Assembly: GCF_003574315.2 (NCBI RefSeq)
Contig: NZ_AP025739.1
Coordinates: 2,046,001 to 2,110,000 of the forward strand
From: Capsulimonas corticalis
Lineage (GTDB): Bacteria; Armatimonadota; Armatimonadia; Armatimonadales; Capsulimonadaceae
Direction: 5' to 3'
Length of the DNA: 64,000 bases
The notes under the pieces were generated by a model. The model worked only from the letters and a program-made list of their open reading frames with translations, ran no database searches and was not told the origin of the DNA. Positions 1 to 64,000 of the stretch are shown here, piece by piece; within the stretch, counting starts at the first letter, position 1; each line of letters begins with the position of its first letter. The position numbers were made by a program, and so were the translations under genes.

Positions 1-880
1 TCCGCCCAAGGCCAAAGTCATCCAGGTGGACCTTCGGGGCGAGCAGATCGGCCGCCGCCGCAAAGTCGACCTCGGCCTGGTGGGCGACGTCGGCGACACC
101 CTTCGCGCCCTCACGCCTCTGCTCCACGCCAAGACGGACCGCGCGCATCTGGATTCCGCTCTGGCGCACTACCAGAAAGCGCGCAAGGGCCTCGACGATC
201 TGGCGTCCGGCGAGCCCGGCCATAAGCCCATCCACCCACAGTTCGTCGCCAAAGCCATTGACGACGCCGCCGCGCCCGACGCCGTCTTCACCTGCGATGT
301 CGGCACGCCCACGGTCTGGGCGGCGCGCTATCTCACGATGAACGGCCAGCGGCGCCTGATTGGCTCGTTCGTCCACGGCTCCATGGCGGGTGCGCTCCCG
401 CAAGCCATCGGCGCGCAGTACGCCGCGCCGGGGCGCCAAATTATCACTCTCTCCGGCGACGGCGGCTTCGCCATGCTAATGGGCGACCTGCTTTCCCTGC
501 GCCAGTTAAATTTGCCGATCAAAATTGTCGTCTTCAACAACGGCGCCCTCGCCTTTGTCGAACTGGAAATGAAAGCCGCCGGCATCCTCGACTTCGGCAC
601 GGACCTGAGCAACCCCGACTTCGCCAAAATGGCCGAAGCCATCGGCATCCGAGGCTTCCGCGCCGAATCCCCCGAACAAGTCCGCCCCATGCTCGCCGAA
701 GCCCTCGCCCACAACGGCCCCGCGCTGGTGGACGTGGTCGTGAACCGCCAGGAACTCTCCATGCCGCCGTCGCTCCAGGCGGAGCAGGTCAAAGGGTTCA
801 GCGTGTATATGGCGAAGGCGATTATGAATGGGCGAGGGGATGAGATCCTGGATCTGGCGAAGTCGAATTTGCTGCGATAG
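1..880 (+). CDS. poxB: Pyruvate oxidase / quinone-dependent pyruvate dehydrogenase, 3' part
   Basis: This is the C-terminal part of a thiamine-diphosphate enzyme that oxidatively decarboxylates pyruvate to acetate and CO2 and passes electrons to FAD and membrane quinone. The frame is open from base 2, so the gene begins before the window. The text follows E. coli PoxB closely: the central-domain VDLGLVGD stretch, then the ThDP-binding domain with TCDVGTPTVWAARYL, the GDGGFAMLMGD segment (ThDP/Mg motif beginning GDG and closing with NN in VFNNG), and an ending GRGDEILDLAKSNLLR that matches the membrane-activated PoxB tail. The gene ends just before a strong hairpin shared with the convergent fetB gene. 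The family assignment is secure; the start and the substrate-binding N-terminal domain cannot be seen. Confidence 0.93.
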   Translation, partial: PPKAKVIQVDLRGEQIGRRRKVDLGLVGDVGDTLRALTPLLHAKTDRAHLDSALAHYQKARKGLDDLASGEPGHKPIHPQFVAKAIDDAAAPDAVFTCDVGTPTVWAARYLTMNGQRRLIGSFVHGSMAGALPQAIGAQYAAPGRQIITLSGDGGFAMLMGDLLSLRQLNLPIKIVVFNNGALAFVELEMKAAGILDFGTDLSNPDFAKMAEAIGIRGFRAESPEQVRPMLAEALAHNGPALVDVVVNRQELSMPPSLQAEQVKGFSVYMAKAIMNGRGDEILDLAKSNLLR

Positions 881-896
881 GTGTGTGGCTGGGATT

Positions 897-932
897 AAGA
901 GTCGCTGGCGGTTGAAACCGCCAGCGACTCTT
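897..932. terminator. Perfect 17-bp hairpin between convergent poxB and fetB
   Basis: Arms AAGAGTCGCTGGCGGTT and its exact complement are separated by two bases. The hairpin lies 17 bases after the poxB stop and 14 bases before the fetB stop, so it probably serves as a bidirectional terminator. There is no long T-run on either side, so termination efficiency is uncertain. Confidence 0.75.
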
Positions 933-945
933 ATGCTGCGAATTC

Positions 946-1743
946 TCACGACCGCAAAATCTTCCTCTCCTCCAACTGCTGCGCCGCATTAAACAATCTT
1001 CGATACGCCAGCAGCGTAATCATCATACACCCCAGCGCGGTGGCGGCGGCGAGCATGAACATGACGACGATTTGATACTTGACAGCTTCGAGCGGGTCGG
1101 AGCCGGCGAGGATTTGGCCGGTCATCATGCCGGGGAGAGAGACGATGCCGACGACGACCATGCTGTTGATGGTGGGGATCATGCCTCGGCGGACGGCGTC
1201 GGCGAGCGGGCCGCGTGCGGCTTCCCAGGCGGAGGCGCCGTGGGCGAGCTCCATTTCGATGGTGTCGCGGTGGTCGGTGAGATCTCCGAGCAATTGATCG
1301 AGGGCGATCGAGACGCCGGTCAGGCTATTTCCCAGGATCATGCCGAGGAGGGGGATGACGTATTGGGGCCGGTACCAGGGGTGAATCTGGATGATGACGC
1401 CCGTCACGATGAAGCCGGTGATGATGCTGCTGGCGGTGAGCGTCAGGAAGGCGTCGAGCTGGACGCGGGCGTAGCGGCGTTTGGCGCGGCTGACGGAGGC
1501 GTGCGCGGCGAACCCGACCATAATCGCGATCAGGAGAAAGACCAGAACGGGGTGGTGGACCGCGAAGACGTATTTCAGGATGTAGCCGACGAGGAACAGC
1601 TGCGCGATGGTGCGCAGCGCGGCGACGGCGAGCTGCTTTTCGAGTTTCAAGCCGAAGAAAATGCTGACGAGGGCGCTGAACGCGACCAGCAAGGTGGCGA
1701 TGAGGATCTGCGCGAGCGTGAGGTGCTGGATACTGTCCGTCAT
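946..1743 (-). CDS. fetB: FetB/YbbM-family ABC transporter permease
   Basis: This is the permease half of a FetAB-type ABC exporter, a family linked in E. coli to iron efflux under oxidative stress. The 265-aa protein has about seven hydrophobic segments and the family block PLLGMILGNSLTGVSIALDQL, followed by GMMTGQILAGSDPLEA in the last third. I place the start at the ATG at 1743, inside an ATGA overlap with the stop of the upstream ATPase gene; a longer reading would begin inside that gene. The overlap implies translational coupling of the two subunits. Substrate specificity (iron or another metal) is known only by family, not shown by the sequence. Confidence 0.87.
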   Translation of the reverse strand: MTDSIQHLTLAQILIATLLVAFSALVSIFFGLKLEKQLAVAALRTIAQLFLVGYILKYVFAVHHPVLVFLLIAIMVGFAAHASVSRAKRRYARVQLDAFLTLTASSIITGFIVTGVIIQIHPWYRPQYVIPLLGMILGNSLTGVSIALDQLLGDLTDHRDTIEMELAHGASAWEAARGPLADAVRRGMIPTINSMVVVGIVSLPGMMTGQILAGSDPLEAVKYQIVVMFMLAAATALGCMMITLLAYRRLFNAAQQLEERKILRS

Positions 1744-2414
1744 ACCGTAGCCTCCGCGCGGGGCATGAGGAACTGCCGCGTGCACCATTCGGCCGCCAGT
1801 CGGGGATCGTGAGTGACCACCAGGGCGGCGAGGCCGTCGTCCTGCGCCAGGCGTCGGATCAGGCGCTCGACCAGTCCGACGGCGTCGGGATCGAGCGCGC
1901 TCGTCGGCTCATCCAGGCAGAGGACGGGCGGGTCCATAAGCAGCGCCCGGATCAGGCAGACGCGCTGCTGCTGTCCGATCGAAAGCGTTCGCGCGGCCTG
2001 CGTCAAACGGTCGGCGCCGACGGCCAGTTCCTCCATCAAATCACGCGCCCGCTGCTCCGGGTACGGCGTGGCGGCGGTTCGGTAGTGGAACGGCCGCCGC
2101 AGGTTTTCCTCGACGGTCAGGTCCAGCAGCGTCGGCCGCTGCGTCACCAGCGTCGCCTTGCGCCGGAACGCCGCCCAGCCCCACTCCTCCGGCGTGCGGC
2201 CCTGAAGCCGGATCGTCCCCGCAAGCGCCGGCTGGAGCGCCGTGACCGTCCGCAGCAGCGTCGTCTTGCCGCATCCTGACGGCCCGGTGATCGCCAGCAG
2301 TTCGCCGGGCGCCAGGTCCAGATGGAGATTGGTTTGCAGAGGAACATCGCCGGCGGCGATGGCGAGGCCTTGGATTTGCAGGAGGGCGTGAGTGGACTGC
2401 GTCGATGGAGGCAT
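1740..2414 (-). CDS. fetA: FetA/YbbL-family ABC transporter ATPase
   Basis: ATP-binding subunit of the FetAB-like exporter, 224 aa, the usual size for this family. Visible motifs in order are Walker A GPSGCGKTT, the Q-loop near VTQRPTLLDLTVEENL, the ABC signature LSIGQQQR, Walker B VLCLDEPTSALD and the switch histidine in VVTHD. It overlaps fetB by four bases (ATGA), so the two are one operon with the ATPase first. Upstream lies a palindromic repeat and then an IS3 element, so the native promoter must sit in the short stretch just before the gene or within that repeat. Confidence 0.88.
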   Translation of the reverse strand: MPPSTQSTHALLQIQGLAIAAGDVPLQTNLHLDLAPGELLAITGPSGCGKTTLLRTVTALQPALAGTIRLQGRTPEEWGWAAFRRKATLVTQRPTLLDLTVEENLRRPFHYRTAATPYPEQRARDLMEELAVGADRLTQAARTLSIGQQQRVCLIRALLMDPPVLCLDEPTSALDPDAVGLVERLIRRLAQDDGLAALVVTHDPRLAAEWCTRQFLMPRAEATV

Positions 2415-2439
2415 ATGGGATTGTACCTGAGGAGGGTAT

Positions 2440-2526
2440 GGCCCCGTTCATCCCTATTCCCCCGGCGCTTTAGCGCGCTTTCTCCTTTTTCCCAACAAGC
2501 TGCTTCGCAGGGGAAAAGGGGAGCCA
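2440..2526. repeat. Left arm of a long palindromic repeat, split by the IS element
   Basis: This segment is the near-complement of 3971-4060. Shared landmarks are CATCCCTATTCCCCCGGCGC, the CTTTTTCCCA block and the GAAAAGGGG block. The match continues across the IS3 insertion point: bases 3869-3889 pair with 3952-3970. Removing the IS and one copy of its 3-bp target duplication restores a roughly 280-bp inverted repeat with arms of about 108 bases and a loop of about 62. It is non-coding and resembles a MITE or large REP-type element. Confidence 0.8.
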
Positions 2527-2618
2527 TGAACTTGCCCTGGTAGGATAGACACCTCGAAAAGCCTAATCTTAACATTAGGAAGCCATCTTAATGAATGCTT
2601 GATGGCGCGAGGAGTTTT

Positions 2619-2903
2619 ATGACGAACCGTAAATCTTACACCGAAGAGTTCAAACGCGAGGCGATCCGCCTGGCCGAGGAGAAGGGCAATCTCAGCGGCG
2701 CAGCACGCGATTTGGGAATTGCCGAAAGCTTGATCGCCAAATGGAAGAAGAGCTTGGAGGTCCAGCCTGAGAATCCTTTCCCCGGCAAAGGTAATCCCTC
2801 CGATCCCGAACTCGCACAGCTCAAACGCGAAAACGCCCGCCTCAAAGAGGAGAATGAAATCCTAAAAAAAGCGGTCGGTATCTTCACGAACCGCCCGCAG
2901 TGA
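2619..2903 (+). CDS. IS3-family transposase OrfA (HTH_Tnp_1)
   Basis: DNA-binding subunit of the transposase. From the ATG at 2619 (MTNRKSYTEEFKREA) it is 94 aa, with an N-terminal helix-turn-helix (AARDLGIAESLIAKW) and a C-terminal leucine-zipper-like coiled coil (LAQLKRENARLKEENEILKK). Near the end the mRNA reads A-AAA-AAA-G (2864-2871) in the orfA frame, a canonical -1 slippery heptamer. Downstream the -1 frame is open into orfB, so a fused OrfAB transposase is expected. A further in-frame start lies at 2595, but it offers no family residues. Confidence 0.92.
   Translation: MTNRKSYTEEFKREAIRLAEEKGNLSGAARDLGIAESLIAKWKKSLEVQPENPFPGKGNPSDPELAQLKRENARLKEENEILKKAVGIFTNRPQ
2864..2871 (+). promoter_or_regulatory. 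Programmed -1 ribosomal frameshift site (A AAA AAA G)
   Basis: Seven A residues are read as A-AAA-AAA in the orfA frame and followed by G. The -1 frame is free of stops from here through the orfB start at 2900, as required for an OrfAB fusion in IS3-family elements. I did not identify a clear downstream stimulatory pseudoknot by eye. Confidence 0.8.
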
Positions 2904-3835
2904 GATACCGATTCATTCAAGACTATGCGGGACGATTTTCCGTGCAGATGCTCTGTGAGGTCATGGAGCTCAAAACCAGAAGCTATTACGCATGGCGCTC
3001 TGAGAAACGCGCCGTGCGTCGCCATGAAAAACAAGAGCGAGACTTGGCGTTGGTGGACCAGATCCAGAAAGTACACCAGCAAAGCTACGACAGAAGCTAT
3101 GGCAGCCCACGCATCCATTTAGAGCTGCGAGAGCAAGGGATTGCTTGTGGTCGCCATCGAGTGGCGCGCTTGATGCAGTCCCATCAGATTGTGGCGAAGA
3201 AGAGACGACGTTTCCGAGTGACAACCCAATCGGATCATGCGTTGCCCATCGCTCCCAATGTGCTGGATCGACAGTTCACGGTGGCGTCTCCCAATCAATG
3301 CTGGGTGGGCGACATCACGTATCTGTGGACGCGTGAAGGCTGGCTGTATTTGGCGGTCGTCCTGGACTTGTTCAGCCGCCGTGTGGTCGGCTGGTCGATG
3401 CAGGCGACGATGGAAACCCGCTTGGTCTGTGACGCTCTCGAAATGGCAATCCAGCGGTGCTGTCCGCAGGCGGGGCTTGTTTACCATAGCGATCGAGGTG
3501 GGCAATACGCCGGCCTCGTTTACCAAGACAAACTGAATTGCCACGGCATGGTGGCCAGCATGAGCCGTAAGGGCAACTGCTGGGACAATGCCGTGGCGGA
3601 GAGTTTTTTCTCGACGTTGAAGACCGAGATGCTGCCTGCGCAAGTATCTCGAATGCAGGTATTTCGTACTCGGCAGGTATTTCGTACTCGGGAGGAAGCG
3701 AAAGCTTGTGTGTTCGAGTATATTGAAGTCTGGTATAACCGCAAGCGTCGACATTCGACGCTTGGTTATATCAGCCCCGCTCAATTTGAACAGCGCCATT
3801 TTGAGCAACAGCAACAGCTCGCAAGAGCCGCTTAA
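2900..3835 (+). CDS. IS3-family transposase OrfB (rve integrase core)
   Basis: Catalytic part of the transposase, 311 aa if translated from its GTG at 2900 (GTGA overlap with orfA), or longer as an OrfAB frameshift product. It has an HTH_21-type N-terminal part followed by the DDE core: D138 in WVGDITY, D198 in YHSDRGGQY and E234 in WDNAVAESFF, with the DD(35)E spacing of the family. The last part contains an 18-bp tandem duplication (3657-3692) encoding QVFRTR twice, with a diverged third copy before it. The reading frame stays open, so the protein is probably still functional, but this insertion lies between the core and the terminal YNRKRRHSTLGY motif and could matter. Confidence 0.93.
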   Translation: MRYRFIQDYAGRFSVQMLCEVMELKTRSYYAWRSEKRAVRRHEKQERDLALVDQIQKVHQQSYDRSYGSPRIHLELREQGIACGRHRVARLMQSHQIVAKKRRRFRVTTQSDHALPIAPNVLDRQFTVASPNQCWVGDITYLWTREGWLYLAVVLDLFSRRVVGWSMQATMETRLVCDALEMAIQRCCPQAGLVYHSDRGGQYAGLVYQDKLNCHGMVASMSRKGNCWDNAVAESFFSTLKTEMLPAQVSRMQVFRTRQVFRTREEAKACVFEYIEVWYNRKRRHSTLGYISPAQFEQRHFEQQQQLARAA

Positions 3836-3868
3836 CGAAGTGTCTACAAAACCCGAGCAAGTCCACCA

Positions 3869-4060
3869 CTCATTAAGTTCCATTCACTCTCGACAAGAAT
3901 GTGTGAAGAGTGTTTTGGCGTTCGCAATATCAACTCCTCACGGTCATGTGACGAGTGAATGGACGGCAGTGACAAGCACCCCTTTTCCCCCGCGAAGCGG
4001 CTTGCTGGGAAAAAGGGGAAAAGCGCTTTAGCGCCGGGGGAATAGGGATGAATGGGGACC
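3869..4060. repeat. Remainder of the palindromic repeat: end of left arm, loop, right arm
   Basis: Bases 3869-3889 finish the left arm (CATTCACTC), 3890-3951 form the loop and 3952-4060 form the right arm. The right arm is the near-complement of 2440-2526 plus the left-arm remainder. There are no convincing coding frames. It lies between the IS element and the end of the dienelactone hydrolase gene, and on the minus strand it could also act as a terminator for that gene because of its stable stem. Confidence 0.78.
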
Positions 4061-4066
4061 CGCCCC

Positions 4067-4870
4067 CTAAGAAACCCCGTAAGTCCGCAGCCAGTCCCGC
4101 AAGCTTGTGAACCCGTCTTCGGCTTCGATCGGCTTATAACTTGGGCGGTAGTCCGCGTAAAAGGCGTGGCCGGCTTCGGGATAGACGTGGATCCGTGACG
4201 GGCCGCCGGCGTCTTTGAGAATCTCCTGAACGGCGCTGACTTGATCCTGCGGAATCCCGGCGTCTTGTCCGCCGTACAGGCCCAGGACAGGCGCCTTGAG
4301 GTGGGCGGCGACATCGATCGGCTGCTGGGGATGCAGCGGGTCGGTCTTGCTGGCGAGCCTGCCGTACCAGGCGACGCCGGCTTGGATTCGATCCGTGTGG
4401 GCGGCGTAGAGCCAGGTGAGGCGGCCGCCCCAGCAGAAGCCGGTCACGGCGAGGCGCGCGGGATCGGCCAGGCCGGATTGCGTGGCCCAATCGAAGGCGG
4501 CGTCGATATCGGAGAGCACCTGGGCGTCCGGGACTTTGGAGACGACTTCCGTGAAGATCTGCTGATGGTCGGCGAGCTGGCTGACATCGCCCTGCCGGCC
4601 AAAGAAGTCGGGCGCGATGGCGAGGTACCCGAGCTTTGCAAGCCGCCGCGCGACATCCTTGATATGCTCGTGGACGGAGAAGATCTCATGGATCACAACG
4701 ATGGTCGGGAGGCTTTGTCCGCCTTCGGGCGCGGCGTAATAGCCGTAGATCGCCCCGTCCGATGTGGGGATCTGAATATCTTCCGCGATCAGCCCTTCGG
4801 TGTCCGTGTGGATCGTGTTCGGGGCGATCGGCTGTACGGCCTGCGCGTATCCGTTGGCTGGTGACGCCAT
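4067..4870 (-). CDS. Dienelactone hydrolase family protein
   Basis: An alpha/beta hydrolase of the dienelactone hydrolase family, 267 aa. Members hydrolyse dienelactones or other small esters in the cytoplasm. The Cys-His-Asp triad is visible: C146 in GFCWGG, D203 in YGGQDAGIP and H235 in PEAGHAF. The conserved glutamate of the family is in VIHEIF (E62). No signal peptide is evident; the N-terminal 25 residues are not conserved. It lies 45 bases downstream of an 82-aa gene on the same strand, so the pair is probably one operon from the promoter at 5321-5349. The natural substrate cannot be deduced. Confidence 0.88.
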   Translation of the reverse strand: MASPANGYAQAVQPIAPNTIHTDTEGLIAEDIQIPTSDGAIYGYYAAPEGGQSLPTIVVIHEIFSVHEHIKDVARRLAKLGYLAIAPDFFGRQGDVSQLADHQQIFTEVVSKVPDAQVLSDIDAAFDWATQSGLADPARLAVTGFCWGGRLTWLYAAHTDRIQAGVAWYGRLASKTDPLHPQQPIDVAAHLKAPVLGLYGGQDAGIPQDQVSAVQEILKDAGGPSRIHVYPEAGHAFYADYRPSYKPIEAEDGFTSLRDWLRTYGVS

Positions 4871-4915
4871 GTTGGTCTTCCCTCTTCTTCGGTGTATTGC
4901 CGGGCCGCCGGACGG

Positions 4916-5164
4916 TCAGCGCCCTGGCGGAGTGTGTACGACATCCGCCAGCGGCTTTCCTTCCACCAGCCGGCGCAGATTGTCGGTATTCCAATCTTCA
5001 GTCTTAGGCTGGCTTCCGGCGCTGCGCGAAGGCGTGAAATAACTCCGCGACAGATCCCAAAACGATCGCCGGCGATTTGGAGCGCGATTGACGCGGGCGG
5101 AGGAGCAGCCGCAGATCGCTTGCTGAGTTTTGAGAGTATGGACGAACGCTGTTTTATCGATCAT
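4916..5164 (-). CDS. Small unknown protein, first gene of the dienelactone hydrolase operon
   Basis: An 82-aa frame (MIDKTAFVHTLKTQQAICGC...) with a strong ribosome-binding site, GGAGG six bases before the ATG at 5164, which argues that it is translated. It is basic in the middle and ends with DNLRRLVEGKPLADVVHT. It has no membrane segment and I recognise no domain; the CGC near residue 18 is the only cysteine cluster. The same frame extends upstream without a stop to 5467, but that part crosses the terminator and promoter described below, so I do not accept the longer form. Its function is unknown. Confidence 0.55.
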   Translation of the reverse strand: MIDKTAFVHTLKTQQAICGCSSARVNRAPNRRRSFWDLSRSYFTPSRSAGSQPKTEDWNTDNLRRLVEGKPLADVVHTPPGR

Positions 5165-5291
5165 TGTTTCCTCCTTCGCGTGAATGACGCCATCCGCGCC
5201 CCAATTGTTCGCGCCGCCCACATGAAAACGCAGCAAAGGCAGAGATCCCGCTGGGAATCCCTGCCTCAAGTCGTCTTGTGAGCGTTTTAAT

Positions 5292-5349
5292 ACCATTAAT
5301 GATATGGTGAAACTGTCTTTATTATGACCGAGCAGGCAAAGAGAGTCAA
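5292..5349 (-). promoter_or_regulatory. Promoter with operator-like palindrome before the 82-aa / dienelactone hydrolase operon
   Basis: On the minus strand TTGACT (5349-5344) and CATAAT (5326-5321) are separated by exactly 17 bases. Just downstream of the expected start lies an inverted repeat ACCAT-N7-ATGGT (5292-5308), placed where a repressor would block initiation or early elongation. The leader to the first ATG is about 150 bases. Confidence 0.65.
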
Positions 5350-5379
5350 GACTTCTCCCACAATTTCCATCCCGGCAAT

Positions 5380-5412
5380 AAAAAAAGCGGCTCACCCCTC
5401 GGGCGACCGCTT
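5380..5412 (-). terminator. Rho-independent terminator, minus strand
   Basis: On the minus strand the hairpin AAGCGG...CCGCTT with an inner GCCC/GGGT stem is followed by seven T residues. It lies upstream of the promoter of the 82-aa gene and downstream of the separate terminator of the PEP-CTERM gene, so it appears to end a short transcript that starts between about 5440 and 5620. Confidence 0.75.
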
Positions 5413-5450
5413 CGTATTCTCGCTTATCAGCGCGAACGTGAATATAGTAT
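5380..5450 (-). ncRNA. Candidate small RNA between two terminators (tentative)
   Basis: The stretch 5413-5621 is AT-rich and holds no conserved gene, yet it is bounded on the minus strand by a terminator on each side (5622-5658 and 5380-5412). A weak promoter-like TTGGCA (around 5465) stands before an AT-rich TATATT region. A transcript of about 60-80 bases ending at 5380 would contain a GATAAGCGAG loop region and the terminator stem. This is an inference from the spacing of terminators only; the boundary given is approximate. Confidence 0.3.
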
Positions 5451-5621
5451 TTCATATTTCTTGCCAAAATGCAATAGACAATCCATTGATCTTGAATTGA
5501 AGAGAATGACGTCTCAATAGGACTGATGAACGTGCAAACGTACGAAGATGCAATCGATTGATGTTAGTTTAGCTCGTTATCGACCAATCTTTATGTCTCT
5601 TAATTGTATCACAAAATAAAG

Positions 5622-5658
5622 AAAAAATCTCCCCTGCGCAGCGAGGCGGAGGGGAGAT
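5622..5658 (-). terminator. Rho-independent terminator of the PEP-CTERM gene
   Basis: On the minus strand a 9-bp stem ATCTCCCCT / AGGGGAGAT encloses a GC-rich loop and is followed by a run of six T residues. It sits 15 bases after the stop codon of the PEP-CTERM gene. Confidence 0.85.
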
Positions 5659-5673
5659 TGGGGAGTTCGGGCG

Positions 5674-7263
5674 TTATCGGGTGATGGCTTGCCGCCGACT
5701 CGCCGCCCACAGAAGAATGCTGAGGCTGGAGGCGAGGGTGAGGAAGATAACGCCGCCGCCGGGTTCCGGCACAGTCACATGGCTGCTGGCGAAGAGGCCG
5801 CGATAGACGCCCGCGCCGGTGTCCAGCGAGACGCTGAAGTAATTGTCCGGCGACATATTCGTGGTGAACTGGATTGCGCTGGGATCGCCGATGAAACTGG
5901 CGAACTTCAGGAAATCGAACTCATAAAGGCCGCTGTGGAAGCGGGATTGGAAGAAGCTCTGCGTGAATTGCAGGTCGATCACGCCGCCGGTATATGTGTA
6001 GCTGCCGTCGATATCGATCTGGTCGAAATCGTGGGGGCTGTTGATGACAAAACGAGTGACGCCGTTGTTTTCGATGTAATTACCCGTGATGTGGGTTGTT
6101 GTCGGATCGCCGGGCGCGAACGTCCCGCCGTCCTGCACGACCGACCCGTCGATTGTCCCGCCGCCGCCCAGGCCGCCCTTTTCCAGATAGAAAGTTCCGG
6201 AGCCGCTGCCCAGCGTAAGGCTCCCATTGATCTTGGTCTGCCCGCCTGTCTGAATCAGATCGCCGGTCACCACCACGCCGCCCCCGCTGTCCGTCGTGAT
6301 CGAGCCGTCGTTGTAGACGAGCCCGCTGGTCGAGCTGAGTGTGACCACGCCCCCCTGAGACGCCGCGATGGCGCCGTGATTGTTGAGATCGCCTCCGGCC
6401 AGCAGATCCACCGTTCCGTACTGCGACGCCGAGACCGACCCTGCGGATTCGTTGGTGATGGCGCCGCTCGCGTTCACGGATACCTTCGTGCCCTGGATAG
6501 CGCTGACGGTGTTTGTATTGACGAAGTTACCGGTCGCGCTGGCGTCGATCTCCGCGCCGAACGAAGCCGTCATGGCTCCATTATTTTTGAGATCCCCGAA
6601 TGATGAGAGCACCGTCGCGCCGCCAAACTTTGCGTTCACATCACCGTTATTCGTGATGTTCGCGGCGTAGACGAACGTGGTTCCCTGCTGCGTGCTCCCA
6701 AGCGCGGCGTCGTTGGTCAGCGAGCCGTTCAGCGATTCCATCGTGGTGACGCCGCCATACGTGCTGTCGATCGTCCCGGTATTATGGATATCCCCATTGA
6801 CCGCGACGATCAGCGAGTTCTGCTGATCGGCGCCATACGCCGCGCCGATGTGCCCGGCGTTGTCCAGTCCGCCCCCCGCATCGATCTCAAAGCTGCTGAC
6901 ATAATTGGAGGTGATATTGCCGCCCGATTGATTGGCGATCCCGCCATTGATGGCCAGCACGCCCATATTATTATCGGCGGTGATCAAGCCGTTGTTAGTC
7001 AGGGAATTGATTGTGTAATTCCCGCCATACTGGATCTGATCCGTAGCGAGATTGACAAACACATCCTCCGGCGCCTGTGTCCCATCTCCGGGAACGATTC
7101 CCCCGCTCCAGCTGCCGGGATCGCCCCAGCTCGCGGATCCACTCCCCGTCCACGTGGCCGACGGAGCCGCGTAGCTTCCCGTGGCGGCCGGCAGCAGCAG
7201 AACCGCCGCCAGCGCCGCGATCCGCCCGCGCGAGCGCAGAAATGAGACATCGATGTGCTTCAT
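5674..7263 (-). CDS. PEP-CTERM sorting domain surface protein, repeat-rich beta-helix type
   Basis: A 529-aa exported protein. It has an N-terminal signal peptide (hydrophobic IAALAAVLLLPAATGSYA), a central region of about 400 residues made of irregular G/N/T-rich repeats typical of beta-solenoid autotransporter-like passengers (INNG, LNNHGAI, ITTDSGGGVVV), and a C-terminal sorting tag: VPEPGG, a hydrophobic helix, then RR near the end. PEP-CTERM tags are processed by exosortase; no exosortase gene lies in this window. It likely ends up on the surface or in extracellular matrix. It is monocistronic with its own promoter and terminator. GGAGA eight bases before the ATG supports the start. Confidence 0.85.
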   Translation of the reverse strand: MKHIDVSFLRSRGRIAALAAVLLLPAATGSYAAPSATWTGSGSASWGDPGSWSGGIVPGDGTQAPEDVFVNLATDQIQYGGNYTINSLTNNGLITADNNMGVLAINGGIANQSGGNITSNYVSSFEIDAGGGLDNAGHIGAAYGADQQNSLIVAVNGDIHNTGTIDSTYGGVTTMESLNGSLTNDAALGSTQQGTTFVYAANITNNGDVNAKFGGATVLSSFGDLKNNGAMTASFGAEIDASATGNFVNTNTVSAIQGTKVSVNASGAITNESAGSVSASQYGTVDLLAGGDLNNHGAIAASQGGVVTLSSTSGLVYNDGSITTDSGGGVVVTGDLIQTGGQTKINGSLTLGSGSGTFYLEKGGLGGGGTIDGSVVQDGGTFAPGDPTTTHITGNYIENNGVTRFVINSPHDFDQIDIDGSYTYTGGVIDLQFTQSFFQSRFHSGLYEFDFLKFASFIGDPSAIQFTTNMSPDNYFSVSLDTGAGVYRGLFASSHVTVPEPGGGVIFLTLASSLSILLWAASRRQAITR

Positions 7264-7342
7264 GAAGAGGGTCTCCGAATGAACTTGAGAATGTAACCGC
7301 CCATCGGCGCGGCTCTAAGATGGTAATTCGCCCAGGCAGTTC

Positions 7343-7372
7343 ATTATAACATAGGTCCGGCGCGGAGACCAA
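7343..7372 (-). promoter_or_regulatory. Sigma70-type promoter of the PEP-CTERM gene
   Basis: On the minus strand TTGGTC (7372-7367), an 18-base spacer ending in the extended -10 dinucleotide TG, and TATAAT (7348-7343). It gives a leader of about 75 bases before the ATG at 7263. Confidence 0.65.
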
Positions 7373-7462
7373 TATCGAGTGTGGAAGATTACGCAACATC
7401 ATCCGGCCATTGCGCGAAACGCTCGCAGCGTGGTACTCTATCAGCAAGGTTGCCGGCTTATC

Positions 7463-8038
7463 ATGAAGAGCATCCTAACAACAGTAGTCGTTTTGGCTGG
7501 GATGTTTCTCGTAGTGATATCAATTCCCGTAGGAATGGCGATAAGCGCCACACGAGAGCAGAAGTGTAAACAAAATGTTCTTTTGCCGAAAACCATGAAA
7601 CTTAAGCTTCTGAGAATCACTGCTGCATTAGCCATCCTCATTAATGGGTCTCTATTTTACGTTAACTTCATTTGGTATCATCCTCTATCCGTAGAGCAGG
7701 TCTTTTTGCATGCGGGTAGTATCTCATTTGTCACTCAAGGCACGAGTAGGGCGCCAGAAGATACAAATGTTGGAATGCCATCGGACGTAATCAAAAGCCT
7801 TCGAGCTCCTAATAAACTGATCGCTTCCTATATTCCTAAAGGCAAGCCGGATTGTTTTATTAAAATATGGTTCGATCCGGACTATCATCCGATGATTTAC
7901 CGCTTTGCGTATTATTCCGATCAAGGGATTTTCGGACAGCCCCATCGAGGGACATTCGACAGAAGACCCGATTGGCATTATGCGCCAAAGCCATTGCGTG
8001 ATTGGGTGGCGGCAAGCAAAATGGACTTTTCCCGGTAG
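7463..8038 (+). CDS. Unknown membrane-anchored protein, possibly a fusion
   Basis: A 191-aa protein from the ATG at 7463. It has two hydrophobic stretches: residues 1-30 (MKSILTTVVVLAGMFLVVIS...) and a second after MKLKLLRITAALAILINGSLFY. The first part ends ATREQKCKQN, which resembles the region after the transmembrane helix in the DUF1559 proteins found at 34-36 kb (ARSKQARCEKQL), so the 5' end may be a captured fragment joined to a gene that once began at MKLKLLRI (ATG near 7595). The C-terminal 120 residues are soluble with no recognised domain; its last 43 bases are duplicated at 9525. A start further upstream (7379) is possible but lacks support. Confidence 0.5.
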   Translation: MKSILTTVVVLAGMFLVVISIPVGMAISATREQKCKQNVLLPKTMKLKLLRITAALAILINGSLFYVNFIWYHPLSVEQVFLHAGSISFVTQGTSRAPEDTNVGMPSDVIKSLRAPNKLIASYIPKGKPDCFIKIWFDPDYHPMIYRFAYYSDQGIFGQPHRGTFDRRPDWHYAPKPLRDWVAASKMDFSR

Positions 8039-8606
8039 GTATCGACACCGCGAAAAGTCTAATCTCTCAGCATGAGGTATTTTGAAGGATGAGCGTATGA
8101 AGCGTAAGGTCATTGCTATCGCCAGCGTGTTAATCCTGCTGGCGGGCATTGCCGCATATCATAATCGGCACCCACTGCAAAGTGCATTTCAGAACGCTGA
8201 ATTGATCACTGTGGAGGGAGTGTTCCCTGATGATGGGCATTATCACCGGATTGTCTTATCTCGGACGAGCAACCCAGAAATGTTCGACCAATTTAAACAT
8301 CTCAATGCGTCATACGATCATTCCGCAGGCAGTCGACTTGTGCAAAAATGTTGCTTGATTACAGCATATCGTGGTATGCCAGAGCATACCAGGCTGGAGG
8401 CGGAGGCGCTTTGCCAAGCATCAGTCGTTACGAGAGCTATTTATACTAACGGCAACGAAATCGGAGTGCGTGAACAGGGAGGAGAGTGGTTTTTCGCTCC
8501 GAAACCATTATCGACATTTCTTCAGCAGCAATTCTCGCTTTCGGAAACCAAGCCAGACAAGCCTCCCGTGATAGTTCACAGCTCTCCTCAATGGCGCCTC
8601 AAACAA
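7996..8606 (+). repeat. Segmental duplication, copy 1
   Basis: This 0.6-kb segment is repeated at 9525-10136 with an offset of 1529 bases and nearly identical sequence over its first half. It begins inside the 3' end of the preceding gene and runs to the last codons of the small membrane protein gene. Divergence increases in the second half. Confidence 0.85.
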
Positions 8607-8615
8607 GTGGATTAA
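8097..8615 (+). CDS. Small membrane-anchored protein, paralogue 1
   Basis: A 172-aa protein with an N-terminal membrane anchor or uncleaved signal (MKRKVIAIASVLILLAGIAAY) and an extracytoplasmic domain containing VEGVFPDDGHYHRIVLSRTS and several cysteines (KCCLITAY, ALCQAS). I recognise no family. The ATG at 8097 follows AAGGATGAG; a TTG at 8082 is the outer alternative. It is nearly identical in its first 90 residues to the gene at 9626. The end of the upstream protein (HYAPKPLRDWVAASKM) and the C-terminal WFFAPKPLSTFLQQQF here share an APKPL motif, suggesting these small proteins are distantly related. Confidence 0.6.
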   Translation: MKRKVIAIASVLILLAGIAAYHNRHPLQSAFQNAELITVEGVFPDDGHYHRIVLSRTSNPEMFDQFKHLNASYDHSAGSRLVQKCCLITAYRGMPEHTRLEAEALCQASVVTRAIYTNGNEIGVREQGGEWFFAPKPLSTFLQQQFSLSETKPDKPPVIVHSSPQWRLKQVD

Positions 8616-8857
8616 TGCGATACGAGCGAGCCAACCGTACTATTTAGCCGGACAATGCGCCTCTCAGCCTTCCTAAGTTCAAAGCAATTAAGTAAGGAAT
8701 GATTAGGGAGCAGGAATAGGCTGTTTTGAAAATACCGCCGTATTATATTTCTAAAAATGCTGCTAGTTGGATGAATCATATCTCCATTGTGGATGCTGCT
8801 GTCTATGCAAACTTATTTTAGGCATACCCCACGGGATAGTAAAGGTCGGTGATCTTT

Positions 8858-9361
8858 ATGGATAAATGGTATTACCAAATGGCTAAACCCTCAGTGATCG
8901 CGCTGGTCGCATGCATTAGTGTTGCGGCTTTGATCGGCTACATCGTCAACCATCCCTCAATTCCTCTTAAGGATGGATCGTTCGTATCGTCAAACGGCCA
9001 ATATGGTGAGGAGAAAATCGATGCGGATGCGATCTATTTGTACGATCGTCATAAGCGACTTATCGTTTCAGACAGATCCCCCATTTGCCTCGCGAAATTC
9101 AATTTGGTGAAACGCTGGATGACGATCGAAGAAGTAAGGCAAATCCTCGGGTCACCCATCGGTGGCGACGAATCCAGGGAAGTTTGGTATGGCCCTGATG
9201 GAGCATTTGTGCTCATGTATTTTCACAATGGCGAAGTGAACCTGAAAGCTAGGAATTTTGATGGGGAACATGAAAGCCCAGATCGATGGAATCGTTTTTG
9301 GAGTAACACACATCAAGTAAATGGAAATTTTGGCGCTATCACAGGTTTATTGCCATCATAA
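8858..9361 (+). CDS. Small membrane-anchored protein with a BamE/SmpA-like motif
   Basis: A 167-aa protein with one N-terminal membrane helix (VIALVACISVAALIGYIV) and a soluble part containing MTIEEVRQILGSPIGGDESREVWY, which resembles the T-x-EEV-xx-LG-x-P signature of SmpA/OmlA (BamE)-like small domains. The resemblance is short and may be only structural. It lies between the two copies of the duplicated gene. Start chosen at ATG 8858; a GTG lies at 8849. The function is unknown. Confidence 0.55.
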   Translation: MDKWYYQMAKPSVIALVACISVAALIGYIVNHPSIPLKDGSFVSSNGQYGEEKIDADAIYLYDRHKRLIVSDRSPICLAKFNLVKRWMTIEEVRQILGSPIGGDESREVWYGPDGAFVLMYFHNGEVNLKARNFDGEHESPDRWNRFWSNTHQVNGNFGAITGLLPS

Positions 9362-9524
9362 ATGATTTTTAGTGATTCGTTGTCGATACTTTAAATGGAG
9401 TATAGAGCGTGAAAATCACAACATGATCGGCGACGACTGACAGAGCGATAAAATTATTTGACATTTACGAGCGCATAAAATTCGAAAATACTCCAACAAT
9501 TTACAGAAACGATGATACACTAAC

Positions 9525-10136
9525 GCGTGATTGGGTGGCGGCAAGCAAAATGGACTTTTCCCGGTAGGTATCGACACCGCGAAAAGTCTAATCTCTCAGC
9601 ATGAGGTATTTTGAAGGATGAGCGTATGAAGCGTAAGGTCATTGCTATCGTCAGTGTGTTAATCCTGCTGGCGGGCACTGTTGCATATCGTAATGGGCAC
9701 CCACTGCAAAGTGCATTTCAGAACGCTGAATTGATCACTGTGGAGGGAGTGTTCCCTGATGATGGGCATTATCACCGGATTGTCTTATCTCGGACAAGTA
9801 ATCCAGAAATGTTCGACCAATTTAAACATCTCAAATGGCCGCACGATCAATCCGCGAGAAGTCCAGGCATGCATAGATGTTGTTTGGTTACAGCATATCA
9901 TGGTCTGCCAAAGCATGTAGGATCGGAGGTGGAGGCGCTTTGTCAAGCATCAAGTGCTACTAGGGCTGTTTATATCGGTCTCGATGGAGAAATTGGAATA
10001 CAAGAAGGGAATGGACCATGGCTTTCTGCTCCGAAACCATTATATACTTTTCTTCAGCAGCAATTTTCGTTTTCGGAAACCAATACGGATAAGCCTCGGG
10101 TGATAGTTCATAGCTCTCCTCAATGGCGCCTCAAAC
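9525..10136 (+). repeat. Segmental duplication, copy 2
   Basis: Repeats 7996-8606. Copy 2 starts with the last codons and stop of the 7463-8038 gene (GCGTGATTGGGTGGCGG) although that gene is absent here, showing that this is the derived copy. The leader and the start codon of the following gene are preserved without indels. Confidence 0.85.
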
Positions 10137-10192
10137 AAATTGGGACTTCCGCCAAGCCGGCTATTGGATTCAATATCATACACATTCACTGA
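9626..10192 (+). CDS. Small membrane-anchored protein, paralogue 2
   Basis: A 188-aa paralogue of the 8097-8615 gene: the same N-terminal anchor and VEGVFPDDGHYHRIVLSRTS core, but with many substitutions from residue 75 on (KWPHDQSARSPGMHRCCLVTAY) and a C-terminal extension of about 17 residues that arises because the original stop context was not duplicated. Both copies keep the RCC/KCC cysteines and the APKPL motif, so both are probably expressed. The function is unknown. Confidence 0.6.
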   Translation: MKRKVIAIVSVLILLAGTVAYRNGHPLQSAFQNAELITVEGVFPDDGHYHRIVLSRTSNPEMFDQFKHLKWPHDQSARSPGMHRCCLVTAYHGLPKHVGSEVEALCQASSATRAVYIGLDGEIGIQEGNGPWLSAPKPLYTFLQQQFSFSETNTDKPRVIVHSSPQWRLKQIGTSAKPAIGFNIIHIH

Positions 10193-10272
10193 GGGAGTGT
10201 AAACTAGAGTGAGCTTTTGCCTTGATATCAAATTTGCTTCATAACAGATTTGGATGGCGTCACTATTTTGAC

Positions 10273-10302
10273 GTGGCCGGAGCGCGCTCACGCTCCGGCC
10301 AC
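10273..10302 (-). terminator. Hairpin after the DUF4139 gene
   Basis: Arms GTGGCCGGAGCG and CGCTCCGGCCAC pair perfectly around a six-base loop. It lies 13 bases beyond the stop codon of the minus-strand DUF4139 gene. The T-run is poor on this strand. Confidence 0.65.
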
Positions 10303-10314
10303 CTCTGCTTTGTT

Positions 10315-12459
10315 TTAATCCACCGTCAACTTCGCCACGAAGTTATTGAGTTCGGCTTGGCGCTGGTCGCGCTCGGCGGTCAGTTTGTCGATCTCGTTTT
10401 GTAAATTCTCCAATTGTGTTTCCTGTGTGTTGAGCTCGTTCACATAGCGTTTGTAGAGCGCGGAGGCGTGGTCCAGGGCTTTCATGTTGTCTCGGATGCG
10501 GGTTTGGCCCTGGGCGATGACGGCGAGCTGGGCTTTGCGGCTGTCGATCTGGCGCTGGAGGTCGCCGATGTGGCGGCGGCGGGCCATGACGTCTTTGAGG
10601 GCGGCTTTTACGGCGTCGCTGGCGTGGGTGGTGTTGACGAAGACGGTGAGGTCGTCGAAGCCGGTGTCGAGGAGGCCGTAGGTTTGGTTTTCGAGGTGCT
10701 CGCGGGTCACGGTCAGGCTTTTGGAGGCGCCGGCGGGGACCGCGAGGTCGAAACGGTCGAGCTGTGCGGTGTGTTCGGTGACTTCCTTGGGCTCCAGGAG
10801 CTTCCAGTCGTCGCCAGGGTAGGGCTGCTCGACGACCACGGTGCGCGACTTGGCGCTGTGGTTTTTGAAGGTGTAGATCGTTGCCTGCCGCTCTTTATGC
10901 GTGGCGATCAGCGTGCCCTGGCTGATCACAATAGACTGTAAATCTCCGCTGCCTTCGCCGGGCTTAGTCTCGGCGTCCAGCGCTTGGTCCACGGCGTAGG
11001 AGAGGATGCGGGTTTGATTGGGTTCGGTGTCGTCGATCAGCGCGTCGCCGACATAGCCGTTGGAGCCCGCGTTGTCGTCGAACACCGTCAGCGGCCCGCC
11101 CATCAGGTGCAGCCCCGTGGTGTTCTTCACGCGCGCGCCGAGGAGGGGATGGTCGGTTTGGACGGCGGCGTTGTAGATGCTGACTTCCTCGACATGGATG
11201 CCGGAGGACAGAAACGGGATCATGGCCGACTGCTGCCGGGGAACGTCCACGGGAGTCTTGACCTGATAGGCGAATAAGGCCGTGCCGAGCTGAGCGCCGC
11301 TGGAGGCGATGCTGTGGCGCGCGGCGTCGGCGAAGGAAGACTCGCCCTTGGCGGCGTCCCGGTTTCGGAACATTGCCCCCCCGACCGATGGGCTACCGGG
11401 CATACCTCCTCCAAAGCCCCCGCCGCCTCCGAATCCGCCGGACGGCGGCATGGCCGGCGCCGGCGTATCTTGAATTACCAGACTGTTATCGCCTTGGACC
11501 GTAGCAACAATATTGTTCACTCCCTCCGGTGTCTTTGCATTGATGTCGCTGGCGTAGGTCTGCGGGGTGGGCGACGCCTGCACGCGGGCCTGGACGACGG
11601 GGCGCGGGACGTAGAGCGGGGTGTAAAGGTCCTGAATAAAGGAGATTGGGCGGCCAGAGACAAGGCTGAGGTCAACGTTCTTCCAGTCGTCTTGCGTCGT
11701 GTTCTGCACCATCGCCCATCCCTGGATGACGGGTTTCGCGCCCAGCACCAGCCGGTAGCTGGTCTGCCACAGCGGCGCTTCGGTCAGATATCCGACGCGG
11801 ACGGGCCGGCTTCCCTTGCCGCGAAAGTTGAGCGTGACCGCGCGCTTGGTCGCGCTGCGGCTCTGCGCCACGGTCGTCAGCGCCTGATTGAGTTCCTCGT
11901 TGAGCTTGGGATCCGTGAGCTTTTCGGCGGTGATGGACGCCATGGGGATGGAGATCAGGCCGTCCGGAGTCACGAGATTCAGGGTCGATTGCTGGGTCAC
12001 GCCGCCGTTATTGGGCAGCGAGACCGTCTGCGTCTCCACGCCCATAATTGTTCCTGTAACTTTTACCGGTGCTCCGTTGTCTGTATAGCTGACGGTCGCT
12101 TCCGCGCCGCGCAGACGATTGAGCAGCGTGGCGCGATTGGGGTTGTCGCTCAGGTCGATGCTGAACGCTTGCAGCTGTCGCCCAAGGGAATCCTGGGCGG
12201 CGTACGTGACCGGCTGGATCGTTCCGCCGCCGGTGTCCAGCATGACCAGGGACTTCAGCACGTCGTTGATCTGTCCCACGGGGAAGAGCAGAGTCTCCGC
12301 GGCGTCGCCGCTGACGGACCCCGCGCGCTCGAAGTAGCCGACGCCGCTGGTGTAGAGCGTGACGCGGGTGACGGGGAGGTCGGCCGCGGAAGTGTCGGCT
12401 CCGGCCGGCAGCGCCGCCAGAGTGAGCAGCAGTGTGATTGCGATAGGATGAGTACGCAT
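10315..12459 (-). CDS. Secreted DUF4139 domain-containing protein
   Basis: A 714-aa exported protein. The signal peptide is at residues 1-22 (AITLLLTLAALPAGAD). The N-terminal part (VTRVTLYTSGVGYFERAG...) and the long C-terminal half with VRVGYLTEAPLWQTSYRLVL and VEEVSIYNAAVQTDHPLLGARVKNTTGLHLMGGPLTVFDD match the DUF4139 family, beta-rich proteins of unknown role. A low-complexity PSGGFGGGGGFGGGMPG linker lies near residue 345. The last 80 residues form a coiled coil (RHIGDLQRQIDSRKAQLAVI, ENLQNEIDKLTAERDQRQAEL). AGGAG before the ATG supports the start. It is monocistronic. Confidence 0.82.
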   Translation of the reverse strand: MRTHPIAITLLLTLAALPAGADTSAADLPVTRVTLYTSGVGYFERAGSVSGDAAETLLFPVGQINDVLKSLVMLDTGGGTIQPVTYAAQDSLGRQLQAFSIDLSDNPNRATLLNRLRGAEATVSYTDNGAPVKVTGTIMGVETQTVSLPNNGGVTQQSTLNLVTPDGLISIPMASITAEKLTDPKLNEELNQALTTVAQSRSATKRAVTLNFRGKGSRPVRVGYLTEAPLWQTSYRLVLGAKPVIQGWAMVQNTTQDDWKNVDLSLVSGRPISFIQDLYTPLYVPRPVVQARVQASPTPQTYASDINAKTPEGVNNIVATVQGDNSLVIQDTPAPAMPPSGGFGGGGGFGGGMPGSPSVGGAMFRNRDAAKGESSFADAARHSIASSGAQLGTALFAYQVKTPVDVPRQQSAMIPFLSSGIHVEEVSIYNAAVQTDHPLLGARVKNTTGLHLMGGPLTVFDDNAGSNGYVGDALIDDTEPNQTRILSYAVDQALDAETKPGEGSGDLQSIVISQGTLIATHKERQATIYTFKNHSAKSRTVVVEQPYPGDDWKLLEPKEVTEHTAQLDRFDLAVPAGASKSLTVTREHLENQTYGLLDTGFDDLTVFVNTTHASDAVKAALKDVMARRRHIGDLQRQIDSRKAQLAVIAQGQTRIRDNMKALDHASALYKRYVNELNTQETQLENLQNEIDKLTAERDQRQAELNNFVAKLTVD

Positions 12460-12572
12460 GATTTTCTCCTGGTAGCCGTCGGATGTTCGGGCAACGATAT
12501 TCGCACTCTTAAGAGGCGATCGGCGCGCAGACTCTTCAATGAAGTCTACCCAGAGGAAACATGGGTAGCGCG

Positions 12573-12596
12573 GCCGGGTTTCAATCGAAACCCGGC
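12573..12596. repeat. Short hairpin GCCGGGTTTC-N4-GAAACCCGGC
   Basis: Perfect 10-bp arms separated by four bases in the intergenic space between the divergent DUF4139 and metallopeptidase-like genes. The arm core (CCGGGTTTC) also occurs in the larger palindrome at 43528-43685, so it may be a remnant of the same repeat type rather than a terminator, since no gene ends here. Confidence 0.55.
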
Positions 12597-12640
12597 TTCA
12601 GGCAGGACTTGGCGCATGGGGCGCGGAATAGAAATGACCA

Positions 12641-13117
12641 ATGTTAACAATGGATGATCTGGAAGCAATGCTGCCTCAGGTCTGCGCGTGGGCCGAGGCG
12701 CAGGAGCGGCGGATTCTGGCGGATGGCGCGCCGCTGACGGAGTCGCAGCGGCGCGACGCCGTGGCGATGGGGGTCGCGTTTCCGGACCGCGTGCGCGTTC
12801 TGCGCGTGCCGTCCGTGCCGATCCCGGATTCGCCGGAACTGCGGGCGGCGTCGGCGAGCCTGGGTTTTCTGCCCGGCGGCGCCGCCGGGATGGCCCTGGG
12901 CTACGGGGTCTTCATCCAGGACGACTATTGGAACGTGCGCAGTATTCTGGCGCATGAACTGGTGCATACCAGTCAGTACGAACGCCTGGGAGGCTTTGCG
13001 CCGTTTCTCAAACAGTATCTGACCGAGTGCCTGACCGTCGGGTACACGCACTCCGAGCTGGAGCGGGAAGCCGTCACGAAGAGCGCCGGCGTTCGGCGCG
13101 AGGATGCGGGAGAATAG
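12641..13117 (+). CDS. Small HExxH protein (zincin-like)
   Basis: A 158-aa cytoplasmic protein with a helix carrying AHELVHTSQYERLGG, i.e. HExxH followed by QYE, as in the DUF4157-like and other short gluzincin-type domains; a downstream ELEREA could supply the third zinc ligand. It has no signal peptide. It could be a small metallopeptidase or a non-catalytic zinc domain. The gene starts at ATG 12641 or, with equal support, 12650. The next gene begins two bases after its stop and carries its ribosome-binding site within this gene's end, so the two are likely co-transcribed. Confidence 0.65.
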   Translation: MLTMDDLEAMLPQVCAWAEAQERRILADGAPLTESQRRDAVAMGVAFPDRVRVLRVPSVPIPDSPELRAASASLGFLPGGAAGMALGYGVFIQDDYWNVRSILAHELVHTSQYERLGGFAPFLKQYLTECLTVGYTHSELEREAVTKSAGVRREDAGE

Positions 13118-13118
13118 C

Positions 13119-13445
13119 ATGACACTGCACGATATAATTTTGATCGCGGTGATGGTGCTGGTATCCGCCCTGGTTCAGCGCTGGGCCGGTCCTAAAGGGG
13201 CGACTCCGGACGAAGCGCGCCTCGCGCGCCTGGAGCGCAAAGTCGATATGCTGCTGACCCAGCTCCGACGCGGCGGCGATGGGGACGCCTCCCTTCCATC
13301 CGCCCCGATGGATGAAGTCCGCGCGCTGGTCCGCCAGGGGCGAACGATTGAGGCGATCAAAGTGTACCGCGAGCTGACGGGAGAGGGACTGAAAGAATGT
13401 AAGGACGCCGTTGAGGCGCTGGAAATCACCGAGCGCATCCGCTGA
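13119..13445 (+). CDS. Membrane-anchored protein with ribosomal L7/L12 C-terminal-like domain
   Basis: A 108-aa protein: an N-terminal transmembrane helix (IILIAVMVLVSALVQRW), a short charged helix (ARLARLERKVDMLLTQL) and a C-terminal domain, VRALVRQGRTIEAIKVYRELTGEGLKECKDAVEAL, that matches the L7/L12 C-terminal fold, where GLKECKDAVE is the hallmark. This is not the ribosomal protein, as it lacks the N-terminal dimerisation domain. GGAG before the ATG at 13119 supports the start. The role of such membrane L7/L12-like proteins is unknown. It is followed by a strong terminator. Confidence 0.75.
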   Translation: MTLHDIILIAVMVLVSALVQRWAGPKGATPDEARLARLERKVDMLLTQLRRGGDGDASLPSAPMDEVRALVRQGRTIEAIKVYRELTGEGLKECKDAVEALEITERIR

Positions 13446-13454
13446 TCGCGAACC

Positions 13455-13490
13455 GCAAAAAGCCGGAGGGCGTCCCTCCGGCTTTTCTTA
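13455..13490. terminator. Bidirectional rho-independent terminator
   Basis: AAAAGCCGGAGGG-N3-CCCTCCGGCTTTT lies between two convergent genes, with A residues before and T residues after the stem, so it can stop transcription from both sides. Confidence 0.9.
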
Positions 13491-13493
13491 CGT

Positions 13494-14378
13494 CTACTTC
13501 ACCATCTGCTCGACCGTCACGAACTCGTACCCCTTGCTCTTCAGATATTTGAGCATCTGCGGCAGCACATCGATCGTCTGCTGGATGCCGTCGTGCAGCA
13601 GGATGATCCCGCCGTTCGTCACATGGTCTAGCGTGCGCGTCTCGATCAAATTCGAACCTGGGCTGGCGTAGTCGCCGGGATCGTCCGTCCACAGGATCAT
13701 CTTGTAGCCGAGCGCTTCGGACGTTTCGGCGACCGAGCGATCGTAGACTCCGCCCGGCGGCCGGAAGAGATTGACCGGCTTGCCCAGGATGCGCTCCAGC
13801 ACCTCCCCGCACGCCTTAATTTCCGTGGCGACATACTCCTGCGGGATCTTGATCAGACTGACATGGTCGTAAGTATGATTGCCGACGGCGTGTCCGCCCG
13901 CGACTTCCGCCTTGATCAGATCCGGATACTTCTCCGCCTGCTCGCCCACCACAAAGAACGTCGCCTTGACGCCATTGTCCTTCAAAATCTTGAGCAATTG
14001 CGGCGTGTACGCCGGATGCGGCCCGTCGTCAAAGGTCAGCGCGATCTGCTTGCGCGTCGGATTGCCGCGCGTCAGGATACTGAAGCTCAGCCCCCGGTTC
14101 AGCTCCGTCTCGCGCTGCGCCGTCAGCTCCAGCGTGCTCTTGTAAATCTCCGTCTTGGCGTTGAGCCAGTACTTATCCCGCTCGGCGCGCACCATCAGCA
14201 GCGACGCATTCGCCGAAAGCGCATTCGGCGATGAATTTTGCGGCAGCCCAGGCTTCGGCAAAACGACGACCGCCGGAGCCGCCGTTTTTGGCGCCGCCTG
14301 ATCCGGTGCTTCTGCTTCGGCAGGTATTGCAAGTACGGCGAGCGCGAGACAAACAAACCATCTCGTGGGAAATGTCAT
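13494..14378 (-). CDS. Secreted polysaccharide deacetylase (NodB domain, CE4)
   Basis: A carbohydrate esterase family 4 enzyme that removes N- or O-acetyl groups from polysaccharides such as peptidoglycan or chitin-like glycans. It is 294 aa from the ATG at 14378 (AGGA six bases upstream). A signal peptide (WFVCLALAVLAIPAEA) is followed by a Pro/Ala-rich linker, then the NodB domain with TFDDG (115-119), HTYDH (168-172), RPPGG (206-210), W230-TDD and LLHDG (260-264). All metal-binding and catalytic residues are present. It probably acts on the cell wall or an exopolysaccharide; the substrate cannot be read from the sequence. Confidence 0.88.
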   Translation of the reverse strand: MTFPTRWFVCLALAVLAIPAEAEAPDQAAPKTAAPAVVVLPKPGLPQNSSPNALSANASLLMVRAERDKYWLNAKTEIYKSTLELTAQRETELNRGLSFSILTRGNPTRKQIALTFDDGPHPAYTPQLLKILKDNGVKATFFVVGEQAEKYPDLIKAEVAGGHAVGNHTYDHVSLIKIPQEYVATEIKACGEVLERILGKPVNLFRPPGGVYDRSVAETSEALGYKMILWTDDPGDYASPGSNLIETRTLDHVTNGGIILLHDGIQQTIDVLPQMLKYLKSKGYEFVTVEQMVK

Positions 14379-14451
14379 GGAATTCCTCATGGGTGTACTG
14401 TATGGAATAGCGGGGAGAGCCAATACAATGTTCCACAAACGCTAAGATTTA

Positions 14452-15168
14452 TCACCCCTTCGCATCTCCAAACTTGACTGCGGCCGCCTTAAGCTCGTTC
14501 GCAAAACGCTGGAAGCTCACAGCATTGCTAGGGTGACTGATCGTGGTAGGAAGGGCATGCGTGGACAGGGTTAAGCAAGCAGCATCGTAGAGTCTCTCCA
14601 GCACCAGACGCTGACAGAGAATGTGATATCGATCACTGTAGGAGGTTTTCTGAAAGACAGGGTCCACCGGAAAATACGTCTCGCGGTTTCGCACGATCGT
14701 TCGCACTTTCGGGCAATCTTCCAGTAAAAAGAAATAACCTAGAAATGGGCGGGGAGCGTCGCCAAAGCGTCCTTCACGAAAGGCCGTCCAGATGTCGGTG
14801 GCGCTTCCGATTGCTTCTTCAACGCGATTGTTGAAGTTATTTCCAAAGGATGGACCAACCTGTGATTTGAACTCAATGGCGGCCACAAGCTGCCCTTGCG
14901 AGACAACCAGAAGATCCCATTTCTTTTCGGGGCGATAATAGCCGGGCAGCTCAATTGCCGTACGGCTGCGAATGTCGGCGCGATCCAATCCAGCGTCGGC
15001 TAAGATATCCGCGACGAGCAGCTCCAGCGCTCCCATTTGAGTGCCGCCGGTCACCGCGCCGCGCGATCCGGCGTCCAGCCGCCCATGTTCTTCCTGCTTT
15101 TTCATCTGTCGATCGCGTGCATCCTAAAAGCTCTGAACCGCTTCCTGAAACCGAGTATCAATTTCCAA
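14452..15168 (-). pseudogene. XhoI/PaeR7I-family type II restriction endonuclease with in-frame TAG near the 5' end
   Basis: Endonuclease partner of the adjacent methyltransferase; the family cuts CTCGAG. From ATG 15105 the protein is 217 aa and carries a PD-(D/E)xK-type core: D64 in KKWDLLVV and E78-x-K80 in AAIEFKS, plus the block GAVTGGTQM. The family is nearer 245 aa, and the missing N-terminus is present upstream in the same frame: from TTG 15168 it reads LEIDTRFQEAVQSF, then TAG (15126-15124), then DARDRQ before the ATG. The stop sits where a Trp codon (TGG) would fit. Translation may restart at 15105, giving a truncated protein, or the enzyme may be lost. The TTG start overlaps the methyltransferase stop. 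Confidence 0.75.
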
Positions 15169-16867
15169 TATAATCCCCCGCCGGAATTTGATCGATCCGA
15201 TAGAGCTGCTGGGCAATGGATGTCGCAAGCCGAACGTCTCGCGCGCGGAACGCTTCTTTGAGAAGCAACGCCAGATGTTCTGGAATATCTGACGGATTGG
15301 GAATGCGGATTTTGCGCAGATACTGGGCCTGGAATCTCAAATAACCGCCACGCATTCGCACCCCGTAACATTCGACAAAAAACTGAGCCACGTCAGAGAG
15401 AAGCAGGCCTCCAAGCACTTCCAGGTCCCATTGTTCCGACTCGATGAAATAGAGGTTATGATGGGGATAAGTCTTCCCATCATCCAGCACCGGGAAGATG
15501 CGGCTTTTAATGTCGGGAATGTAAAGCTTGCGCTTTCCAAGCAGATCGTGATTGACGCGGTCGATTGTACGGTACCAAGCCGCCGGGTTTCTCTTGCCGA
15601 CATTGCGTTCTAAAAGACGTGTCTCATGCCGGCGATAGTAGGCGCTCAGCAGAGGATGCTGCGCGAGGTTCACAAGGCCCTGCGGCGACCATGGGTCTAC
15701 AAGATAATGTCCCGACCATTCTAACTTGCCGCCTGCGACATCGGACGCCAGCGCCAACGGCAGCATGCGGCTGGCCTCGGCAGTGTCTGCTCGCGTTGTA
15801 ATAAAGACGTTGTCCGCTCCCGACGCGACCCCGATGCCGACGCGCGTGCCGAAGGACTCGAGAGGAGGGAAATTTTGCTCCAGATATTTCAGCATCATCA
15901 GACGCTCCGGCGAAGTGCAAGGCCATGGCTCTCCCTTGGAAAACCAGGTGTCAAACCGTCCTGCTGTCATGCCAGAAATGGGATTTACCAAATGGCCTGT
16001 TTCACGCAAATGAGAGAGCGAATCTGCGACCAAGACTCCCATGGATGGGGAAATGTTTTCGTTGATGCTCGCTACGACAACGGCCTTTTGCATTTGCCGC
16101 CGAATCACCGTGACGGCGGGGTACGCGCTGACATCGCTTTCAAACGCGCCCGCCGTATGCATCTCAATGATCGTCTCGACGCTGAACTGTGATGTAATAT
16201 GCCGCCGCAGCTCCGTCCCATACTGATTCAGCATCCAGCGGTCCGCGCAAATAAACCCACAAACCCCGTTCGGTTTCAATTGCGTGAGTGCGGCTTCGTA
16301 GAAGCCAATATAGATATCGGAGCGGCCCTTCATCGTGGCGAAGCCGCTGCGATATTGCGCCATTATTGAGGAATTCACATCCTCCAGACGAATATATGGG
16401 GGATTGCCGATCACAAAATCGGCCTTTGGGAGACTGCTTCCCTCCGAGAGGTAATCTCCCGGCGCGATCCACGTCCGCGTAAGCATCTCCGCGTCCTCAA
16501 TGAGAACTCCCATGGCGCGAAGCGCCGCCAGAGTGCGCGTCCGCGTCTCCTCCGCGCTCGATTCGATCAACTCTCGCACGATCAGCGAATCCCGGCAGTC
16601 AAGAATCGGACGCCCTTGGCGTCGGCAGGACGACACAAGCCGCCGCGCCATCGCGCATACGAAAACACCTGCCCCGGCGGCCGGCTCCATCGCCACCGCG
16701 TCCACGAGGTTTGCGTCGGACGTATAGCCGCACAAGTCGAGGATCATCTCCACGACCCACGGCTTCGTATAGACCGCGCCGTTCTTCTCTTGGAGTGCTG
16801 GTTCGTCAGGAAACATGTTCAATTGGAGGGGCGGACTTGCTAATGCTCGGGCTGAATTGTATCGCAT
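15158..16867 (-). CDS. XhoI/PaeR7I-family N6-adenine DNA methyltransferase
   Basis: The modification enzyme of a type II system, expected to methylate the adenine of CTCGAG by family resemblance to M.PaeR7I/M.XhoI. It has 569 aa with class-gamma order: motif I EPAAGAGVF (61-69), motif IV NPPY (155-158), then a long target-recognition C-terminal region with GIGVASGADNVF. AAGG lies shortly before the ATG. It is first in the operon and overlaps the start of the endonuclease frame. The window contains several CTCGAG sites (for example 15857, 26681, 50210, 51204), so if the endonuclease is active this gene must be active too. It appears intact. Confidence 0.87.
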   Translation of the reverse strand: MRYNSARALASPPLQLNMFPDEPALQEKNGAVYTKPWVVEMILDLCGYTSDANLVDAVAMEPAAGAGVFVCAMARRLVSSCRRQGRPILDCRDSLIVRELIESSAEETRTRTLAALRAMGVLIEDAEMLTRTWIAPGDYLSEGSSLPKADFVIGNPPYIRLEDVNSSIMAQYRSGFATMKGRSDIYIGFYEAALTQLKPNGVCGFICADRWMLNQYGTELRRHITSQFSVETIIEMHTAGAFESDVSAYPAVTVIRRQMQKAVVVASINENISPSMGVLVADSLSHLRETGHLVNPISGMTAGRFDTWFSKGEPWPCTSPERLMMLKYLEQNFPPLESFGTRVGIGVASGADNVFITTRADTAEASRMLPLALASDVAGGKLEWSGHYLVDPWSPQGLVNLAQHPLLSAYYRRHETRLLERNVGKRNPAAWYRTIDRVNHDLLGKRKLYIPDIKSRIFPVLDDGKTYPHHNLYFIESEQWDLEVLGGLLLSDVAQFFVECYGVRMRGGYLRFQAQYLRKIRIPNPSDIPEHLALLLKEAFRARDVRLATSIAQQLYRIDQIPAGDYIGN

Positions 16868-17047
16868 GGCCTTCTCTTCACGTGGATTGTCATCTGATAC
16901 TCACACGTGAGGGAGAAAAGCGGAAAAGCGATCTAAAAATAGTGTACCCTAATGAGCAGGCGGCTTACGGATCATCGCTTGAAGTCGACGTCCACATGGG
17001 TGACCCCCAGAATATAATCGAAACTATCCAGAACAGGAGTGGAGGCC

Positions 17048-17623
17048 ATGGCTTCAAAATCAGACACGATCTACCAACTCAAAATTACTCTCGACAAAAT
17101 CAAGCCCTCCATCTGGCGGCGCGTGCAGATAAAAGGGAGTTCTAATCTTGCGGACATGCACCGTGTGATTCAAACTGTCTTTGGCTGGGAGAACTCTCAC
17201 ATGCATCAGTTCATCGTGGGCAAGGTGAACTATGGCGATGCGAGCTTTGACGATGAGGTCGAGGACGAGAGCGCCGTCACACTCACGCAGCTTATCCCTG
17301 AGGAGCAATCGAAATTCCGATACGAATACGATTTTGGCGACGACTGGATGCACACCATCGTTGTCGAAAATATCGCGCCCGCTGAACCGGGCGTCCAATA
17401 TCCCCGCTGCCTCTCCGGCAAACGCTCCGGCCCACCCGAAGACAGCGGCGGCCCCTTCGGTTATCCTCACTTGTTGGAGATTACCTCCAATCCCGAACAC
17501 GAAAATTATGCAGAGATGAGCGAGTGGCTGGGGGAAGAATTTGACCCCGAGAAGTTCGATCTCGCAGCCGTAAACGCCGCGCTGCAAGGCCGCAAAAGCC
17601 GTGTGCAGCGGCTGCCAAAGTAG
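17048..17623 (+). CDS. Plasmid pRiA4b ORF-3 family protein
   Basis: A 191-aa cytoplasmic protein matching the pRiA4b ORF-3-like family throughout: YQLKITLDKIKPSIWRRVQI, the W-x-NSHMHQF block, YEYDFGDDWMHTI, CLSGKRSGPPEDSGGPFGY, and EFDPEKFDLAAVNAAL at the end. The molecular function of the family is not established. It is common on plasmids and in accessory regions, in agreement with the neighbouring restriction-modification and antitoxin genes. Start at ATG 17048; GTG 17039 is an alternative. The following antitoxin-like gene begins 21 bases later and is probably co-transcribed. Confidence 0.88.
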   Translation: MASKSDTIYQLKITLDKIKPSIWRRVQIKGSSNLADMHRVIQTVFGWENSHMHQFIVGKVNYGDASFDDEVEDESAVTLTQLIPEEQSKFRYEYDFGDDWMHTIVVENIAPAEPGVQYPRCLSGKRSGPPEDSGGPFGYPHLLEITSNPEHENYAEMSEWLGEEFDPEKFDLAAVNAALQGRKSRVQRLPK

Positions 17624-17644
17624 GGCGATTTTGAGGACAATCAC

Positions 17645-17902
17645 ATGCAACACATCACGGTCGCGTTCGTGAAAGACAATCCTGAAGAAGTGTGGGAGAT
17701 GGCGAAGCAAGGGCCGGTCGAGGTCCGCGACGGCGATGTGGTGGTTGCGGTTGTTGTCTCGCCTGAGGAGTATCAGCGGTTAAGCTCAGGGCGCGGACGC
17801 TTGGGGCGACCGCGCCGGACTGGACTGATGGCTGAGCAGTTCAAGGGGTTTGATACGGACGCATTGCTGAGGGTTGATGTGTCAGAAGCATTTGAGCTAT
17901 AG
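17645..17902 (+). CDS. Phd/YefM-like antitoxin, solitary
   Basis: An 85-aa protein with the Phd/YefM pattern: an N-terminal beta-alpha unit in which a short repeated-strand VEVRDGDVVVAVVVSPEEYQRL corresponds to the p-V-x-I-T-xx-G-x-xxAVLVxxxEYxxL consensus, and a basic C-terminal tail where the toxin-neutralising helix would be. No toxin gene follows: the next gene is lon on the other strand. It may regulate something else, or the toxin has been lost. Confidence 0.65.
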   Translation: MQHITVAFVKDNPEEVWEMAKQGPVEVRDGDVVVAVVVSPEEYQRLSSGRGRLGRPRRTGLMAEQFKGFDTDALLRVDVSEAFEL

Positions 17903-17925
17903 AGAGGGCGACGATGTGACGTAAA

Positions 17926-17957
17926 ACAGCCCCCGCGCCGTAAGGCGCGGGGGCTGT
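17926..17957. terminator. Strong hairpin between the antitoxin-like gene and lon
   Basis: ACAGCCCCCGCGCC and its exact complement surround a four-base loop. On the minus strand it is followed by TTTTAC, so it is a good rho-independent terminator for hsp20-lon; on the plus strand the T-run is weak. Confidence 0.85.
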
Positions 17958-17978
17958 CCTCAACTCATCTCTCGTCAC

Positions 17979-20585
17979 TTACGCATTGTACGGTACGTTC
18001 GCGACGGCGTCGGGCGAAGGCGGGGCGCTTTCACTGGTTTTGAGTTTGGCGTGGCCGTTCTTTTTGTCTTTGCCCTTGCCTTTGAGCTTTGCGTCCATCG
18101 GCTGGAGCGCGTTGTCGATGACGTCCTGGACGTTCTTGGCGAAGATGAAGGTCATGTCCTTGCGTAACTCCGCAGGGATGTCCTCCATCAGGTCCTTGCG
18201 GTTGCGCTCGGGCAGGATCACGGTTTTGATCCCGGCGCGGCGCGCGGCGAGGACTTTTTCTTTGATGCCGCCGACGGGCAGGACTTTGCCTGAGAGCGTC
18301 ACTTCGCCGGTCATCGCGAGCGCGGGTTTGATCGGGCGGCCGCTGAGCAGCGAGGCGATGGCCGAGGTCATCGTCACGCCGGCGCTGGGGCCGTCTTTGG
18401 GCACGCCGCCGGCCGGGACGTGGATGTGCAGGTCGGACTTCTCGTAGAAGTCAGGCTTGACGCCCAGCGCCGCCGCGTGGGCGCGGACGTAGGAGAGAGC
18501 GGTTTGCGCCGACTCTTTCATGACGTCGCCCAGTTGTCCCGTCAATTGCAGGCCGTGGCCGCCGTTCATGCGGCTGGCTTCGATGAAGACCACGTCGCCG
18601 CCGACGGGAGTCCACACCAGGCCGGTCACCACGCCGGGCTGCTCGGTTCGCTCCGCGATCTCTTCGTACTCGAAGCGCGGCGAGCCCAGATACTCCTCGA
18701 CCCTGGCCTTGTCCACCACCACGGGTTCGGTGCGGCCTTCGGCGAAGGCGCGGGTCGCCTTGCGGCAGATCGTCGCCATCTCGCGCTCCAGGTTGCGGAC
18801 GCCCGCCTCGCGGGTGTAGCCCCGGACGACGGCTTTCACGCCGTCCTCAGTGAAGCGGAGCTGCTCGGCCGTCAGGCCATGCTCGCCGACCTGTTTCGGG
18901 ATCAGATGCCGTTTCGCGATCTCGACCTTCTCCTCCTCCGTGTACCCAGACAGCTCGATGATCTCCATGCGGTCGCGCAGGGCCGGCTGGATGGTGTCCA
19001 GCATGTTGGCCGTAGTCACGAACAGCACTTTCGACAGATCGAAGTTGACGTCCAGATAGTTGTCGCGGAACGTCGTGTTCTGCTCCGGGTCCAGCACTTC
19101 CAGCAGCGCCGAGCTCGGGTCGCCCCGGAAGTCCGAGTTGACCTTGTCGATCTCGTCGAGCATGAAGAGCGGGTTGTTCGTCTCCGCGCGCTTCAGGCCC
19201 TGGATGATCTGGCCGGGCAGCGCGCCGATGTAGGTGCGCCGGTGGCCGCGGATCTCCGATTCGTCGTGGACGCCGCCAAGGCTGATGCGCACGAACTTCT
19301 TGCCCATCGCCTTCGCGATCGACTTGCCAAGGCTCGTCTTACCCACTCCGGGAGGTCCGACCAGGCACAGGATCGGCTGGCGCAGATCGCCCTCGCTCTT
19401 GAACTTGCGCACGGACAGATACTCCAGGATGCGATCCTTCACTTTCTCCAGGCCATAGTGGTCGGAGTCGAGGACCTTCTTGACCTCGGGAATGTCGAGG
19501 TTGTCCGGCGTCGAGATCGCCCACGGCAGCGCGGCCATCCAATCGACATACGATCGTGCGGTAGTGTATTCCGGCGCTCCCGGGGACATCCGCTGGAGAC
19601 GATCCAGCTCGCGGTTCGCTTCCTTGAGCGCATCCTCGGGCAGTCCGGCCGCCTCGATCTTCTTGCGAAGCTCGTCCAGCTCCTCGCCGCGCTCGTCGCC
19701 CTCGCCCAGCTCCTTCTGGATCGCCTTGAGCTGCTCGCGCAGATAGTAATCGCGCTGGGTCTTGCCCATCTCCGACGAGACCTGGCTTTGCAGCTTGGAG
19801 CCGAGCTCCAGCACTTGCAGCTCCTTGGTCATGATCGTGAGCAGGGCCGTCATGCGCTCCTTGAGATCGATCTTCTCAAGGATCTCTTGTTTCGCGGCGG
19901 CCTCGACGGGCATGTGCGCCGCTACGAGGTCCGTCATGACGCCCGGGTCGTCTACCGAGGTCGTCAGCGATGTCAGCTCGTCGGGCATCTGCGCCGAAAG
20001 CTGAACGATCTTGCGGAACAAGTCGCCGATGCTGCGCCGCAGCGCTTCAATCTCGACGGCGTCCTCGGGAGCGACGGGGATTGGATCGATCACCTTGACG
20101 CGCGCCTTCAGATACGGCTCCTCTTCCAGCACTTGCTGGATCTGGATACGGCTGACGCCCTGGACGATCATTCGGATCCCGTCGGTCGACTTCGCCATCA
20201 TGCGGACGACGACCGCGACGCCGATGGGATAGATATCCTTGGCCGTCGGATTCTCGACCGACGAGTCGCGCATCGCGGAGACCGCGATGATGCGATTCCC
20301 GCCGGCGACGGCTTCATCCACCAGCTTGACGCTGTTGTCCCGGCCGACCGCGATGGGCGCGACGAGCACCGGAAAGATGACCGTGTCGCGCAGCGGCAGC
20401 AGGCTCAGCTCCTCCGGGATCGGAGGCACGCCCTCGCCGTCGCCATTGATTTGTTTGACGATCTGATCGGCCACATCGCCTTCGGCGCCCGTCTCAATCG
20501 TCACCTGATCGTTATCTTTGACCGGCTCCGGCGCTTCCGTCTTCGCCTCGGTCTTTGCGTTCTTAATTTTGGAGTTCTCGGACAT
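17979..20585 (-). CDS. lon: ATP-dependent protease Lon
   Basis: Cytoplasmic AAA+ serine protease that degrades misfolded and short-lived regulatory proteins, including antitoxins. It has 868 aa, with an unusual charged N-terminal extension of about 60 residues before the substrate-binding domain ([13 protein letters not shown]). Key motifs are Walker A GPPGVGKT (410-417), Walker B LFMLDEID (473-480), and the Ser-Lys dyad S734 in DGPSAGV and K777 in VGGIKEKV. A lysine-rich tail of 40 residues follows. It lies three bases after hsp20 and shares its promoter with the HAIR-type operator, so it belongs to the heat-shock regulon. Confidence 0.96.
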
Positions 20586-20588
20586 GAT

Positions 20589-21116
20589 TTACTCGCCCTC
20601 GCTCTCTGTCTGGACTTGATTTTCTCTCTGCGCGTCGCTTGCATCACCGTTGCTGATCGGTATCACCCGGGTCTGGGGTTTCTCTTTCGGCGTGGGCTTT
20701 TTGGGCAGTGTAATAATTAGGAATCCATCGCGATACGTCGCCTTCAGGTTGTCCCGCTCAATCGGGATCGAGGTCGGCAGGGCGATTGCGCGTTCAAACG
20801 GCCCGAAATAGATCTCAAGCTGATGACAGCGCACTCGCCCCTCACGGTCGAGGTGCGTTTCGCCCCGCGCGCCGCTGATGGTGAGCACCCGGTCATCGGA
20901 CGAAAGCGCGACCTGTAAGTCATCGGCCCTCGCCCCCGCCAGCTCCATCTTCACCAGCAGCGCCTCCTCGGTCTCATGGATATCGACCGGCGGCTGCCAG
21001 AAACGCCCGGCGCCGCCCATCGGAACGGCGAAGAAGCCGCGAAACGCCTCATCGGACAGCTGCTGCATCTCACGCTCCATCTGGCGAATGATGTCGCGGT
21101 AATCTTTGAACGCCAT
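20589..21116 (-). CDS. Small heat-shock protein, Hsp20/alpha-crystallin family
   Basis: ATP-independent holdase chaperone, 175 aa. It has an N-terminal helical arm (DYRDIIRQMEREMQQL), the alpha-crystallin domain from PPVDIHETEEALLVKMELAGARADDL to DNLKATYRDGFLIITLPK (the A-x-x-x-n-GvL strand is TYRDGFLIITLP), and a C-terminal tail with the anchoring VIPI motif (I-x-I/V type). It is the first gene of a two-gene operon with lon, with three bases between them. Regulation is discussed under the HAIR-like site at 21197-21217. Confidence 0.93.
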   Translation of the reverse strand: MAFKDYRDIIRQMEREMQQLSDEAFRGFFAVPMGGAGRFWQPPVDIHETEEALLVKMELAGARADDLQVALSSDDRVLTISGARGETHLDREGRVRCHQLEIYFGPFERAIALPTSIPIERDNLKATYRDGFLIITLPKKPTPKEKPQTRVIPISNGDASDAQRENQVQTESEGE

Positions 21117-21196
21117 CGTTTCTCCCTACCTTTATACCTATTAAACGCCCCGCTCGCCGGGTTCGTTCCGCAAACGGGGTGAAATCTCTGAACTTT

Positions 21197-21230
21197 CTTG
21201 AGTTTAGCACGCTCAATAGTCAAATGTCAA
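21197..21230 (-). promoter_or_regulatory. hsp20-lon promoter overlapped by a HAIR-type HspR operator
   Basis: On the minus strand TTGACA (21230-21225) is followed after 17 bases by CTAAAC as a weak -10. Overlapping it is ATTGAGC-N7-ACTCAAG (21217-21197). The known HspR-associated inverted repeat (HAIR) is CTTGAGT-N7-ACTCAAG, so one half-site is exact, the other keeps TTGAG, and the spacing is exact. HspR represses heat-shock genes, including lon in Streptomyces. No hspR gene is in this window. Confidence 0.72.
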
Positions 21231-21370
21231 TTATGAGCAGAGAGTTCCCCGGGGTTCTGGAAACGAAACGTGGGATTGCCGAGAGAGTGAGAACTGTTCC
21301 GAGGCGGGGTAGACAGCATGGCGGCGCTTCCGAATACGTGGGTATCCCGCAGCGGTTATCGGCGGCCAGG

Positions 21371-21376
21371 TATAAT
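21371..21376 (+). promoter_or_regulatory. -10 element seven bases before the TPR gene start
   Basis: TATAAT ends six bases before the ATG at 21383. If used, the transcript would start at or next to the start codon, giving a leaderless mRNA. No good -35 is visible, which lowers confidence. Confidence 0.4.
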
Positions 21377-21382
21377 TTCGCC

Positions 21383-22897
21383 ATGCGATCCGCGAACGCC
21401 TATTATCGAGCTCCGATCCGCCTCTTCCTTCACGCCGCGAGACTCTTTCAGCTCGTGGGATGTGAAAAGTACATTTGCGATCTTGTAGCCACTCGCGCCA
21501 CGGCTGAAGCAAAGCGCGACAATGGGCTGCCCGTCGCTGTCGACTTGCTGCAAGAGCTCAACCGCCGACTCCAGCACAAGCAAACGAGTCCTCAGCTCAG
21601 CGTGAGACATCTACTCGCCTTTTATCTTTTGCAATCCAAACGCTACTTGGAGTCCGTGGAGGAATTTCGGCGTCTGCTCACATGGCCGACCGACAAACAT
21701 GCGGAAGCCGACATACGCCGGCGCATGGCGGATGCCCTAGAGGGTTTGGGAGCATTCGACGAGGCGGATCAGGAACGCGCCGCCGCTTTGATTTGCGCTG
21801 TGGCGCAGCCCGCAAGCGTGACGTCCTTGCTGACTCAGGCGTCCCAGATGAAGGCGGCGGGGCAGTACGCCGACGCTTTGGGGGCGTATGAGATGGCGCT
21901 CAACACCATATATCCCAAAGGCTCCGAACTTCATATTACAATTTACGCCAGCCTGGCCATTGCCGCATACGCATTGGGTCGATTGGAAGAGGTGCTGCGC
22001 TGGGCGCTAGAAGGGATCGCCGCCGACCCGGCGCAACGGTATTCGTTATCGCTGCATACCATGGCGTCGGCCGGTTATCGGGATCGGGGCGATTGGGGGC
22101 GTGCAGAGCATCATGTGATGCAAAAGCACGATCAAGCGCTTGCACAGGGCCGAACGGCGCAGGCAGTGAGGGCCCTCGGTTCTCTTGCCGGTCTCAAGCG
22201 AGAGCAAGGAAAGATTGACGAGGCGTTTGAGATCGCTGAGCGTGCGGAGCGGATGGGGTGCGGCGACATCCGTGTGGCCCGCCTGGTCAAAGCAAACTGT
22301 TATCTTAATCGCGGTCAATTTGCGGAGGCGCTGCGCGGCTTCGAGGCCGCCTCCGCCTCACCCGCGTCATGGAAGCCGAGTGTCGAGCGGCGCATGCAGG
22401 CAATTATCTCGACTGCGGAGGCCACTGTTTATCTGATGCTGGATTGCCCAGTGGATGCGGATGCCCACTTGCAGATTGCGGCGGCAGGGATGGGCTCACA
22501 TCCTAAACTGGGCGTTTGGGTCCGCGCGACTTGCGTATGGCGGGATGCGGTTGCGGGGGATTTGATTGGGGCGCGTCGCCAGCTCGACGAGTTTGAAGAA
22601 GCGCTGACTCAACTGCGCGGCGATCGGCAAACCCTAACACGCGTCACCTCCTGTCTCGGTCGCGTCGCGATGCGGATCGAAGACTGGGACCAGAGCGAGC
22701 GGCTCTGGCAATACTTCCTCGCAACAACCATCACGCCCGTGGAAGCTGTCACCGGCGAGTACTTTCTCGCAGAAACTCTCATCCAATTGGACCGGTCGGA
22801 AGAATCGCGGATCGCATACGAGCGCGCCGCAGCATTCGGAATCGACACTTATTACGCGCGCCTCGCACGCGAGAAACTACAAACGCTCGATCTCTGA
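21383..22897 (+). CDS. TPR-repeat protein
   Basis: A 504-aa cytoplasmic protein built almost entirely of tetratricopeptide-like helical pairs, for example LAFYLLQSKRYLESVEEFRRLL, ASQMKAAGQYADALGAYEMAL, LAIAAYALGRLEEVLRWALEGI and VKANCYLNRGQFAEALRGFEAA. Such proteins act as scaffolds for protein-protein contact. There is no signal peptide and no fused catalytic domain. I chose the ATG at 21383 because upstream in-frame starts lie in or next to the hsp20 promoter and the intervening residues look non-coding. Its partner cannot be named; the neighbours (heat-shock operon, defence island) give no firm hint. Confidence 0.75.
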   Translation: MRSANAYYRAPIRLFLHAARLFQLVGCEKYICDLVATRATAEAKRDNGLPVAVDLLQELNRRLQHKQTSPQLSVRHLLAFYLLQSKRYLESVEEFRRLLTWPTDKHAEADIRRRMADALEGLGAFDEADQERAAALICAVAQPASVTSLLTQASQMKAAGQYADALGAYEMALNTIYPKGSELHITIYASLAIAAYALGRLEEVLRWALEGIAADPAQRYSLSLHTMASAGYRDRGDWGRAEHHVMQKHDQALAQGRTAQAVRALGSLAGLKREQGKIDEAFEIAERAERMGCGDIRVARLVKANCYLNRGQFAEALRGFEAASASPASWKPSVERRMQAIISTAEATVYLMLDCPVDADAHLQIAAAGMGSHPKLGVWVRATCVWRDAVAGDLIGARRQLDEFEEALTQLRGDRQTLTRVTSCLGRVAMRIEDWDQSERLWQYFLATTITPVEAVTGEYFLAETLIQLDRSEESRIAYERAAAFGIDTYYARLAREKLQTLDL

Positions 22898-23025
22898 GCT
22901 TTCGCAATTCGCTCCCAATACTGCGCGGCTCTATTATTTTGTCCCAATCGGATACTCTTGCAAAGAGCATTGCAAATCGGAAGTCCAGCCGTTGCAGTGT
23001 ACAGTAGTATCAGGAGGATTGACGC

Positions 23026-23239
23026 ATGGGTTAACACGGCGATACAGAACGAGCTTTGTCAGCAGATGGAATTACTTCCGTAAGAGCAGCAGCAAGTCCT
23101 GCAATTCGCGCGGGCGTTATCAGTTTCGTCAGTGCGTGGAGTTCCTGGCGCCAGCCTCTTGAAGTTCGGTGGGGCCATTCCTATTGACGATTTCAGGATC
23201 ATGGAGCAGGCGATTGAGGATGGGTGTGAGCGGGAATAA
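23026..23239 (+). pseudogene. Broken antitoxin-like gene (DUF2281/VapB-type)
   Basis: A decayed small gene. Reading AAC ACG GCG from 23033 gives NTAIQNELCQQMELLP, a TAA stop, then EQQQVLQFARALSVSSVRGV PGASLLKFGGAIPIDDFRIMEQAIEDGCE, the pattern of small antitoxins paired with PIN-domain toxins (alpha-helical LP-x-EQQQQVLQFA start and ending MEQAIEDGCE). The TAA replaces an expected Gln codon, and an extra G after the ATG (ATGGGTTAAC instead of ATGGTTAAC) breaks the start. AGGAGG lies upstream. No PIN toxin follows. This relic marks the left edge of the AT-rich island. Confidence 0.65.
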
Positions 23240-23387
23240 AGTTGAACTATCTGCAATTTTGAATATCAGTGTCGAAATTGGAGCAAAAAGCTTGCTAGCG
23301 AAGTACTCGAAGGCAGGGATATGATGCGGTATAATAAATAATATCTCCCAATGTAAGAATAGGATCTCATTATTTGAGAAAATTTGA
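23240..23387 (+). promoter_or_regulatory. Upstream region of the methyltransferase-ATPase-receiver operon
   Basis: An AT-rich stretch after the antitoxin relic. GGTATAAT at 23329-23335 is a good -10 but has no convincing -35, which could mean activator dependence. No hairpin or long repeat was seen. Base composition changes here from GC-rich to AT-rich and stays so until 28949. Confidence 0.4.
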
Positions 23388-24833
23388 ATGAGAAATGTGC
23401 CCGAAGCTGTATACATTAAAACTACGTTTAAGCGGGCATCCAATCCACTGCGTGTCAAATCCGCTTGCCTTCCTTCAACTCCTCCCCCAAATCCGGCTCA
23501 AGATCTAGACCAGGAGCTGTCGAAGCAGTTTAAGGCAACCTTACGGCGTGTCACTGACTCTGATGCTGCCTATTGGGATTACTCCAGTATCAAGTCCAAT
23601 TCAAATCCGCAAGCATATTTTCAATATCCAGCGATGATGGTTCCACGAATGCAGGGAGACATTATCGATGCTATCCAGAAAGTTTTTCCAGGGACTGAGC
23701 GTACGTTTGACCCATTTGCCGGCTCTGGCACTATTCTTGTGGAATCGCTTAAGCGTGGACTAAACTCGCTTGCTACAGATATCAATCCAATGGCAATTTT
23801 GCTCTGTCGCGTCAAGACACAGCCGTTTCGAGTTAATGAAGCCGAGAACGCGTTTAAAGAAGTCATAAATATTGCTGCCTCAGATATTAGTGATAAGATT
23901 GAAATTGATTATACAAACAGAGAAAAGTGGTTCAGTCTTACATCTTTGATTGAGCTTTCGCGAATACGCAGAGCCATCGTAAGAATAGAAGATGTTGAAC
24001 TCCGAAGACTTCTCTGGGTAGCCTTTGCCGAAGCCATAAGAATATCATCAAATTCTCGAACTTCAACGTATAAGCTACACATACGTGATAGTGATGATAT
24101 TGAACGAAGATCTGTAGGTGTTAAATCTAGAATTAATACATCAATGACACAAGTTATTGACATGTATAAAAAAAACTACATCCAGTTGAAGGAAGCTGGA
24201 ATTCTCGAAGAGAATCATTTCACAAAAGAAGCAAAAATTCTTAATCATAACATTTGTTCCATTCTCAAGTCAGAGGTAGCAGATGCACTTATAAGTTCTC
24301 CTCCATATGGAGATAATCATACGACTGTAACTTATGGACAACATTCGTTTCTCCCTCTTTGCTGGATACCAATTAACGATATTGATTCTTCTTTGGATGC
24401 GACTATTATAGCAAATACCCACTCTATTGATTCTGCAAGCCTTGGTGGGCGCAGAGAGGGAGCATTAACGAAGAGAAGTAAAATAAGCGAACGATCTAAT
24501 ACTCTAGAAGAATTACTTAATAATCCAAACGTTTCTAAAGATGCTCAGCAACGTCTGTCTGTGTTTTTCTATGATCTCGACAAAGGCCTCGCAAATGCAA
24601 TATCAGTCCTTAAGCCAAAGTCGCCTATCGTACTCACACTTGGAAATAGATGTGTAAGCAATCAAAAAGTCAGAATGGATAAAATAGTTGAAGAGTTGCT
24701 TATTGCTCAAGGTTGTGAATTTATAGATATTCATGACCGTGCAATACCAACAAAACGGATGGCGCACCGGAATCAGACTGCTGGAACTATGCTTACTGAG
24801 ACGCTCCTTATTATGCGAGGTCCGAAGTTATGA
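23388..24833 (+). CDS. DNA methyltransferase of an AT-rich defence-like operon
   Basis: A 481-aa SAM-dependent amino-methyltransferase of DNA (N6-adenine or N4-cytosine). It has a motif-X-like FQYPAMMVPRM (78-88), motif I FDPFAGSGT (107-115) followed by the acidic DINPMA (131-136), and motif IV SPPYGD (304-309). About 190 residues separate I from IV and probably hold the target-recognition region, while the end returns to VLTLGNRCV. No restriction nuclease domain is fused to it. Its stop overlaps the next start (ATGA at 24830), implying coupled translation. Start at ATG 23388 is the first in the frame after the -10 element, and its ribosome-binding site is weak. Confidence 0.85.
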   Translation: MRNVPEAVYIKTTFKRASNPLRVKSACLPSTPPPNPAQDLDQELSKQFKATLRRVTDSDAAYWDYSSIKSNSNPQAYFQYPAMMVPRMQGDIIDAIQKVFPGTERTFDPFAGSGTILVESLKRGLNSLATDINPMAILLCRVKTQPFRVNEAENAFKEVINIAASDISDKIEIDYTNREKWFSLTSLIELSRIRRAIVRIEDVELRRLLWVAFAEAIRISSNSRTSTYKLHIRDSDDIERRSVGVKSRINTSMTQVIDMYKKNYIQLKEAGILEENHFTKEAKILNHNICSILKSEVADALISSPPYGDNHTTVTYGQHSFLPLCWIPINDIDSSLDATIIANTHSIDSASLGGRREGALTKRSKISERSNTLEELLNNPNVSKDAQQRLSVFFYDLDKGLANAISVLKPKSPIVLTLGNRCVSNQKVRMDKIVEELLIAQGCEFIDIHDRAIPTKRMAHRNQTAGTMLTETLLIMRGPKL

Positions 24834-27208
24834 GACAAAATGCCTTTTTCAGAGTAGATGCAAGTCTGATGCAGCAACTGGGTGCTAGCTTGATAACTGA
24901 CGATATGTCAGCATTAATCGAGTTAATTAAGAATGCTTATGATGCCGACGCCACCAATGTGAAAATAATTATTGAATCACCTGACCGTATTGTTGTTGAA
25001 GATAATGGTCATGGTATGAATGAGAAAATTATCGAAAGAGGATGGCTTACATTATCAAATTCCCTGAAGTTGGAACAGAAAAATAAAGGAATTCTAACGG
25101 CAAAACAAAAGAGAACTCCATTGGGAGATAAAGGCCTTGGTCGCCTGAGCACACAAAGGCTAGGAAATCGCCTAAGAATTGAAACCTGCCCCGAAGATTC
25201 AGATCAACGATTTGCGGTTGAAATTGATTGGTCCACATTCAAAGCTGGTTCTGAACTCGGTTCAATCCCCGTGGATTTTGAAGTGTTAGATCGTAGCAAT
25301 AAGAGACCAGGAACTAAGCTAATTATAACAGAGCTTTCGGATCCTGAACACTGGACGAGATTAAAAACTGAAGATTTGAAACTTAGCTTAGCGTCTTTAG
25401 TCTCTCCATATTCCGAAGTCGCTCGGTTTCGTTTGCAGGCATTTCTAAATGGAATTGAGGTCTCTCCAAGTTTATTAAGTTCGAACATAAGGAAGGCCGC
25501 ATGGCAACATTTGGATTTTGTATTTGATGGAAATACTTTAGAGTCATCAGGGCGAATAAAATCACAATCGTTACGCGGCACTACTAAAAAGGCTAAAGAG
25601 GATTATGAACGATATTTTCAATCAGATAGTGGGGCAGGGTTTCTAAAGTTCATTTTATCAGATAAAAAATCTTCTTCATATCGTATTGTCAAATCTGAAT
25701 CAAAATTCTATTTTATAGAATTTTTAGTATCAAGAGAATTTCTTGATATTATTTCTGGTCAGAATCTTAGCAACCCTGGGAATTTTTCTGGAGAAGTTGA
25801 TTCGTTTTCCTTACAGTCGCAAGGTAGTGCGGATGTTATGGAGGAAAACGATATATTCAATTCAGCCAGTGCTGCAAGACAGCTAGTAAAGGATTTGAGT
25901 GGTATAAGAGTATATAGAGATGGATTTGTTATTCGTACTGAGCATGATTGGCTGAAATTAGGGGAAGGCCAAACAAGTGGCTCTTCTTTTTACGGGCTTC
26001 GCCCTTTTAATACAATGGGATACGTAGCTCTCAGTGCGATACACAACTCTAAATTGAGAGAAACAACTGATAGAGAAGGATTTATTGATGATCCGTATTA
26101 CAGGGCATTCTTTCAAATTTTACGGTCATTTTTAAAAACATCGAATGATGTAATTGAGCATATCCGCCGTACATGGACTTCATATATAAAAGAGCAGGAA
26201 ATGGTGAGGCATGAACTACCGAGCCGCGATCCAAAAATTATTGAGGATAGGCTGAATGACTCATTCGAGCGTGTCGGCGATGCAAAGATCCTATTAGGTC
26301 AAGCATCTAAAGCAATTTTAGCATCTGTAGAGGAGGATGCCAAATCACTATTTCCTAACGATCCGAAGACGGCTAGTAGGATGAATGATGTACAGGAGTT
26401 GCTCGCTCAAGCATCTGAGACTCTCGATACCGTCAGTGCGCGTGGTGGTCTCGGCGGTTTACTAGTAGCTGAGCTGAATTCGCTTAATACACGTATCAGT
26501 GAAGTGTATGAACTTGTTAGCTTAGGAATTACTGCTGAAGTCCTATCGCACGATATAAGTGTAATCTTAGAACGCCTTTCGCTGGAGACAAACAATATTC
26601 AAAAACACGCACAATCATCAAATCTTAACGATTTAAAGATCCTGCGTTTTTTTGAAGTTGTAAGATCAACAGTTAGTGCACTCGAGAAACAGTTAGGTCA
26701 TCTCGACCCGGCCCTCAAATATGCACGCGAAAAACGAGAAGGATTTTTGTCCTCTGAACTTATTACTGAATGCGAATCCTATTATCGTCAGCGGTTGGTT
26801 AAAAATAATATATTGTTAGCCGTATTCATTAATATAGACTTTTCTATATTAATGAACAAAGGTAAACTAATCCAAATTCTTGATAACTTAGTGTTGAATT
26901 CCGAATATTGGATCACTAAATCTTTTGATGATAATAAGCAAGCTGGACAGGTTATAATAACTGTTGAAAAGCCATGTATAATAATTTCAGATTCCGGCCC
27001 TGGTATCGAACCTGCGTTTGAGGAAACTCTCTTTGATCCATTTATTACTGCTAAACCGGCCGGCGAAGGACGCGGACTTGGCTTATTCATCGCGACACAA
27101 TTGCTAGAACTAGACGGATGCTCGATAAATTTGTTAGCGGAAAAAAATAATCAAGGGCGACGATTTCGCATTGCCGTCAATCTTGAAGGAGTCTTGCTAG
27201 ATGCCTGA
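24830..27208 (+). CDS. MORC/MutL-like GHKL ATPase fused to a histidine-kinase-like module
   Basis: A 792-aa protein with two Bergerat-fold ATPase units. The first (about 1-200, HATPase_c_3 type) has ALIELIKNAYDAD (E31, N35), DNGHGM (58-63) and LGDKGLGR (98-105), followed by a transducer-like region with VYRDGFVIR (361-369) and ETTDREGF. After a helical part comes a DHp-like helix, LGITAEVLSHDISVIL, with H574 as a possible phosphoacceptor, then a kinase-type domain with an N-box around ILDNLVLNSEYW (N690), G1 DSGPGI (721-726), F-box LFDPF and G2 GEGRGLGL. Bacterial MORC-like GHKL proteins are known from restriction-modification contexts. It overlaps both neighbours, so all three act together. 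Direct DNA action plus phosphoryl transfer is inferred. Confidence 0.85.
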   Translation: MRQNAFFRVDASLMQQLGASLITDDMSALIELIKNAYDADATNVKIIIESPDRIVVEDNGHGMNEKIIERGWLTLSNSLKLEQKNKGILTAKQKRTPLGDKGLGRLSTQRLGNRLRIETCPEDSDQRFAVEIDWSTFKAGSELGSIPVDFEVLDRSNKRPGTKLIITELSDPEHWTRLKTEDLKLSLASLVSPYSEVARFRLQAFLNGIEVSPSLLSSNIRKAAWQHLDFVFDGNTLESSGRIKSQSLRGTTKKAKEDYERYFQSDSGAGFLKFILSDKKSSSYRIVKSESKFYFIEFLVSREFLDIISGQNLSNPGNFSGEVDSFSLQSQGSADVMEENDIFNSASAARQLVKDLSGIRVYRDGFVIRTEHDWLKLGEGQTSGSSFYGLRPFNTMGYVALSAIHNSKLRETTDREGFIDDPYYRAFFQILRSFLKTSNDVIEHIRRTWTSYIKEQEMVRHELPSRDPKIIEDRLNDSFERVGDAKILLGQASKAILASVEEDAKSLFPNDPKTASRMNDVQELLAQASETLDTVSARGGLGGLLVAELNSLNTRISEVYELVSLGITAEVLSHDISVILERLSLETNNIQKHAQSSNLNDLKILRFFEVVRSTVSALEKQLGHLDPALKYAREKREGFLSSELITECESYYRQRLVKNNILLAVFINIDFSILMNKGKLIQILDNLVLNSEYWITKSFDDNKQAGQVIITVEKPCIIISDSGPGIEPAFEETLFDPFITAKPAGEGRGLGLFIATQLLELDGCSINLLAEKNNQGRRFRIAVNLEGVLLDA

Positions 27209-28949
27209 TGCTAATGGAACTAAATTCCAGACGACGCTTGTCGAGTTAGGTATTAGACGAGTGATCTGTGTGGATGATGTATACGATAATAGATTTGATA
27301 TCGAAAGTATTGTTGCTTGGAGCAGCAGTTCGGCAAATAAAACTTTCATGGCCGCTGTTCTTGAAAAGCTTGATTGTAATATTGATTTATCTTCTGAAAC
27401 GGCTATTCCCGAACTTCGGCAGGCAATAATTGACAACACCATCAATTCTGCTGAAATACAAGCCAGTATTGATCGACAACGTCTAAAGAAAAATGCGCCT
27501 GGTAGTCTGAATGAGAACGAGATACAGATACTTACAGACCGCAGTGTCCTTAGCAGACTTGATGGAATCTTATTAGGATTTCCTGATTTTCAACGTTTAA
27601 GTCCTAGACAATGGATAGAAAATAAAGACGATATTCTTAATTCTTTGGATAAAATTAATACATTATTCATATTTGACGAGAACCTCGGATTAGGCGTCCC
27701 ATCTGGCAGTGATTTTATTCGTGAAATCACCATTTTGAATAGTGGAAATAATGCATTGTTTGGATTGTTGTCTTATACTATTATTCCTGGAACCGAACAC
27801 GACATAACACGTAAATTCCAACAAGACAATATTGCTGCAACTGCGATCCCAAAACGCGACCTCTCTAATACAACTGGAGTTGAAAAATTGCAGTTAAGAC
27901 TACGCGCAGCTGTTCTGTGGAGAGAGTCGAAAGACTTAAGAGTAACCTGTCAAAATGCTATACAATCTGCAAGTTTAACTGCTTATGAACGTGTAAATGA
28001 TCTAACCACTTTAGAATTTGACGAAGTAGTTTTTCAGTCTTCATACTATGAAGGTGTTCACGAAATGGACACTCTTGTGCGTATTTATACTAACGCCTTC
28101 GCTGCTTCCCTTAGAGAAAAACTCAGATCAAATACTAATGCGCTCAATAATATCGATAATCTTCGTAGCTTTCGAGGGGATCAAGATAAATTAGATAGTG
28201 CCGGTTCGACTGCTTGGAAGTTACAACGAGAAGAATACTATGATGCCGGAGAGTATATAAATTCCTGCAAGATGCCCCCTGAGCCTGGTGATATATACAC
28301 ATTATATGATGAACATGGAGTTCCTAGGGAATATATACTCATTGCACCACCGTGTGACTTAATGATACGTAGCTCGTCTGGGAACCGGAAAGATGGAATT
28401 ATTAGTTGCTTGCTCTGTCAAATATTGACAAACAAGCCTGATGATAATAAGACAAAAGAAACGTTCCAGCTGGAATATTATGCTAGAGAAAATGGTAGCC
28501 CTGCGTGGGTGTATTTTGCTAATAGTATAACGCTAGATTTATGGCTTCTTGATCTATGCGCCACAAATTCTTCCGGAGAAGCCCATATTTTTCTTGATGG
28601 AACCATTCCAAAGCATTTGTCTGACGGTTGGAAGAAATATTTTGTAGGCTATTTAGTACCAAAATGCAAGAAACTTGTTTTAGGTTGGAATTCATGGTTA
28701 GCGCTGCCAAAAACTGTGCGAACCCAAACCGGAGTTCGACCTGCTCACGGTGTAGTTCTGAATAGCACGTTTCAACTTAAGCTGAAAATTACGAAAAAGT
28801 ATAATAAAGCTGTAATAAATCTTGGTGTTAAGAGGGAAAAGCGTATCGCTCCAATTCTACAAAGTGAATTGATAAGGTCATATAGTGATTATCTTGCCCG
28901 TCCAGCGCGCCCGCATTCCCTTGATTTGAGTTCAAGTATTCACAGTTAA
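27201..28949 (+). CDS. Receiver-like domain protein with large unknown C-terminal region
   Basis: A 582-aa protein. The N-terminal 230 residues have the signs of a response-regulator receiver: an acidic pair in VICVDDVYD (D25, D26), a candidate phosphoacceptor D159 in FIFDENLGLGVPSGSDFI, a Ser/Thr at SYT (191-193) and a lysine in AIPKRD (K218). About 110 extra residues are inserted between the first strand and the phosphoacceptor. The remaining 350 residues, including PPCDLMIRSS and a hydrophilic, lysine-rich end, match nothing I know; they may be the effector. The start overlaps the kinase-like gene by eight bases. The predicted partner is therefore the H574 module of that protein. Confidence 0.72.
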   Translation: MPDANGTKFQTTLVELGIRRVICVDDVYDNRFDIESIVAWSSSSANKTFMAAVLEKLDCNIDLSSETAIPELRQAIIDNTINSAEIQASIDRQRLKKNAPGSLNENEIQILTDRSVLSRLDGILLGFPDFQRLSPRQWIENKDDILNSLDKINTLFIFDENLGLGVPSGSDFIREITILNSGNNALFGLLSYTIIPGTEHDITRKFQQDNIAATAIPKRDLSNTTGVEKLQLRLRAAVLWRESKDLRVTCQNAIQSASLTAYERVNDLTTLEFDEVVFQSSYYEGVHEMDTLVRIYTNAFAASLREKLRSNTNALNNIDNLRSFRGDQDKLDSAGSTAWKLQREEYYDAGEYINSCKMPPEPGDIYTLYDEHGVPREYILIAPPCDLMIRSSSGNRKDGIISCLLCQILTNKPDDNKTKETFQLEYYARENGSPAWVYFANSITLDLWLLDLCATNSSGEAHIFLDGTIPKHLSDGWKKYFVGYLVPKCKKLVLGWNSWLALPKTVRTQTGVRPAHGVVLNSTFQLKLKITKKYNKAVINLGVKREKRIAPILQSELIRSYSDYLARPARPHSLDLSSSIHS

Positions 28950-28950
28950 C

Positions 28951-31887
28951 TTACTCATCCTTCTCCCGCGCCCGCCGCTTTGCGTCGAGCAGGCGGTCGG
29001 TGTAGCCGCCTTCGCCAGCTTTGGGGTCGGTGGGCGGTTTGGGTGGGGGCGGGGTGCGGAGGGAGGCGACTCTTGGGAAGCTTTCGTCGGTGTCGCGAGT
29101 GGGAGCGGCGCGGCGGTTGAGGAGGCGGTCGGTGGCGGCGCCGGGGGATTCGGGGGGCGTGGCGGCGCGGGATTCGGCTTTGCGGTTGAGGAGGCGGGCC
29201 ATTTGCGGCGCGGGGTCGCGGCGTTTGGCGTGCTCTTTTTTGACGGCTTCGGCTTTGGCTTCGGCGGCTTCCACGCCCTGGACGGCGGCGTCGCGGATCT
29301 GCGCCGGGCGGATGCCGAGGCGGCGAATGGCGACGTCGAAGAGGAAGAGGAGGGCGGCGAGCGTCAGCAGGATAGGCGCGAGGTCGAGGCGGCCGACTTC
29401 CCAGAGGGGCGCGTCGCGGAAGATGCGCGTGGGGTCGGTCTGGAACCGGCCGCCGGTGGCGTCGGTGAGGCGCGTGAGCAGCGGCAGGTTCGGCGTCACC
29501 GTGCGATACTCGGGAGAGTAGGGGACGACGAGGCCGAGGCTCTGGCTGGACGACGGCGCGTTGGGCGCCGCCGCGTTCGGCGCGCGCTGGACATTCACCA
29601 TGTACGCGCCGGTCTGATCGGTGTCGAAGGTCGATTCGTAGTGGCCGGGGCCGGTCTGGGCAAGATCGATATCGTGAATGCTCTGGTCGGGCGCCACGAC
29701 GCGGGCAGTGAGCTTGGCGTTGTTGACGAAGCCGCCGGATGAGAGGGCGTCCACCGTCAGGTGGCCCTTGCCGTTGGCGTTCTCGACATTCGAAGCGAAG
29801 TCGGCGTCGGTGTTCGAGCGCAGGGACCAGCGCAGGGCGTGCGCCCAGAACTGCGGATAGCCGGCCCATGGGAGCCATGGCGCGGCCCAGTGCGCTTGAT
29901 CGTCGCTGGTGAAGGCGAACGTACGGCCGAGGCCGTAGCGCCAGTGCGCGAAGAGCGGGTCGCTGTGCTCGGGCGCGGTGAGCGGCACGACGGCGCCGGG
30001 CTTGGCGGTCGAGATATTGTAACCGAGCAGCGGCGGCGCGCTTGCCCAGTTTAAGCTGCCGGTGATGTCGTCCGTGAAGTCTTCACGCGCCAGAAACGAC
30101 TTCTCGACGATCAACTGCTTGCTGACGGTCTGCTGGTCCTTCAGGAGAAGCCCCGGCAGATCGCTCGCCTGCTCGGCGACATACGCCTTGCCGCCGCCGA
30201 CCGTGGCGAGGTCTTTCAAGAACTGGATGCCGCCGGGGTCCGCGCCGCTCGCGATGGTCGAGACGGTGACGCCCATCTTGTGGATGTTCTGCACGACGCG
30301 AGCTGTAGCGGCTGTGTCCTGGGTTGCGTCGCCGTCGCCGAAGAAGATGATGTGCTGGATCGGCGCGCCCGTGCTCTTGACCACGCCCGCCGCCGACTGG
30401 AGATAGAGATCGTAGTTGGGCGGATCGTTCATCCCCGTCAGATCGCTCATCTGGTTCTTGATCGCCGTCCGGTCGATCACGTGCTGCATCGGGATGCGCC
30501 AGATGTTGTTGCAGTCGATGACGCCGAGCTGATCCTGCGGCTCCATGGCGTCGACAACGCCCTTCGCGGCCTCGATCGACCAGTTGATTGTCGTTTCTTC
30601 TTCCAGGTCTTCGATCACCAGCGCGATCGCCGCCGGCGGGATGCGCTTGCGGTCCTTCACATCCATGCGCACGGGCAGCGCCGCTTCGATGGGAGTCCCC
30701 TGGTAGTTGCCCGCCCCGTAGCTCGTGGTTCCGCCGATCATCCCCAAGCCCATGCCGAAGTCGCGCACGGATTCTTCCATCGCTGTCATCGCGGGCGAAC
30801 CAACTTCATCGGCGGAGACATCGGAGAGCACGACGGCGTCGTAGGGCGCCAGGGCCGCCACGGTGGTCGGCGCGGCGGTCGGCGTCACGGTGTCCATCTG
30901 AATATTCTGGGCGGCCATCGCCTGCTGGAGCGTCGGCGCGATATGCCGGTCGGGGGCGGCGATATAGAGGATGTGCGGGCGGCCCTGCACGGTTACGAAG
31001 CCGTAGGCGTGATTGTTTTCGGCGACGGTGTCGGCGGACGGCTCCAATTGGGCGTCGTAGCGATGGAAGCCGGGCTGCTCCACCTTTTCCTGGAAGCTGA
31101 GCGCGTTCTTACCCGCGCGCAGATGGAGCCGGGTGCGTAGGATCTGCTGACCGTCGCGCTGGAGCGAGATGTTCGCCGACTGCGCCACCGTGCTGCTGAC
31201 CACGATCCGGACGGGAAAGGGAGCGGACTTGCGCACGCGGGCGGGGGTGTTGACGCCCTCCACGAGCGCCTCCGCCGCTGTTTCGCCGTTCTGACCCAGC
31301 GCGAGCGGCGGGGCGGCGATATCCACGCGTACGCCGTCGCGCTTCAGTGATTCGATCTCGGAAGCGGCGTCGCCGACATTCTCATTGCCGTCGCTGACAA
31401 TCACGATCTTGCGGCCGGAGTCATTGGGGAAGGTGCTGCTGGCGACACGCAGCGCGCCTTGCAGGTCCGTCGCGTCGCCCGCCACGCTCGGATGGATATT
31501 GTCGATCTGATCGACATTGTCCGAAGGCCGCGCTTCGACATTGGGCGTGCGCCCAAACACCACGACCCCCGCCTCATCCGCCCGGTGCTTCGACGCCAGC
31601 GCCTTGCGCACGAAGTCCAGTCCCCGCGCCCGCTGGTCCGGACGGATCGACCGGGAGACATCCACGAGAAAGAGGGTCGTGAGCTTATCGCTGCGCTTGA
31701 CCAGGTGGACCCCGGAGAGCGCGATCAGCACAAGAACGACGACCGCCATGCGCACCGCCAGCGCCAGCCGCTCCGTCGCTGGATGCAGCCCCGCGAGCGA
31801 CCGCCGCGCCGTCCACCAGACGCCGGCGAGCAGCAGCGGAAGCAAAAGAAAAACCAGCGGCCGGTCGAAAGCAAATGGGAACTGCAT
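28951..31887 (-). CDS. Large membrane protein with VWA domains and a GATase1-like region
   Basis: A 978-aa BatA/aerotolerance-like protein. N-terminal hydrophobic helices (FLLLPLLLAGVWW and MAVVVLVLIALSGV) precede a von Willebrand A domain with a full MIDAS (DVSRS, 76-80, and VSDGNE). A middle part has the class I glutamine-amidotransferase-like fold seen in this family (GMIGGTTSYGAGNYQGTPIE). A second VWA follows whose first MIDAS motif is degenerate (LVIEDLEEE instead of DxSxS). One more transmembrane helix lies near LAPILLTLAALLFLFD, followed by a Pro/Arg-rich cytoplasmic tail. The role is likely in cell-envelope assembly or regulation; ligands are unknown. It converges on the defence operon with one base between stops and no terminator. 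Confidence 0.82.
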   Translation of the reverse strand: MQFPFAFDRPLVFLLLPLLLAGVWWTARRSLAGLHPATERLALAVRMAVVVLVLIALSGVHLVKRSDKLTTLFLVDVSRSIRPDQRARGLDFVRKALASKHRADEAGVVVFGRTPNVEARPSDNVDQIDNIHPSVAGDATDLQGALRVASSTFPNDSGRKIVIVSDGNENVGDAASEIESLKRDGVRVDIAAPPLALGQNGETAAEALVEGVNTPARVRKSAPFPVRIVVSSTVAQSANISLQRDGQQILRTRLHLRAGKNALSFQEKVEQPGFHRYDAQLEPSADTVAENNHAYGFVTVQGRPHILYIAAPDRHIAPTLQQAMAAQNIQMDTVTPTAAPTTVAALAPYDAVVLSDVSADEVGSPAMTAMEESVRDFGMGLGMIGGTTSYGAGNYQGTPIEAALPVRMDVKDRKRIPPAAIALVIEDLEEETTINWSIEAAKGVVDAMEPQDQLGVIDCNNIWRIPMQHVIDRTAIKNQMSDLTGMNDPPNYDLYLQSAAGVVKSTGAPIQHIIFFGDGDATQDTAATARVVQNIHKMGVTVSTIASGADPGGIQFLKDLATVGGGKAYVAEQASDLPGLLLKDQQTVSKQLIVEKSFLAREDFTDDITGSLNWASAPPLLGYNISTAKPGAVVPLTAPEHSDPLFAHWRYGLGRTFAFTSDDQAHWAAPWLPWAGYPQFWAHALRWSLRSNTDADFASNVENANGKGHLTVDALSSGGFVNNAKLTARVVAPDQSIHDIDLAQTGPGHYESTFDTDQTGAYMVNVQRAPNAAAPNAPSSSQSLGLVVPYSPEYRTVTPNLPLLTRLTDATGGRFQTDPTRIFRDAPLWEVGRLDLAPILLTLAALLFLFDVAIRRLGIRPAQIRDAAVQGVEAAEAKAEAVKKEHAKRRDPAPQMARLLNRKAESRAATPPESPGAATDRLLNRRAAPTRDTDESFPRVASLRTPPPPKPPTDPKAGEGGYTDRLLDAKRRAREKDE

Positions 31888-31970
31888 GGTGTCCGTGTCA
31901 GGTCTGGCGCACGATGGGGCTGTGTGTGATTAGAATACCACGAAACAGAAGGGGATCGCGCGCCTTTCCC

Positions 31971-33071
31971 CTATTTCGGAACCGCCCACAGGTCTGCGGG
32001 CGGCGGGGCCGAGTGGATGCCTTGCAGGCTGATCGTCGCGGCGCGCAGGCGGTTGAACACGTCGTTGTAGGCGATGCGCTGCATCTCTTCGGGCGTCGGA
32101 GGGCCCATGGAGCGCATTTGCAGCGCGAAGCTTTGCTGCGCCTTGGTGAGCGCGTCGTTGAAAACGCCTTCGTAGTTCGCGCTGTCGGTGACGCGCTGGT
32201 GCTGCTTGATGGTCGTGCTGCTGGCGCCGACCGCGTGGATCGGGCCGTAGGGGCTGGCGCCGTCGATGGTGACGGTCACATCGACGCAGTCGCCGGTGTC
32301 GGGTTTGTAAACGCCGTGGATATTCGCGACGCAGCTTCCGGTCGCATACTCCTGATAGATCATCGTCCCCGCCCCCGTCGCGCGCCGCAGCTCATCGCGC
32401 AGGTTCGACTTTTCCAGGTCGGAGACGGTCATGCCGTCCAGCGATGTCGTCACATCGACATTGCCGAAGTACATCAAACGCGGCTCGCCCGCGTGGACAT
32501 CGACCACCGGGGCGATCAGCGTTCCCGTCGGGCTCAGATCGAGACATCCTTCCGCGAGGATCGCCGGCGGCACGAGCATAATCGTTGAAACCGTGAAGAA
32601 TCCTTCGTGCGTGTCGGCGAACAGCACGACGCCTTTCTCCGGATACTCATGGATCACCCAGCCCGTATTGCGTCCGCGCAGGTAGTAAGAGACTCCGGCG
32701 TGTCCGAAGACCTTCTTGATGCTCTCCAGGCTCGGGCTCTGATCGTAGCGGATCAGCAGCGCCGTCGCGACATCCTTCTTGTCATCCCCGCCGTCGAACA
32801 GCACATTCAGTCGGTCTCCCGATCCCTTTGGCGTCGAGAGCATCAGCGACCACGGGATCGCATTGCCATGCTTGGCGATCTTATAATGGTCTTTGACGCT
32901 CTCGGCCGTCGATTTCCCCAGCTGCAATGCGTCCCACTGGTCTCCCGTAAAGTCGGCGAGGCTGGGCAGCGTGAAGTCCGGCCGGTCGTCCTTTGCGTGA
33001 GCCGGTGAAACGATCGCCGCAAGAGCCAGGGCGAGGAGACAAAAGGCGCTCGTTCGTTTCGAGTTTTTCAT
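31971..33071 (-). CDS. Unknown secreted protein
   Basis: A 366-aa protein with a clear signal peptide (MKNSKRTSAFCLLALALAAIVSPAHA). AGGA lies seven bases before the ATG at 33071, which I prefer over upstream starts. The mature part is hydrophilic and contains regions such as SLADFTGDQWDALQLGKSTAE and LNVLFDGGDDKKDVATALLIRYD, the latter resembling SmpA-like small repeats, but I cannot assign a family. It lies 83 bases upstream of the VWA gene on the same strand and may be co-transcribed with it. Confidence 0.65.
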   Translation of the reverse strand: MKNSKRTSAFCLLALALAAIVSPAHAKDDRPDFTLPSLADFTGDQWDALQLGKSTAESVKDHYKIAKHGNAIPWSLMLSTPKGSGDRLNVLFDGGDDKKDVATALLIRYDQSPSLESIKKVFGHAGVSYYLRGRNTGWVIHEYPEKGVVLFADTHEGFFTVSTIMLVPPAILAEGCLDLSPTGTLIAPVVDVHAGEPRLMYFGNVDVTTSLDGMTVSDLEKSNLRDELRRATGAGTMIYQEYATGSCVANIHGVYKPDTGDCVDVTVTIDGASPYGPIHAVGASSTTIKQHQRVTDSANYEGVFNDALTKAQQSFALQMRSMGPPTPEEMQRIAYNDVFNRLRAATISLQGIHSAPPPADLWAVPK

Positions 33072-33328
33072 GAATGGTCCTGTTTCAAAGTGAGATTTTG
33101 CCAAAGAACGCGACAACGGATCGTTGACGTGGCGTATAGGGATAATGTTCCACATTGCCGTCACCAATCCTGCTTTTGGGCAAAATCCAGTATGGTCTTC
33201 ACTTTCGTTTGATCGGCCTTGGAGAATGGCGCGCCGGTGAACAGTGCGGGTTGGTCGGCTTTGCAAAGGCTTTCAGCCGCAAGACGCTGATGTCTAGGAA
33301 ACGCTTTTTCAAGCGGGACAATCGCAGC

Positions 33329-33357
33329 TTGAATTTTCCATGGGCATCGCCTATAAT
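33329..33357 (+). promoter_or_regulatory. Promoter of the ParE-type toxin-antitoxin pair
   Basis: TTGAAT (33329-33334), a 17-base spacer and a perfect TATAAT (33352-33357). The expected transcription start is about 6 bases before the ATG at 33370 and about 42 before the ATG at 33406. Confidence 0.7.
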
Positions 33358-33369
33358 ACTTCTGTAGAC

Positions 33370-33585
33370 ATGACCGATGGTCCAAACAGAAACGTGAGCA
33401 TCTCCATGGAACTCAAAGGCGCCGAACAACCTAACGAAATTTTGACGCCGGAACTGCTTGTCGCCCTAGAAGAGGGCGTTCAATCCGAGCGAACCGGTCG
33501 TGAATACACCTGGGAAGAGGCAAAGCAATTTGCACGGGAGCGCCGTAAGGCATGGACGATCGTTCCGGACAGTCTGAGCGCGTAA
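33370..33585 (+). CDS. Antitoxin of a ParE-type toxin-antitoxin pair
   Basis: A 71-aa acidic protein (shorter, 59 aa, if it starts at ATG 33406: MELKGAEQPNE). The C-terminal half LLVALEEGVQSERTGREYTWEEAKQFARERRKAW has the E-G-xx-S-x-x-x-xx-T-x-EE pattern of the antitoxins of RelE/ParE pairs, in which this segment wraps around the toxin. It overlaps the toxin start by 34 bases. Like other such antitoxins it would also repress its own promoter at 33329-33357. Confidence 0.72.
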   Translation: MTDGPNRNVSISMELKGAEQPNEILTPELLVALEEGVQSERTGREYTWEEAKQFARERRKAWTIVPDSLSA

Positions 33586-33896
33586 TCCGTTTCACGGAAG
33601 CCGCTCTTCTTGACCTTGCAGGTATCGATAACGCGACCGCCGCCATGTGGGGAGCCGCTCAGGCAGAACTCTATCTTTCTTTTCTCGAAGGCGTCCTGCG
33701 CGTACTGGCGAACAATCCCGCGCAAGGCGTCGTTATCGACCAATATCCTCAATACCGCTCCTCTATCGCTCGACTGAAAAACCGCAAAAGCGCCTACGGT
33801 CATCGGATCTTCTATCGGGAGATCGAAGGTGGTATCCTCGTCATTCGTATTCTCCATACCGCAATGCATTGGCCGTCACACATCGCCGGCGATTAG
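33552..33896 (+). CDS. RelE/ParE-superfamily toxin
   Basis: A 114-aa protein. The sequence VIRFTEAALLDLAGIDNATAAMWG, then LRVLANNPAQG, GHRIFYREIEGGILVIRILHTAMHW, follows the RelE/ParE fold: V-x-F-x-xxA-xxDL start, and h-Y-x-x-xxxxxx-I-xRIL-H at the end. By this pattern it is closer to ParE (gyrase-targeting) than to mRNA-cutting RelE, but the target is not proven by sequence. It is preceded and overlapped by its antitoxin. Its stop overlaps the stop of a convergent DUF1559 gene. Confidence 0.8.
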   Translation: MDDRSGQSERVIRFTEAALLDLAGIDNATAAMWGAAQAELYLSFLEGVLRVLANNPAQGVVIDQYPQYRSSIARLKNRKSAYGHRIFYREIEGGILVIRILHTAMHWPSHIAGD

Positions 33897-34654
33897 CGAT
33901 TCTGCCTCTCGGAATACCCCATCACCCGCGCCGCCTTTGCCCGATCAACGGGCGAGAACGGCGCGCCGTCGGTGGTCCAAGAATTGACGGCGTGATTAGG
34001 CTCCAGGTCGTGCGGACTCCGCGTTCGGACGTGTCCATCACAATAAAGGACACTCGTCTCGGCGACATGCCCGCTGAAGAGATTGCCGGTATCGGCGTTC
34101 GGATTCATCGGACACGCGAATCCCCCAGGAGACAGGACGTTGAAGTCGTTGAACGCCGCTGTCGATTCCACAATCGCGATCACGCTTTCAGGATGCTTGA
34201 TCTTGCTGAGGGCTAAACCTGGGCTGAACCTGTCGGCGAAGGGACCGAAAGCTTGTTCGCCGCTGGTGGAATTGACGGCGTATGAACGATGGAAGCCGTC
34301 GTGTTCGATATCGTCTTCGCCTGCCATGGGATTTGACGGACATTCGAACATCGTTTTGCTTTTGATGTACGGATTGACCAGAACTCGCCACGACACCAGC
34401 GTTCCGTTCGCGCCCAGCGTCTGGCGCGGTGGCAAGACGCTGTCGTAGTCTTCCGAATACTGCTGCATTCCGATCCCGATTTGGATCAACTGCTTCTCGC
34501 AGCGTGCCTGCTTGGACCGGGCGGCGGCGTACGTCGTCACCCTATACAGCACAACGGCAAATGGAAAAAAGACGCAGATCGCCGCGATAAAGCACCCGAC
34601 ATTGACTGTATTGGGAAACGCTCTGCGCAGCCATTTCTGGATCATGGATTTCAC
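33893..34654 (-). CDS. DUF1559 prepilin-like protein, paralogue 1
   Basis: A 253-aa secreted or membrane-anchored protein of the DUF1559 family, abundant in Planctomycetota and Armatimonadota. It has an N-terminal helix (VGCFIAAICVFFPFAVVLY), the post-helix CEKQLIQIGIGMQQYSEDYD, PPRQ, FECPSNPM, YAVNS, and the C-terminal H-X9-DG signature GHVAETSVLYCDGHV. The usual class III (GFTLIELLV) prepilin cleavage site is missing. It starts with GTG in a GTGA overlap with the preceding paralogue. An internal ATG at 34645 is an alternative. Confidence 0.85.
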   Translation of the reverse strand: MKSMIQKWLRRAFPNTVNVGCFIAAICVFFPFAVVLYRVTTYAAARSKQARCEKQLIQIGIGMQQYSEDYDSVLPPRQTLGANGTLVSWRVLVNPYIKSKTMFECPSNPMAGEDDIEHDGFHRSYAVNSTSGEQAFGPFADRFSPGLALSKIKHPESVIAIVESTAAFNDFNVLSPGGFACPMNPNADTGNLFSGHVAETSVLYCDGHVRTRSPHDLEPNHAVNSWTTDGAPFSPVDRAKAARVMGYSERQNR

Positions 34655-35424
34655 GATGGATATTGCTTCGCGCCGTACTCAATCACCTGCGCCGCCTTCG
34701 CCCGATCGGCGGGCGAGAACGGCGCGCCGTCGGTGGTCCAAGGATTGGGACGGCCGTTGAGTGCGTCCAGTGAAGCCGCTGGGCGTATTATTTTGACATG
34801 GCCGTCGCAATAGAGGACGTTTGTCCGTCCCTGATGTCCGCAGAAGAGATTGCCGGTCTTGGATTTTTCGCTCGCCGGCCAGCGGAAGATCTCCGGGGCC
34901 AGGACGTTGAAATCGCTGTAGGCTGCGGTGGATTCGACAACGGCGAGCAGAGATTCCGGATGCGCGGCGTCGCGGAGCGGGAAGCCGTTGGGGAACTTGC
35001 CGGAGAAGGGGCCGAAGGAGCGGGCATTGTCGCTGGCGGAGTTGACGGCGTACGAGCGGCTAAAGTCACTGTCCGTAATGCTGTCGTTTGCCATGCCGCT
35101 TTTCGAATCGGCGACGGGGTTGGATGGGCATCGGAAAAGCGCGGCGTCTTTCATGTCGGGGTAAATCAGAACGCGCCAGGAGACATTGGCGCCGTCGGCT
35201 TCCCGAAGCTGTCGCGGCGGCAGTTGTTCGTCATTGTCCTGGCTGTACTGGAGGAGCGCGAGGCCGATCTGTTTCATGTTGCTGGCGCAGGAAATTTGCC
35301 GGGCTTTTGGCCTTGGGTAATCAGGAAGCGGAAAAATTGCGAATACGCCGATGGCAATGAGGACTGTAAGACAGATCCACGTAATCACCGACTGGGCCAT
35401 GTGCTTGGGATGATTTAAGTCCAT
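34651..35424 (-). CDS. DUF1559 prepilin-like protein, paralogue 2
   Basis: A 257-aa DUF1559 protein with the same layout: helix WICLTVLIAIGVFAIFPL, ISCASNMKQIGLALLQYSQDNDEQLPPRQ, CPSNPV, RSYAVNSAS and a GHQGRTNVLYCDGHV ending. It too lacks a GFTLIE motif. It is roughly half identical to paralogue 1, and its final TTDGAPFSPADRAKAAQVIEYG is nearly the same as there. The stop overlaps the start of paralogue 1, so they form an operon. Confidence 0.86.
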   Translation of the reverse strand: MDLNHPKHMAQSVITWICLTVLIAIGVFAIFPLPDYPRPKARQISCASNMKQIGLALLQYSQDNDEQLPPRQLREADGANVSWRVLIYPDMKDAALFRCPSNPVADSKSGMANDSITDSDFSRSYAVNSASDNARSFGPFSGKFPNGFPLRDAAHPESLLAVVESTAAYSDFNVLAPEIFRWPASEKSKTGNLFCGHQGRTNVLYCDGHVKIIRPAASLDALNGRPNPWTTDGAPFSPADRAKAAQVIEYGAKQYPS

Positions 35425-35485
35425 GTCGTTCTCCTGTCGTAATGAATGGTTAACGCCGCCGGGCTGGTTTCGTTTCGCTTATGGG

Positions 35486-36295
35486 CTAGCTTCGCCCTAT
35501 ATCCCAAAAAAAGACACGTCGCCGTACGGGGCCTTCGCGCATCTCGTGATAGATCTTTTCCGAGTATTGCATAACGGCGGCCGCCTTCGCTTCGTCCATG
35601 GGCGTGAACGGTTTGGTGTCCACGGTCCAGGGGTTGACGCCGGATTGGGAGAGCATGTGGCTGGGAAGCATCGCCTGGACGTGACCGTCGAGAAAAGCGG
35701 CGTTCGTGACGCGATTATGTCCGGAAAAGAGATTGCCGGATTGCGCGGCGGCGTTCGTCTTTCGGGCGAAACCCTCCGGGAAGAGAGGATTGAAATCGCT
35801 GAACGCCGCCGTCGATTCGACAATGGCGATGGTCTGACCCGGAGCCTCGGAACTGTCGAGAGAGAAGCCGCGCCCATAGGCGTCGGCGAACGGTCCCAAG
35901 CTTCGCATGGGATCGTCGTGCGTGGCGTTGACGGCGTAGGAGCGGCTGAGGTCATCCGTCGCGAGCGGCAACGCTTGGGATGCCGGCGCGGGACCGGCGG
36001 GGTTGGAGGGACACCGAAAGGAATCGCGAGATTTGATGTAGGGATAGATCAAGTATCGCCAGGAAACAAGAGCGCCGCCCGCTCCGCTTGCGTTCTGTCG
36101 CGGCGGCAGCTTCTCGTCGTTGTCCTGTTCGTATTGCGCGAGTCCCAGCCCCAGCTGCCTGAGATTGCTGGCGCAGCTGAGCCTGGAATCGCGGCCAATG
36201 ACGGAGCGAAATAAGAGCGGTTCGGAGATAAGAGCGATGAAGATTACGGCGGCGGCGATAGAAGCGCCGGCGATCCCGCTGTTACGGCCGATCAT
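35486..36295 (-). CDS. DUF1559 prepilin-like protein, paralogue 3
   Basis: A 269-aa DUF1559 protein and the first gene of the three. Its hydrophobic N-terminus is shorter (AGASIAAAVIFIALISEPLLF) and is followed by RLSCASNLRQLGLGLAQYEQDNDEKLPPRQ, FRCPSNPAGP, SYAVNATHDD and the GHNRVTNAAFLDGHV ending. Again no prepilin peptidase motif is seen. Sixty-one bases separate it from paralogue 2, which has a recognisable SD (AGGAG) and may also be transcribed separately. Confidence 0.86.
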   Translation of the reverse strand: MIGRNSGIAGASIAAAVIFIALISEPLLFRSVIGRDSRLSCASNLRQLGLGLAQYEQDNDEKLPPRQNASGAGGALVSWRYLIYPYIKSRDSFRCPSNPAGPAPASQALPLATDDLSRSYAVNATHDDPMRSLGPFADAYGRGFSLDSSEAPGQTIAIVESTAAFSDFNPLFPEGFARKTNAAAQSGNLFSGHNRVTNAAFLDGHVQAMLPSHMLSQSGVNPWTVDTKPFTPMDEAKAAAVMQYSEKIYHEMREGPVRRRVFFWDIGRS

Positions 36296-36356
36296 GGGCC
36301 ACCTCCTCTCACAGAGATATCCCTATCGTACCGTATTGGCGTGAGGAGCCAGACGT

Positions 36357-36851
36357 TTATTGGAGACGTTTGTAATCCAATTGCCGGCGGCTTTGCAGCA
36401 TCCACCCTTGATCGGTCGAAATCCAGTGATCCAGGACCGTCATGTCCATCACCCCGCTCTGCTCCGCGCCGGTTTGCGCGTTGTGGATGGTCACTTCCTG
36501 GCGCTCCACGGCTTTGACATCGGCGGCGGCTCTCGTAGATTGGAGGGCGAACGTCACGATCCGTGTCGTGGTGCGCATGGATTTGACGAGGGCGAAGATC
36601 GCGGGGAGGCCATCCTTGCGGGCCTGGAGATTGAACTGGTCCCCCTTCAGATCTGTGCCCACGTAGTCCGGCGACGTGTGGGCGAGGGCGCCGGCGGCGT
36701 CCTTACGGTCGAGCGCGGCGTTCTGCTGACGGTATGTGTTCTGGATGGCGCTGCGCGCGCCGGCGGCGATATCGGCGTAGGCGGCGGTGGCGAGCGCGCC
36801 CAGCAGGGCGAGTGTGAAAACAAACGCTCTACGGCGGTCGTTGTTGTACAT
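36357..36851 (-). CDS. Secreted NTF2/SnoaL-like (DUF4440-type) protein
   Basis: A 164-aa protein. After a signal peptide (FVFTLALLGALATAAYA) comes a cone-like alpha/beta domain: SAIQNTYRQQNAALDRKDAAGALAHTSPDYVGTD, and a second half with VTIHNAQTG, MTVLDHWISTDQGWMLQSRRQ, as in nuclear-transport-factor-2-like DUF4440 proteins. These bind small ligands or act as enzymes; none can be deduced here. Start ATG 36851 has AGGA nine bases upstream. Its gene stands alone. Confidence 0.7.
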   Translation of the reverse strand: MYNNDRRRAFVFTLALLGALATAAYADIAAGARSAIQNTYRQQNAALDRKDAAGALAHTSPDYVGTDLKGDQFNLQARKDGLPAIFALVKSMRTTTRIVTFALQSTRAAADVKAVERQEVTIHNAQTGAEQSGVMDMTVLDHWISTDQGWMLQSRRQLDYKRLQ

Positions 36852-37058
36852 GGCGGACATTCCTAAAGTGTCGGCGCTTGAGCGCGCCAAGTCTTATTGT
36901 CGGTCGCAGGGCGGCAAAGCTGGAATCGGGCTCAAGGTTACAGTGGGTTTACAGTGCCGCGCGGGGAGCTCAAATCCGGTTCATGGAGACCAGGCGCCGG
37001 GTAAGTCCAACACACGACTGCTCCGAAAGTGAGCGGCCGGAAGGGAGGAAAGCCCATC

Positions 37059-37844
37059 ATGGACTTTCATGAAATCGTAAACAACCCGGTGAACCGTCGA
37101 ACCTTTTTGACCCGAATGGCCGCCGCAGGACTGGGTGTGGCCGCCATGGGACTGATGCCGGAGGCCGCGCACGCTTCGGGCCGCCCGGTGCTGACATTGG
37201 TCAACGTTCCCGAGAACTCGCACTTTCCCGGCATCCCGGGCAAGAACCTGCGCAACAAGACACTGAACTATGCGCTGACGCTGGAAATCCTGGAGGCGGA
37301 TATCTACCGGCAAGGACTGAACCTCGCCGCCGGAAAACCGCTGGACACGCCGCTGCCCGATGATGTTTCCGGCTACGCGCTGTCGATTCCCGCCGGACAG
37401 GTCGCGCATCCCGCGCTCGGATTTCAGCTGCTCCAGCAGTTCGCGCCGGTCGAGGCCGCGCACCGGGACTACCTCCACGCCGCGATCCAGTCGCTGGGCG
37501 ACACGCCGGTCTCGCCGAACCCTGGCGGCTACAAAGCCCCCTTCGGCGGCGATCTGGCTTCGGTCCTCGCCGTGATCCGCACACTGGAAGAGACGGGCGT
37601 TCGCGCCTATCTGGGCGCCGCGCAGTTCATTGGCGACAAAACGCTGACGCAGGCCGGCGCGAGCATCTACTCGACCGAGGCGCGCCATTCGGCGGCGATC
37701 AATTACGCCCTGGGACTGGAAGCCGGCCCCGCCAAGCAGCGTCTGGACAGCCAGGCGGTGATTCACCAGAATGGCGATAATAACTTTGAGTATTGGCTGA
37801 CCCCGGAACAGGTGATCGCCAAGGCGAAGCCGTTCTTTGCATAG
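37059..37844 (+). CDS. Tat-exported ferritin-like domain protein 1
   Basis: A 261-aa protein with a twin-arginine signal (VNRRTFLTRMAAAGLGVAAM, R13-R14) and a ferritin-like four-helix domain. Candidate di-iron ligands are present in every helix: LEILEADIY, VEAAHRDYL (E-x-x-H), LEETGVRAY and TEARHSAAI (E-x-x-H). Export in folded form by Tat fits a metal cofactor loaded in the cytoplasm. GGAGGAAAG precedes the ATG. It is the first of three genes that look like one operon. Whether it oxidises iron, stores it or detoxifies peroxides cannot be told. Confidence 0.85.
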   Translation: MDFHEIVNNPVNRRTFLTRMAAAGLGVAAMGLMPEAAHASGRPVLTLVNVPENSHFPGIPGKNLRNKTLNYALTLEILEADIYRQGLNLAAGKPLDTPLPDDVSGYALSIPAGQVAHPALGFQLLQQFAPVEAAHRDYLHAAIQSLGDTPVSPNPGGYKAPFGGDLASVLAVIRTLEETGVRAYLGAAQFIGDKTLTQAGASIYSTEARHSAAINYALGLEAGPAKQRLDSQAVIHQNGDNNFEYWLTPEQVIAKAKPFFA

Positions 37845-37907
37845 ATTTGCGCCGCGTCGCCTTCGGCCCAATAGGCCGAAGTCTGAGACGCGCGAAAGGA
37901 ATTGACC

Positions 37908-38654
37908 ATGAACCACGAACCGATTGCCCATACGGAGCGTCGAGAATTTTTGGGATCGGCCGCGCGGACGGCGGCGATCGTGGCCGGAGCTACGCTGCTC
38001 GGCCCAAGCCTCGTCCGCGCCGCAGCGCCGCTGCAATATAAAGACATCTATCGCCCCAAGATTCTCAATTTGCCGGGCGGCCTGAAGGCTGGAGACGACA
38101 TCCAGGTCCTGAACTACGCCCTGACTCTGGAGGATTTAGAATCGGACCTCTACATCCAGGCCGTGCAGCGCCTGACGATGGGCGGGACCAACAAGCTCGG
38201 CAAGCAGATCCCCGGTCTGGGCGTCAATGATATGGAGCCGGACGTCAAGTACTTGAAAATCTTCGCCGAAGTCGAGGCGGAGCATCGCGACTTCCTGCGC
38301 GGCTCGCTCAATAGCCTGTTTCACGGGATCGCCGTGAGTCCTTACAAATACGATTTCGGCATCGAGACTAAGTCGCGAGAGGAAGTGCTGGATCTGGTGC
38401 TGACGGCGGAAGCGCTCGGAACGGCGGCTTATCTGGGCGCGGTCCCGTACCTGAAGACACGCCTCTTCATCACGGCGGCGGCGGCGATCCAGGGCACGGA
38501 AGCGCGCCACACGGCGACGCTGACTCTGGTGCAAAACCAGCTGTTCGGCGGCTCCAAACCCAGCTCGCCCCTCGCTTCGGACAACCATGGGATCGATATG
38601 CCGATGGATCCGGACGCCGTGCTGGCGAAGGTCTCGCCATATATCGTCCGATAA
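37908..38654 (+). CDS. Tat-exported ferritin-like domain protein 2
   Basis: A 248-aa relative of the preceding protein with signal TERREFLGSAARTAAIVAG (R11-R12). Its helices carry LEDLESDLY, VEAEHRDFL, TAEALGTAAY and TEARHTATL, matching the ligand positions in protein 1. The two are clearly paralogous but distant, suggesting a heteromeric assembly rather than a recent duplication. AAAGGA lies seven bases before the ATG at 37908. The spacing to the first gene is 63 bases. Confidence 0.85.
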   Translation: MNHEPIAHTERREFLGSAARTAAIVAGATLLGPSLVRAAAPLQYKDIYRPKILNLPGGLKAGDDIQVLNYALTLEDLESDLYIQAVQRLTMGGTNKLGKQIPGLGVNDMEPDVKYLKIFAEVEAEHRDFLRGSLNSLFHGIAVSPYKYDFGIETKSREEVLDLVLTAEALGTAAYLGAVPYLKTRLFITAAAAIQGTEARHTATLTLVQNQLFGGSKPSSPLASDNHGIDMPMDPDAVLAKVSPYIVR

Positions 38655-38676
38655 TCGCCGCCGAAAGGATCAAACG

Positions 38677-39123
38677 ATGAAAAAGATACAGTGGACCCTC
38701 GCCGCCGTCGCCCTCGCGGCGCTCGCCGGCAATCTCGCGCCGGCCGCCCACGCGCAGGACGGCGATGGCTGGACCGTCACGAAGGCGCTCCAGTCGGAAA
38801 AGCTCGACTACAGCAAACTCAACAATTCGACCTACGACTACGCCGACATCGCGACCGCCAAAGGGAATCACTACTCCGACAACCAGGTCGCGACGATGCT
38901 GAAGATCGCGAAACTTTCGGGCCAAAGGTTCAAGGATGTCTTCTGGGCGCTCAACCGGGGCGAGACGTTCGCGATGCTCGCCGGGAAGTACAATATCCCT
39001 TACTCCCGTCTGCGCCATGTCGACGCGGAGAAGGACGAGATCGCGGCGTTCGAATCCGCGTATCTCGCGACAGGGAAAACGAGCGCGCGGCGTGATAAGA
39101 TCGATGCGATTTTGATGAAATAG
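38677..39123 (+). CDS. Small secreted protein of the ferritin-like operon
   Basis: A 148-aa protein with an N-terminal signal peptide (WTLAAVALAALAGNLAPAAHA) and a helical mature part (NHYSDNQVATMLKIAKLSGQRFKDVFWALNRGETFAMLAGKY). I recognise no domain; the pattern LAGKYNIPYSRLRHV has a LysM-like or helix-turn-helix look but is not convincing. GAAAGGA precedes the ATG at 38677, 22 bases after the previous stop. It likely works with the two ferritin-like proteins outside the cytoplasm. Confidence 0.7.
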   Translation: MKKIQWTLAAVALAALAGNLAPAAHAQDGDGWTVTKALQSEKLDYSKLNNSTYDYADIATAKGNHYSDNQVATMLKIAKLSGQRFKDVFWALNRGETFAMLAGKYNIPYSRLRHVDAEKDEIAAFESAYLATGKTSARRDKIDAILMK

Positions 39124-39164
39124 GATGTCCCGGCCCCATTCACAAGAGTCGGTTTTCGCGTACT

Positions 39165-39405
39165 GGGCAATAAATTAGCCAGCTGGGGGCGCTTCGCATT
39201 AAGGACCCCGCAATAAATTACGGGGCTGGGGGCGCTTCGCGCCGACCGTCCGTGCCGGACGGAAGAGTCTCTACGCCTGCGATCCTTGGTCTTCCGTCCG
39301 GGACGGTGGGCGCCCTTTGGGCACTGGTTGCGAAGCAACCCCCAGCCCCGTACTTCAGTGCGGGGTTCAATGCGCTCGCTGTAGCCCCGTAATTTATTGT
39401 GGGGT
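39165..39405. repeat. Complex palindromic repeat with internal 43-bp direct repeat
   Basis: The non-coding interval between the ferritin-like operon and the GH43 gene. Two direct copies of GCAATAAATTA-N4-GCTGGGGGCGCTTCGC lie 43 bases apart (39167 and 39210). The second copy pairs with GCGAAGCAACCCCCAGCCCC (39330-39349), and its outer part CCCCGCAATAAATTACGGGG pairs with CCCCGTAATTTATTGTGGGG (39385-39404). At the centre stands ACCGTCCGTGCCGGACGGA (39245-39263), pairing with TCTTCCGTCCGGGACGGT. The whole can fold into a long branched hairpin. No coding frame is convincing. Confidence 0.82.
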
Positions 39406-39415
39406 GGGGGAAAAC

Positions 39416-41161
39416 CTACTCCGAAACTACATCAGTCCCCAAAGTGACTCCACTGTCGTTAAACGTGTCCACCGTGAAGAAGTAAGAAACGCCGACGTTG
39501 AGCGTGTGGATGCTGAGCGTGCTGGCGCCGTAGACCTGATAGTTGCTGAAGAGTTTGTCCTTGGCGACGCCATAGCGGACGATATAACCGTCCGCGCCGG
39601 CGACGGGCTTCCAGGAAATCGTGGCCTGGCGCCCGTCCGCGGCGTCTCGCTTGACCTGGACGCCTTCGGGCTTTTGGGGCGCCTTCCCCAGACCGCTGCC
39701 GAAGAGGCGCAGGCCGCTGATTGAGAATTTGGCGCCGCCTGGGGTGTGCGTATTGGTGATTCGGGCGTAGCGGGCCGTGACGGGTTTCTCCAGCGGGATG
39801 TAGTCGTGCGGCGAATCGCGCTTCTCGACGCTGCGGTCTACAATGGTCGTCCAGGTCTTGCCGTCGGCGCTCACGTCGAGTTTATAGCCGTAGCCGTCCT
39901 GAAGCAGGCCAAGCTGCGTGGAGCCTTCATCGGCGAAGTTGATCTGGGCGGCGTCGATGCGGCACGATTTTCCAAGATCGACCTGAAGCCATTCGCCCGG
40001 ATCGCCCGTTTTGGCCGACCACCAGGTGCGCATGTCTTCGTCAAACGCCGCTTCGATCGGATGCGCGTCAAGCGTGGAGGACGCCGTCGCCGTCTTTTGA
40101 TAATCTAAGAGCATCCAGCCGGTCAGGTTGCCTTTGGACGGGTCTTTGACGACGCCTGGGGCATACTGGGGGTAGTCGCCGAGGTAAGTGTCGCAGACCA
40201 TCTGGCCGTCGCGGGTAAACCAGGCGGGGAAGACGCCGAGACGGCGCTCGAACATATGGCGAATGGAGATCGTCATGGTCGCGATATGCCAATATCGCCC
40301 GCCGAGGTCCTGAAACGTCGAGCTGTGGCCCGCGCCGGTCGCGAAGCCCGTGGGTTTGAGCGAGAAAGGGCTGTAGGGCGCATAAGTGAATGGCCCGAGA
40401 GGATGGTCGCCGACATAAACGCCGTCGTTGTAGGATTTGTACTGGGTTCCGGGGGCGGAATACTGAAGGTAGTATTTGCCGTCGTGTTTGGTCATCCAGG
40501 AGCCTTCGATCCAGGCGCCGGAATCTTTGTAGGGCGGGGTGTCGGTCGGCTCGGCCGGGATCTCCCCGCCGTGTTTGGGCGTGACGCCCGCGAAAAACGG
40601 GATCCGCGCCGTGAGCGGCTTGAAGCCGTTCTTGGGGTCCAGCTCCTGACCACCGATGGGGTCCTTGTCGCTGCATCCGCTGTAGAGGTAAACGCGTCCG
40701 TCGTCGTCCCGGAACAGGGCTGGATCGCCCTGATTTTGCGTGTCGCTGACGAGCTTCCATTGGCCTTTGCCGGGATCGTCGCTTTCGTAGATGCCCGCGC
40801 CGCCGACGGTCCAGTACATCTTGCCGCCGATCTCCATCACGGTGGGCGCGTAGTTGTCGATCGGCAGCCCCGCCGGCGTCACGAACGTCCAGTGAACAAA
40901 GTCTTTGGAGCGCCAGTATCCCAGGCTTTTGGAAGGGAACAGCCAGTATTCGCCCTGATAAACGATCATCGTCGGATCGGCCGCTTCCCGCCGGCTGGGA
41001 TCTTCGGCTTGAAATCGATAGGGAAGATCCATCGGATTGCAGATGGTCGGCGCTCGGCCGGCGGCGAACGCCGGCGCCGCATGGAATAGCAATGGGAGCG
41101 AAGGGGCAAAAAGGGTGACAAGTGAGAGACAGGTCCGCGCAGACTTGAATTTCGTTTTCAT
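39416..41161 (-). CDS. Secreted GH43-family glycosidase with F5/8C and Fn3-like domains
   Basis: A 581-aa exported enzyme. The signal peptide ends at AFAAG. The five-bladed beta-propeller begins with the catalytic-base region EAADPTMIVYQGEYWLF (D62) and includes DSGAWIEGSWMTKHDGKYYLQYS, where E is the likely general acid. It is followed from about residue 350 by a discoidin-like carbohydrate-binding domain (ATASSTLDAHPIEAAFDEDM, WLQVDLGKSCRIDAAQI, YARITNT) and a C-terminal fibronectin-III-like domain (GVQVKRDAADGRQATISWKPV). GH43 enzymes attack arabinans, xylans or galactans. It diverges from another carbohydrate-active gene with a shared operator-like palindrome between. Confidence 0.86.
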   Translation of the reverse strand: MKTKFKSARTCLSLVTLFAPSLPLLFHAAPAFAAGRAPTICNPMDLPYRFQAEDPSRREAADPTMIVYQGEYWLFPSKSLGYWRSKDFVHWTFVTPAGLPIDNYAPTVMEIGGKMYWTVGGAGIYESDDPGKGQWKLVSDTQNQGDPALFRDDDGRVYLYSGCSDKDPIGGQELDPKNGFKPLTARIPFFAGVTPKHGGEIPAEPTDTPPYKDSGAWIEGSWMTKHDGKYYLQYSAPGTQYKSYNDGVYVGDHPLGPFTYAPYSPFSLKPTGFATGAGHSSTFQDLGGRYWHIATMTISIRHMFERRLGVFPAWFTRDGQMVCDTYLGDYPQYAPGVVKDPSKGNLTGWMLLDYQKTATASSTLDAHPIEAAFDEDMRTWWSAKTGDPGEWLQVDLGKSCRIDAAQINFADEGSTQLGLLQDGYGYKLDVSADGKTWTTIVDRSVEKRDSPHDYIPLEKPVTARYARITNTHTPGGAKFSISGLRLFGSGLGKAPQKPEGVQVKRDAADGRQATISWKPVAGADGYIVRYGVAKDKLFSNYQVYGASTLSIHTLNVGVSYFFTVDTFNDSGVTLGTDVVSE

Positions 41162-41199
41162 AACCCTAGCATACCATGAGTATTTGAATTTTTAATAAT

Positions 41200-41213
41200 T
41201 TACACCAGTGTAA
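41200..41213. promoter_or_regulatory. Operator-like palindrome TTACAC-CA-GTGTAA
   Basis: Perfect six-base arms around a two-base centre, extended by imperfect AT-rich arms (ATTTTTAAT to the left, ATTAAAAAT to the right). It lies between the divergent GH43 and six-hairpin glycosidase genes, 38 bases before the GH43 start, and so could control both. Confidence 0.6.
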
Positions 41214-41243
41214 TATGAAAATTAAAAATCGCGCCATTCTTTC

Positions 41244-41273
41244 TTGACACTCAAGGGAAGCGTCTGCTAAGAT
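41244..41273 (+). promoter_or_regulatory. Promoter of the six-hairpin glycosidase-like gene
   Basis: TTGACA (41244-41249), 18 bases, TAAGAT (41268-41273). The leader to the GTG start is about 45 bases. Confidence 0.65.
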
Positions 41274-41324
41274 TGAGAAAATACTGGATTTCAAATGGAT
41301 TGAAAACGGATTGGTGATGAAGTT

Positions 41325-43496
41325 GTGAATCGGCGATCATTTGTCAAGCTTATGGGAGCCGCCGCGCTTCTCCATTCGGCTTCCTACGGCGCCGGCAAAG
41401 CCGACGCCGCTAAGAACGGGAAGATCGATCGGAAGGCGCTGGTCGATCGGCATAAGATTGCGCTCGCCCGGCCGGATGCGATGACGCCGCTGACGGTCGG
41501 CAACGGCGAATTTGCATTTACCGCCGACATTACGGGGCTGCAGACCTTTCCGGACTTTCATGGAAATGGGATGTTGTTGCAGACGATGGCGCAGTGGGCG
41601 TGGCATACGACCCCCGATGATCATCGCTATCATCTTTCCGACACGTTCAACCCGTACGACAGCCATGGCCGCTCCGTGCCTTACCCGAGCGGCGACGAAA
41701 ACGGCGGCGGGTTTGGCGACGGCGGACCGGCGGCGCAGTGGCTGAACAGCAATCCCCATAAGTTCGATCTTGGCCGCATCGGCCTTCTCCTGCCGTCGAT
41801 CGATCAGCGGGCGGTGACAATCGACGATATCACGGAGATCGTCCAGGAGCTCGATCTCTGGAGCGGGCTGCTGTCGAGCCGTTTTCGCCTCGCCGGCCAG
41901 CCGGTCCTGGTGGAAACGGCGGCGCATCCCACGCTGGATGTCGTGGCGGCGCGCATTACCTCTCCGCTGGTCCGCGAGGGAGCGCTTGGCGCGCGGCTGC
42001 AATTTTCCTACGCGCCGCCCGACTGGATGCATCCCAGCGATTGGGGGCAGCCCGACCGCCACACGACCACGGTGAGCGTCGCCAAGGACGAATACCGGTT
42101 TGCCCGCCGGCTGGACGGCGTCACCCAATATTCCGCGCGCGCCGCCGTTTCGCCGGGAAGCGATCATCGGCAAATCTCGACGCACGAACATACGTGGACG
42201 GCGAAGGGGCAGCCGTCGCTCGATCTGGTCATCGCCTTTGGGCCGGAGGCCATGGAGAAAACGCATGGGAGCGTTCCGTCGTTCGATCAAGTCCGCCAGG
42301 ACGCCATGCGTCATTGGAAGACTTTCTGGTCAACGGGCGGCGCCATCGACCTTTCCGAGAGCCGGGACAGCCGCTGGAAGGAGCTGGAGCGGCGCATCGT
42401 GCTTTCGCAGTATCAAACGGCTGTCAACAGCGCTGGCTCGCTGCCGCCGCAGGAGACCGGTCTCGTTCAGAACAGTTGGTACGGCAAGTTCCACCATGAG
42501 ATGCACTGGTGGCACGCCGCGCATTTCCCGCAATGGGGGCGCGAGGCGCTCTTGATGCGAAGTTTGGACTACTACCGCCGCATCCTGCCGGTCGCGCGCG
42601 AAACCGCTCAGCGCATCGGCTGCCGGGGCGCGCGCTGGCCGAAAATGGTGGGGCCGGAGGGGCGCGAAAGTCCCAACCGCATTAACCCCTTTTTGACCTG
42701 GCAGCAGCCGCATCCGATCCATTTCGCCGAGCTGATTTATCAGGCGAAGCCGACAGAAGAGACGCTGCAATTTTTCAAGGAGATCGTGCTGGAAAGCGCG
42801 GAGTTTATGGCGTCCTTTCCGTGGTGGAACGCGGAGCGCGGCTGCTATGAGCTGGGGGCGCCGATTGTCGCGCCCTATGAGAACAATTACAACGACCGGC
42901 GCGCGTCGAAAAACCCAACCTTCGATCTTACCTACTGGTCGTGGGCGCTGGGCGTCGCCCAGCAATGGCGTGAGCGCCTCGGCATGGCCCGCTCCCAGGA
43001 GTGGGACCATGTCCGGCAAAACTTCGCGCCATTGACCGTCCGCGACGGTGTCTACCGGGAGATCGAGCAGATCGACGCCGGAATTGGCGGGCACCCAACG
43101 ATGCTGGGCGCTTTGGGCGTTGTCCCGCACACGCCGCTCGTGGATCGCCCGACCATGCAGCGCACATTGGATTTCGTGCTGACAAAGTGGCCGCGCGGCG
43201 AGACCTGGGGATGGGATTATCCGATGATGGCGATGACGGCCGCGCGTCTCGGCCGGCCAGACCAGGCCATTGAAGCGCTGTTTATCGACACGCCCAAGAA
43301 CGTGTATCTCGCCAACGGCCACAACTACCAGCAGTCCATCCTGCCGCTGTATCTGCCCGGCAACGGCGGCCTGCTCTTCGCCACGGCGATGATGGCCGCC
43401 GGCTGGAAGGGAGCGCCCCCGGGGCACGCGCCCGGCTTTCCGACGGAAGACCAGGGCTGGACGGTACGCTGGGAAGGCTTGCGACCGGCGCTTTGA
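41325..43496 (+). CDS. Tat-exported six-hairpin glycosidase-like protein
   Basis: A 723-aa protein with a twin-arginine signal (MNRRSFVKLMGAAALLHS) starting at a GTG. The body contains LTVGNGEFAFTADITGLQTFP, then a beta-sandwich-like N-terminal part and a helical (alpha/alpha)6-barrel-like part with EMHWWHAAHFPQWGREALL, ARWPKMVGPEGRESPNRINPF and PWWNAERGCYELGAPIVAPYE. The order of domains and the GNG motif resemble GH65/GH95-type enzymes. Acid candidates lie in these blocks, but I cannot assign a specific family or substrate. It is divergently arranged with a GH43 gene, suggesting joint use of a plant or microbial polysaccharide. Confidence 0.7.
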   Translation: MNRRSFVKLMGAAALLHSASYGAGKADAAKNGKIDRKALVDRHKIALARPDAMTPLTVGNGEFAFTADITGLQTFPDFHGNGMLLQTMAQWAWHTTPDDHRYHLSDTFNPYDSHGRSVPYPSGDENGGGFGDGGPAAQWLNSNPHKFDLGRIGLLLPSIDQRAVTIDDITEIVQELDLWSGLLSSRFRLAGQPVLVETAAHPTLDVVAARITSPLVREGALGARLQFSYAPPDWMHPSDWGQPDRHTTTVSVAKDEYRFARRLDGVTQYSARAAVSPGSDHRQISTHEHTWTAKGQPSLDLVIAFGPEAMEKTHGSVPSFDQVRQDAMRHWKTFWSTGGAIDLSESRDSRWKELERRIVLSQYQTAVNSAGSLPPQETGLVQNSWYGKFHHEMHWWHAAHFPQWGREALLMRSLDYYRRILPVARETAQRIGCRGARWPKMVGPEGRESPNRINPFLTWQQPHPIHFAELIYQAKPTEETLQFFKEIVLESAEFMASFPWWNAERGCYELGAPIVAPYENNYNDRRASKNPTFDLTYWSWALGVAQQWRERLGMARSQEWDHVRQNFAPLTVRDGVYREIEQIDAGIGGHPTMLGALGVVPHTPLVDRPTMQRTLDFVLTKWPRGETWGWDYPMMAMTAARLGRPDQAIEALFIDTPKNVYLANGHNYQQSILPLYLPGNGGLLFATAMMAAGWKGAPPGHAPGFPTEDQGWTVRWEGLRPAL

Positions 43497-43527
43497 AGAT
43501 GGAAGATCGGCCTCGGATGCATTGGAA

Positions 43528-43685
43528 CCCGGTTATGAAACCCGGGCCTGGGAGCGCAAGGCGCTAACCGTCCGTGCCGGACGGAGGATATTTGTCATCG
43601 ACCACCGGCATTTGCGTCCGGCGCCGGGTACCCCCTGGGTGGTTAGCGGCTCTGGCCGCTCCCAGACCCGGGTTTCATAACCGGG
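43528..43685. repeat. Long palindromic repeat with shared core motif
   Basis: Arms 43528-43569 and 43641-43685 are near-perfect complements: CCCGGTTATGAAACCCGGG, then CTGGGAGCG and CGCTAACC. The loop holds ACCGTCCGTGCCGGACGGA (43567-43585), identical to the core of the repeat at 39.2 kb. Non-coding, between the convergent glycosidase-like and 5'-nucleotidase-like genes, where it can also act as a terminator in both directions. Confidence 0.85.
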
Positions 43686-43747
43686 GAGCGTATGCGTATG
43701 CGGCTACGAAAATCCTATCCTATCAACCCATCGCCGCATATTTCATC

Positions 43748-45202
43748 TCATTTGCTCAGAAAATCCCGGACTGTGTCCCGGATGTCCTTCCCCGTATCCG
43801 TCAAGCTCGCCGCCGGAACGCCGTATTCGGAAGTCGCCTCGTAATCCACGAAGGCGACCGCGACGGGGGCGTCGCCGGCGGGAATCTCTCCCGAAATGAT
43901 GCTGCCTGGCTTTTTGACGATCAGCTTGCGGATTTCGTCTGGCGTCAGCGTCGCCGTTGAGACATGGTTGGCGAAGGGCATCGCGGAGTAGAGATCGTAG
44001 TAGGAGACGGTACGCCTATGGAATGCGCCAAACATGCCGCCGCCAGATGGGTTGAGCGCGACTGACGCGCCCGTGGCTCGGCGCATGGCGTCGACGAGAA
44101 CTTGTGTCGTGATTCGTTGCCGCTCCTCCGGCGTGGCGCCGGCTTTGGGCAGCGTCCCGGCGTCTTTGAGGAACGGCGCCGTGTAGGGCGCGATGGCGGC
44201 CGCGACATCCGGCGCGTCGGAAATCCCCGTTTCGATGGGGATCATCTCATCGTGATAGGTTTTGAGAGTCCAGCCCTTCGCGCCGCGCAGAAACGTCAGG
44301 TCGAAGCGGCCGAGGTTCACGCCGAACTCGCCGTCCTGGACGATCGGCGTGACGACGCCGTCCGTATTGACGGCGGCCAGCGGCGTGTAGAGAAATGTGT
44401 GTGAATGGCCGCCGACAATGGCGTCCAGGCCCGACGTTCCCTGCGCCAGCAGCATGTCCTGATCGGCGCCGATGTGCGTGAGGGCGATGAGGATATCGCA
44501 ATCCCGCCGCGCCTTCGGGATCCATTCTTTCGCGGCCTCGATGGGGTCGGTAAACACGAAGCCCTTTGTCTGCGGATATTTCGCCGACGTCTTCGTCGTC
44601 AGCCCCAGAAACCCGACCCGCACGCCGCTCCACTGCCGCACGACATACGGCTGCACACCCTCCAGCAGTCCCCCGTCGCTCGCCCGCACATTGGCGCAAA
44701 CCCACGGAAACCGCGCGCGCTTGATCACGCGCCGCAGCGCCGTCTGCGCTCCGTCGTAATCCTGCTCCTGCGTGGCGTCCCGCCCCTTGAACTCATTGTT
44801 GCCGATCGCCGCCAGCTCGTATCCCACCGCGTTCATCGCTTCAATATCCGCGACGCCTTCATACGCGTTGGAGAGCGGACCGCGCGTGAACGTATCCCCG
44901 GCGTCTACTAAAAGCGTCGGATTATGAATCTTTGCGCGCAGACGGCGAATCAGCGTCGCCCGCCGCGCCGCCCCGCCGCGCGACGGATTCTCCTCCGGAC
45001 TGCGCCCGGCTTCCGTGTACGGGAACGGCAGGATATGCCCGTGCAGATCGTTCGTATGCAGCAGCGTCAGCGTGAACGAATCCGGCTGGGGCGGGGCGAC
45101 GGGAAACGACGTGGACGCCGGCAAGTCCGACGGCGCGGCGTGAATGGCCGGCGCGGCCAGCGTCAATACGGCCAGCAGCAGCGCGATGGGTTTTCGGATC
45201 AT
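43748..45202 (-). CDS. Secreted 5'-nucleotidase/UshA-like protein with altered active site
   Basis: A 484-aa protein with a signal peptide (IALLLAVLTLAAPAIHA), an N-terminal metallophosphoesterase domain and a C-terminal 5'-nucleotidase domain. Metal motifs are present: HTNDLHGH (49-56), DAGDTF (100-105), LTHIG and VGGHSH. The usual GNHEFD motif, which carries the catalytic His-Asp dyad (H117 and D120 in E. coli UshA), here reads GNNEFK (134-139), so both dyad residues are changed. The C-terminal substrate domain keeps NPSGGGMFGAFHRRTVSYYDLYSAMPF. It may be weakly active, inactive or specific for another phosphoester. The gene lies 17 bases downstream of mgsA, with which it may be co-transcribed. 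Confidence 0.85.
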   Translation of the reverse strand: MIRKPIALLLAVLTLAAPAIHAAPSDLPASTSFPVAPPQPDSFTLTLLHTNDLHGHILPFPYTEAGRSPEENPSRGGAARRATLIRRLRAKIHNPTLLVDAGDTFTRGPLSNAYEGVADIEAMNAVGYELAAIGNNEFKGRDATQEQDYDGAQTALRRVIKRARFPWVCANVRASDGGLLEGVQPYVVRQWSGVRVGFLGLTTKTSAKYPQTKGFVFTDPIEAAKEWIPKARRDCDILIALTHIGADQDMLLAQGTSGLDAIVGGHSHTFLYTPLAAVNTDGVVTPIVQDGEFGVNLGRFDLTFLRGAKGWTLKTYHDEMIPIETGISDAPDVAAAIAPYTAPFLKDAGTLPKAGATPEERQRITTQVLVDAMRRATGASVALNPSGGGMFGAFHRRTVSYYDLYSAMPFANHVSTATLTPDEIRKLIVKKPGSIISGEIPAGDAPVAVAFVDYEATSEYGVPAASLTDTGKDIRDTVRDFLSK

Positions 45203-45219
45203 GGAAATGTTCCTTAAGC

Positions 45220-45606
45220 CTATTCTTGAATGACTTTGAGGTGCTCCAAAATTAGCTCCGCCGTGGCGAGGTTGGTGGCGAGAGGGACGTTGTGCGTGTC
45301 GCAGGCTTTCATGAGCGCGTTGATGTCGGGTTCGTGGGGATGGGCGGTGAGCGGGTCGCGCAGGAAGATGACGGCTTTGACTTGCTCGGTGGCGATCAGC
45401 GCGCCAATTTGCAGGTCGCCGCCGAGCGGGCCGCTGAGCATCTTCGTCACCGGCAGTCCCGTTTCATTTTCTATATGCGTCCCCGTCGTGCGCGTCGCGA
45501 CAAGCGACTCCCTCCGGCAGGTCTCCAAATGGCGCTGCACGAACGCGATCATATCGTGCTTCTTGTTGTCATGAGCGATCAGAGCGACGTATTGCAATGT
45601 GTTCAT
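45220..45606 (-). CDS. mgsA: Methylglyoxal synthase
   Basis: Cytoplasmic enzyme converting dihydroxyacetone phosphate to methylglyoxal and phosphate, a bypass that relieves sugar-phosphate stress. It is 128 aa, slightly shorter than the E. coli enzyme (152 aa). Motifs match: ALIAHDNKKHDM, ATRTTGTHI (phosphate binding), MLSGPLGGDLQIG with the catalytic Asp, FLRDPLTAHPHEPDINAL and PLATNLATAELIL. AAGGA eight bases before the ATG at 45606 sets the start. It precedes the 5'-nucleotidase-like gene by 17 bases. Confidence 0.93.
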   Translation of the reverse strand: MNTLQYVALIAHDNKKHDMIAFVQRHLETCRRESLVATRTTGTHIENETGLPVTKMLSGPLGGDLQIGALIATEQVKAVIFLRDPLTAHPHEPDINALMKACDTHNVPLATNLATAELILEHLKVIQE

Positions 45607-45710
45607 AGAGGCGTCCTTATTGACGAAAAGAGAATAGTCGAATGAGGAAATTATGACACAGAGATACTGCTTGGTCGCCTGTCGTAGGAGGTCCTTGTCC
45701 ACAATCTTGT

Positions 45711-45744
45711 CCGATTATGTCCAATTCTGGCCGATTATGTCCAA
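45711..45744 (-). promoter_or_regulatory. Two direct repeats CCGATTATGTCCAA upstream of mgsA
   Basis: Two copies (45711-45724 and 45731-45744) stand exactly 20 bases apart, about two helical turns. On the minus strand each reads TTGGACATAATCGG, so they also provide -35-like and -10-like hexamers for mgsA. Such spacing suggests two side-by-side binding sites for one regulator. Confidence 0.5.
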
Positions 45745-45762
45745 AAACTGGGCGGCGCACAA

Positions 45763-45796
45763 AAACACCCGCGCATTTGGGATGGCGGGTGTTTGG
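45763..45796 (-). terminator. Hairpin after the 103-aa gene
   Basis: AAACACCCGC and GCGGGTGTTT pair around an AT-containing loop; on the minus strand it is followed by TGTGCG, without a T-run. It lies 30 bases past the stop of the minus-strand gene at 45828. Confidence 0.6.
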
Positions 45797-45827
45797 AATC
45801 TACTGAACAAAAAAGTGTGGCGCAGTG

Positions 45828-46139
45828 TTAGTCCGTGTCGCCGTTGTGGCTCAGGTGTGTGAGACGGCTCGCGAGGCGGCCAGGCGGCGCGTGGAGCAGG
45901 ACGTAGGCGGCGCGTTCTTCGCCGAGCAGGGGCAGGATCGCCTCGGCGCGGGTGTCGTCGAGCCAGTTGAACAGCGCGAGCATCTCGTCGTCGGTGAGCT
46001 CCTGCGCGGCGTCGGCGATCGACTGCGCGCTTTGATTGCAGAGCGTGGCTGTCAGAGCGAGGTGGCCGCCCTGGCTGAGTGGTTTGCGCAGCGCGGCGCA
46101 AAGATTTTCGTAAAGGGTTTGATGGACATACAGCGACAT
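45828..46139 (-). CDS. Unknown small helical protein
   Basis: A 103-aa cytoplasmic protein with no recognised family. The segment LTDDEMLALFNWLDDTRAEAILPLLGEERAAYVL has the paired-helix rhythm of MgtE N-terminal-like repeats (L-xx-xx-A-xxL-x-x-Lxxxx-A), but at this length the similarity may be chance. It ends in histidine- and Asp-rich LTHLSHNGDTD. It is a single gene facing an M48 peptidase gene across a 206-base gap. Confidence 0.5.
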   Translation of the reverse strand: MSLYVHQTLYENLCAALRKPLSQGGHLALTATLCNQSAQSIADAAQELTDDEMLALFNWLDDTRAEAILPLLGEERAAYVLLHAPPGRLASRLTHLSHNGDTD

Positions 46140-46345
46140 GGTTGACTCCTTACTCCGACGGCGCTTGCGCCTGGGATGTCGTCCTGCCGTGCAAGCCTTG
46201 CCTTATGGAAGAAAATCGGGCGAAGATGACTTGGAATTGTACCTTAACCCTCACTCTCTATAACAATTTATTTCACGCCGCCGTTCCGAAAAAGAGGGGA
46301 CGGACACGTGCAGGATTTATGGCTTGCCTGCTTGTAATAGGCGGC

Positions 46346-48160
46346 ATGAAACACTTACTCCTGCTGCTGCTTTGTTTCGTTTTGGCGCTGTTCCTTTTAT
46401 CTCCTTCGGCTCACGCACAGAAGCGCGGGCTCTTGGAGTGGAATGGCGACGGCCCGCCGGAGATGACGATGCGCGTGGTGGTGGACCGGCAGGGCTGGGC
46501 GATGGTGATGCTGGATCGCGATGGAGGGGACGCGCTGCTGGCCTCCTCGTCGCCGGCGGAAGTCGACCGGGCGCTGGCCCGGTCGATCGGCGGATCGGTG
46601 CGTCCTCTGGGCGGCTGGTCCGGTCGTCAAATGGCCCGCAACTGGAGTGTCGTGCGCCGCTCGAACGATTGGCTCCATCGTACGGGCCTGCGCGCTCAGG
46701 GCGTTGTCAACCCCGACCCGCTGCGTCCCCTGATGCGCGCCGCGCACATCCTTTATCTGGTCGTCGAGGTTTCTCCGCGTAATGCGCCGAATTTTCATCT
46801 GTCCGGAGCGTATCCGGAACGGATGGCCAGCGGGAATGTCTATTACCGGCGCGCGTACTTCGAATATCCAGAGCTTCCAGGCTTGATCGGGAGGCTGCGG
46901 CGCGCTCCCAAACCTCCCGCCGTTACGGTTCAGGCGGGGTACACGCGAGCGGATCTGATCGGCGTCTGCGCGCCGTTGGCGCTGGTGCTGCTGCTGCCGC
47001 TCGCGATCACGTTCTGGATGCGCGCCCGAGCCCTGCGCGCCATGGCCGCCGAGGAGGTGGACTCCGCGACCGCCCTCTTCGGGTTCAATCGCTTCCTGCA
47101 GCAGATAACGCTGGTGGTGTGGCTGCTCTGGCTGCCGCTCAATTACGGACTGGGGCTGCGCGCGATCCTTGAGTTCTTTTGGGACGGTCCTTTGAACTTT
47201 ATTCCGCTGCCGTTCCTCGCGTACTATCTGCCGGCGCTGACGACTGTAGCGTGTACGGTGATCGCGGCTCCGGTCTTCCGCCGCGTGTGGGACAAGCAGT
47301 TCGCGAGTGAGAATGTCGTCAAGGATTCTCTGCTCGCGCTGGCGATGTTTCTGCCGGTAGTGTTTTACTCGGTCGCCGCATCGTGCTTTCTGGACAATCC
47401 ATACGCCGCCGCCGGCTGGGCGGCGGCGGGACTGGCCGTGCGCCAGGGAGTCCAGCGGCTCGGCAGGCGTCCCGTACTGCGGGTGACCGGCGGAGAGCTG
47501 TTCGAAGCGGCGCAACGCTTTTCGTCGGCGTCCGGGCTCCCCCCCGCCGACGTGCTTGTGCTGCCGGGCGCCGCCGGGAGCTTCGCCAACGCCTTCGCCA
47601 CCACCGGCAACCGTGTCCTTCTGACGAAGTATCTGGTCGATGCGCTCAGCAAGCGCGAGGTCAACGCCATTATGGCGCATGAGATGACGCATCTGAAGCA
47701 CAAGCACCCGATGATCCTGGGGGCGACATATCTGGCGTCCGCCGCGCTGTCGATCGGCGCCGCGTTCTGGGCGGCGATGCACCATGTTCCGGCCGCGTGG
47801 CTGGGAGTGATCCAGGCCGCCGTGCTTATCCTCAGCATGCTCGGGCAGACGATGCTGGGACGCGCCTTCGAGCGTGTCGCCGACGCCGGCGCGCTGGCGC
47901 TGACGGGCGATCCGGAAGCGTGCATTTCAGGTCTGGGAAAGATCACGCGGCTCAATCGAATGCCGATGGAGTGGGGGAAGTGGGACCGGTACTGGCTGAC
48001 GCATCCCTCCACGTCGCAGCGCTTCCGGGAGATCGCGAAGCGCGGCGGGATGAGCGAAGAGCAGGTTACGGCGGCGATGCAGGCGGCCGGCGGCGAGACG
48101 ACGGGGGAACGCTACAACATCGTGGTGAGGTCCGCCGCCGCGCCCGCGCCCGTGGTTTAG
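46346..48160 (+). CDS. M48-family integral membrane metallopeptidase
   Basis: A 604-aa protein from the ATG at 46346; the upstream in-frame stretch is not conserved. It has a signal-like N-terminus (LLLLLLCFVLALFLLSPSAHA), a 200-residue extracytoplasmic region, several membrane helices, and an M48 catalytic domain with HEMTH (445-449) and downstream ERVADAGAL carrying the third zinc ligand. The family includes HtpX and Ste24-type peptidases that clear damaged membrane proteins. The unique N-terminal domain suggests a lineage-specific role. Confidence 0.82.
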   Translation: MKHLLLLLLCFVLALFLLSPSAHAQKRGLLEWNGDGPPEMTMRVVVDRQGWAMVMLDRDGGDALLASSSPAEVDRALARSIGGSVRPLGGWSGRQMARNWSVVRRSNDWLHRTGLRAQGVVNPDPLRPLMRAAHILYLVVEVSPRNAPNFHLSGAYPERMASGNVYYRRAYFEYPELPGLIGRLRRAPKPPAVTVQAGYTRADLIGVCAPLALVLLLPLAITFWMRARALRAMAAEEVDSATALFGFNRFLQQITLVVWLLWLPLNYGLGLRAILEFFWDGPLNFIPLPFLAYYLPALTTVACTVIAAPVFRRVWDKQFASENVVKDSLLALAMFLPVVFYSVAASCFLDNPYAAAGWAAAGLAVRQGVQRLGRRPVLRVTGGELFEAAQRFSSASGLPPADVLVLPGAAGSFANAFATTGNRVLLTKYLVDALSKREVNAIMAHEMTHLKHKHPMILGATYLASAALSIGAAFWAAMHHVPAAWLGVIQAAVLILSMLGQTMLGRAFERVADAGALALTGDPEACISGLGKITRLNRMPMEWGKWDRYWLTHPSTSQRFREIAKRGGMSEEQVTAAMQAAGGETTGERYNIVVRSAAAPAPVV

Positions 48161-48167
48161 CCGGGGG

Positions 48168-48380
48168 CTAGCGTTTGGGCGGAGGCGGCCAGACGTCGTC
48201 ATTGGGATCACCGGGGCGGCTGGCGCCGGCGGCGGGCGACTTCCGTGTCAGCGCATTGGCGGCGGCGACGGTCAGCGCGGCGACCGCCAGCACGAGGAGC
48301 GCGCCGAGGAGCATTCCGGACGGCGATAGGTCCAGAACCGGAATCGATCCTGAGGAATGGTCGAGGAGCATCAGCGACAT
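48168..48380 (-). CDS. Small single-pass membrane protein
   Basis: A 70-aa protein from the ATG at 48380 (AGGATAG upstream). One transmembrane helix (MLLGALLVLAVAALTVAAANAL) is followed by a short cytoplasmic tail that ends with DVWPPPPKR. No family. It converges on the M48 gene with seven bases between, and its start faces the pentapeptide gene. Confidence 0.5.
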   Translation of the reverse strand: MSLMLLDHSSGSIPVLDLSPSGMLLGALLVLAVAALTVAAANALTRKSPAAGASRPGDPNDDVWPPPPKR

Positions 48381-48460
48381 TCGTCTATCCTCTCGCGCGA
48401 TCCGCATCGCGTCGGGTATGCTTCTTCATTATACCGAAGTTACCGCGAGCACGGATCCCA

Positions 48461-49108
48461 ATGACCCAGCCACCCATCAAAAAGCCCAAACTGCCGTCTG
48501 CCTACGCCGATGATGGCGCTCCGGACGGCGTCCTCGAACCGGAGCGCATCTACGAAGCGCTCCACTGGATCGACCGCGATCATTCCTATCAAGAAGCGGA
48601 TAACCTGGAGATTCGGCGGTCGCTGCTGCAGCGAGTGAACTGGAGCGGCGCCGTGCTGCGCAAGATTCAGGTGAGCGACGCGCGGTTTCAGGAGTGCGAT
48701 CTTTCCAACGCCGACTGGGGCGACGGCGGCGCTCAGCGCGTGGAGATGGCCGGCTGCCGCATGACCGGCTTTCGCGCCGAGGACGCGTTCTTCCGGGATC
48801 TGCGATGGGATGAATGCAGCGCGTCCTTCAGCCACTTTCATCAGGCGCGGTTCAAGGGCGCGCACTTTGAGGGATGCAACTTCCGCGACGCGGATTTTTA
48901 CGGCGCGGACCTGACCGGCGTCGTTTTCCACAACTGCGATCTCACCCGCGCCCGTTTCACCGAAGCCGTTTGCGTCGACACGGATTTTCGGACGTCCACC
49001 ATCGATGAACTAGTGATCGGCGTCCGGGAGTGGCGCGGCGCGATCCTCGATCCCTTCCAGACCGTGGTGCTGGCGAGCCTGCTCGGGGTGCAGGTGAGGA
49101 CGGATTAA
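48461..49108 (+). CDS. Pentapeptide-repeat protein
   Basis: A 215-aa cytoplasmic protein. From residue 55 it is made of pentapeptide repeats A(D/N)LXX in the form RFQECDLSNADW, RMTGFRAEDAFFRDL, HQARFKGAHFEGCNFRDADFYGADLTGVVFHNCDLTRARF, which fold as a right-handed quadrilateral beta-helix. Some members shield gyrase from toxins and quinolones (Qnr, MfpA), others have unknown partners; nothing here decides between them. Start ATG 48461 is chosen because upstream residues belong to the divergent small gene. Its stop overlaps the convergent next gene. Confidence 0.85.
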   Translation: MTQPPIKKPKLPSAYADDGAPDGVLEPERIYEALHWIDRDHSYQEADNLEIRRSLLQRVNWSGAVLRKIQVSDARFQECDLSNADWGDGGAQRVEMAGCRMTGFRAEDAFFRDLRWDECSASFSHFHQARFKGAHFEGCNFRDADFYGADLTGVVFHNCDLTRARFTEAVCVDTDFRTSTIDELVIGVREWRGAILDPFQTVVLASLLGVQVRTD

Positions 49109-49887
49109 ACGCGCACCGCCGTCATCAGAAAGAGCGGGCGGTTGCGCGCCGGCTGCGCCGGATCGCAAAGGACGACGAGCGGCTGGCTGACGTCCAGGTC
49201 GTACATGAGCGACCAGGACGGCGTTTCGACTTTATAAATGCGCCCTGCCGGCCCGATCGGAATGGTATAAGTGACATAACACTTGGGCCGCGCGTTTCTA
49301 TTCCGGTAGTCGGTCGAATGTATCACTTCGCGGCCCATCACGAATCCGGCGACGGCGACGCCGTCGCGCATCAATGTGAGCTGTTCCTGGAACGTCCATT
49401 CCAGCGCTCCGGTGAACAAGCCAAGGATCGCCAATGCGACGATCGATGTCCAGAACCAGGCGCGTCCTTGCCCGGCGATCCGATCTTCAGTCATGACGCC
49501 CAGCCGGTAGGTGTGTGGGTTCGCGGGCAGATAAGTCACCGGGATCGATCCGCCGATCACGGCGTTGTCCCAGGTCCCATAATCGAACGACGAGCGATCC
49601 GTCACGAACGTTTGGTTGACGTAGAAATCATAGTCGAGATAGTAGGTGTCGTGCTTGCCGTGGCGGACCGTTTTGTCCGTGATCAGGGCGCCCATCATCC
49701 GGCCGTGCGCCTGGAGCGCGCGCAGCTCGTTCATGTCGCGCATGCCCAGCCAGCTCAGGAGGCCGAAGGTTCCCAGCAGCAGCAGGACCATCGTGACGCG
49801 CGCCGTCTGCGTTCCCGTGGTAAAGCGCGCCGGCCGGGGCGGCCGTTCGAGAATCTCCGCGGGCTTGGAATTAATCGTCGTCTCCAT
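49105..49887 (-). CDS. DUF3592-like membrane protein
   Basis: A 260-aa protein with two membrane helices (VTMVLLLLGTFGLLSWLG and IVALAILGLFTGALEW) and two extramembrane beta-rich parts: RMMGALITDKTVRHGKHDTYYLDYDFYVNQ and GFVMGREVIHSTDYRNRNARPKCYVTYTIPIG. Each half resembles the DUF3592 unit (v-T-G-x-Vxxxxxxxxxxxxxxxx-Y-x-V-x-Y), so it seems a tandem. The function is unknown. ATG 49887 follows AAGGA; a second ATG 12 bases upstream is also possible. Confidence 0.65.
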   Translation of the reverse strand: METTINSKPAEILERPPRPARFTTGTQTARVTMVLLLLGTFGLLSWLGMRDMNELRALQAHGRMMGALITDKTVRHGKHDTYYLDYDFYVNQTFVTDRSSFDYGTWDNAVIGGSIPVTYLPANPHTYRLGVMTEDRIAGQGRAWFWTSIVALAILGLFTGALEWTFQEQLTLMRDGVAVAGFVMGREVIHSTDYRNRNARPKCYVTYTIPIGPAGRIYKVETPSWSLMYDLDVSQPLVVLCDPAQPARNRPLFLMTAVRV

Positions 49888-50053
49888 TGGGTCCTTCATT
49901 CGTTTCGAGATCGTTACTTCATGAGACACGGGAGCGGCCAATTTGTTGCACGGCTGGCTGTCCACGTATTTTTATGTTACACTGTCCGTATCTTGACGCT
50001 TGTTTGCGTGAAACACGCGCGAGAGAAAGACATTCTTTTTTATATTACGAACC

Positions 50054-50542
50054 ATGGCTAATTGGAAATCGATCAAGCGCCCAAAGGCGCGGGAAGACGC
50101 GCCCTGCGCCGAGCCGGAGGCTCCGCCTCCCCCACCGGCCAGCCGTCTCGCCGCCGCGCTCTTGGAGGGCGAGCGGACCGGCGATAAGCGCCTCTTCTAC
50201 GAGACCTTTCTCGAGTCGAAGCTGCTGGCGCCGCTGCGCCATGAGCCGCCGTCGTCGATCAACCCGCGTCTCGCCGACCTGAATTATCTCATCCGTGTCT
50301 GTGAAGGCTGGCCATCGCTGCTCGGATTTTCGGATCTTGAAGCGCTGAACGAGTTTTTCCAGGGGCCGCGCAAAGTCGTCTACGCCACCCTCGCCGCGCG
50401 GGATCTGTGCCGGATCGCGCTCGGCCAGGAAGTCGATCAGCTGCTGATCAACGCCGCCGGCCCCGTCGGATTCAGCCTATCGCCGCTGGAATGCCAGCTG
50501 CTCGCCGAGGGGGTCATCCCCGGCGACGGCCTGTCCCGCTAA
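50054..50542 (+). CDS. SseB-like domain protein
   Basis: A 162-aa cytoplasmic protein. After a basic and proline-rich N-terminus (PEAPPPPP) comes an SseB-N-like region: SRLAAALLEGERTGDKRLFYETFLESKLLAPL, then LPV-type strands LLGFSDLEALNEFF, and a final block VDQLLINAAGPVGFSLSPLECQLLAEG typical of this family. SseB-like proteins in bacteria have no settled function. The next gene begins 46 bases later in the same direction, so the two may be co-transcribed. Confidence 0.75.
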   Translation: MANWKSIKRPKAREDAPCAEPEAPPPPPASRLAAALLEGERTGDKRLFYETFLESKLLAPLRHEPPSSINPRLADLNYLIRVCEGWPSLLGFSDLEALNEFFQGPRKVVYATLAARDLCRIALGQEVDQLLINAAGPVGFSLSPLECQLLAEGVIPGDGLSR

Positions 50543-50588
50543 CGCCCCATGCTGTCTTTCCCGCGTCCGCGAAAAAGGAAATGTCCGT

Positions 50589-52142
50589 TTGAAATTTGAT
50601 GTGTCCAAGGCGTCGCCGGAGGCCAGGCTTTTCTTTTTGTGCGCGATCGCGTACGCGGCAATCGTCTTGTTTGTGATCTCCCGGCCGCTCATCTGGCTGC
50701 TGGGATATGTGGCGGACGACGCCTTTTATTATCTCCAGGTCGCCCGGCATCTTGCGGAGAGCGGCCGGTCCACCTTTGACGGCGTGAACCCCACCAACGG
50801 CTATCACCCCGGCTGGATGCTGATCCTGACCGTGGCGGCGAAGCTTGTTCCGACGCGCATTCTGCTGCTGCGCGCGATGCTGCTTATCACCCTCATCATT
50901 CATGCGCTTGGCGCCGGGATCATGAAGAAGATCCTGGAGCGCTATCTTCGCCCGATGCTCGCGCTGGTGATCGCGGCGGGCTGGCTTTTCAACCCGTTCG
51001 CGCTTCGGCTGGCGCTTTGCGGGACGGAAGGACCGCTGGCGACCTGCATGGCGCTGCTGGCCGTTTTGCTGGCCCTGCGTCTTTCGGACACGGGCGCCGT
51101 TTCCCTGCGCCGCTGCGCGGTTTTGGGCTTGGTGCTGGGCGCCGCCGTTCTGTCCCGCACGGACCAGCTGCTGCTGGCGTTTCTCGTGCTCCTGCCTCTG
51201 GGGCTCGAGCGCTTGGCGGGGCGCTTCTCGGTGACCGGGACGTCCCTGAAGCGCGTCGCGGTCGCGGCCGGCTGCGCCGCCGTGGTCGTCGCGCCCTGGC
51301 TGCTGTTTTCTTATCTTTCCGTGGGGACGCTTCAGCAGGACAGCGGCGTTATGAAGCAGCTCTGGCTCGCTCATCAGGACACGCGCCGATCCCTTCCGGA
51401 CGGGCTGCTGCCGATGTGGCTCGCCCCGGTTTTTGGGGGCTTGTCCGGCTCGTCCGATCCGCTGGACGCCATGGGCGTGGCGCTGATGGGGCTGTTCGCG
51501 GCCTTCGCCGCCCGCAGCCGTCAAACATGGGAGCCCTTCCGGGCGCTGTCGCTCTGGCTTCTCGCCTACGTCCTGACACTGGGCGCCATTTATGTGTGGC
51601 GCTTCAGCGACTTGCAGATCTGGCATTGGACGACCAGCGCGGCCGCGTGCTGGATCGTCGTCTGCGGGTTTGCCGCGCTGGCGTGGGAGGCGGCGGATTC
51701 GCGGGTGCGCCGGTGGACCTTCGCCGCCGTTCTGTTCTACCTGGCCGCCCTTCCGATCCTGCGGGCGCCGCTGAGAGAACCGAGTTATGTCTGGCAGCGC
51801 GCCACATTCTACTGCGCGCCCCGGCTCCAGCGGATGGTCCCGGAGGGAGAGCCGATCGGCTGTTTCAACGCGGGCATTCCCACGTACTTCAGCCGCCGTC
51901 ATCTTGTCAATCTCGACGGACTCGTGAACCACAGCATCGTTCCGTACTGGAAGCGGGGGGAAGTGGACGCTTATTTGCGCCAAAACGGCATTCGATATAT
52001 CGCCGACGAAAGCCATGCGTTTGACCGAATGATGACCTTCTGCCGGGACAACCCGCGCTTTACACAGGTTGCGGTCATCTCGGAGCCGGGCCGCGCGAAG
52101 TACCTGCGCCGGCTGTGGCGCCTGGAAAACGCGCCACGGTAA
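50589..52142 (+). CDS. Polytopic membrane glycosyltransferase-like protein (GT-C fold)
   Basis: A 517-aa protein with about ten membrane helices. The first extracytoplasmic loop reads YVADDAFYYLQVARHLAESGRSTFDGVNPTNGYHPGW, which has the DD motif expected for lipid-phosphate-sugar-dependent GT-C enzymes (GT39/GT83-like). A C-terminal soluble part (PIGCFNAGIPTYFSRRHLVNLDGLVNH) is also seen in relatives. It would transfer a sugar from a polyprenyl carrier at the outer face of the membrane. The start is a TTG at 50589 with AAGGAAA upstream; GTG 50601 is the alternative. It belongs to the glycan cluster at 50-58 kb. Confidence 0.78.
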   Translation: MKFDVSKASPEARLFFLCAIAYAAIVLFVISRPLIWLLGYVADDAFYYLQVARHLAESGRSTFDGVNPTNGYHPGWMLILTVAAKLVPTRILLLRAMLLITLIIHALGAGIMKKILERYLRPMLALVIAAGWLFNPFALRLALCGTEGPLATCMALLAVLLALRLSDTGAVSLRRCAVLGLVLGAAVLSRTDQLLLAFLVLLPLGLERLAGRFSVTGTSLKRVAVAAGCAAVVVAPWLLFSYLSVGTLQQDSGVMKQLWLAHQDTRRSLPDGLLPMWLAPVFGGLSGSSDPLDAMGVALMGLFAAFAARSRQTWEPFRALSLWLLAYVLTLGAIYVWRFSDLQIWHWTTSAAACWIVVCGFAALAWEAADSRVRRWTFAAVLFYLAALPILRAPLREPSYVWQRATFYCAPRLQRMVPEGEPIGCFNAGIPTYFSRRHLVNLDGLVNHSIVPYWKRGEVDAYLRQNGIRYIADESHAFDRMMTFCRDNPRFTQVAVISEPGRAKYLRRLWRLENAPR

Positions 52143-52154
52143 TTTGCGGGGGAG

Positions 52155-52892
52155 TTACTGGAGCGGCTTGCGGCAGAGGAGCTGGTACTGGGTCCCCAGG
52201 GGCGTCTTGGTGAGGGACGGCTCCCAAGGCCGCAGGGCCGCGAGAAAACGCGGGAAGATGAAGTAGAAGTCCTGGCGGACGATTTCAAATCCCTGATCCG
52301 TCACCAATCGGCGCGCGGCGGGCGGCGTCACCTTGACGACGCCCTTGTCAAACGGGCAGCGCAGCATGACATACTGCGTGCCGGGATTCCAGGGGTTGTT
52401 TTCCCAGAGCGCGAAGATCCCGCCGGGCTTCAGGCATCGGTAGATATAAGCGATCACGCCGGCGCGCTCCGCCACGGGCACATGGTGGAGCGTGCCGTTG
52501 CAGTAAACGATATCGGCCGCGCCCGAGGGGACATATTCGTCGCAGTGCGCGAAGGACGTCCCCGAGCCTCCGTAATCCGCCCGCGCGACCGCGAGCGATT
52601 TGTGCGAGACATCGATCCCAAGGACATGTTCGGGCCGGAGGATCTCCTGCAAGAACGGCGCGCCCGACCCTGTGCCGCAGCCGTAGTCGATTACGGTTCC
52701 CAGCGGCGCCGTACGATCCGAAAGACAGCGCCCCAGCCACTCGACGCGCCCGCGCGCGAAGAAGTTTTTATCCTCCCCCGAAACCGCGATGCCCTGCGCG
52801 AGCGCGGCGTCATAGTCGTCCGCCACGGCGTCGAACACGAGGTCCGCGCGCGATGTGTCAGTTTGCGGCGGGTCGATCTTTGCGGTGCTCAT
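52155..52892 (-). CDS. Class I SAM-dependent methyltransferase
   Basis: A 245-aa cytoplasmic enzyme with the Rossmann-like fold: motif I VIDYGCGTG, an acidic loop GIDVSHKSLAVARA, then DIVYCNGTLHHVP and the post-motif LKPGGIFALWENNPWNP. The substrate is unknown; the position directly after a GT2 gene and near other glycan genes suggests a lipid-linked sugar or a quinone-like isoprenoid. AGGA lies eight bases before the ATG. It is the third gene in a row with GT39-like and GT2 genes. Confidence 0.85.
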   Translation of the reverse strand: MSTAKIDPPQTDTSRADLVFDAVADDYDAALAQGIAVSGEDKNFFARGRVEWLGRCLSDRTAPLGTVIDYGCGTGSGAPFLQEILRPEHVLGIDVSHKSLAVARADYGGSGTSFAHCDEYVPSGAADIVYCNGTLHHVPVAERAGVIAYIYRCLKPGGIFALWENNPWNPGTQYVMLRCPFDKGVVKVTPPAARRLVTDQGFEIVRQDFYFIFPRFLAALRPWEPSLTKTPLGTQYQLLCRKPLQ

Positions 52893-52902
52893 CGGGAAGT
52901 TC

Positions 52903-54048
52903 CTAACGTCGTTTCAGCCGGATCAGGCTCATCAAAAAGCTGCCGAGAATCGTCTGATGCCCAAGCGCCGTCAGAGTGGCGCCGGGGATGACCCAGCGCA
53001 TCGTGTGCGGATAGTTGAGGTGCTGGAAATCGATCCGCGCCCATTGCAGCACGGCGCATCCCAGCAGCGCGACGCCGGTCGCCAGCGCGGCGGCGCCGAC
53101 GATCAGGCCGCGCTCCAGCGTGACGGACTGGTGGAACCGCTCCAGGCGCGGGTCGTCGGGCAAAAGCTGCTCGCTAATGGCGAACGTCTTGGAAAAGAGC
53201 GAGAACAGCACCGACTGGTAGCCGCACAGCAGAAAAAGGCTGGCGAACATCAGCGTATGGATGTCGAAGGTGACCCCGAAGAGATGCATCGCGGGCATCG
53301 CCACGAGGTAACCGAGCAGTCCGGCGGCGATCAGCGCCAATCCCGGGATGAGAAACAGCCAGCGCGGGCTGTAAAGCAGGAAAAATCGCAATGTCCGCCA
53401 CCCGTCGCGGAACGTGCGCAGGTGCGGCGCGTGCGCCTTACGGCCGTCCGGATGGAGCGTGATCGGGACTTCGGCGATGTTGGTCGCGCTGAGACTTGAC
53501 TTGATGATCATCTCCGTCGCGAATTCCATCCCGGTGCATCGCTGGTTCAAGCCTTCATAGTGCGCCTTGGTGAAGCCGCGCATGCCGCAGTAGACATCAT
53601 GGATCGGGGCGCGAAACCAGGTGCGCGTCAGAAACGAGAACATCGGATTGCCGAGCCAGCGGTGCAGAAACGGCATCGCGCCCGGCGCGACGGTTCCGCC
53701 GCCCGACGGCAGGCGGCATCCCTGGACCAGATCGTACCCTTCGGCGAGCTTGGCGTAGAACTTCGGGATCTCCAGGAAGTCATAGCTGTCGTCCGCGTCG
53801 CCCATCAGCACGTATTTGCCGCGCGCGGCCGCGATGCCGCCCATCAGAGCGCTCCCGTATCCCTTCTGAGACACCGGGACCACCCGGGCGCCGTAGGACC
53901 TCGCGATCTCCTGAGAGCCATCCGTGCTGCCGTTGTCGGCGACGATGATCTCCGAAGCGATATCCAGAGTCGCCAGCGCGCGCTGCGCCTTTTCCAGGCA
54001 GGTCGCGAGGGTGTCCGACTCGTTGAGACAGGGCATGACGATGCTCAT
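52903..54048 (-). CDS. GT2-family glycosyltransferase with membrane domain (DPG synthase-like)
   Basis: A 381-aa enzyme from the ATG at 54048 (MSIVMPCLNESDTL); a longer form from 54111 would overlap the upstream gene by 32 bases. The GT2 domain has VMPCLNE, IIVADNGSTDGS, and the DxD-type GDADDSYD, plus SQKGYGSALMGGIAAARGKY, as in polyprenyl-phosphate glucose or mannose synthases. Four membrane helices follow (FLIPGLALIAAGLLGYLV and others). It likely makes the lipid-linked sugar donor used by the neighbouring GT-C enzymes on the outer face. Confidence 0.85.
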   Translation of the reverse strand: MSIVMPCLNESDTLATCLEKAQRALATLDIASEIIVADNGSTDGSQEIARSYGARVVPVSQKGYGSALMGGIAAARGKYVLMGDADDSYDFLEIPKFYAKLAEGYDLVQGCRLPSGGGTVAPGAMPFLHRWLGNPMFSFLTRTWFRAPIHDVYCGMRGFTKAHYEGLNQRCTGMEFATEMIIKSSLSATNIAEVPITLHPDGRKAHAPHLRTFRDGWRTLRFFLLYSPRWLFLIPGLALIAAGLLGYLVAMPAMHLFGVTFDIHTLMFASLFLLCGYQSVLFSLFSKTFAISEQLLPDDPRLERFHQSVTLERGLIVGAAALATGVALLGCAVLQWARIDFQHLNYPHTMRWVIPGATLTALGHQTILGSFLMSLIRLKRR

Positions 54049-54079
54049 CTCAACCGCGCCCGAATCCGGGCGATCGATC

Positions 54080-55801
54080 TCACTTTGTGGGCTTGGGTTG
54101 TTCTTTATCATAATCGCTTAGCTGGGACTTCCATTGATTTTCGGTTAACAGCCAGACTTTTCTCTTTGGGTAATAGCTTCGGACCAGCGCGTCCTGCGCG
54201 GGGTCCATCTCGCGCGCCCAGACGATCTTGGCGCTGTCCATGTCGGCGGCGTTGAAGACCCATTCGTCGCGCCATGGATGCCGCGGCCCATAGCGCACAA
54301 AGACGAGCTGCTGTCCAGGCGCCCGCGCCAGAGCGGCGCGCACGCGCGCGGCCCGCTGGCCCAGACCGCCGCGCACATTCGCGGCCGCATCGTCATAAGC
54401 GCCCACGGCGCTCAGCAGGCAAACGACGCAGACCACGCGGCAGACCGATCGGCCGATCCTCCCCTGCGGACCGCGCCAGAGAGAGAGCTGCCGGATCGAA
54501 GCGACAATGAGCAGCGCAACCAGGGGAGCACTCGGTGCGTTATAATGTGAATTGAACCACGTTTCCGCCAAAAGCGCAAGGATTACGACGCAAATTATTA
54601 CGCCCGCCCGCCGCAGCCAGGGATCACGCGCCAGCGCGGAAGGCAGGAAGATCAGGGGAATCAGCAAAATCAGCTGGAATGCGCCCTCGAAGAGGCCGAG
54701 CAGCGAGAAGCGCTTGGCGTCCGCGAGCCGTCCGCCGCCCATCGGAAAAGACGCCTGCCCCATCTGCAAGAACTTGAACCCGCACCACTGCAAAAATCCC
54801 CCCGGCGTTCGCTGCTCGCGGTACAGAGGGATATTCGCCTCGGTGACCATGTCGCGCATCGGCGCGTTATTGTAGGCGATCATGGGGCGCAGCGGCTGCC
54901 AGAGGAGCGTCGGAACCACGCCGTACTGCTTCTCATAAACGACGTAAGGGAGGCGCAGCGCGCTGCCCGTCACGGCGTGATTGTAAAATCCGAGCCAGAG
55001 AAAATTGAGCGCCAGCGCCGCGCCGAGCGCCGCGCCGAAACGGCGAATTGCACGAAGATCACGGCTGCGTTGCTGAAGGAGCGAGATCCCCAGAAGGACC
55101 AATGTTGTCGCCGCCGCTACGGCCCCCTCGAACGGACGGCTGCTGGCGAGGATCGCGATCCCCAGCCCCATGACGAACCCCATTTTCGCCGACGGGCGAT
55201 CGGCCGCGCGCCGCCATGCGCCAAAGAGAAGCGCGCCGCCCAGAAACGCGACCCCGCCTCCCCAGTACGATTGCCCCCAATCCAGCATCGTCGGCTGGAT
55301 CGCGGCGAGGATTCCGCCCAGAAGCGCCCATCGCCTGGGAAGCCACGCCTGGAGCATCCAGACAAGCGCCGCGCACGCCAGCGCGATGACGATCCATACT
55401 CCCGCGATGGGCAGCCCCGTCAGAACCTGACCCAGAGCCAGCGAGAGCCCCTGTGCGGGCGGATACTTCGCCTGTCGCGTCGGCGTTTGCAGCTCATGGA
55501 AGGTCTCCAGACTCTTCCAGAAGATGTGGGGTGGGTTTGTCAGGCGCCCGTGCGCATAAGTGTCGCCCGCGAGCAGATAGCCGAACTCATCGTGCTGGAG
55601 CGGCGCTGGCGGGCCGGCGGCGGCGAAGATCAGCAAGTTCACGGCCAGCGACACCAGGGCCGCCGTCAGCGGCCCCGCCCAGCGCAGCCGGGCGTAACGC
55701 GCGAAGCGGCGCTCGATCGGCGCGGCGATTTTCAGGGAGCAGAAGCAAGGGAGGATCACGACCGTAAGGGCAAATAAAAGGAGTGAAAGGAAGGATAGCA
55801 T
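54080..55801 (-). CDS. Polytopic membrane glycosyltransferase-like protein (GT39/ArnT-type)
   Basis: A 573-aa protein with about eleven helices. The first large loop reads APLQHDEFGYLLAGDTYAHGRLTNPPHIFW, where the DE pair is the site expected in GT39/ArnT-like transferases, and it is followed by TRQAKYPPAQGLSLALGQ. The final soluble domain ends near LLTENQWKSQLSDY. Sugar is presumably taken from a polyprenyl carrier made by the GT2 enzyme next to it. It is the first gene of this minus-strand set and is divergent from a GT87-type gene. Confidence 0.8.
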   Translation of the reverse strand: MLSFLSLLLFALTVVILPCFCSLKIAAPIERRFARYARLRWAGPLTAALVSLAVNLLIFAAAGPPAPLQHDEFGYLLAGDTYAHGRLTNPPHIFWKSLETFHELQTPTRQAKYPPAQGLSLALGQVLTGLPIAGVWIVIALACAALVWMLQAWLPRRWALLGGILAAIQPTMLDWGQSYWGGGVAFLGGALLFGAWRRAADRPSAKMGFVMGLGIAILASSRPFEGAVAAATTLVLLGISLLQQRSRDLRAIRRFGAALGAALALNFLWLGFYNHAVTGSALRLPYVVYEKQYGVVPTLLWQPLRPMIAYNNAPMRDMVTEANIPLYREQRTPGGFLQWCGFKFLQMGQASFPMGGGRLADAKRFSLLGLFEGAFQLILLIPLIFLPSALARDPWLRRAGVIICVVILALLAETWFNSHYNAPSAPLVALLIVASIRQLSLWRGPQGRIGRSVCRVVCVVCLLSAVGAYDDAAANVRGGLGQRAARVRAALARAPGQQLVFVRYGPRHPWRDEWVFNAADMDSAKIVWAREMDPAQDALVRSYYPKRKVWLLTENQWKSQLSDYDKEQPKPTK

Positions 55802-55877
55802 GGCATTGGAGCGGCGCCGCCGGTCTTCCTCACTATACCACAGGATTTGTCTTCACGCCAGCACGCTGGATGTATGT

Positions 55878-55883
55878 TACAAT
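55878..55883 (+). promoter_or_regulatory. Extended -10 seven bases before the GT87-type gene start
   Basis: TGTTACAAT: TG, one base, and TACAAT ending six bases before the ATG at 55890. If used, the mRNA would have almost no leader. Confidence 0.4.
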
Positions 55884-55889
55884 AGGTCT

Positions 55890-56963
55890 ATGGCACTCGC
55901 TCGTCAGCTTGCGGATTCGAAGATGATACGGATGGTTTTTCTCGTGACGGCGGCGCTGCATCTGGCGATCCAGCTCGGCGTCTGGCTTCCCAATGTGTGG
56001 AAGCGCCGGGATATTCAGCGAGATATGACCGTGTATTATCAGGCGGCGCAGCGCGCCGAGCGTCATCGCCCGCTGTACAAGCCTCTGCGCAGCAATGCGC
56101 CCGATGTGAACCGGGGCGCTTATATCTACCCGCCCCAGTTCGCCGTGGTCGTTTCTCCCGTCGCTCGTCTGCCGTATCTGACCTATGCCCACTTGTGCTA
56201 TGTATTGGAGCTGGCTGCGTTCTGGAGCTTTGCGTACGCCCTAGTCCAGCTTGCCGGCGCGCGACGTAACGCCGCGAATGTGCTCCTCTGGGGAGGGCTG
56301 CTGGGGATCACTCCGGGAACGTACGATGCGATGACGCTGGGGCAGGTCGATCCGCTGCTGTGGGCGCTGTTCGGCTTCGCGCTCTGCACGCGCCATCGCG
56401 GGGTGTTGCTGGGGATTTCGGCGCAGATCAAGCCCTTCGCGCTGCTGGTTGTGGCGATCGCCGCATGGCGGGAGCGCGGACGCGTGCTGTGGCCGGCGGC
56501 GATCGTGATCGCTTTGGGAACGCTGCTGGGCCTTGCCGTCTACGGGCCGATGTCGTTTGTGCGCTGGGCGCAGTGGGGGCTGCCGGTGCCGACGCAGGGC
56601 TCGTTCGAGGCGAACAACATCTCCCTGACCTATCTGGGGCTGCGTCTGGCGCGCGCGCTGGGGTGGTGGAGCTATTCCGGAGGCGAACTGCCGGCGGCGG
56701 CGCGTTTGTATCTGGCCGCATCCGGATGTTTGGGGGCCGCCGGCGCGGTGTTTTTGACGCGGCGGCAGTCCCCAGCGATGCAGTACGCCGTCACACTGGT
56801 TGCGGGCGTGCTGTGCGCGCCGCTGTGCTGGATTACCTATCTGCCGCTGGCGCTCGTCCCATTCGCCATTTGCGTGCGGGAGCGGCGCTCCCAGGCTGGG
56901 ACGGAGACCGCTCCGATCGTCACCGAGAAATCGCTGAGCGCGGTGTCGTCAATCTTATCGTGA
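55890..56963 (+). CDS. GT87-family (DUF2029) polyprenyl-phosphate mannosyltransferase-like protein
   Basis: A 357-aa membrane protein with about nine helices. The loop after the first helix reads VWKRRDIQRDMTVYYQAAQRAERHRPLYKP, followed by YIYPPQFAVVVSPVARLPY, which is the DUF2029/GT87 signature (D-x-xxYY-A-xx-xxxG-x-xLY and YPP). Other blocks are GQVDPLLWALFGFAL and GISAQIKPFALLV. Members transfer mannose or other sugars from polyprenyl phosphate. Start ATG 55890 rather than the upstream 55800, because the extra residues show no family likeness. It converges with an acyltransferase gene (9-bp overlap of stops). Confidence 0.82.
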   Translation: MALARQLADSKMIRMVFLVTAALHLAIQLGVWLPNVWKRRDIQRDMTVYYQAAQRAERHRPLYKPLRSNAPDVNRGAYIYPPQFAVVVSPVARLPYLTYAHLCYVLELAAFWSFAYALVQLAGARRNAANVLLWGGLLGITPGTYDAMTLGQVDPLLWALFGFALCTRHRGVLLGISAQIKPFALLVVAIAAWRERGRVLWPAAIVIALGTLLGLAVYGPMSFVRWAQWGLPVPTQGSFEANNISLTYLGLRLARALGWWSYSGGELPAAARLYLAASGCLGAAGAVFLTRRQSPAMQYAVTLVAGVLCAPLCWITYLPLALVPFAICVRERRSQAGTETAPIVTEKSLSAVSSILS

Positions 56964-58088
56964 TTGGCGCGTACCGATGGATGCGGCGTAGGGGAATCGT
57001 CGCTTGAGGTCGTTGATCGGCGCCTCCAGAAAACGCCAGGAAACCGCGGCGCTGGCGTAAGTCAGCGCGAGGGCCGCCGCCGGGATGAGCGCTCCGTGGA
57101 ACGCCCTGAGCGCGGGAACCGTCGCGCAGGACACCAGGAAGAAGTTATGGAAGAGATAGAGACCATAACTGATGCGCCCCAGGTGAACCGGGGCCGGATG
57201 GGACAGCAGGCGCTGAAGACTGCCGCCCCGTCCACGCCAGAGCGTCAGCACTAACCCCGCGAACGCGACCGCCAGCAGCCACTGGCCGGCGGCGGCGGAG
57301 AAGATCTGCGCCGCCGCCATGGGAGCGCCGCCGAGCAGGATCACGGGGATACAGACGCCGCCGCTGATGAGCGCCGCGCGTTTCAAGAGATCGTTCCGGA
57401 CGCCAAGAAACCCCGCCCCCGTTTCCACCATCGCCGCCGCCACGCCCACCGTCAGGTAATCGAACTGCATCGGCGACAGGTATTGCAGGAACTCATCGCC
57501 CGATCGCCAGCAGAAGACGCGGGCGATCGCGAGCGCGATCCATAGCCACACAAACCCTTTCGCCAAACGCTCCGTCGGAACGGTCAGGATCGCCAGCGGC
57601 GCCAGCAGGTAAAAATGCTCTTCGACGGAAAGCGACCAGAGGTGCGATGCGCCGCCAATCCAGGCTTGCTTGAGATCGACGTAGACATTCGTCAGGTAGA
57701 GCGCGTGCCAGAGGAGGGTTTGCGGCGGATCGAACCAGGCAAATCCAAACGGGCGTGACAGCGCCAGCACGGCCAATAAGGCGTAGTAGACGGGAAAGAT
57801 GCGCAGCGCCCGACGGATATAAAAGATCCTCAGCCGCTGATTCAGCGTCCCGTGGCTGTCGTTCTTGAGGCCCAGCAGGATGCGGCCGATCAAAAATCCG
57901 GACAGCACGAAAAACAGCGGGACTCCGTACTTTCCCCACTGGACCCAGCGGACGAGAAACGGAGCCTGGTACTGTGAGTGATAGACGAAAACGCTGAGAA
58001 ACGCCAGGAAGCGCAGCCCATCCAGCGCGGCGTTATGCCCGGCGCTCACGGCTGGGCGCGGATCGGAAGGTTTGATAAGAGTGTTCAA
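56955..58088 (-). CDS. Acyltransferase family 3 membrane protein
   Basis: An approximately 377-aa polytopic O-acyltransferase that decorates surface glycans, lipids or antibiotics. The family begins with ALDGLRFLAFLSVFVYH (the R-x-x-A and the H), followed by the block GVPLFFVLSGFLIGRIL and FYIRRALRIFPVYY. HLWSLSVEEHFYLLAPLAI is also present. The start is uncertain: no ATG exists; TTG 58088, GTG 58049 and TTG 58127 are possible, and the last overlaps a TATAAT. The gene follows a hybrid kinase gene in the same direction with a hairpin between. Confidence 0.83.
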   Translation of the reverse strand: MNTLIKPSDPRPAVSAGHNAALDGLRFLAFLSVFVYHSQYQAPFLVRWVQWGKYGVPLFFVLSGFLIGRILLGLKNDSHGTLNQRLRIFYIRRALRIFPVYYALLAVLALSRPFGFAWFDPPQTLLWHALYLTNVYVDLKQAWIGGASHLWSLSVEEHFYLLAPLAILTVPTERLAKGFVWLWIALAIARVFCWRSGDEFLQYLSPMQFDYLTVGVAAAMVETGAGFLGVRNDLLKRAALISGGVCIPVILLGGAPMAAAQIFSAAAGQWLLAVAFAGLVLTLWRGRGGSLQRLLSHPAPVHLGRISYGLYLFHNFFLVSCATVPALRAFHGALIPAAALALTYASAAVSWRFLEAPINDLKRRFPYAASIGTRQSR

Positions 58089-58121
58089 TGGGAGCCCGAA
58101 ATCTTTATGGATGCTCCCATT
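58087..58121 (-). terminator. Hairpin between the hybrid kinase and acyltransferase genes
   Basis: AATGGGAGC and GCTCCCATT pair perfectly around a 17-base loop. No T-run follows; it could be a weak terminator or a leader structure of the acyltransferase gene. A TATAAT on the minus strand (58125-58120) overlaps its edge. Confidence 0.45.
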
Positions 58122-58138
58122 ATACAACAGTTATCGGA

Positions 58139-59857
58139 TCATGCGGCTTTGGCGACGCGCGCCAGCGCGCGGTGCAGCTCGGCGCGGCGGATCGGTTTGG
58201 CGATGTAATCGTCCATGCCGGAGGCGAGGCAGCGCTCCCGGTCGCCGTCGAGGCTGTTCGCGGTCAATGCGATGATCGAGACGCGCCGGCCGGTTGCCTG
58301 CTCCATCTGGCGGATTTCGCGGGTGGCGGCGTAGCCGTCCAGAGTCGGCATCTGGACATCCATCAAAATGACATCGTAGTCATTTTGTGAGACCGCCGTT
58401 ACGGCCTGGCGTCCGTCGCCTACGATCTCCGCGTCGCATCCCAAACGCGACAGCAAGCAGTGCGCGACCTTTTGGTTGACGCTGTTGTCCTCGACCAGCA
58501 GAATACGCAGCGAAAGAGGCTCCAGCGGAATCGACGGAAGCTCGGGGGGCTTCGGCGCCGCGACCGGGACGCGCTCCGGCGCCGGCTTTTGCAGCAGCGC
58601 CTCCACCGTGAATACGCTTCCCTCGCCCGGAACGCTCTGTACGTAGACGGCGCCGCCCATCATTCGGGCGAGACGATGCGCGACCGTCAGCCCCAGGCCC
58701 GCGCCGCCATGGGGGCGCGTCCGCGCGCCGTTCGCCTGCGTGAAGTCCTCGAAGATCGCCGTTTGGCGCACGGGATCGATCCCGATCCCGGTATCGGTCA
58801 CGCTGATGCGCAGCCGGACCTGCGCGGCCGTTTCGTAAGCCAGCGCGGCCTCCACGGCGATCGCGCCGCGTTCGGTAAATTTGACGGCGTTGGAAAGCAG
58901 GTTGACCAGGATCTGCCGCAGCCGCCTTGGCGCGCCCGTCAATTCGCGGATCGTTTCCGGCGCCGCCGCGCAGGAAAACTCCACCCCTTTTTCCCGCGCC
59001 TGTGGTTCAAAGACGGAGGACACATCGTCCAGCAGCGCCTGCAAATGGAACGTCTCCGATTCCAGCGGGACTTGATTCGCATCGATGTGCGAGAAATCGA
59101 GCACCGAATTGACCATCGTCAGAAGTTCTTCGCTGCTTGTTTCGATTGTCCGCGCGTAATCGATCTGCTCCGGCGTCATGGGCGTGTCCAGCAGCAAGGC
59201 GGCCATCCCAATGATCGCGTTGATGGGCGTTCGGATCTCATGGCTGATGTTCGCCACGAACTCGGCTTTGATCCGTGACGCTTCGAGCGCCCGGTCTCGC
59301 GTGCGGACGAGCTCCAGGCTTTGCTCTTGCAGCTTTTTCGACTGCATCTGCGCCTGCTGCGCTTGTTTGGCTCCGCGAATCTCGCTCGCCGCGACCTCCG
59401 CCGTGCGGCGTCGCAGCTCAAGATTGCTCATGACTTGCCGCGCCAGCGCTTCCAGCGCTTCCTGCTGATCGGGGCTCAGGCCGCGCGGCGCCGTATCGAG
59501 CACGGTCAGCGTTCCCAGCACGGCGCCTTCGGGCGTCACCAGCGGCGCGGAGGCGTAAAAATGAACACCCGGGATTGCGGCGGTCCAGACTTCGTCCCGG
59601 GCGCCGCTTTGTGTCGTGACATGCGTGTGGGAGGCCGGCGCGCAAGGCGCCGACTTGAAATCTGCGCCCAGGATCGATTTGAACCACAGCCGGCCGGCGT
59701 CCATCATGGCGATCACCGCGATCGGCGCACTGCATAGCCGCGACGCAAGTCGGGCGATGTCGTCATAGTGGCGTTCCGGCGGGGTGTCGAGAATATGGTA
59801 TTGTTTGAGTATTTCCAGGCGCGAGTGTTCGCTCACGGACTGGTCGGCAGTCAGCAT
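58139..59857 (-). CDS. Hybrid histidine kinase: GAF, kinase, receiver
   Basis: A 572-aa soluble sensor. The GAF domain (about 10-150; [25 protein letters not shown]) is followed by a coiled coil (about 150-200), DHp with H206 in [15 protein letters not shown], the ATPase domain with N323 in LLSNAVKF, G1 DTGIGID, G2 GGAGLGL, and a C-terminal receiver with D500 in VILMDVQMP and K554 in AKPI. With no transmembrane helix it probably senses a cytoplasmic ligand or redox cue. No phosphotransfer protein or separate regulator lies beside it. ATG 59857 fits the normal distance to the GAF domain; upstream in-frame residues overlap a hairpin. Confidence 0.9.
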
Positions 59858-59870
59858 AATTTTGGGTGAC

Positions 59871-59896
59871 GAAGGACCTTCCGAAAAAGGTCCTTC
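59871..59896 (-). promoter_or_regulatory. Inverted repeat in the leader of the hybrid kinase gene
   Basis: GAAGGACC-N10-GGTCCTTC lies 14 bases before the ATG at 59857. Location suits an operator or an RNA hairpin that affects translation. If the longer reading frame from 59926 were used, this would be inside the gene instead. Confidence 0.5.
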
Positions 59897-60146
59897 GCGT
59901 TTCTCCTTGATGTGGACGTTTGGCAACGCCGGCAGGAGATGGTACGAAGCCGCCCGCCTGAACCGGCGATGTGTTTCGGCCTCCGATGCCGCTCTCTAAT
60001 CTTATTATCGTAACGGGCATAACCTTTTGTAGGGCGGCGCGCAAGAACCGGCAATGACGCGAGGTTTCCTGGGCGTCGGTTTCAAAATTGGCGATCGGTG
60101 ATATGATAGTCTAAACGGCGGCCTATCGGATTTCGAGGAGAAGATT

Positions 60147-60473
60147 ATGGATTTCGCACAGATCGCGCAGATACTTTCGTCCAGCCCCGAGGCGGACCAG
60201 CAGCAGCGCGGCTTGCTTCAGGAAGTGATGAACGTACTGTCGAGCCGGGGCGTGGATCCGGGCGCCGTGGCCCAGCAGGCGGGCGTTCCCAGCGCGAATC
60301 CCAGCCATCTGCCGCATCAAGATCTGATCGCCTTGACGCAGCATCTGCTCCAGCAGCATCCGGAGATCGTCCAGCAAGTCGCCCAGCGCTTTCCCGCCGC
60401 GCAGAGCATTCTGGGGATGCTGGGAGGCCAGGCCGGCGAGGATGTTCTGGGCGGTCTGCTCGGACGGCTGTAA
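60147..60473 (+). CDS. Unknown small Gln-rich protein
   Basis: A 108-aa protein with a good ribosome-binding site (GAGGAG eight bases before the ATG). It is rich in Gln and short helices (IAQILSSSPEADQQQRGLLQEV, LLQQHPEIVQQVAQRFPAAQ) and ends glycine-rich (GMLGGQAGEDVLGGLLGRL), similar in flavour to short repetitive DUF937-type proteins. I cannot assign a function. No membrane helix is present. Confidence 0.6.
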   Translation: MDFAQIAQILSSSPEADQQQRGLLQEVMNVLSSRGVDPGAVAQQAGVPSANPSHLPHQDLIALTQHLLQQHPEIVQQVAQRFPAAQSILGMLGGQAGEDVLGGLLGRL

Positions 60474-60554
60474 AATCAATTTTCAAGCAGGAGATCGAGC
60501 AGGAAGAGGCGAATACTGGGGCGACTTGTCGGATTGCCGCCCTGGAGACCCGCC

Positions 60555-61115
60555 ATGAACTGCACCTTGACCCTCGACGTCACCGCTCCCGACGGCGAGC
60601 TGGCGCGCGCGGATGAGTGTTACGCCACCCTGCAGCGCGAAATTGAACTGCCCTTTACGCCGGTGATCGGCCTGACGATCGCGCTGGAGCCCGAGATCTC
60701 CGCGCGCAAGCAGAAGCAATACGGAAAGCTCTTCGGCGCCGTCGAAGACTTCTCCGGCCACTTCCAAATCGAGCGTATGGTTTACGAGGTTGAAACCGGC
60801 CGTTTCATCCTGCGCCTCAGCCATCGATTCGAACCCACCCTCGACGGATTTTACGCCCAGATCAAGTACCTGGAGACGTTCTTCGACTTCACCCTGCTCG
60901 GCAAGCTCCGGCGCGGCAAGCCCGCCGCCACCGTCCCCGGCGAGCTGCGCGAAGTCGACAAAGATGTCTGGAGCGTGGTGCTCACCTGTCCCTACTGCCG
61001 CGAACAGCACGAGCACCCCGTCTCGCATCCGCAGGACGCCGGCCTGCTCTTCTTCTGGGCGCGCTGCGCCAACGCCCGCCGGCAGAAAAAGTACTTCGTC
61101 GACATCGCCGCGTGA
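60555..61115 (+). CDS. Unknown protein with a C-terminal CPYC zinc-ribbon-like segment
   Basis: A 186-aa cytoplasmic protein. The N-terminal 120 residues look like a mixed alpha/beta domain (LPFTPVIGLTIALEPE, MVYEVETGRFILRLSHRFEPT). The C-terminal end has CPYCREQHEH followed by a later C in FFWARCANARR, which could bind a zinc ion. No family recognised. GGAG eight bases before the ATG at 60555 sets the start. It follows the Gln-rich gene in the same direction after 81 bases. Confidence 0.6.
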   Translation: MNCTLTLDVTAPDGELARADECYATLQREIELPFTPVIGLTIALEPEISARKQKQYGKLFGAVEDFSGHFQIERMVYEVETGRFILRLSHRFEPTLDGFYAQIKYLETFFDFTLLGKLRRGKPAATVPGELREVDKDVWSVVLTCPYCREQHEHPVSHPQDAGLLFFWARCANARRQKKYFVDIAA

Positions 61116-61129
61116 ATTCACGTATTGGG

Positions 61130-61453
61130 CTAGGCCTTGCGCACCAATTTGACCGCCGTGCCGTACGCCAGCACTTCTGTCACTGAGGTCGTGAACTCGG
61201 TGGCGTCGTAGCGCGTTCCGATTACGGCGTCGGCGCCGATCTGCTGGGCGTGCATCACCATCCGGTCAAAGGCTTCCTGGCGCGCCTGTTCGCACACCTG
61301 CGCGTAGGCTTCGATATTGCCGCCGAAGATCTGGTTGATCCCGCCCATGAACCCCTGCGCGAGGTTGGGCGAGCGCACCACGATCCCGCGCACCACTCCC
61401 AGATACTGCCCGATCGAATACCCATCGACTTCATTTCCCGTCGTCACCAGCAT
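61130..61453 (-). CDS. YbjQ/UPF0145-family protein
   Basis: A 107-aa cytoplasmic protein of the YbjQ family: MLVTTGNEVDGYSIGQYLGVVRGIVVRS at the start and AQQIGADAVIGTRYDATEF in the middle, as in this family of pentameric metal-associated proteins of unknown function. Full length. It converges on the preceding gene with 14 bases between. Confidence 0.9.
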   Translation of the reverse strand: MLVTTGNEVDGYSIGQYLGVVRGIVVRSPNLAQGFMGGINQIFGGNIEAYAQVCEQARQEAFDRMVMHAQQIGADAVIGTRYDATEFTTSVTEVLAYGTAVKLVRKA

Positions 61454-61530
61454 TGGCCTATCCTCCCGTGTTTGTGTTACCGGATTATGACCCTGGACGG
61501 CGAATTAAGTTGCATCGCGCATTCAGAACC

Positions 61531-61554
61531 CTCTTGCGCGGATTATCGCAAGAG
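61531..61554 (-). terminator. Hairpin after the second GH43 gene
   Basis: CTCTTGCG and CGCAAGAG pair around an 8-base loop, 29 bases past the stop of the minus-strand GH43 gene. The T-run is weak. Confidence 0.5.
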
Positions 61555-61582
61555 AGTCTGAGCACGCGCTTCCGCTTCGAGC

Positions 61583-62512
61583 TTAATAGTGCGAATTCCA
61601 CGACGGCCATCCGCCGCTGAAGGTGAGATTAGAGACACCCAGGGTAGGGGCTCCGTTGTTATTGCCGTCATAGTAATGGTAACTGATGACGCTCGCCCAG
61701 AAACCTGCTTGCCCCGGACCGTAATACGGGTTGCTGCCGGACATGAAGACCCGGTTGCCGCTGTACGGACCGGTGATGCTGGTCGCTCTCGCCACCCACA
61801 TGGTGTAGGTGCTGTTCACGCCGTTGCAGCACACGCCGCGCTGATAGAAGCAGTAGAAGTAACCCCCGTTCCAGATAATGTTCGCGCCTTCCGCATCGGA
61901 GATGTTGATGATGTTGGTCTTTGATCCCGTCAACTTGCCGGTGCTGGTGTTGACCGGCGAGATCCAGATCCCGGTCAGGTGCGAGCCCCAGCCCACCCAG
62001 CCGCTCCAGATAAAGGGGTCGATGGAGCCGTAGACCGTATTGTTATCGGAATAGACCACCATCCCCTGGTCGCTCCAGTTATAGCCGTCCGAGCTCGTGG
62101 CGCAGCCGATGCAGCATGGCTTGGCGCCCAGCGAACAGGCATAGTACAGGAACCACTTGCCGCCCTGCCAGACAATTTCCGGCGCCCAGAAGAAGCCTTT
62201 GAAGCCGGGAACATAGGTCTGGATCCAGCTCGGTCCATTGCCGCTGCCGAATACGGAGCCCACATCGGTCCATGTCACCATATCGGGGGATGTCTTGTGG
62301 ATGATTCCCTGTCCGGTGCCCCAAATGTGATACAGGCTGCCGATTTTGACGATGGACGACGGATCGTGGATCCCATTAGCGCCGTTAGTGGCGCGCGCGG
62401 GACTTCCCGCGAACGCCATCACCATCCACAGCAGAATGGCGAGCGTCAACCGGGCGAAAATGTGCAAGCGTGACGAAGTTTTGCGGTGACCGTGAAGAAT
62501 GGAGACGTTCAT
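61583..62512 (-). CDS. Secreted GH43-family arabinanase-like protein
   Basis: A 309-aa exported protein. A long signal peptide (LTLAILLWMVMAFAGSPARA) is followed by a five-bladed propeller: GIHDPSSIVKIGSLYHIWGTGQGI with the catalytic-base Asp, FFWAPEIVWQGGKWFLYYACSLG with the WAPE motif of endo-arabinanases, GSIDPFIWSG and a NSTYTMWVARATSITGPYSG strand. This is the GH43 arabinan endo-1,5-alpha-L-arabinosidase pattern. GGAAGGAAA just before ATG 62512 decides the start. Several cysteine pairs (CC) suggest disulfides. Together with the GH43 at 39 kb it points to use of plant or algal polysaccharides. Confidence 0.85.
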   Translation of the reverse strand: MNVSILHGHRKTSSRLHIFARLTLAILLWMVMAFAGSPARATNGANGIHDPSSIVKIGSLYHIWGTGQGIIHKTSPDMVTWTDVGSVFGSGNGPSWIQTYVPGFKGFFWAPEIVWQGGKWFLYYACSLGAKPCCIGCATSSDGYNWSDQGMVVYSDNNTVYGSIDPFIWSGWVGWGSHLTGIWISPVNTSTGKLTGSKTNIINISDAEGANIIWNGGYFYCFYQRGVCCNGVNSTYTMWVARATSITGPYSGNRVFMSGSNPYYGPGQAGFWASVISYHYYDGNNNGAPTLGVSNLTFSGGWPSWNSHY

Positions 62513-62649
62513 TTTCCTTCCTTTCATTGAAGGCGAACTTGCAATGCGATTGCGCCACTCTCCATCATTCTCTCTATATAGCAATTAAATCTAAAAGAAC
62601 AATTGAGGCGACGCTCCGTGCGGCCCGTTCATTGGGACCTGCGAGAGAC

Positions 62650-62678
62650 AGTCTAACACACTTGTCTATTTGAGTCAA
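62650..62678 (-). promoter_or_regulatory. Promoter of the second GH43 gene
   Basis: On the minus strand TTGACT (62678-62673), 17 bases, TAGACT (62655-62650). The leader is about 135 bases. Confidence 0.6.
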
Positions 62679-62702
62679 TACCAATTTAAAACATATTAAA
62701 CC

Positions 62703-62735
62703 AATTATATTATTTGGTTGACATGTGAGCGCTCA
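62703..62735. promoter_or_regulatory. LacI-type operator motif and AT-rich inverted repeat between divergent genes
   Basis: TGTGAGCGCTCA (62724-62735) is nearly the half of the ideal lac operator core (GAGCGCTC) and a perfect 10-bp palindrome with the central CG typical of LacI-family sites. It lies inside a plus-strand promoter-like unit beginning TTGACA (62718-62723). Just left, an inverted repeat AACCAA-N9-TTGGTT (62699-62719 region) is present. Likely sugar-responsive control of the GH43 gene and perhaps of the small gene on the right. Confidence 0.55.
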
Positions 62736-62895
62736 GTTTATTCCTATGAAATAATTTTTGCAAAAGTGAAACAAGCGCGAACGTTTTGCGTCCTAAGAGA
62801 TATCCCGCTGACGCGCCGGCGCCGCCACTCCTCTCGCTCACCGAGGCCGCGCAATCGCGCCGAGAATTTGAGTGAACGGAAAGGATTCCATTGCG

Positions 62896-63162
62896 ATGTA
62901 TGCGACACCCATGCCCTACGAAGAGTTCGCCGGCGGCGGCTTCAGCTTTATGACCCAGATCCGCGTCTTCGGCTCCTGGACTGTCTGGTCCACGTCGCGC
63001 GATTTTCACTATCTCCTGTGTCTCGTCAACGACGACAGCCGCGAAGCGCTGCTTTGCGAGTACGAGGACAGCCACGAATGCTTCGCCGACATCAAACTCC
63101 TGCGCCGCATTCCCGCCAGCAGCGCAGAGAGTGAAGTGAGCCGGCGTCCGCATGCGTTTTGA
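62896..63162 (+). CDS. Unknown small protein
   Basis: An 88-aa cytoplasmic protein, MYATPMPYEEFAGGGFSFMTQIRVFGSWTVWSTSRD..., with strands and three cysteines (LLCLV, LLCEYE, HECFADI). AAAGGA lies upstream of the ATG at 62896. A longer form from GTG 62872 is possible. No family recognised. Its stop lies 20 bases before the stop of the convergent M60 gene. Left of it, 62736-62895 shows no other gene. Confidence 0.5.
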   Translation: MYATPMPYEEFAGGGFSFMTQIRVFGSWTVWSTSRDFHYLLCLVNDDSREALLCEYEDSHECFADIKLLRRIPASSAESEVSRRPHAF

Positions 63163-63182
63163 TCTCTGGCGCGATCAGATGG

Positions 63183-64000
63183 CTATTGCGCCGCCTCCTG
63201 ACGTTTCGGAAAGTCTGGCGGCATCCAGGCAGGCAGGTCACTGAGAGCGGCGCGCGCTTCGGGTGAGGTCGGCACGCCCCACGCCTGGAAGAAGGGAGCG
63301 AGATTTCGGCCTGCCGTCCGCGAGAAACGCGTCATCCACTGATCCCGCTTTTCCAGGTCCGTCTTGGGTCGGGCTGAGGAGGGCAGGGCGCGGTATTCCG
63401 CGAAGACCTTTTTATAAGCGTCCCACCCGAAGGCCTGCCTCAGTTCGATATACATCGTGAGGGCGATCCAGGGATCGTCCTTCCACTGGTTGAAATCGCT
63501 CCCCTCGTTGATATATTTCTGCAGCCGCTTTTGCATGACGTCCGGGTACAGGGCCGGATGCTGCGAGGAAGTGAGTCCGCAAACCGTCTCCATGATGTAC
63601 AGATCAAAGACGTTATTCGTAACTTCCCCGGTCCCGTCAAACGTCCAATCCGGTTCTTGATGGTTATGTCCCATCTCGTGAAAAAATCCCCATGACTTGC
63701 TTTTCCCTTCGCCATTGGTGAGGATCACGTGCGTACTGACGACATCGTTCGCAACATCCAGCCCCATCATGATGGGATAGCCGGAGTGCATATAACCCAG
63801 GCTAATTTGGCGGTCGACACAGTAACGCTCCGGACGCGGCCGATGATGGGGAATTCCCGCGAAGTCGGCGTAGCTATCCAGAATACGATCCCAGAGGGTC
63901 ATCAACGCTTGTGGGTCATCCAGAACGCGAACAGCCGCCGACGGAACGGTCAAGATCACATTGTCGCCCTGCAATTCCGCCCAGGGCGCAGGGTTATTGC
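63183..64000 (-). CDS. M60-family (enhancin-like) zinc metallopeptidase, 3' part
   Basis: The C-terminal 270 or so residues of a peptidase family M60 protein; the frame is open to the window edge (APWAELQGDNVILTVPS is the typical M60 block), so the start lies beyond it. Zinc site: FFHEMGHNHQEPDW (HEMGH) and a downstream Glu in GEVTNNVF(D). M60 proteins cleave mucin-type O-glycoproteins and are usually secreted. The block MGLDVANDVVSTHVILTNGEGKSKSWGFFHE matches the family in full. It may act on host- or environment-derived glycoproteins. Confidence 0.9.
   Translation of the reverse strand, partial: NNPAPWAELQGDNVILTVPSAAVRVLDDPQALMTLWDRILDSYADFAGIPHHRPRPERYCVDRQISLGYMHSGYPIMMGLDVANDVVSTHVILTNGEGKSKSWGFFHEMGHNHQEPDWTFDGTGEVTNNVFDLYIMETVCGLTSSQHPALYPDVMQKRLQKYINEGSDFNQWKDDPWIALTMYIELRQAFGWDAYKKVFAEYRALPSSARPKTDLEKRDQWMTRFSRTAGRNLAPFFQAWGVPTSPEARAALSDLPAWMPPDFPKRQEAAQ

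Follow-up and report, generated by a model that had tools for sequence, protein, structure and literature searches.

What might take the place of the cutting enzyme when a DNA methyltransferase gene is followed by a kinase gene and a receiver gene? Restriction normally relies on a cutting enzyme that is restrained by a matching mark. In a three-gene operon of Capsulimonas corticalis, a kinase and a switch protein lie in a position often taken by a DNA-cutting enzyme, and the trio therefore looks like a candidate virus-defense system run by protein phosphorylation. If a phosphorelay does replace the cutter, the recognition of self and non-self DNA would turn into regulated signaling, in which the switch is reversible and the effector can be exchanged. 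The only mention of the kinase-receiver pair in print that we found is a prediction that leaves its output unassigned. The window, i.e., the whole stretch of DNA analyzed here, comprises 64,000 nt of assembly GCF_003574315.2 (contig NZ_AP025739.1, positions 2,046,001-2,110,000, forward strand). A preliminary description had identified the three products as a methyltransferase, a MORC-like ATPase/kinase fusion, and a receiver, and these identities were corroborated by sequence families and predicted structures.

An AT-rich operon in a probably acquired segment

The open reading frame coordinates confirmed the previously described overlaps of 4 and 8 bases, with all three genes on the plus strand (Table 1). 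The AT-richness of the trio relative to its flanks was equally evident, with a GC content of 0.395 vs 0.605 in the remainder of the window and a minimum of 0.511 among 469 trio-sized sliding windows outside the trio. Similarity to a contig of the same genus (L192) stopped at position 23234 and restarted at 28930, and a TIR-domain gene occupied the operon's site between the two similarity blocks of that contig. The foreign segment therefore probably starts approximately 150 bp upstream of gene 1, ahead of the gene border at which the change in composition had been placed. Similarly, the one-base spacing to the next gene was correct, but its orientation had to be revised, as the gene at 28951-31887 lies on the minus strand and the operon and this gene are thus arranged tail to tail. 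Vertical inheritance as a host operon was ruled out by the GC drop, the different gene at the same-genus site, and the absence of protein 3 from 60 relatives (0/60 positive, many of the 60 being incomplete), and the segment was probably acquired horizontally. Around the operon, where repeats were also noted, promoter-like sites numbered 21 (15.3 expected, sd 3.7) and terminator-like sites 5 (4.5 expected).

Table 1. Features of the operon and its surroundings, in window positions
Feature	Position	Strand	Size or basis
Gene 1/protein 1, DNA methyltransferase, type II-like	23388..24833	+	481 aa
Gene 2/protein 2, GHKL+S5 ATPase-histidine kinase fusion	24830..27208	+	792 aa
Gene 3/protein 3, receiver protein	27201..28949	+	582 aa
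C-terminal domain of protein 3, supposed output; fold perhaps MazF-like (weak evidence)	28254..28946	+	residues 352-582
Segment with the operon, probably acquired horizontally	23235..28929		same-genus similarity break and GC drop

The idea that this site is a defense hotspot was not supported, as three further genomes of the same family (L212-L214) carried genes there that looked ordinary by eye; this comparison covered L212-L214, and two more genomes, G003 and G005, have a more distant vWA gene. The TIR-domain protein (P0004) had no PADLOC match at E<=0.01.

A methyltransferase with kin in type II systems

Protein 1 contained the expected motifs, with motif I (DPFAGSGT) at residues 108-115 ahead of SPPY at 304-307, the latter being retained in 18/18 aligned sequences (window protein counted). 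Matches to MethyltransfD12 in Pfam (4.1e-7) and MTase_II in PADLOC (4.5e-85) identify it, by sequence family, as a DNA methyltransferase of the kind found in type II restriction-modification (R-M) systems. An MvaI/BcnI-associated methyltransferase of L. curvatus shared 29.6% identity across 89% of the protein. Among the five plasmid loci of relatives that were inspected, an MvaI/BcnI restriction endonuclease was annotated next to the methyltransferase at three and not at the other two, and for this reason the kinase and receiver of the trio seem to hold the endonuclease's place. Protein 1 probably marks the host's own DNA, protection of self DNA being its most likely role.

An ATPase-kinase fusion and its receiver

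The two Bergerat ATPase units and the His box ascribed to protein 2 were recovered as HATPase_c_3 (residues 27-137), HATPase_c (679-785), and H574; both families were matched in 19/19 aligned kinases, and H574 was invariant among them (19/19, window protein counted). An N-terminal GHKL+S5 unit of the MutL/MORC/Hsp90 type is followed by a coiled coil and a C-terminal DHp-CA core bearing H574. The AlphaFold prediction (mean pLDDT 78, pTM 0.56, with lower values along the coiled coil and in a portion of the DHp region) contained both anticipated ATPase folds. In VIA structure comparisons, residues 1-450 reached Z scores of about 19 to MutL, MORC3, and Hsp90 (MORC3 5ix2, Z 19.2, rmsd 4.4, 303 residues; MutL 1b62, Z 18.8, rmsd 4.5, 301 residues), revealing an N-terminal GHKL and S5 transducer like that of MORC/paraMORC proteins, and residues 563-792 reached about 19-20 to kinase cores.

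Protein 3 consists of an N-terminal receiver with a helical insert, a helical linker, and a C-terminal GD...CD...RxG domain. The receiver-like D-D-D-K set proposed earlier was present as D25-D26, D159, and K218, accompanied by S191, with conservation (window protein counted) of D159 in 15/15, S/T191 in 15/15, and K218 in 14/15 sequences; D25 was also conserved. The AlphaFold structure (mean pLDDT 77, pTM 0.62) likewise displayed the receiver, which matched CheY3 with a VIA Z score of 11.7 (rmsd 2.9 across 121 residues). Taken across proteins 2 and 3, conservation and predicted folds revealed the DHp histidine, the N/G1/F/G2 boxes of the CA domain, and the DD-D-S/T-K set of a two-component pair. 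Weak matches to cREC_REC appeared in 1/15 trio-family receivers (0.0097) and in one wider-family receiver (L004, 1.2e-4); this lead was set aside because receivers of that type, according to passages of PMC7824862, never occur with histidine kinases.

Receivers took up the VIA matches listed for protein 3, which left its C-terminal part almost entirely outside that comparison. Foldseek returned MazF for this domain with a probability of 1.00 for the top eight matches, a best E of 3.9e-3, a TM to target of 0.44-0.53 among the better rows, and a weak overlay (rmsd near 5). PemK_toxin (PF02452) matched 0/15 trio-family receivers in Pfam, and the hhalign comparison with it yielded an E of 0.23, inside the range of 30 column-shuffled controls (0.17-0.91). 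MazF homology, which sequence profiles did not support, was retained solely as a possible fold resemblance, and the predicted C-terminal fold perhaps resembles MazF. Among solved structures, the C-terminal profile matched just two FtsY sequences (E 0.97 and 4.2), and protein 3 had no match below an E of 0.24.

Co-inheritance of the trio and its wider family

Genome scanning for relatives covered the best 80 of 263, and the close set was defined by kinase identity of at least about 31% across nearly the full length. The three genes occurred together at 17/17 closest loci among the matches listed, in distantly related microbes of several phyla (13 genome loci, 2 plasmids, and 2 contigs from a virus collection). 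The receiver runs past the contig end at one locus (L009), and the methyltransferase is convergent and placed after the receiver at another (L019). The proteins of 17 complete trios diverged together, as judged from their distance matrices (Mantel r 0.728, 0.731, and 0.857; 0/5000 permutations each), which, with the completeness of the loci, ruled out chance association. L002 and L003 were left out of the alignments used for folding. Sequence, predicted structure, and conservation thus show the parts of the trio, the invariance of the catalytic residues, and the inheritance of the three genes as a set. In the virus collection, a scan with the receiver alignment produced 53 pattern matches, none of them a relative. 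Defense-family matches were few among 93 of the 94 trio neighbors listed (GmrSD_N 2, HEPN_Swt1 2, BrxL 1; raw counts without a control).

In the wider family, a hydrophobic-DD motif near the N-terminus was found in 117/132 downstream neighbors vs 122/729 other open reading frames (among the matches listed). The 59 upstream proteins, drawn from 99 after exclusion of trio-family methyltransferases, short open reading frames, and others, matched DNA_methylase (20), Eco57I (12), N6_Mtase (11), and N6_N4_Mtase (8), with overlaps unresolved; the kinase-receiver pair elsewhere adjoins C5, N6/N4, and phosphorothioation-type genes. Beyond the trio family, the C-terminal-domain profile matched 18 receiver proteins, and two profiles combined detected the domain in 39/116 wider-family partners, about a third. 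The short-family alignment held 12/20 candidates, chosen by their CD motif. Because it is present beyond the trio family, the domain is a plausible candidate output or effector. This candidate, together with a methyltransferase that has kin in ordinary R-M systems, renders the question raised at the outset testable.

A proposed phosphorelay and competing explanations

We consider it about an even chance that the trio is a mobile, modification-coupled defense operon in which a two-component phosphorelay has taken the restriction endonuclease's place. The preliminary description had proposed modification-dependent defense; defense persists as the best reading, but "modification-coupled" describes it better, the most likely role of the methyltransferase being to shield the cell's own DNA. 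In the proposed sequence of events, the methyltransferase would mark host DNA, and protein 2, by means of its GHKL-S5 clamp and perhaps jointly with the methyltransferase, would report unmodified target DNA. The coiled coil would relay ATP-driven closure of the clamp to the DHp-CA core, where H574 would be autophosphorylated and pass its phosphoryl group to D159 of protein 3. Phosphorylation would free or dimerize the C-terminal domain, which could then damage nucleic acid or shut the infected cell down. We infer the trigger (DNA sensing), the transfer from H574 to D159, and the output.

Proteins 2 and 3 could instead form an ATP-dependent restriction complex of the type suggested for paraMORC restriction systems and jointly cut unmodified DNA, with kinase and receiver acting as a protein-protein switch and phosphorylation playing a minor role. 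The GHKL part of protein 2 resembles the BbrUII/HgiDII restriction enzymes (NF050001 of NCBIfam; 1e-25, residues 7-199) and two REase_II models of PADLOC (1.5e-9 and 1.1e-6, GHKL part only), and VcSduA, in which a nuclease is joined to a GHKL protein, restricts phage (PMC12137116). However, the NF050001 score of 90.4 bits falls far under the cut-off of 550, the catalytic residues of both kinase and receiver are conserved, and, apart from these GHKL-only models, proteins 2 and 3 matched no nuclease family in Pfam, NCBIfam, PADLOC, or PHROGs; we regard such a complex as unlikely.

Less probable still is a two-component regulator of R-M gene expression that responds to an intracellular signal, a speculation put forward in 2021 by the authors of PMC8011034 and compatible with the adjacency of the kinase, receiver, and methyltransferase genes. 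Pfam revealed no DNA-binding output family shared across the 15 aligned receivers (protein 3 plus 14 relatives), the matches being to single members (e.g., HALZ 7.4e-4, KfrA_N 0.087, Trns_repr_metal 0.14), and the same four databases, applied to proteins 2 and 3, recognized no cognate restriction endonuclease in the operon that could serve as a regulatory target. The least probable alternative places the pair outside defense, as an epigenetic sensor that tunes growth to DNA damage or to the state of the host's own methylation, or as an addiction module of mobile DNA triggered by loss of methylation. R-M genes can be addictive, and trios were found on plasmids and in the virus contig collection. 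Such addictiveness is also discussed in PMC8011034. By itself, a role outside defense leaves unexplained the occurrence of similar pairs alongside modification genes of differing chemistry.

Beyond the favored phosphorelay, we tentatively propose, with appreciable doubt, a general class in which one mobile sensor-kinase/receiver cassette replaces the endonuclease and plugs into N4/N6, C5, or phosphorothioation-type marking, often with the GD...CD...RxG output. In such a class, restriction would be relayed as a signal that can be switched on and off and might even kill the cell, and the kinase may obtain its sequence specificity from the marking enzyme.

Comparison with known systems

Detocs (DtcABC) employs a kinase-receiver phosphorelay in phage defense, with the effector on the response regulator. 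To our knowledge, it has no methyltransferase, and its sensor and effector differ from those of the trio. Among the models of PADLOC, proteins 1 and 2 were recognized (MTase_II; REase_II on the GHKL part) and protein 3 was unmatched. A histidine kinase-like ATPase and a receiver domain are among the abbreviations for predicted, unvalidated systems of DefensePredictor (PMC13092281, Fig. 6F legend), and the likeness to the trio is confined to those legend abbreviations. As in the MORC/paraMORC ATPases of R-M systems (Iyer et al. 2008, PMC2292703), GHKL and S5 are linked to modification genes; in the trio they are joined to a complete histidine-kinase core and the receiver is a protein of its own, whereas nuclease, TIR, or helicase partners are described in a section of that paper. 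The methyltransferase is related to that of MvaI/BcnI type II systems, but the trio has no MvaI/BcnI endonuclease or HTH regulator and carries the kinase and receiver there instead.

The closest likeness is to the HEF_HK/Response_reg_2 two-component-like elements beside R-M genes, predicted in 2021 (Bellieny-Rabelo et al., PMC8011034). In these elements, a kinase with HATPase_c_3, a DHp-like region, and HATPase_c adjoins a divergent receiver, a DNA methylase often lies upstream, and a paraMORC origin is proposed; the trio kinase likewise has HATPase_c_3 at its N-terminus and HATPase_c at its C-terminus and adjoins a receiver. In contrast, protein 2 did not match HEF_HK (PF19191) in Pfam at E<=1, although 7/19 members of the kinase alignment, three wider-family kinases included, did so at E<=0.1 (best 1.8e-6). 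Response_reg_2 (PF19192) matched 0/15 trio-family receivers, protein 3 included, at E<=1 and just 1/86 wider-family partners at E<=0.01 (86 drawn from 132 after exclusion of trio-family members, L005, L042, and others, many of these being near-duplicates). The C5 cytosine methylase that is dominant but not universal near HEF_HK is replaced by an SPPY amino-methyltransferase with MvaI/BcnI-associated kin, and the trio receiver has a defined C-terminal domain, whereas no other known domain is reported for Response_reg_2 proteins in PMC8011034. The trio had been described as no recognized named system, and titles and abstract openings among the matches listed (mainly open-access, without bioRxiv) indeed neither named nor tested it; its kind is not wholly new because the sister arrangement was already predicted in 2021 (PMC8011034). 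The trio is a new branch of this HEF_HK/Response_reg_2-like arrangement.

Results

The three overlapping genes form a real, mobile and conserved operon. The overlaps of 4 and 8 bases reported in the preliminary description were found again, and the AT-rich composition it noted was equally evident, with a GC content of 0.395 against 0.605 in the remaining window; the lowest value among 469 sliding windows of operon length outside the operon was 0.511. In the 7.6-Mb single-contig genome of the host, proteins 1 and 3 had one match each, and the sole full-length match of protein 2 was the operon copy, nine others hitting the kinase end only. Protein 3 was detected in none of the 60 relatives searched, many of which are incomplete genomes. 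On a same-genus contig (L192), similarity to the window extends up to 23234 and resumes from 28930, and the interval holds 1.1 kb with a TIR-domain gene (PF13676, 1.3e-10) on the opposite strand. A role of the site as a defence hotspot is not proven, because three further genomes of the same family carry ordinary-looking genes, as judged by eye, on the matching side of the vWA gene. Directly 5' of the operon, the stretch 22989-23234 is broken in the window and forms an open ORF in L192 (40-393); we take it to be antitoxin-like, and Pfam gave no match for it.

Genes of the operon, with positions in the window
Gene	Position	Strand	Basis
Methyltransferase (protein 1)	23388-24833	+	ORF
GHKL/kinase fusion (protein 2)	24830-27208	+	ORF
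Receiver (protein 3)	27201-28949	+	ORF

The genome scan, drawing on 80 of 263 relatives listed, yielded at least 13 close loci (L008-L020), to which plasmids added two (L002 and L003) and a virus contig collection another two (L088 and L108). The three genes occur together at all 17 close loci found among the matches listed: profile searches detected methyltransferase and kinase at 17/17 and the receiver at 16/17, and at the remaining locus, L009, the same motifs are present in a receiver frame that stays open as far as the end of the contig. Methyltransferase-kinase gaps range from -35 to +30 bp except at L019, where the methyltransferase is convergent and follows the receiver. In this Pimelobacter bin, three long ORFs (506, 620 and 1122 aa) lead up to the kinase gene (1-6732). 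Record titles name Deltaproteobacteria, Bacteroidota, one actinobacterial bin and two Nanoarchaeia bins; since several close loci are metagenome bins, mis-binning is possible. Across 17 complete trios (window counted in, L009 excluded), pairwise distances correlated between methyltransferase and kinase (r 0.728), methyltransferase and receiver (r 0.731), and kinase and receiver (r 0.857), each with 0/5000 permutations, and correlations of r 0.67-0.85 remained without L108 and L019.

By sequence, protein 1 is a type II-like DNA methyltransferase, in keeping with its initial annotation (PADLOC MTase_II, 4.5e-85; Pfam D12, 4.1e-7), with motif I preceding SPPY. Among five annotated plasmid neighbourhoods of its relatives outside the trio family, taken from 36 matched plasmid records, an MvaI/BcnI restriction endonuclease adjoins the methyltransferase in three (L007, L209 and L211), and two (L006 and L210) have no annotated MvaI/BcnI endonuclease. 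MvaI/BcnI enzymes are associated with N4-cytosine methylation.

The two ATPase units postulated for protein 2 were supported by its predicted structure. In VIA comparisons of AlphaFold models, residues 1-450 resemble a GHKL-S5 module (MutL, Z 18.8; MORC3, Z 19.2; Hsp90, Z 19.4; rmsd 4.4-4.6 over ~300 residues), and residues 563-792 a DHp-CA kinase core, which matched the CA domain of CckA with Z 19.5 (rmsd 2.1, 147 residues) and LvrB with Z 20.3, yet with rmsd 13.3 over 221 residues. The putative phospho-accepting H574 is placed by the model, with middling confidence, on the helix preceding the DHp-like turn. H574, four GHKL residues (E31, N35, D58, G62) and the N, G1, F and G2 residues of the CA domain were identical in all 19 sequences aligned, of which three belong to the wider family described below.

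The receiver fold suggested earlier for protein 3 was likewise recovered in the model of residues 12-239 (best match CheY3, Z 11.7, rmsd 2.9, 121 residues), with a predicted helical insert after strand 1. D25, the supposed phospho-acceptor D159 and S/T191 were conserved in 15/15 aligned sequences and K218 in 14/15. Residues 352-582 are modelled as a mainly beta domain in which G363, D364, C385, R390, D451 and R545 are invariant (15/15). Foldseek ranked MazF-type toxins in the top eight places among PDB matches of this domain (prob 1.00; E 3.9e-3 at best), the better rows having a TM to target of 0.44-0.53, and the top virus-protein match was also a PemK/MazF toxin (E 0.031). An hhalign comparison with PemK relatives gave E 0.23, inside the range of 30 shuffled controls (0.17-0.91), and Pfam did not find PemK in 15 family members; because sequence profiles lend no support, we propose only a possible resemblance to MazF-type toxins in predicted fold.

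In the wider family, the kinase core was also matched by 144/168 ORFs with the N-terminal GHKL profile, and a receiver-type hydrophobic-DD motif occurred near the N-terminus of 117/132 downstream neighbours versus 122/729 other ORFs. Pfam assigned Response_reg to 18 and Response_reg_2 to one of the 86 neighbours of this kind that do not belong to the trio family. Upstream genes (n=59) matched DNA_methylase (C5; 20), Eco57I (12), N6_Mtase (11), N6_N4_Mtase (8) and PAPS_reduct (1), overlapping matches not being resolved. By a crude motif test, a methyltransferase-like ORF lay within 3.5 kb at 60/129 loci, and per ORF the test was positive for 63/566 near versus 6/277 far. The trio-family C-terminal-domain profile matched 34/132 partners (16 trio-family, 18 others); a second profile, built from 12 short receivers chosen by motif, matched 36 partners outside the trio family and four within it, and the two combined covered 39/116 partners outside. 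Separately aligned, the two profiles agreed over 30 columns only (E 1.2e-7 versus 0.06-0.96 in 30 shuffles).

On a Ca. Chlorohelix plasmid (Chloroflexota, NZ_CP128402.1; L005, 95-11067), the genes of a dual-GHKL kinase and its receiver-like partner (714 aa) are surrounded by cysteine desulfurase, DUF4007 and PAPS-reductase genes, a phosphorothioation-type set; inspection by eye shows GD and CD motifs in the receiver-like protein, which neither C-terminal-domain profile matched. On a C. armoricus plasmid (L004, 6001-10451), a distant kinase has a C5 methylase and a response regulator as its neighbours; 43 Campylobacter plasmid records contain a kinase match, the neighbourhood being seen for L004 alone. 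Three consecutive ORFs of a Cenarchaeum MAG (L064, 6743-15200) match the protein-2 profile. At L063, L072, L074, L078 and L087, GHKL proteins of 828-863 aa without the kinase core, possibly a BbrUII/HgiDII-like branch, have an upstream C5-methylase-like gene (by motif) and a downstream gene of 239-304 aa.

Discussion

The likeliest working of the trio, to which we give about even chances as a whole chain, begins with the co-inherited methyltransferase, which would mark self DNA; the kinase-receiver pair seems to occupy the place where methyltransferase relatives have an endonuclease. Unmodified DNA, perhaps read via the methyltransferase, would act as the trigger, and phosphotransfer from kinase to receiver would then elicit an output whose nature we infer.

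Related arrangements have been predicted. Bellieny-Rabelo et al. 2021 (PMC8011034) reported that HEF_HK kinases are linked to Response_reg_2 partners in 91.6% of 644 regions, where C5 methylases are conspicuous in the vicinity, and speculated that these elements control R-M systems. In Pfam searches, protein 2 did not match HEF_HK and protein 3 did not match Response_reg_2, whereas 7/19 sequences aligned with protein 2 matched HEF_HK (E<=0.1); on these results, the trio is a sister branch of HEF_HK/Response_reg_2 and not a member by Pfam definition. Iyer et al. 2008 (PMC2292703) placed GHKL-S5 proteins in R-M systems, and VcSduA shows that phage can be restricted by a protein in which a GHKL ATPase is joined to a nuclease (PMC12137116). 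In the DefensePredictor paper, HATPase and REC are named in a figure legend that covers systems predicted but not validated (PMC13092281). Our literature searches found no name for the trio and no published test of it; compared with these systems, it is a new variant of an already predicted arrangement.

Follow-up and report, generated by a model that had tools for sequence, protein, structure and literature searches.

Two large intergenic palindromes, at 39.2 and 43.57 kb of the 64,000-nucleotide stretch of Capsulimonas corticalis DNA analyzed here (the window, genome positions 2046001-2110000), carry the same 19-base core, ACCGTCCGTGCCGGACGGA, inside arms that differ from each other. The initial annotation took this core for a site recognized by a protein or transposase, comparable with REP/RAYT systems, or for a modular RNA. 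What kind of element the palindromes are, and what acts on them, is the question addressed here. Both copies are located on the + strand in palindromic intergenic DNA as described, within the inverted repeats I4, I6, and I11, and no further copy with ≤3 mismatches is found in the window, where shuffles expect 0.02. In the whole genome (G000, one contig of 7,645,051 bases), the search proposed by the annotation recovers 41 exact copies, together with the arms at their flanks, so the core is not confined to these two copies. A pattern search allowing ≤2 mismatches gives 78 matches, and the reversed pattern, used as a control over the whole genome, gives none.

The 19-mer is a hairpin by itself (CCGTCCG-TGC-CGGACGG) and forms the innermost of three hairpins, hp1-hp2-hp3, within an arm of ~62 nt. 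Folding of a single arm as DNA gives these three hairpins for the left arms of both window elements. The arms fall into two subfamilies. The subfamily A arm (39.2 kb type) reads (A)CCCCG-cattgaaata-CGGGG / CTGGG / GGCGC-TTC-GCGCC / g / ACCGTCCGTGCCGGACGGA, and the subfamily B arm (43.6 kb type) reads CCCGGttatgaaacCCGGG / TCTGGG / AGCGGC-AAGA-GCCGCT / A / 19-mer. The arms differ, as the annotation stated, but they can still be aligned over 62 nt with 76% identity, and both have the same layout of three hairpins. The hp1 loop is of the TGAA/TAAA type (T[GA]AA), and the hp1 stem holds a conserved unpaired position, a mismatch or bulge, which is C-A in A and T-C in B. The CTGGG linker is the most conserved unpaired stretch of the arms. 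The stem of hp2 varies freely in sequence, while its self-pairing is always kept.

Covariance models of the A and B arms combined detect ~115 arms at 62 loci in the genome. At 46 of the 62 loci there is precisely one + arm and, after it, one − arm; the reversed order is found at only one locus. In these inverted pairs, hp1 is outermost and a spacer of 26-30 nt separates the two hp3 hairpins. Since they are based on pattern and covariance-model searches, the genome-wide counts are lower bounds. The parts of the two window elements are listed in Table 1 with the transposase genes and the sites compared between species.

Table 1 Positions of the window elements, the Y1 transposase genes, and the sites compared with the congener G002 (window coordinates for the elements, genome coordinates for the genes)
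Feature	Position	Strand	Content
Outer degenerate hp1+hp2 module	39167..39203	+	GCAATAAATTAGCCAGCTGGGGGCGCTTCGCATTAAGG, abuts element 1; repeat D17
Element 1 (subfamily A), left arm	39204..39266	+	R1 match 2085204-2085266, 90.8 bits; alignment A1
Element 1 left arm, parts			hp1 39206-39225; linker CTGGG 39226-39230; hp2 39231-39243; hp3 = 19-mer 39245-39263
Element 1, central spacer	39264..39292		A elements generally 28-30 nt
Element 1, right arm, rearranged	39290..39367	-	R1 match 2085290-2085367 (-), 52.7 bits
Element 1 right arm, parts			hp3 counterpart truncated; extra GGGCGCCCTTTGGGC hairpin; hp2 GGTTGC/GCAACC; hp1 39346-39365
Extra right-hand hp1 copy	39383..39405	-	AGCCCCGTAATTTATTGTGGGGT; inverted repeat I11
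Element 2 (subfamily B), left arm	43527..43588	+	R2 match 2089527-2089588, 87.8 bits
Element 2 left arm, parts			hp1 43528-43546; linker CCTGGG 43547-43552; hp2 43553-43565; hp3 = 19-mer 43567-43585
Element 2, right arm	43630..43686	-	R2 match 2089630-2089686 (-), 49.7 bits; inverted repeat I4
Element 2 right arm, parts			variant hp3 region GGCGCCGGGTACCCCCTGGGTGG; hp2 GCGGCTCTGGCCGC; hp1 43667-43685
Y1-A gene	2822412-2822852	+	perfect 50-nt inverted repeat of A arms
Y1-B gene	2171913-2172317	-	perfect 62-nt inverted repeat, two B arms
Y1_Tnp gene (L061)	G000:C1:448981-449376		no flanking inverted repeats
Y1_Tnp gene (L062)	G000:C1:440187-440582		no flanking inverted repeats
Site C389			A element kept in G000, paired changes within hp1
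Site C710			B element in G002, A element in G000
Site C200			G000 reduced to one hp1-like hairpin
Sites C3, C678, C100			element in G002, none in G000

The right-hand side of the window elements should be noted, since the annotation had the core pairing with a counterpart there. Neither window element has an intact counterpart (it is degenerate or rearranged), whereas many other copies in the genome do. The right-arm variant of element 1 recurs at L001, L028, L042, L049, L053, L056, and L057, and its outer hp1+hp2 module is found again beside other A elements. Two other structures were also recorded in the window. One is a perfect 17-bp hairpin with a TTGAAA centre at 896-933 (TAAGAGTCGCTGGCGGTTGAAACCGCCAGCGACTCTTA), directly after a stop codon, which may be a terminator or a solo hp1-like relic. 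The other is a long inverted repeat pair at 2442-2524 and 3976-4057 (51 and 46 nt, 82-89% complementary, ~1.45 kb apart).

The helices are supported by compensatory changes in both subfamilies. Among 28 A arms, 99.2% of the cells in the three helices are paired, with a covariation score of 0.262 against 0.064 for shuffled and 0.044 for the best slid alignments. The corresponding values for 25 B arms are 94.4%, 0.199, 0.045, and 0.037. Perfect hp2 stems are present in both arms of 21 of the 24 parsed elements, and in 17 of these 21 the left and right stems are unlike, for example AGCGC in one arm and AGATGC in the opposite arm of the same element. Since the two stems differ and yet each pairs with itself, it is the local hairpins that are kept and not the pairing across the arms, which rules out a long cruciform as the maintained structure. 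G-U exchanges are nearly absent among the covarying pairs (two one-sided cells in A and none in B). Covariation by itself does not discriminate between single-stranded DNA and RNA, but this scarcity of G-U intermediates mildly favors DNA as the folded molecule.

No Y1 gene is found within the 64-kb window. In the genome, a search with PF01797 gives five matches, one of which is a fragment, and multiple near-identical copies of a whole transposase unit are not among them. Two of the Y1 (HUH, IS200-like) genes, each single-copy, are flanked by the arms described above, one gene for each subfamily; the search for a RAYT-like gene that the annotation had suggested thus ends between these very arms. 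In Y1-A, a whole A palindrome lies upstream, and a lone inverted A arm follows immediately past the stop codon. The two proteins are 53% identical to each other. They possess the DH[IV]H and Y---Q--HH motifs, with WR in P0001 and WQ in P0002 at the W position, and HUH and the catalytic Tyr and Gln are invariant across 17 homologues. In the 147-aa protein, Pfam detects Y1_Tnp only and no HTH C-terminal domain. The predicted structure (pLDDT 85.5) best matches TnpA of IS608 and ISDra2 (E ~1e-8), while the match to TnpA-REP (4er8) is weaker (2.8e-5). Judging from the motifs and length compared with Table 1 of PMC6006769, the enzymes fit TnpA-Y1 subclass 1.2.

We placed flanks from G002 on G000 for the Y1-A locus and six other element sites. 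The Y1-A locus has the same neighboring genes in both species, while the other sites show the changes listed in Table 1. The orthologous G002 contig has neither of the window palindromes; its flanking genes are joined there, and the aligned blocks are 47 and 12 nt apart. The gene blocks adjoining the palindromes (window 36929-39434 and 41226-43760) are likewise missing at the orthologous place, indicating that the window palindromes sit at synteny breakpoints. In these alignments, the elements thus change their place or their type more rapidly than the locus of the transposase does. The flanking intergenic DNA is too diverged to show an empty site that is exact to the base, and an insertion is therefore not distinguishable from a deletion at single sites. 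The outer edge of the elements is sharp, and the flanks are near-random. No target-site duplications were seen at the elements by eye, as expected for Y1 enzymes.

The position of the elements relative to genes allows another reading, in which they are host RNA elements, either bidirectional terminators or mRNA-stabilizing hairpins, that are kept for gene expression and are only incidentally linked to a transposase. None of the 36 elements with sufficient sequence context lies inside a gene predicted by a home-made gene finder, and 33 are downstream of one gene or more; the neighboring genes are co-directional at 20 elements, convergent at 13, and divergent at three (convergent versus divergent, p ~0.01). 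Their single-strand folds are also very stable, with RNA fold z-scores of −6.4 and −6.9 for the window palindromes. However, REPs elsewhere are also mainly found at the 3' ends of genes (PMC3733652), so that the position suits a mobile repeat as well as a terminator. Two Y1 genes are perfectly flanked by the arms of these elements, the positions turn over between congeners, covarying pairs are almost free of G-U exchanges, and an Rfam scan of the window at the gathering score gives no match. We therefore regard this reading as very unlikely, though the elements may well act secondarily as terminators. Nothing was found in favor of the modular RNA that the annotation had put forward as an alternative.

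The elements could also be MITEs that arose by ordinary decay of an IS200-like, autonomous insertion sequence, one that is mobile as a unit and has the arms as its ends. The transposases score 82.4 and 62.2 bits with the NCBIfam IS200 model NF033573, above its cut-off of 55, and the Y1-B unit does resemble an element with identical 62-nt arms at its two ends. Resemblance to IS200/IS605 elements (IS608, ISDra2) and their derived MITEs/PATEs extends to the HUH/Y1 fold, the catalytic residues, and the hairpin ends. Contrarily, the ends of IS200/IS605 elements are single asymmetric hairpins (see PMC8266576), not symmetric inverted arms of three hairpins, and no tnpB is seen beside an arm-flanked transposase gene. 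Each transposase unit is present in one copy only, the two share no more than the identity given above, and Y1-A lies at a conserved locus, between the same neighbors in two species. An origin as IS200 decay products is accordingly unlikely.

We consider instead, with a probability of about 0.8, that the palindromes are REPIN/TIRtron-like non-autonomous mobile repeats of single-stranded DNA, mobilized by the two putative subclass 1.2 Y1 enzymes. This reading draws directly on the family and its architecture, the covariation, the association with transposase genes, and the positional turnover against the congener. The arrangement is closest to the TIRtrons/TIRYTs with dispersed TIR families described by Di Nocera 2013 (PMC3733652), and it works like a REPtron. 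As in TIRtrons, a tyrosine transposase gene lies between long, partly self-complementary terminal inverted repeats (here 62 and 50 nt), dispersed copies (here ~115 arms) are often dimers, and a single genome can hold several transposase/TIR pairs. Most published TIRYTs are TnpA-Y1 enzymes of subclass 2.1 that carry an HTH tail, and GGGGWSAS is common to many TIRs (PMC6006769). The enzymes here, by contrast, are short, have the Y---Q--HH motif, and fit subclass 1.2, and their arms follow one uniform plan of three hairpins in which hp3 is constant.

As in REPtrons (REP/REPIN with RAYT), a stationary low-copy Y1 gene is flanked by inverted hairpins that are dispersed genome-wide as many intergenic inverted doublets, with a mismatch or bulge in the recognized stem. 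Unlike REPtrons, the enzymes have Y---Q--HH instead of Y---NP, and each arm has three hairpins. With the NCBIfam model REP_Tyr_transpos (NF047646), they score 30.1 and 24.7 bits, below the cut-off of 80, and GT[AG]G occurs at no hairpin foot in the A and B arms, where the linkers are CTGGGG/CTGGGAG. These two observations rule out canonical RAYT/REP membership. The annotation's comparison with REP/RAYT therefore holds for the arm-flanked Y1 genes, one for each subfamily, and for elements that are mostly elsewhere in the congener, but not for the type of enzyme. REPs with a CGTC tag and without a dedicated transposase are also on record (PMC3733652); they are ruled out here, since CGTC lies inside the hp3 stem and is not an unpaired tag. 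For subclass 1.2, no REP partner is listed, and its members are mainly from Cyanobacteria and Bacteroidetes (PMC6006769; Quentin et al. 2018). The present enzymes resemble that subclass in their DHVH and YIENQKEHH / YIKNQKQHH motifs, their length (~148 aa), their low copy number, and the low identity between copies, and differ from its published members in belonging to Armatimonadota and in having dispersed cognate arms. Our literature search found no paper pairing Armatimonadetes with REP or a tyrosine transposase.

The 19-mer itself is narrowly distributed. The pattern ACCGTCCGTNCCGGACGGA with ≤1 mismatch gives eight matches in the same-genus genome G002 and no match in the five further genomes of this family that were searched. 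Among named genomes, the 19-mer is found only in Capsulimonas sp. RYN_270, a MAG of the same genus, apart from three single matches in unrelated bacteria, which we took as chance and not as wide spread. No relative is found in viral contigs. The arrangement of enzyme and arms reaches further. The G002 enzyme (88% identical) is flanked by arms with a variant core, ACCGTCCGTTCCGGACGGA. In G003, from another genus, a 48%-identical Y1 lies between its own arms (CGCCG-TGAA-CGGCG / GGCGC-TCC-GCGCC / GCGTCC-TGC-GGACGC) in the same layout as in Capsulimonas; dispersed copies are also present in that genome, which has 41 arm matches and four exact core pairs, and GTAG precedes hp2 in some of its arms. 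In a survey of the phylum, 24 of 39 homologues are flanked by inverted repeats of ≥14 nt, a length that is the 99th percentile for left and right flanks taken from different loci (mismatched-flank control). Other families (L202, L218, L222) again show hairpins with a TGAA loop and hairpins of the CGTCC...GGACG type. In Bacteroidota, both of the two relatives checked, a small sample, have inverted hairpin modules at the flanks of the gene, and the replicon holds more copies of them (three places in one record and eight in the other).

These flanks bear on a further possibility, that the palindromes are MITEs with long terminal inverted repeats that belong to an unrelated DDE transposase. The inverted-repeat architecture and the variable spacers would suit such an origin. 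However, each arm folds by itself, the left arm is unlike the right one, target-site duplications were not seen by eye, and Y1 genes in the whole phylum lie between cognate arms, which makes such an origin extremely improbable. For the preferred reading, it is slightly more likely than not that subclass 1.2 is a second REPIN-like system spanning the phylum. Its substrate would be a multi-hairpin arm with a TGAA-loop hp1, a variable self-pairing hp2, and a constant hp3, not a GTAG-tagged single hairpin. Since the GTAG tag was what earlier surveys searched for, such arms may have escaped them.

In the mechanism that we propose, the arms would fold as hairpins in single-stranded DNA during replication or repair, and a cognate Y1 dimer would bind the folded arms. 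The sharp element edge with near-random flanks suggests that the enzyme cuts there, at the foot of hp1. The arm pair would then be excised or copied into other intergenic sites. hp2 would be kept as a structure and not as a sequence, while hp3 may be a common docking or guide module. We infer Y1 binding, the cleavage site, single-strand transfer, and the direction and rate of transposition; cleavage, transfer, and the part played by each of the three hairpins are read from the anatomy of the arms and from the literature on IS608 and TnpA-REP (PMC8266576). The 19-mer is a candidate for the recognized site, and hp1 at the sharp edge of the element is as good a candidate.

Such arms would provide a candidate, testable DNA substrate for subclass 1.2, which was published without a REP partner, and would extend REP-like mobile repeats to Armatimonadota. 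One genome holds two cognate enzyme/arm pairs with a common hp3 and different hp1 and linker, a natural swap experiment on what a single-strand transposase reads. The self-pairing hp2, free in sequence, would be a clear example of selection that acts on the structure of DNA only.

Two observations on the distribution of the elements should be added. The region at 2.0-3.0 Mb of the genome holds 20 of the 62 element loci and both arm-flanked transposase genes (Poisson p ~3e-4 for one such interval), which may reflect local spread or an effect of replication position. At L013:772-1512 (genome 2349654-2350394), a B element contains a 30-bp unit, GCCTGGGAGGGCTTCGCCCTAACCGTCCGT, in ~24 near-identical tandem copies, and the expanded unit consists of the linker, hp2, and the 5' half of hp3.
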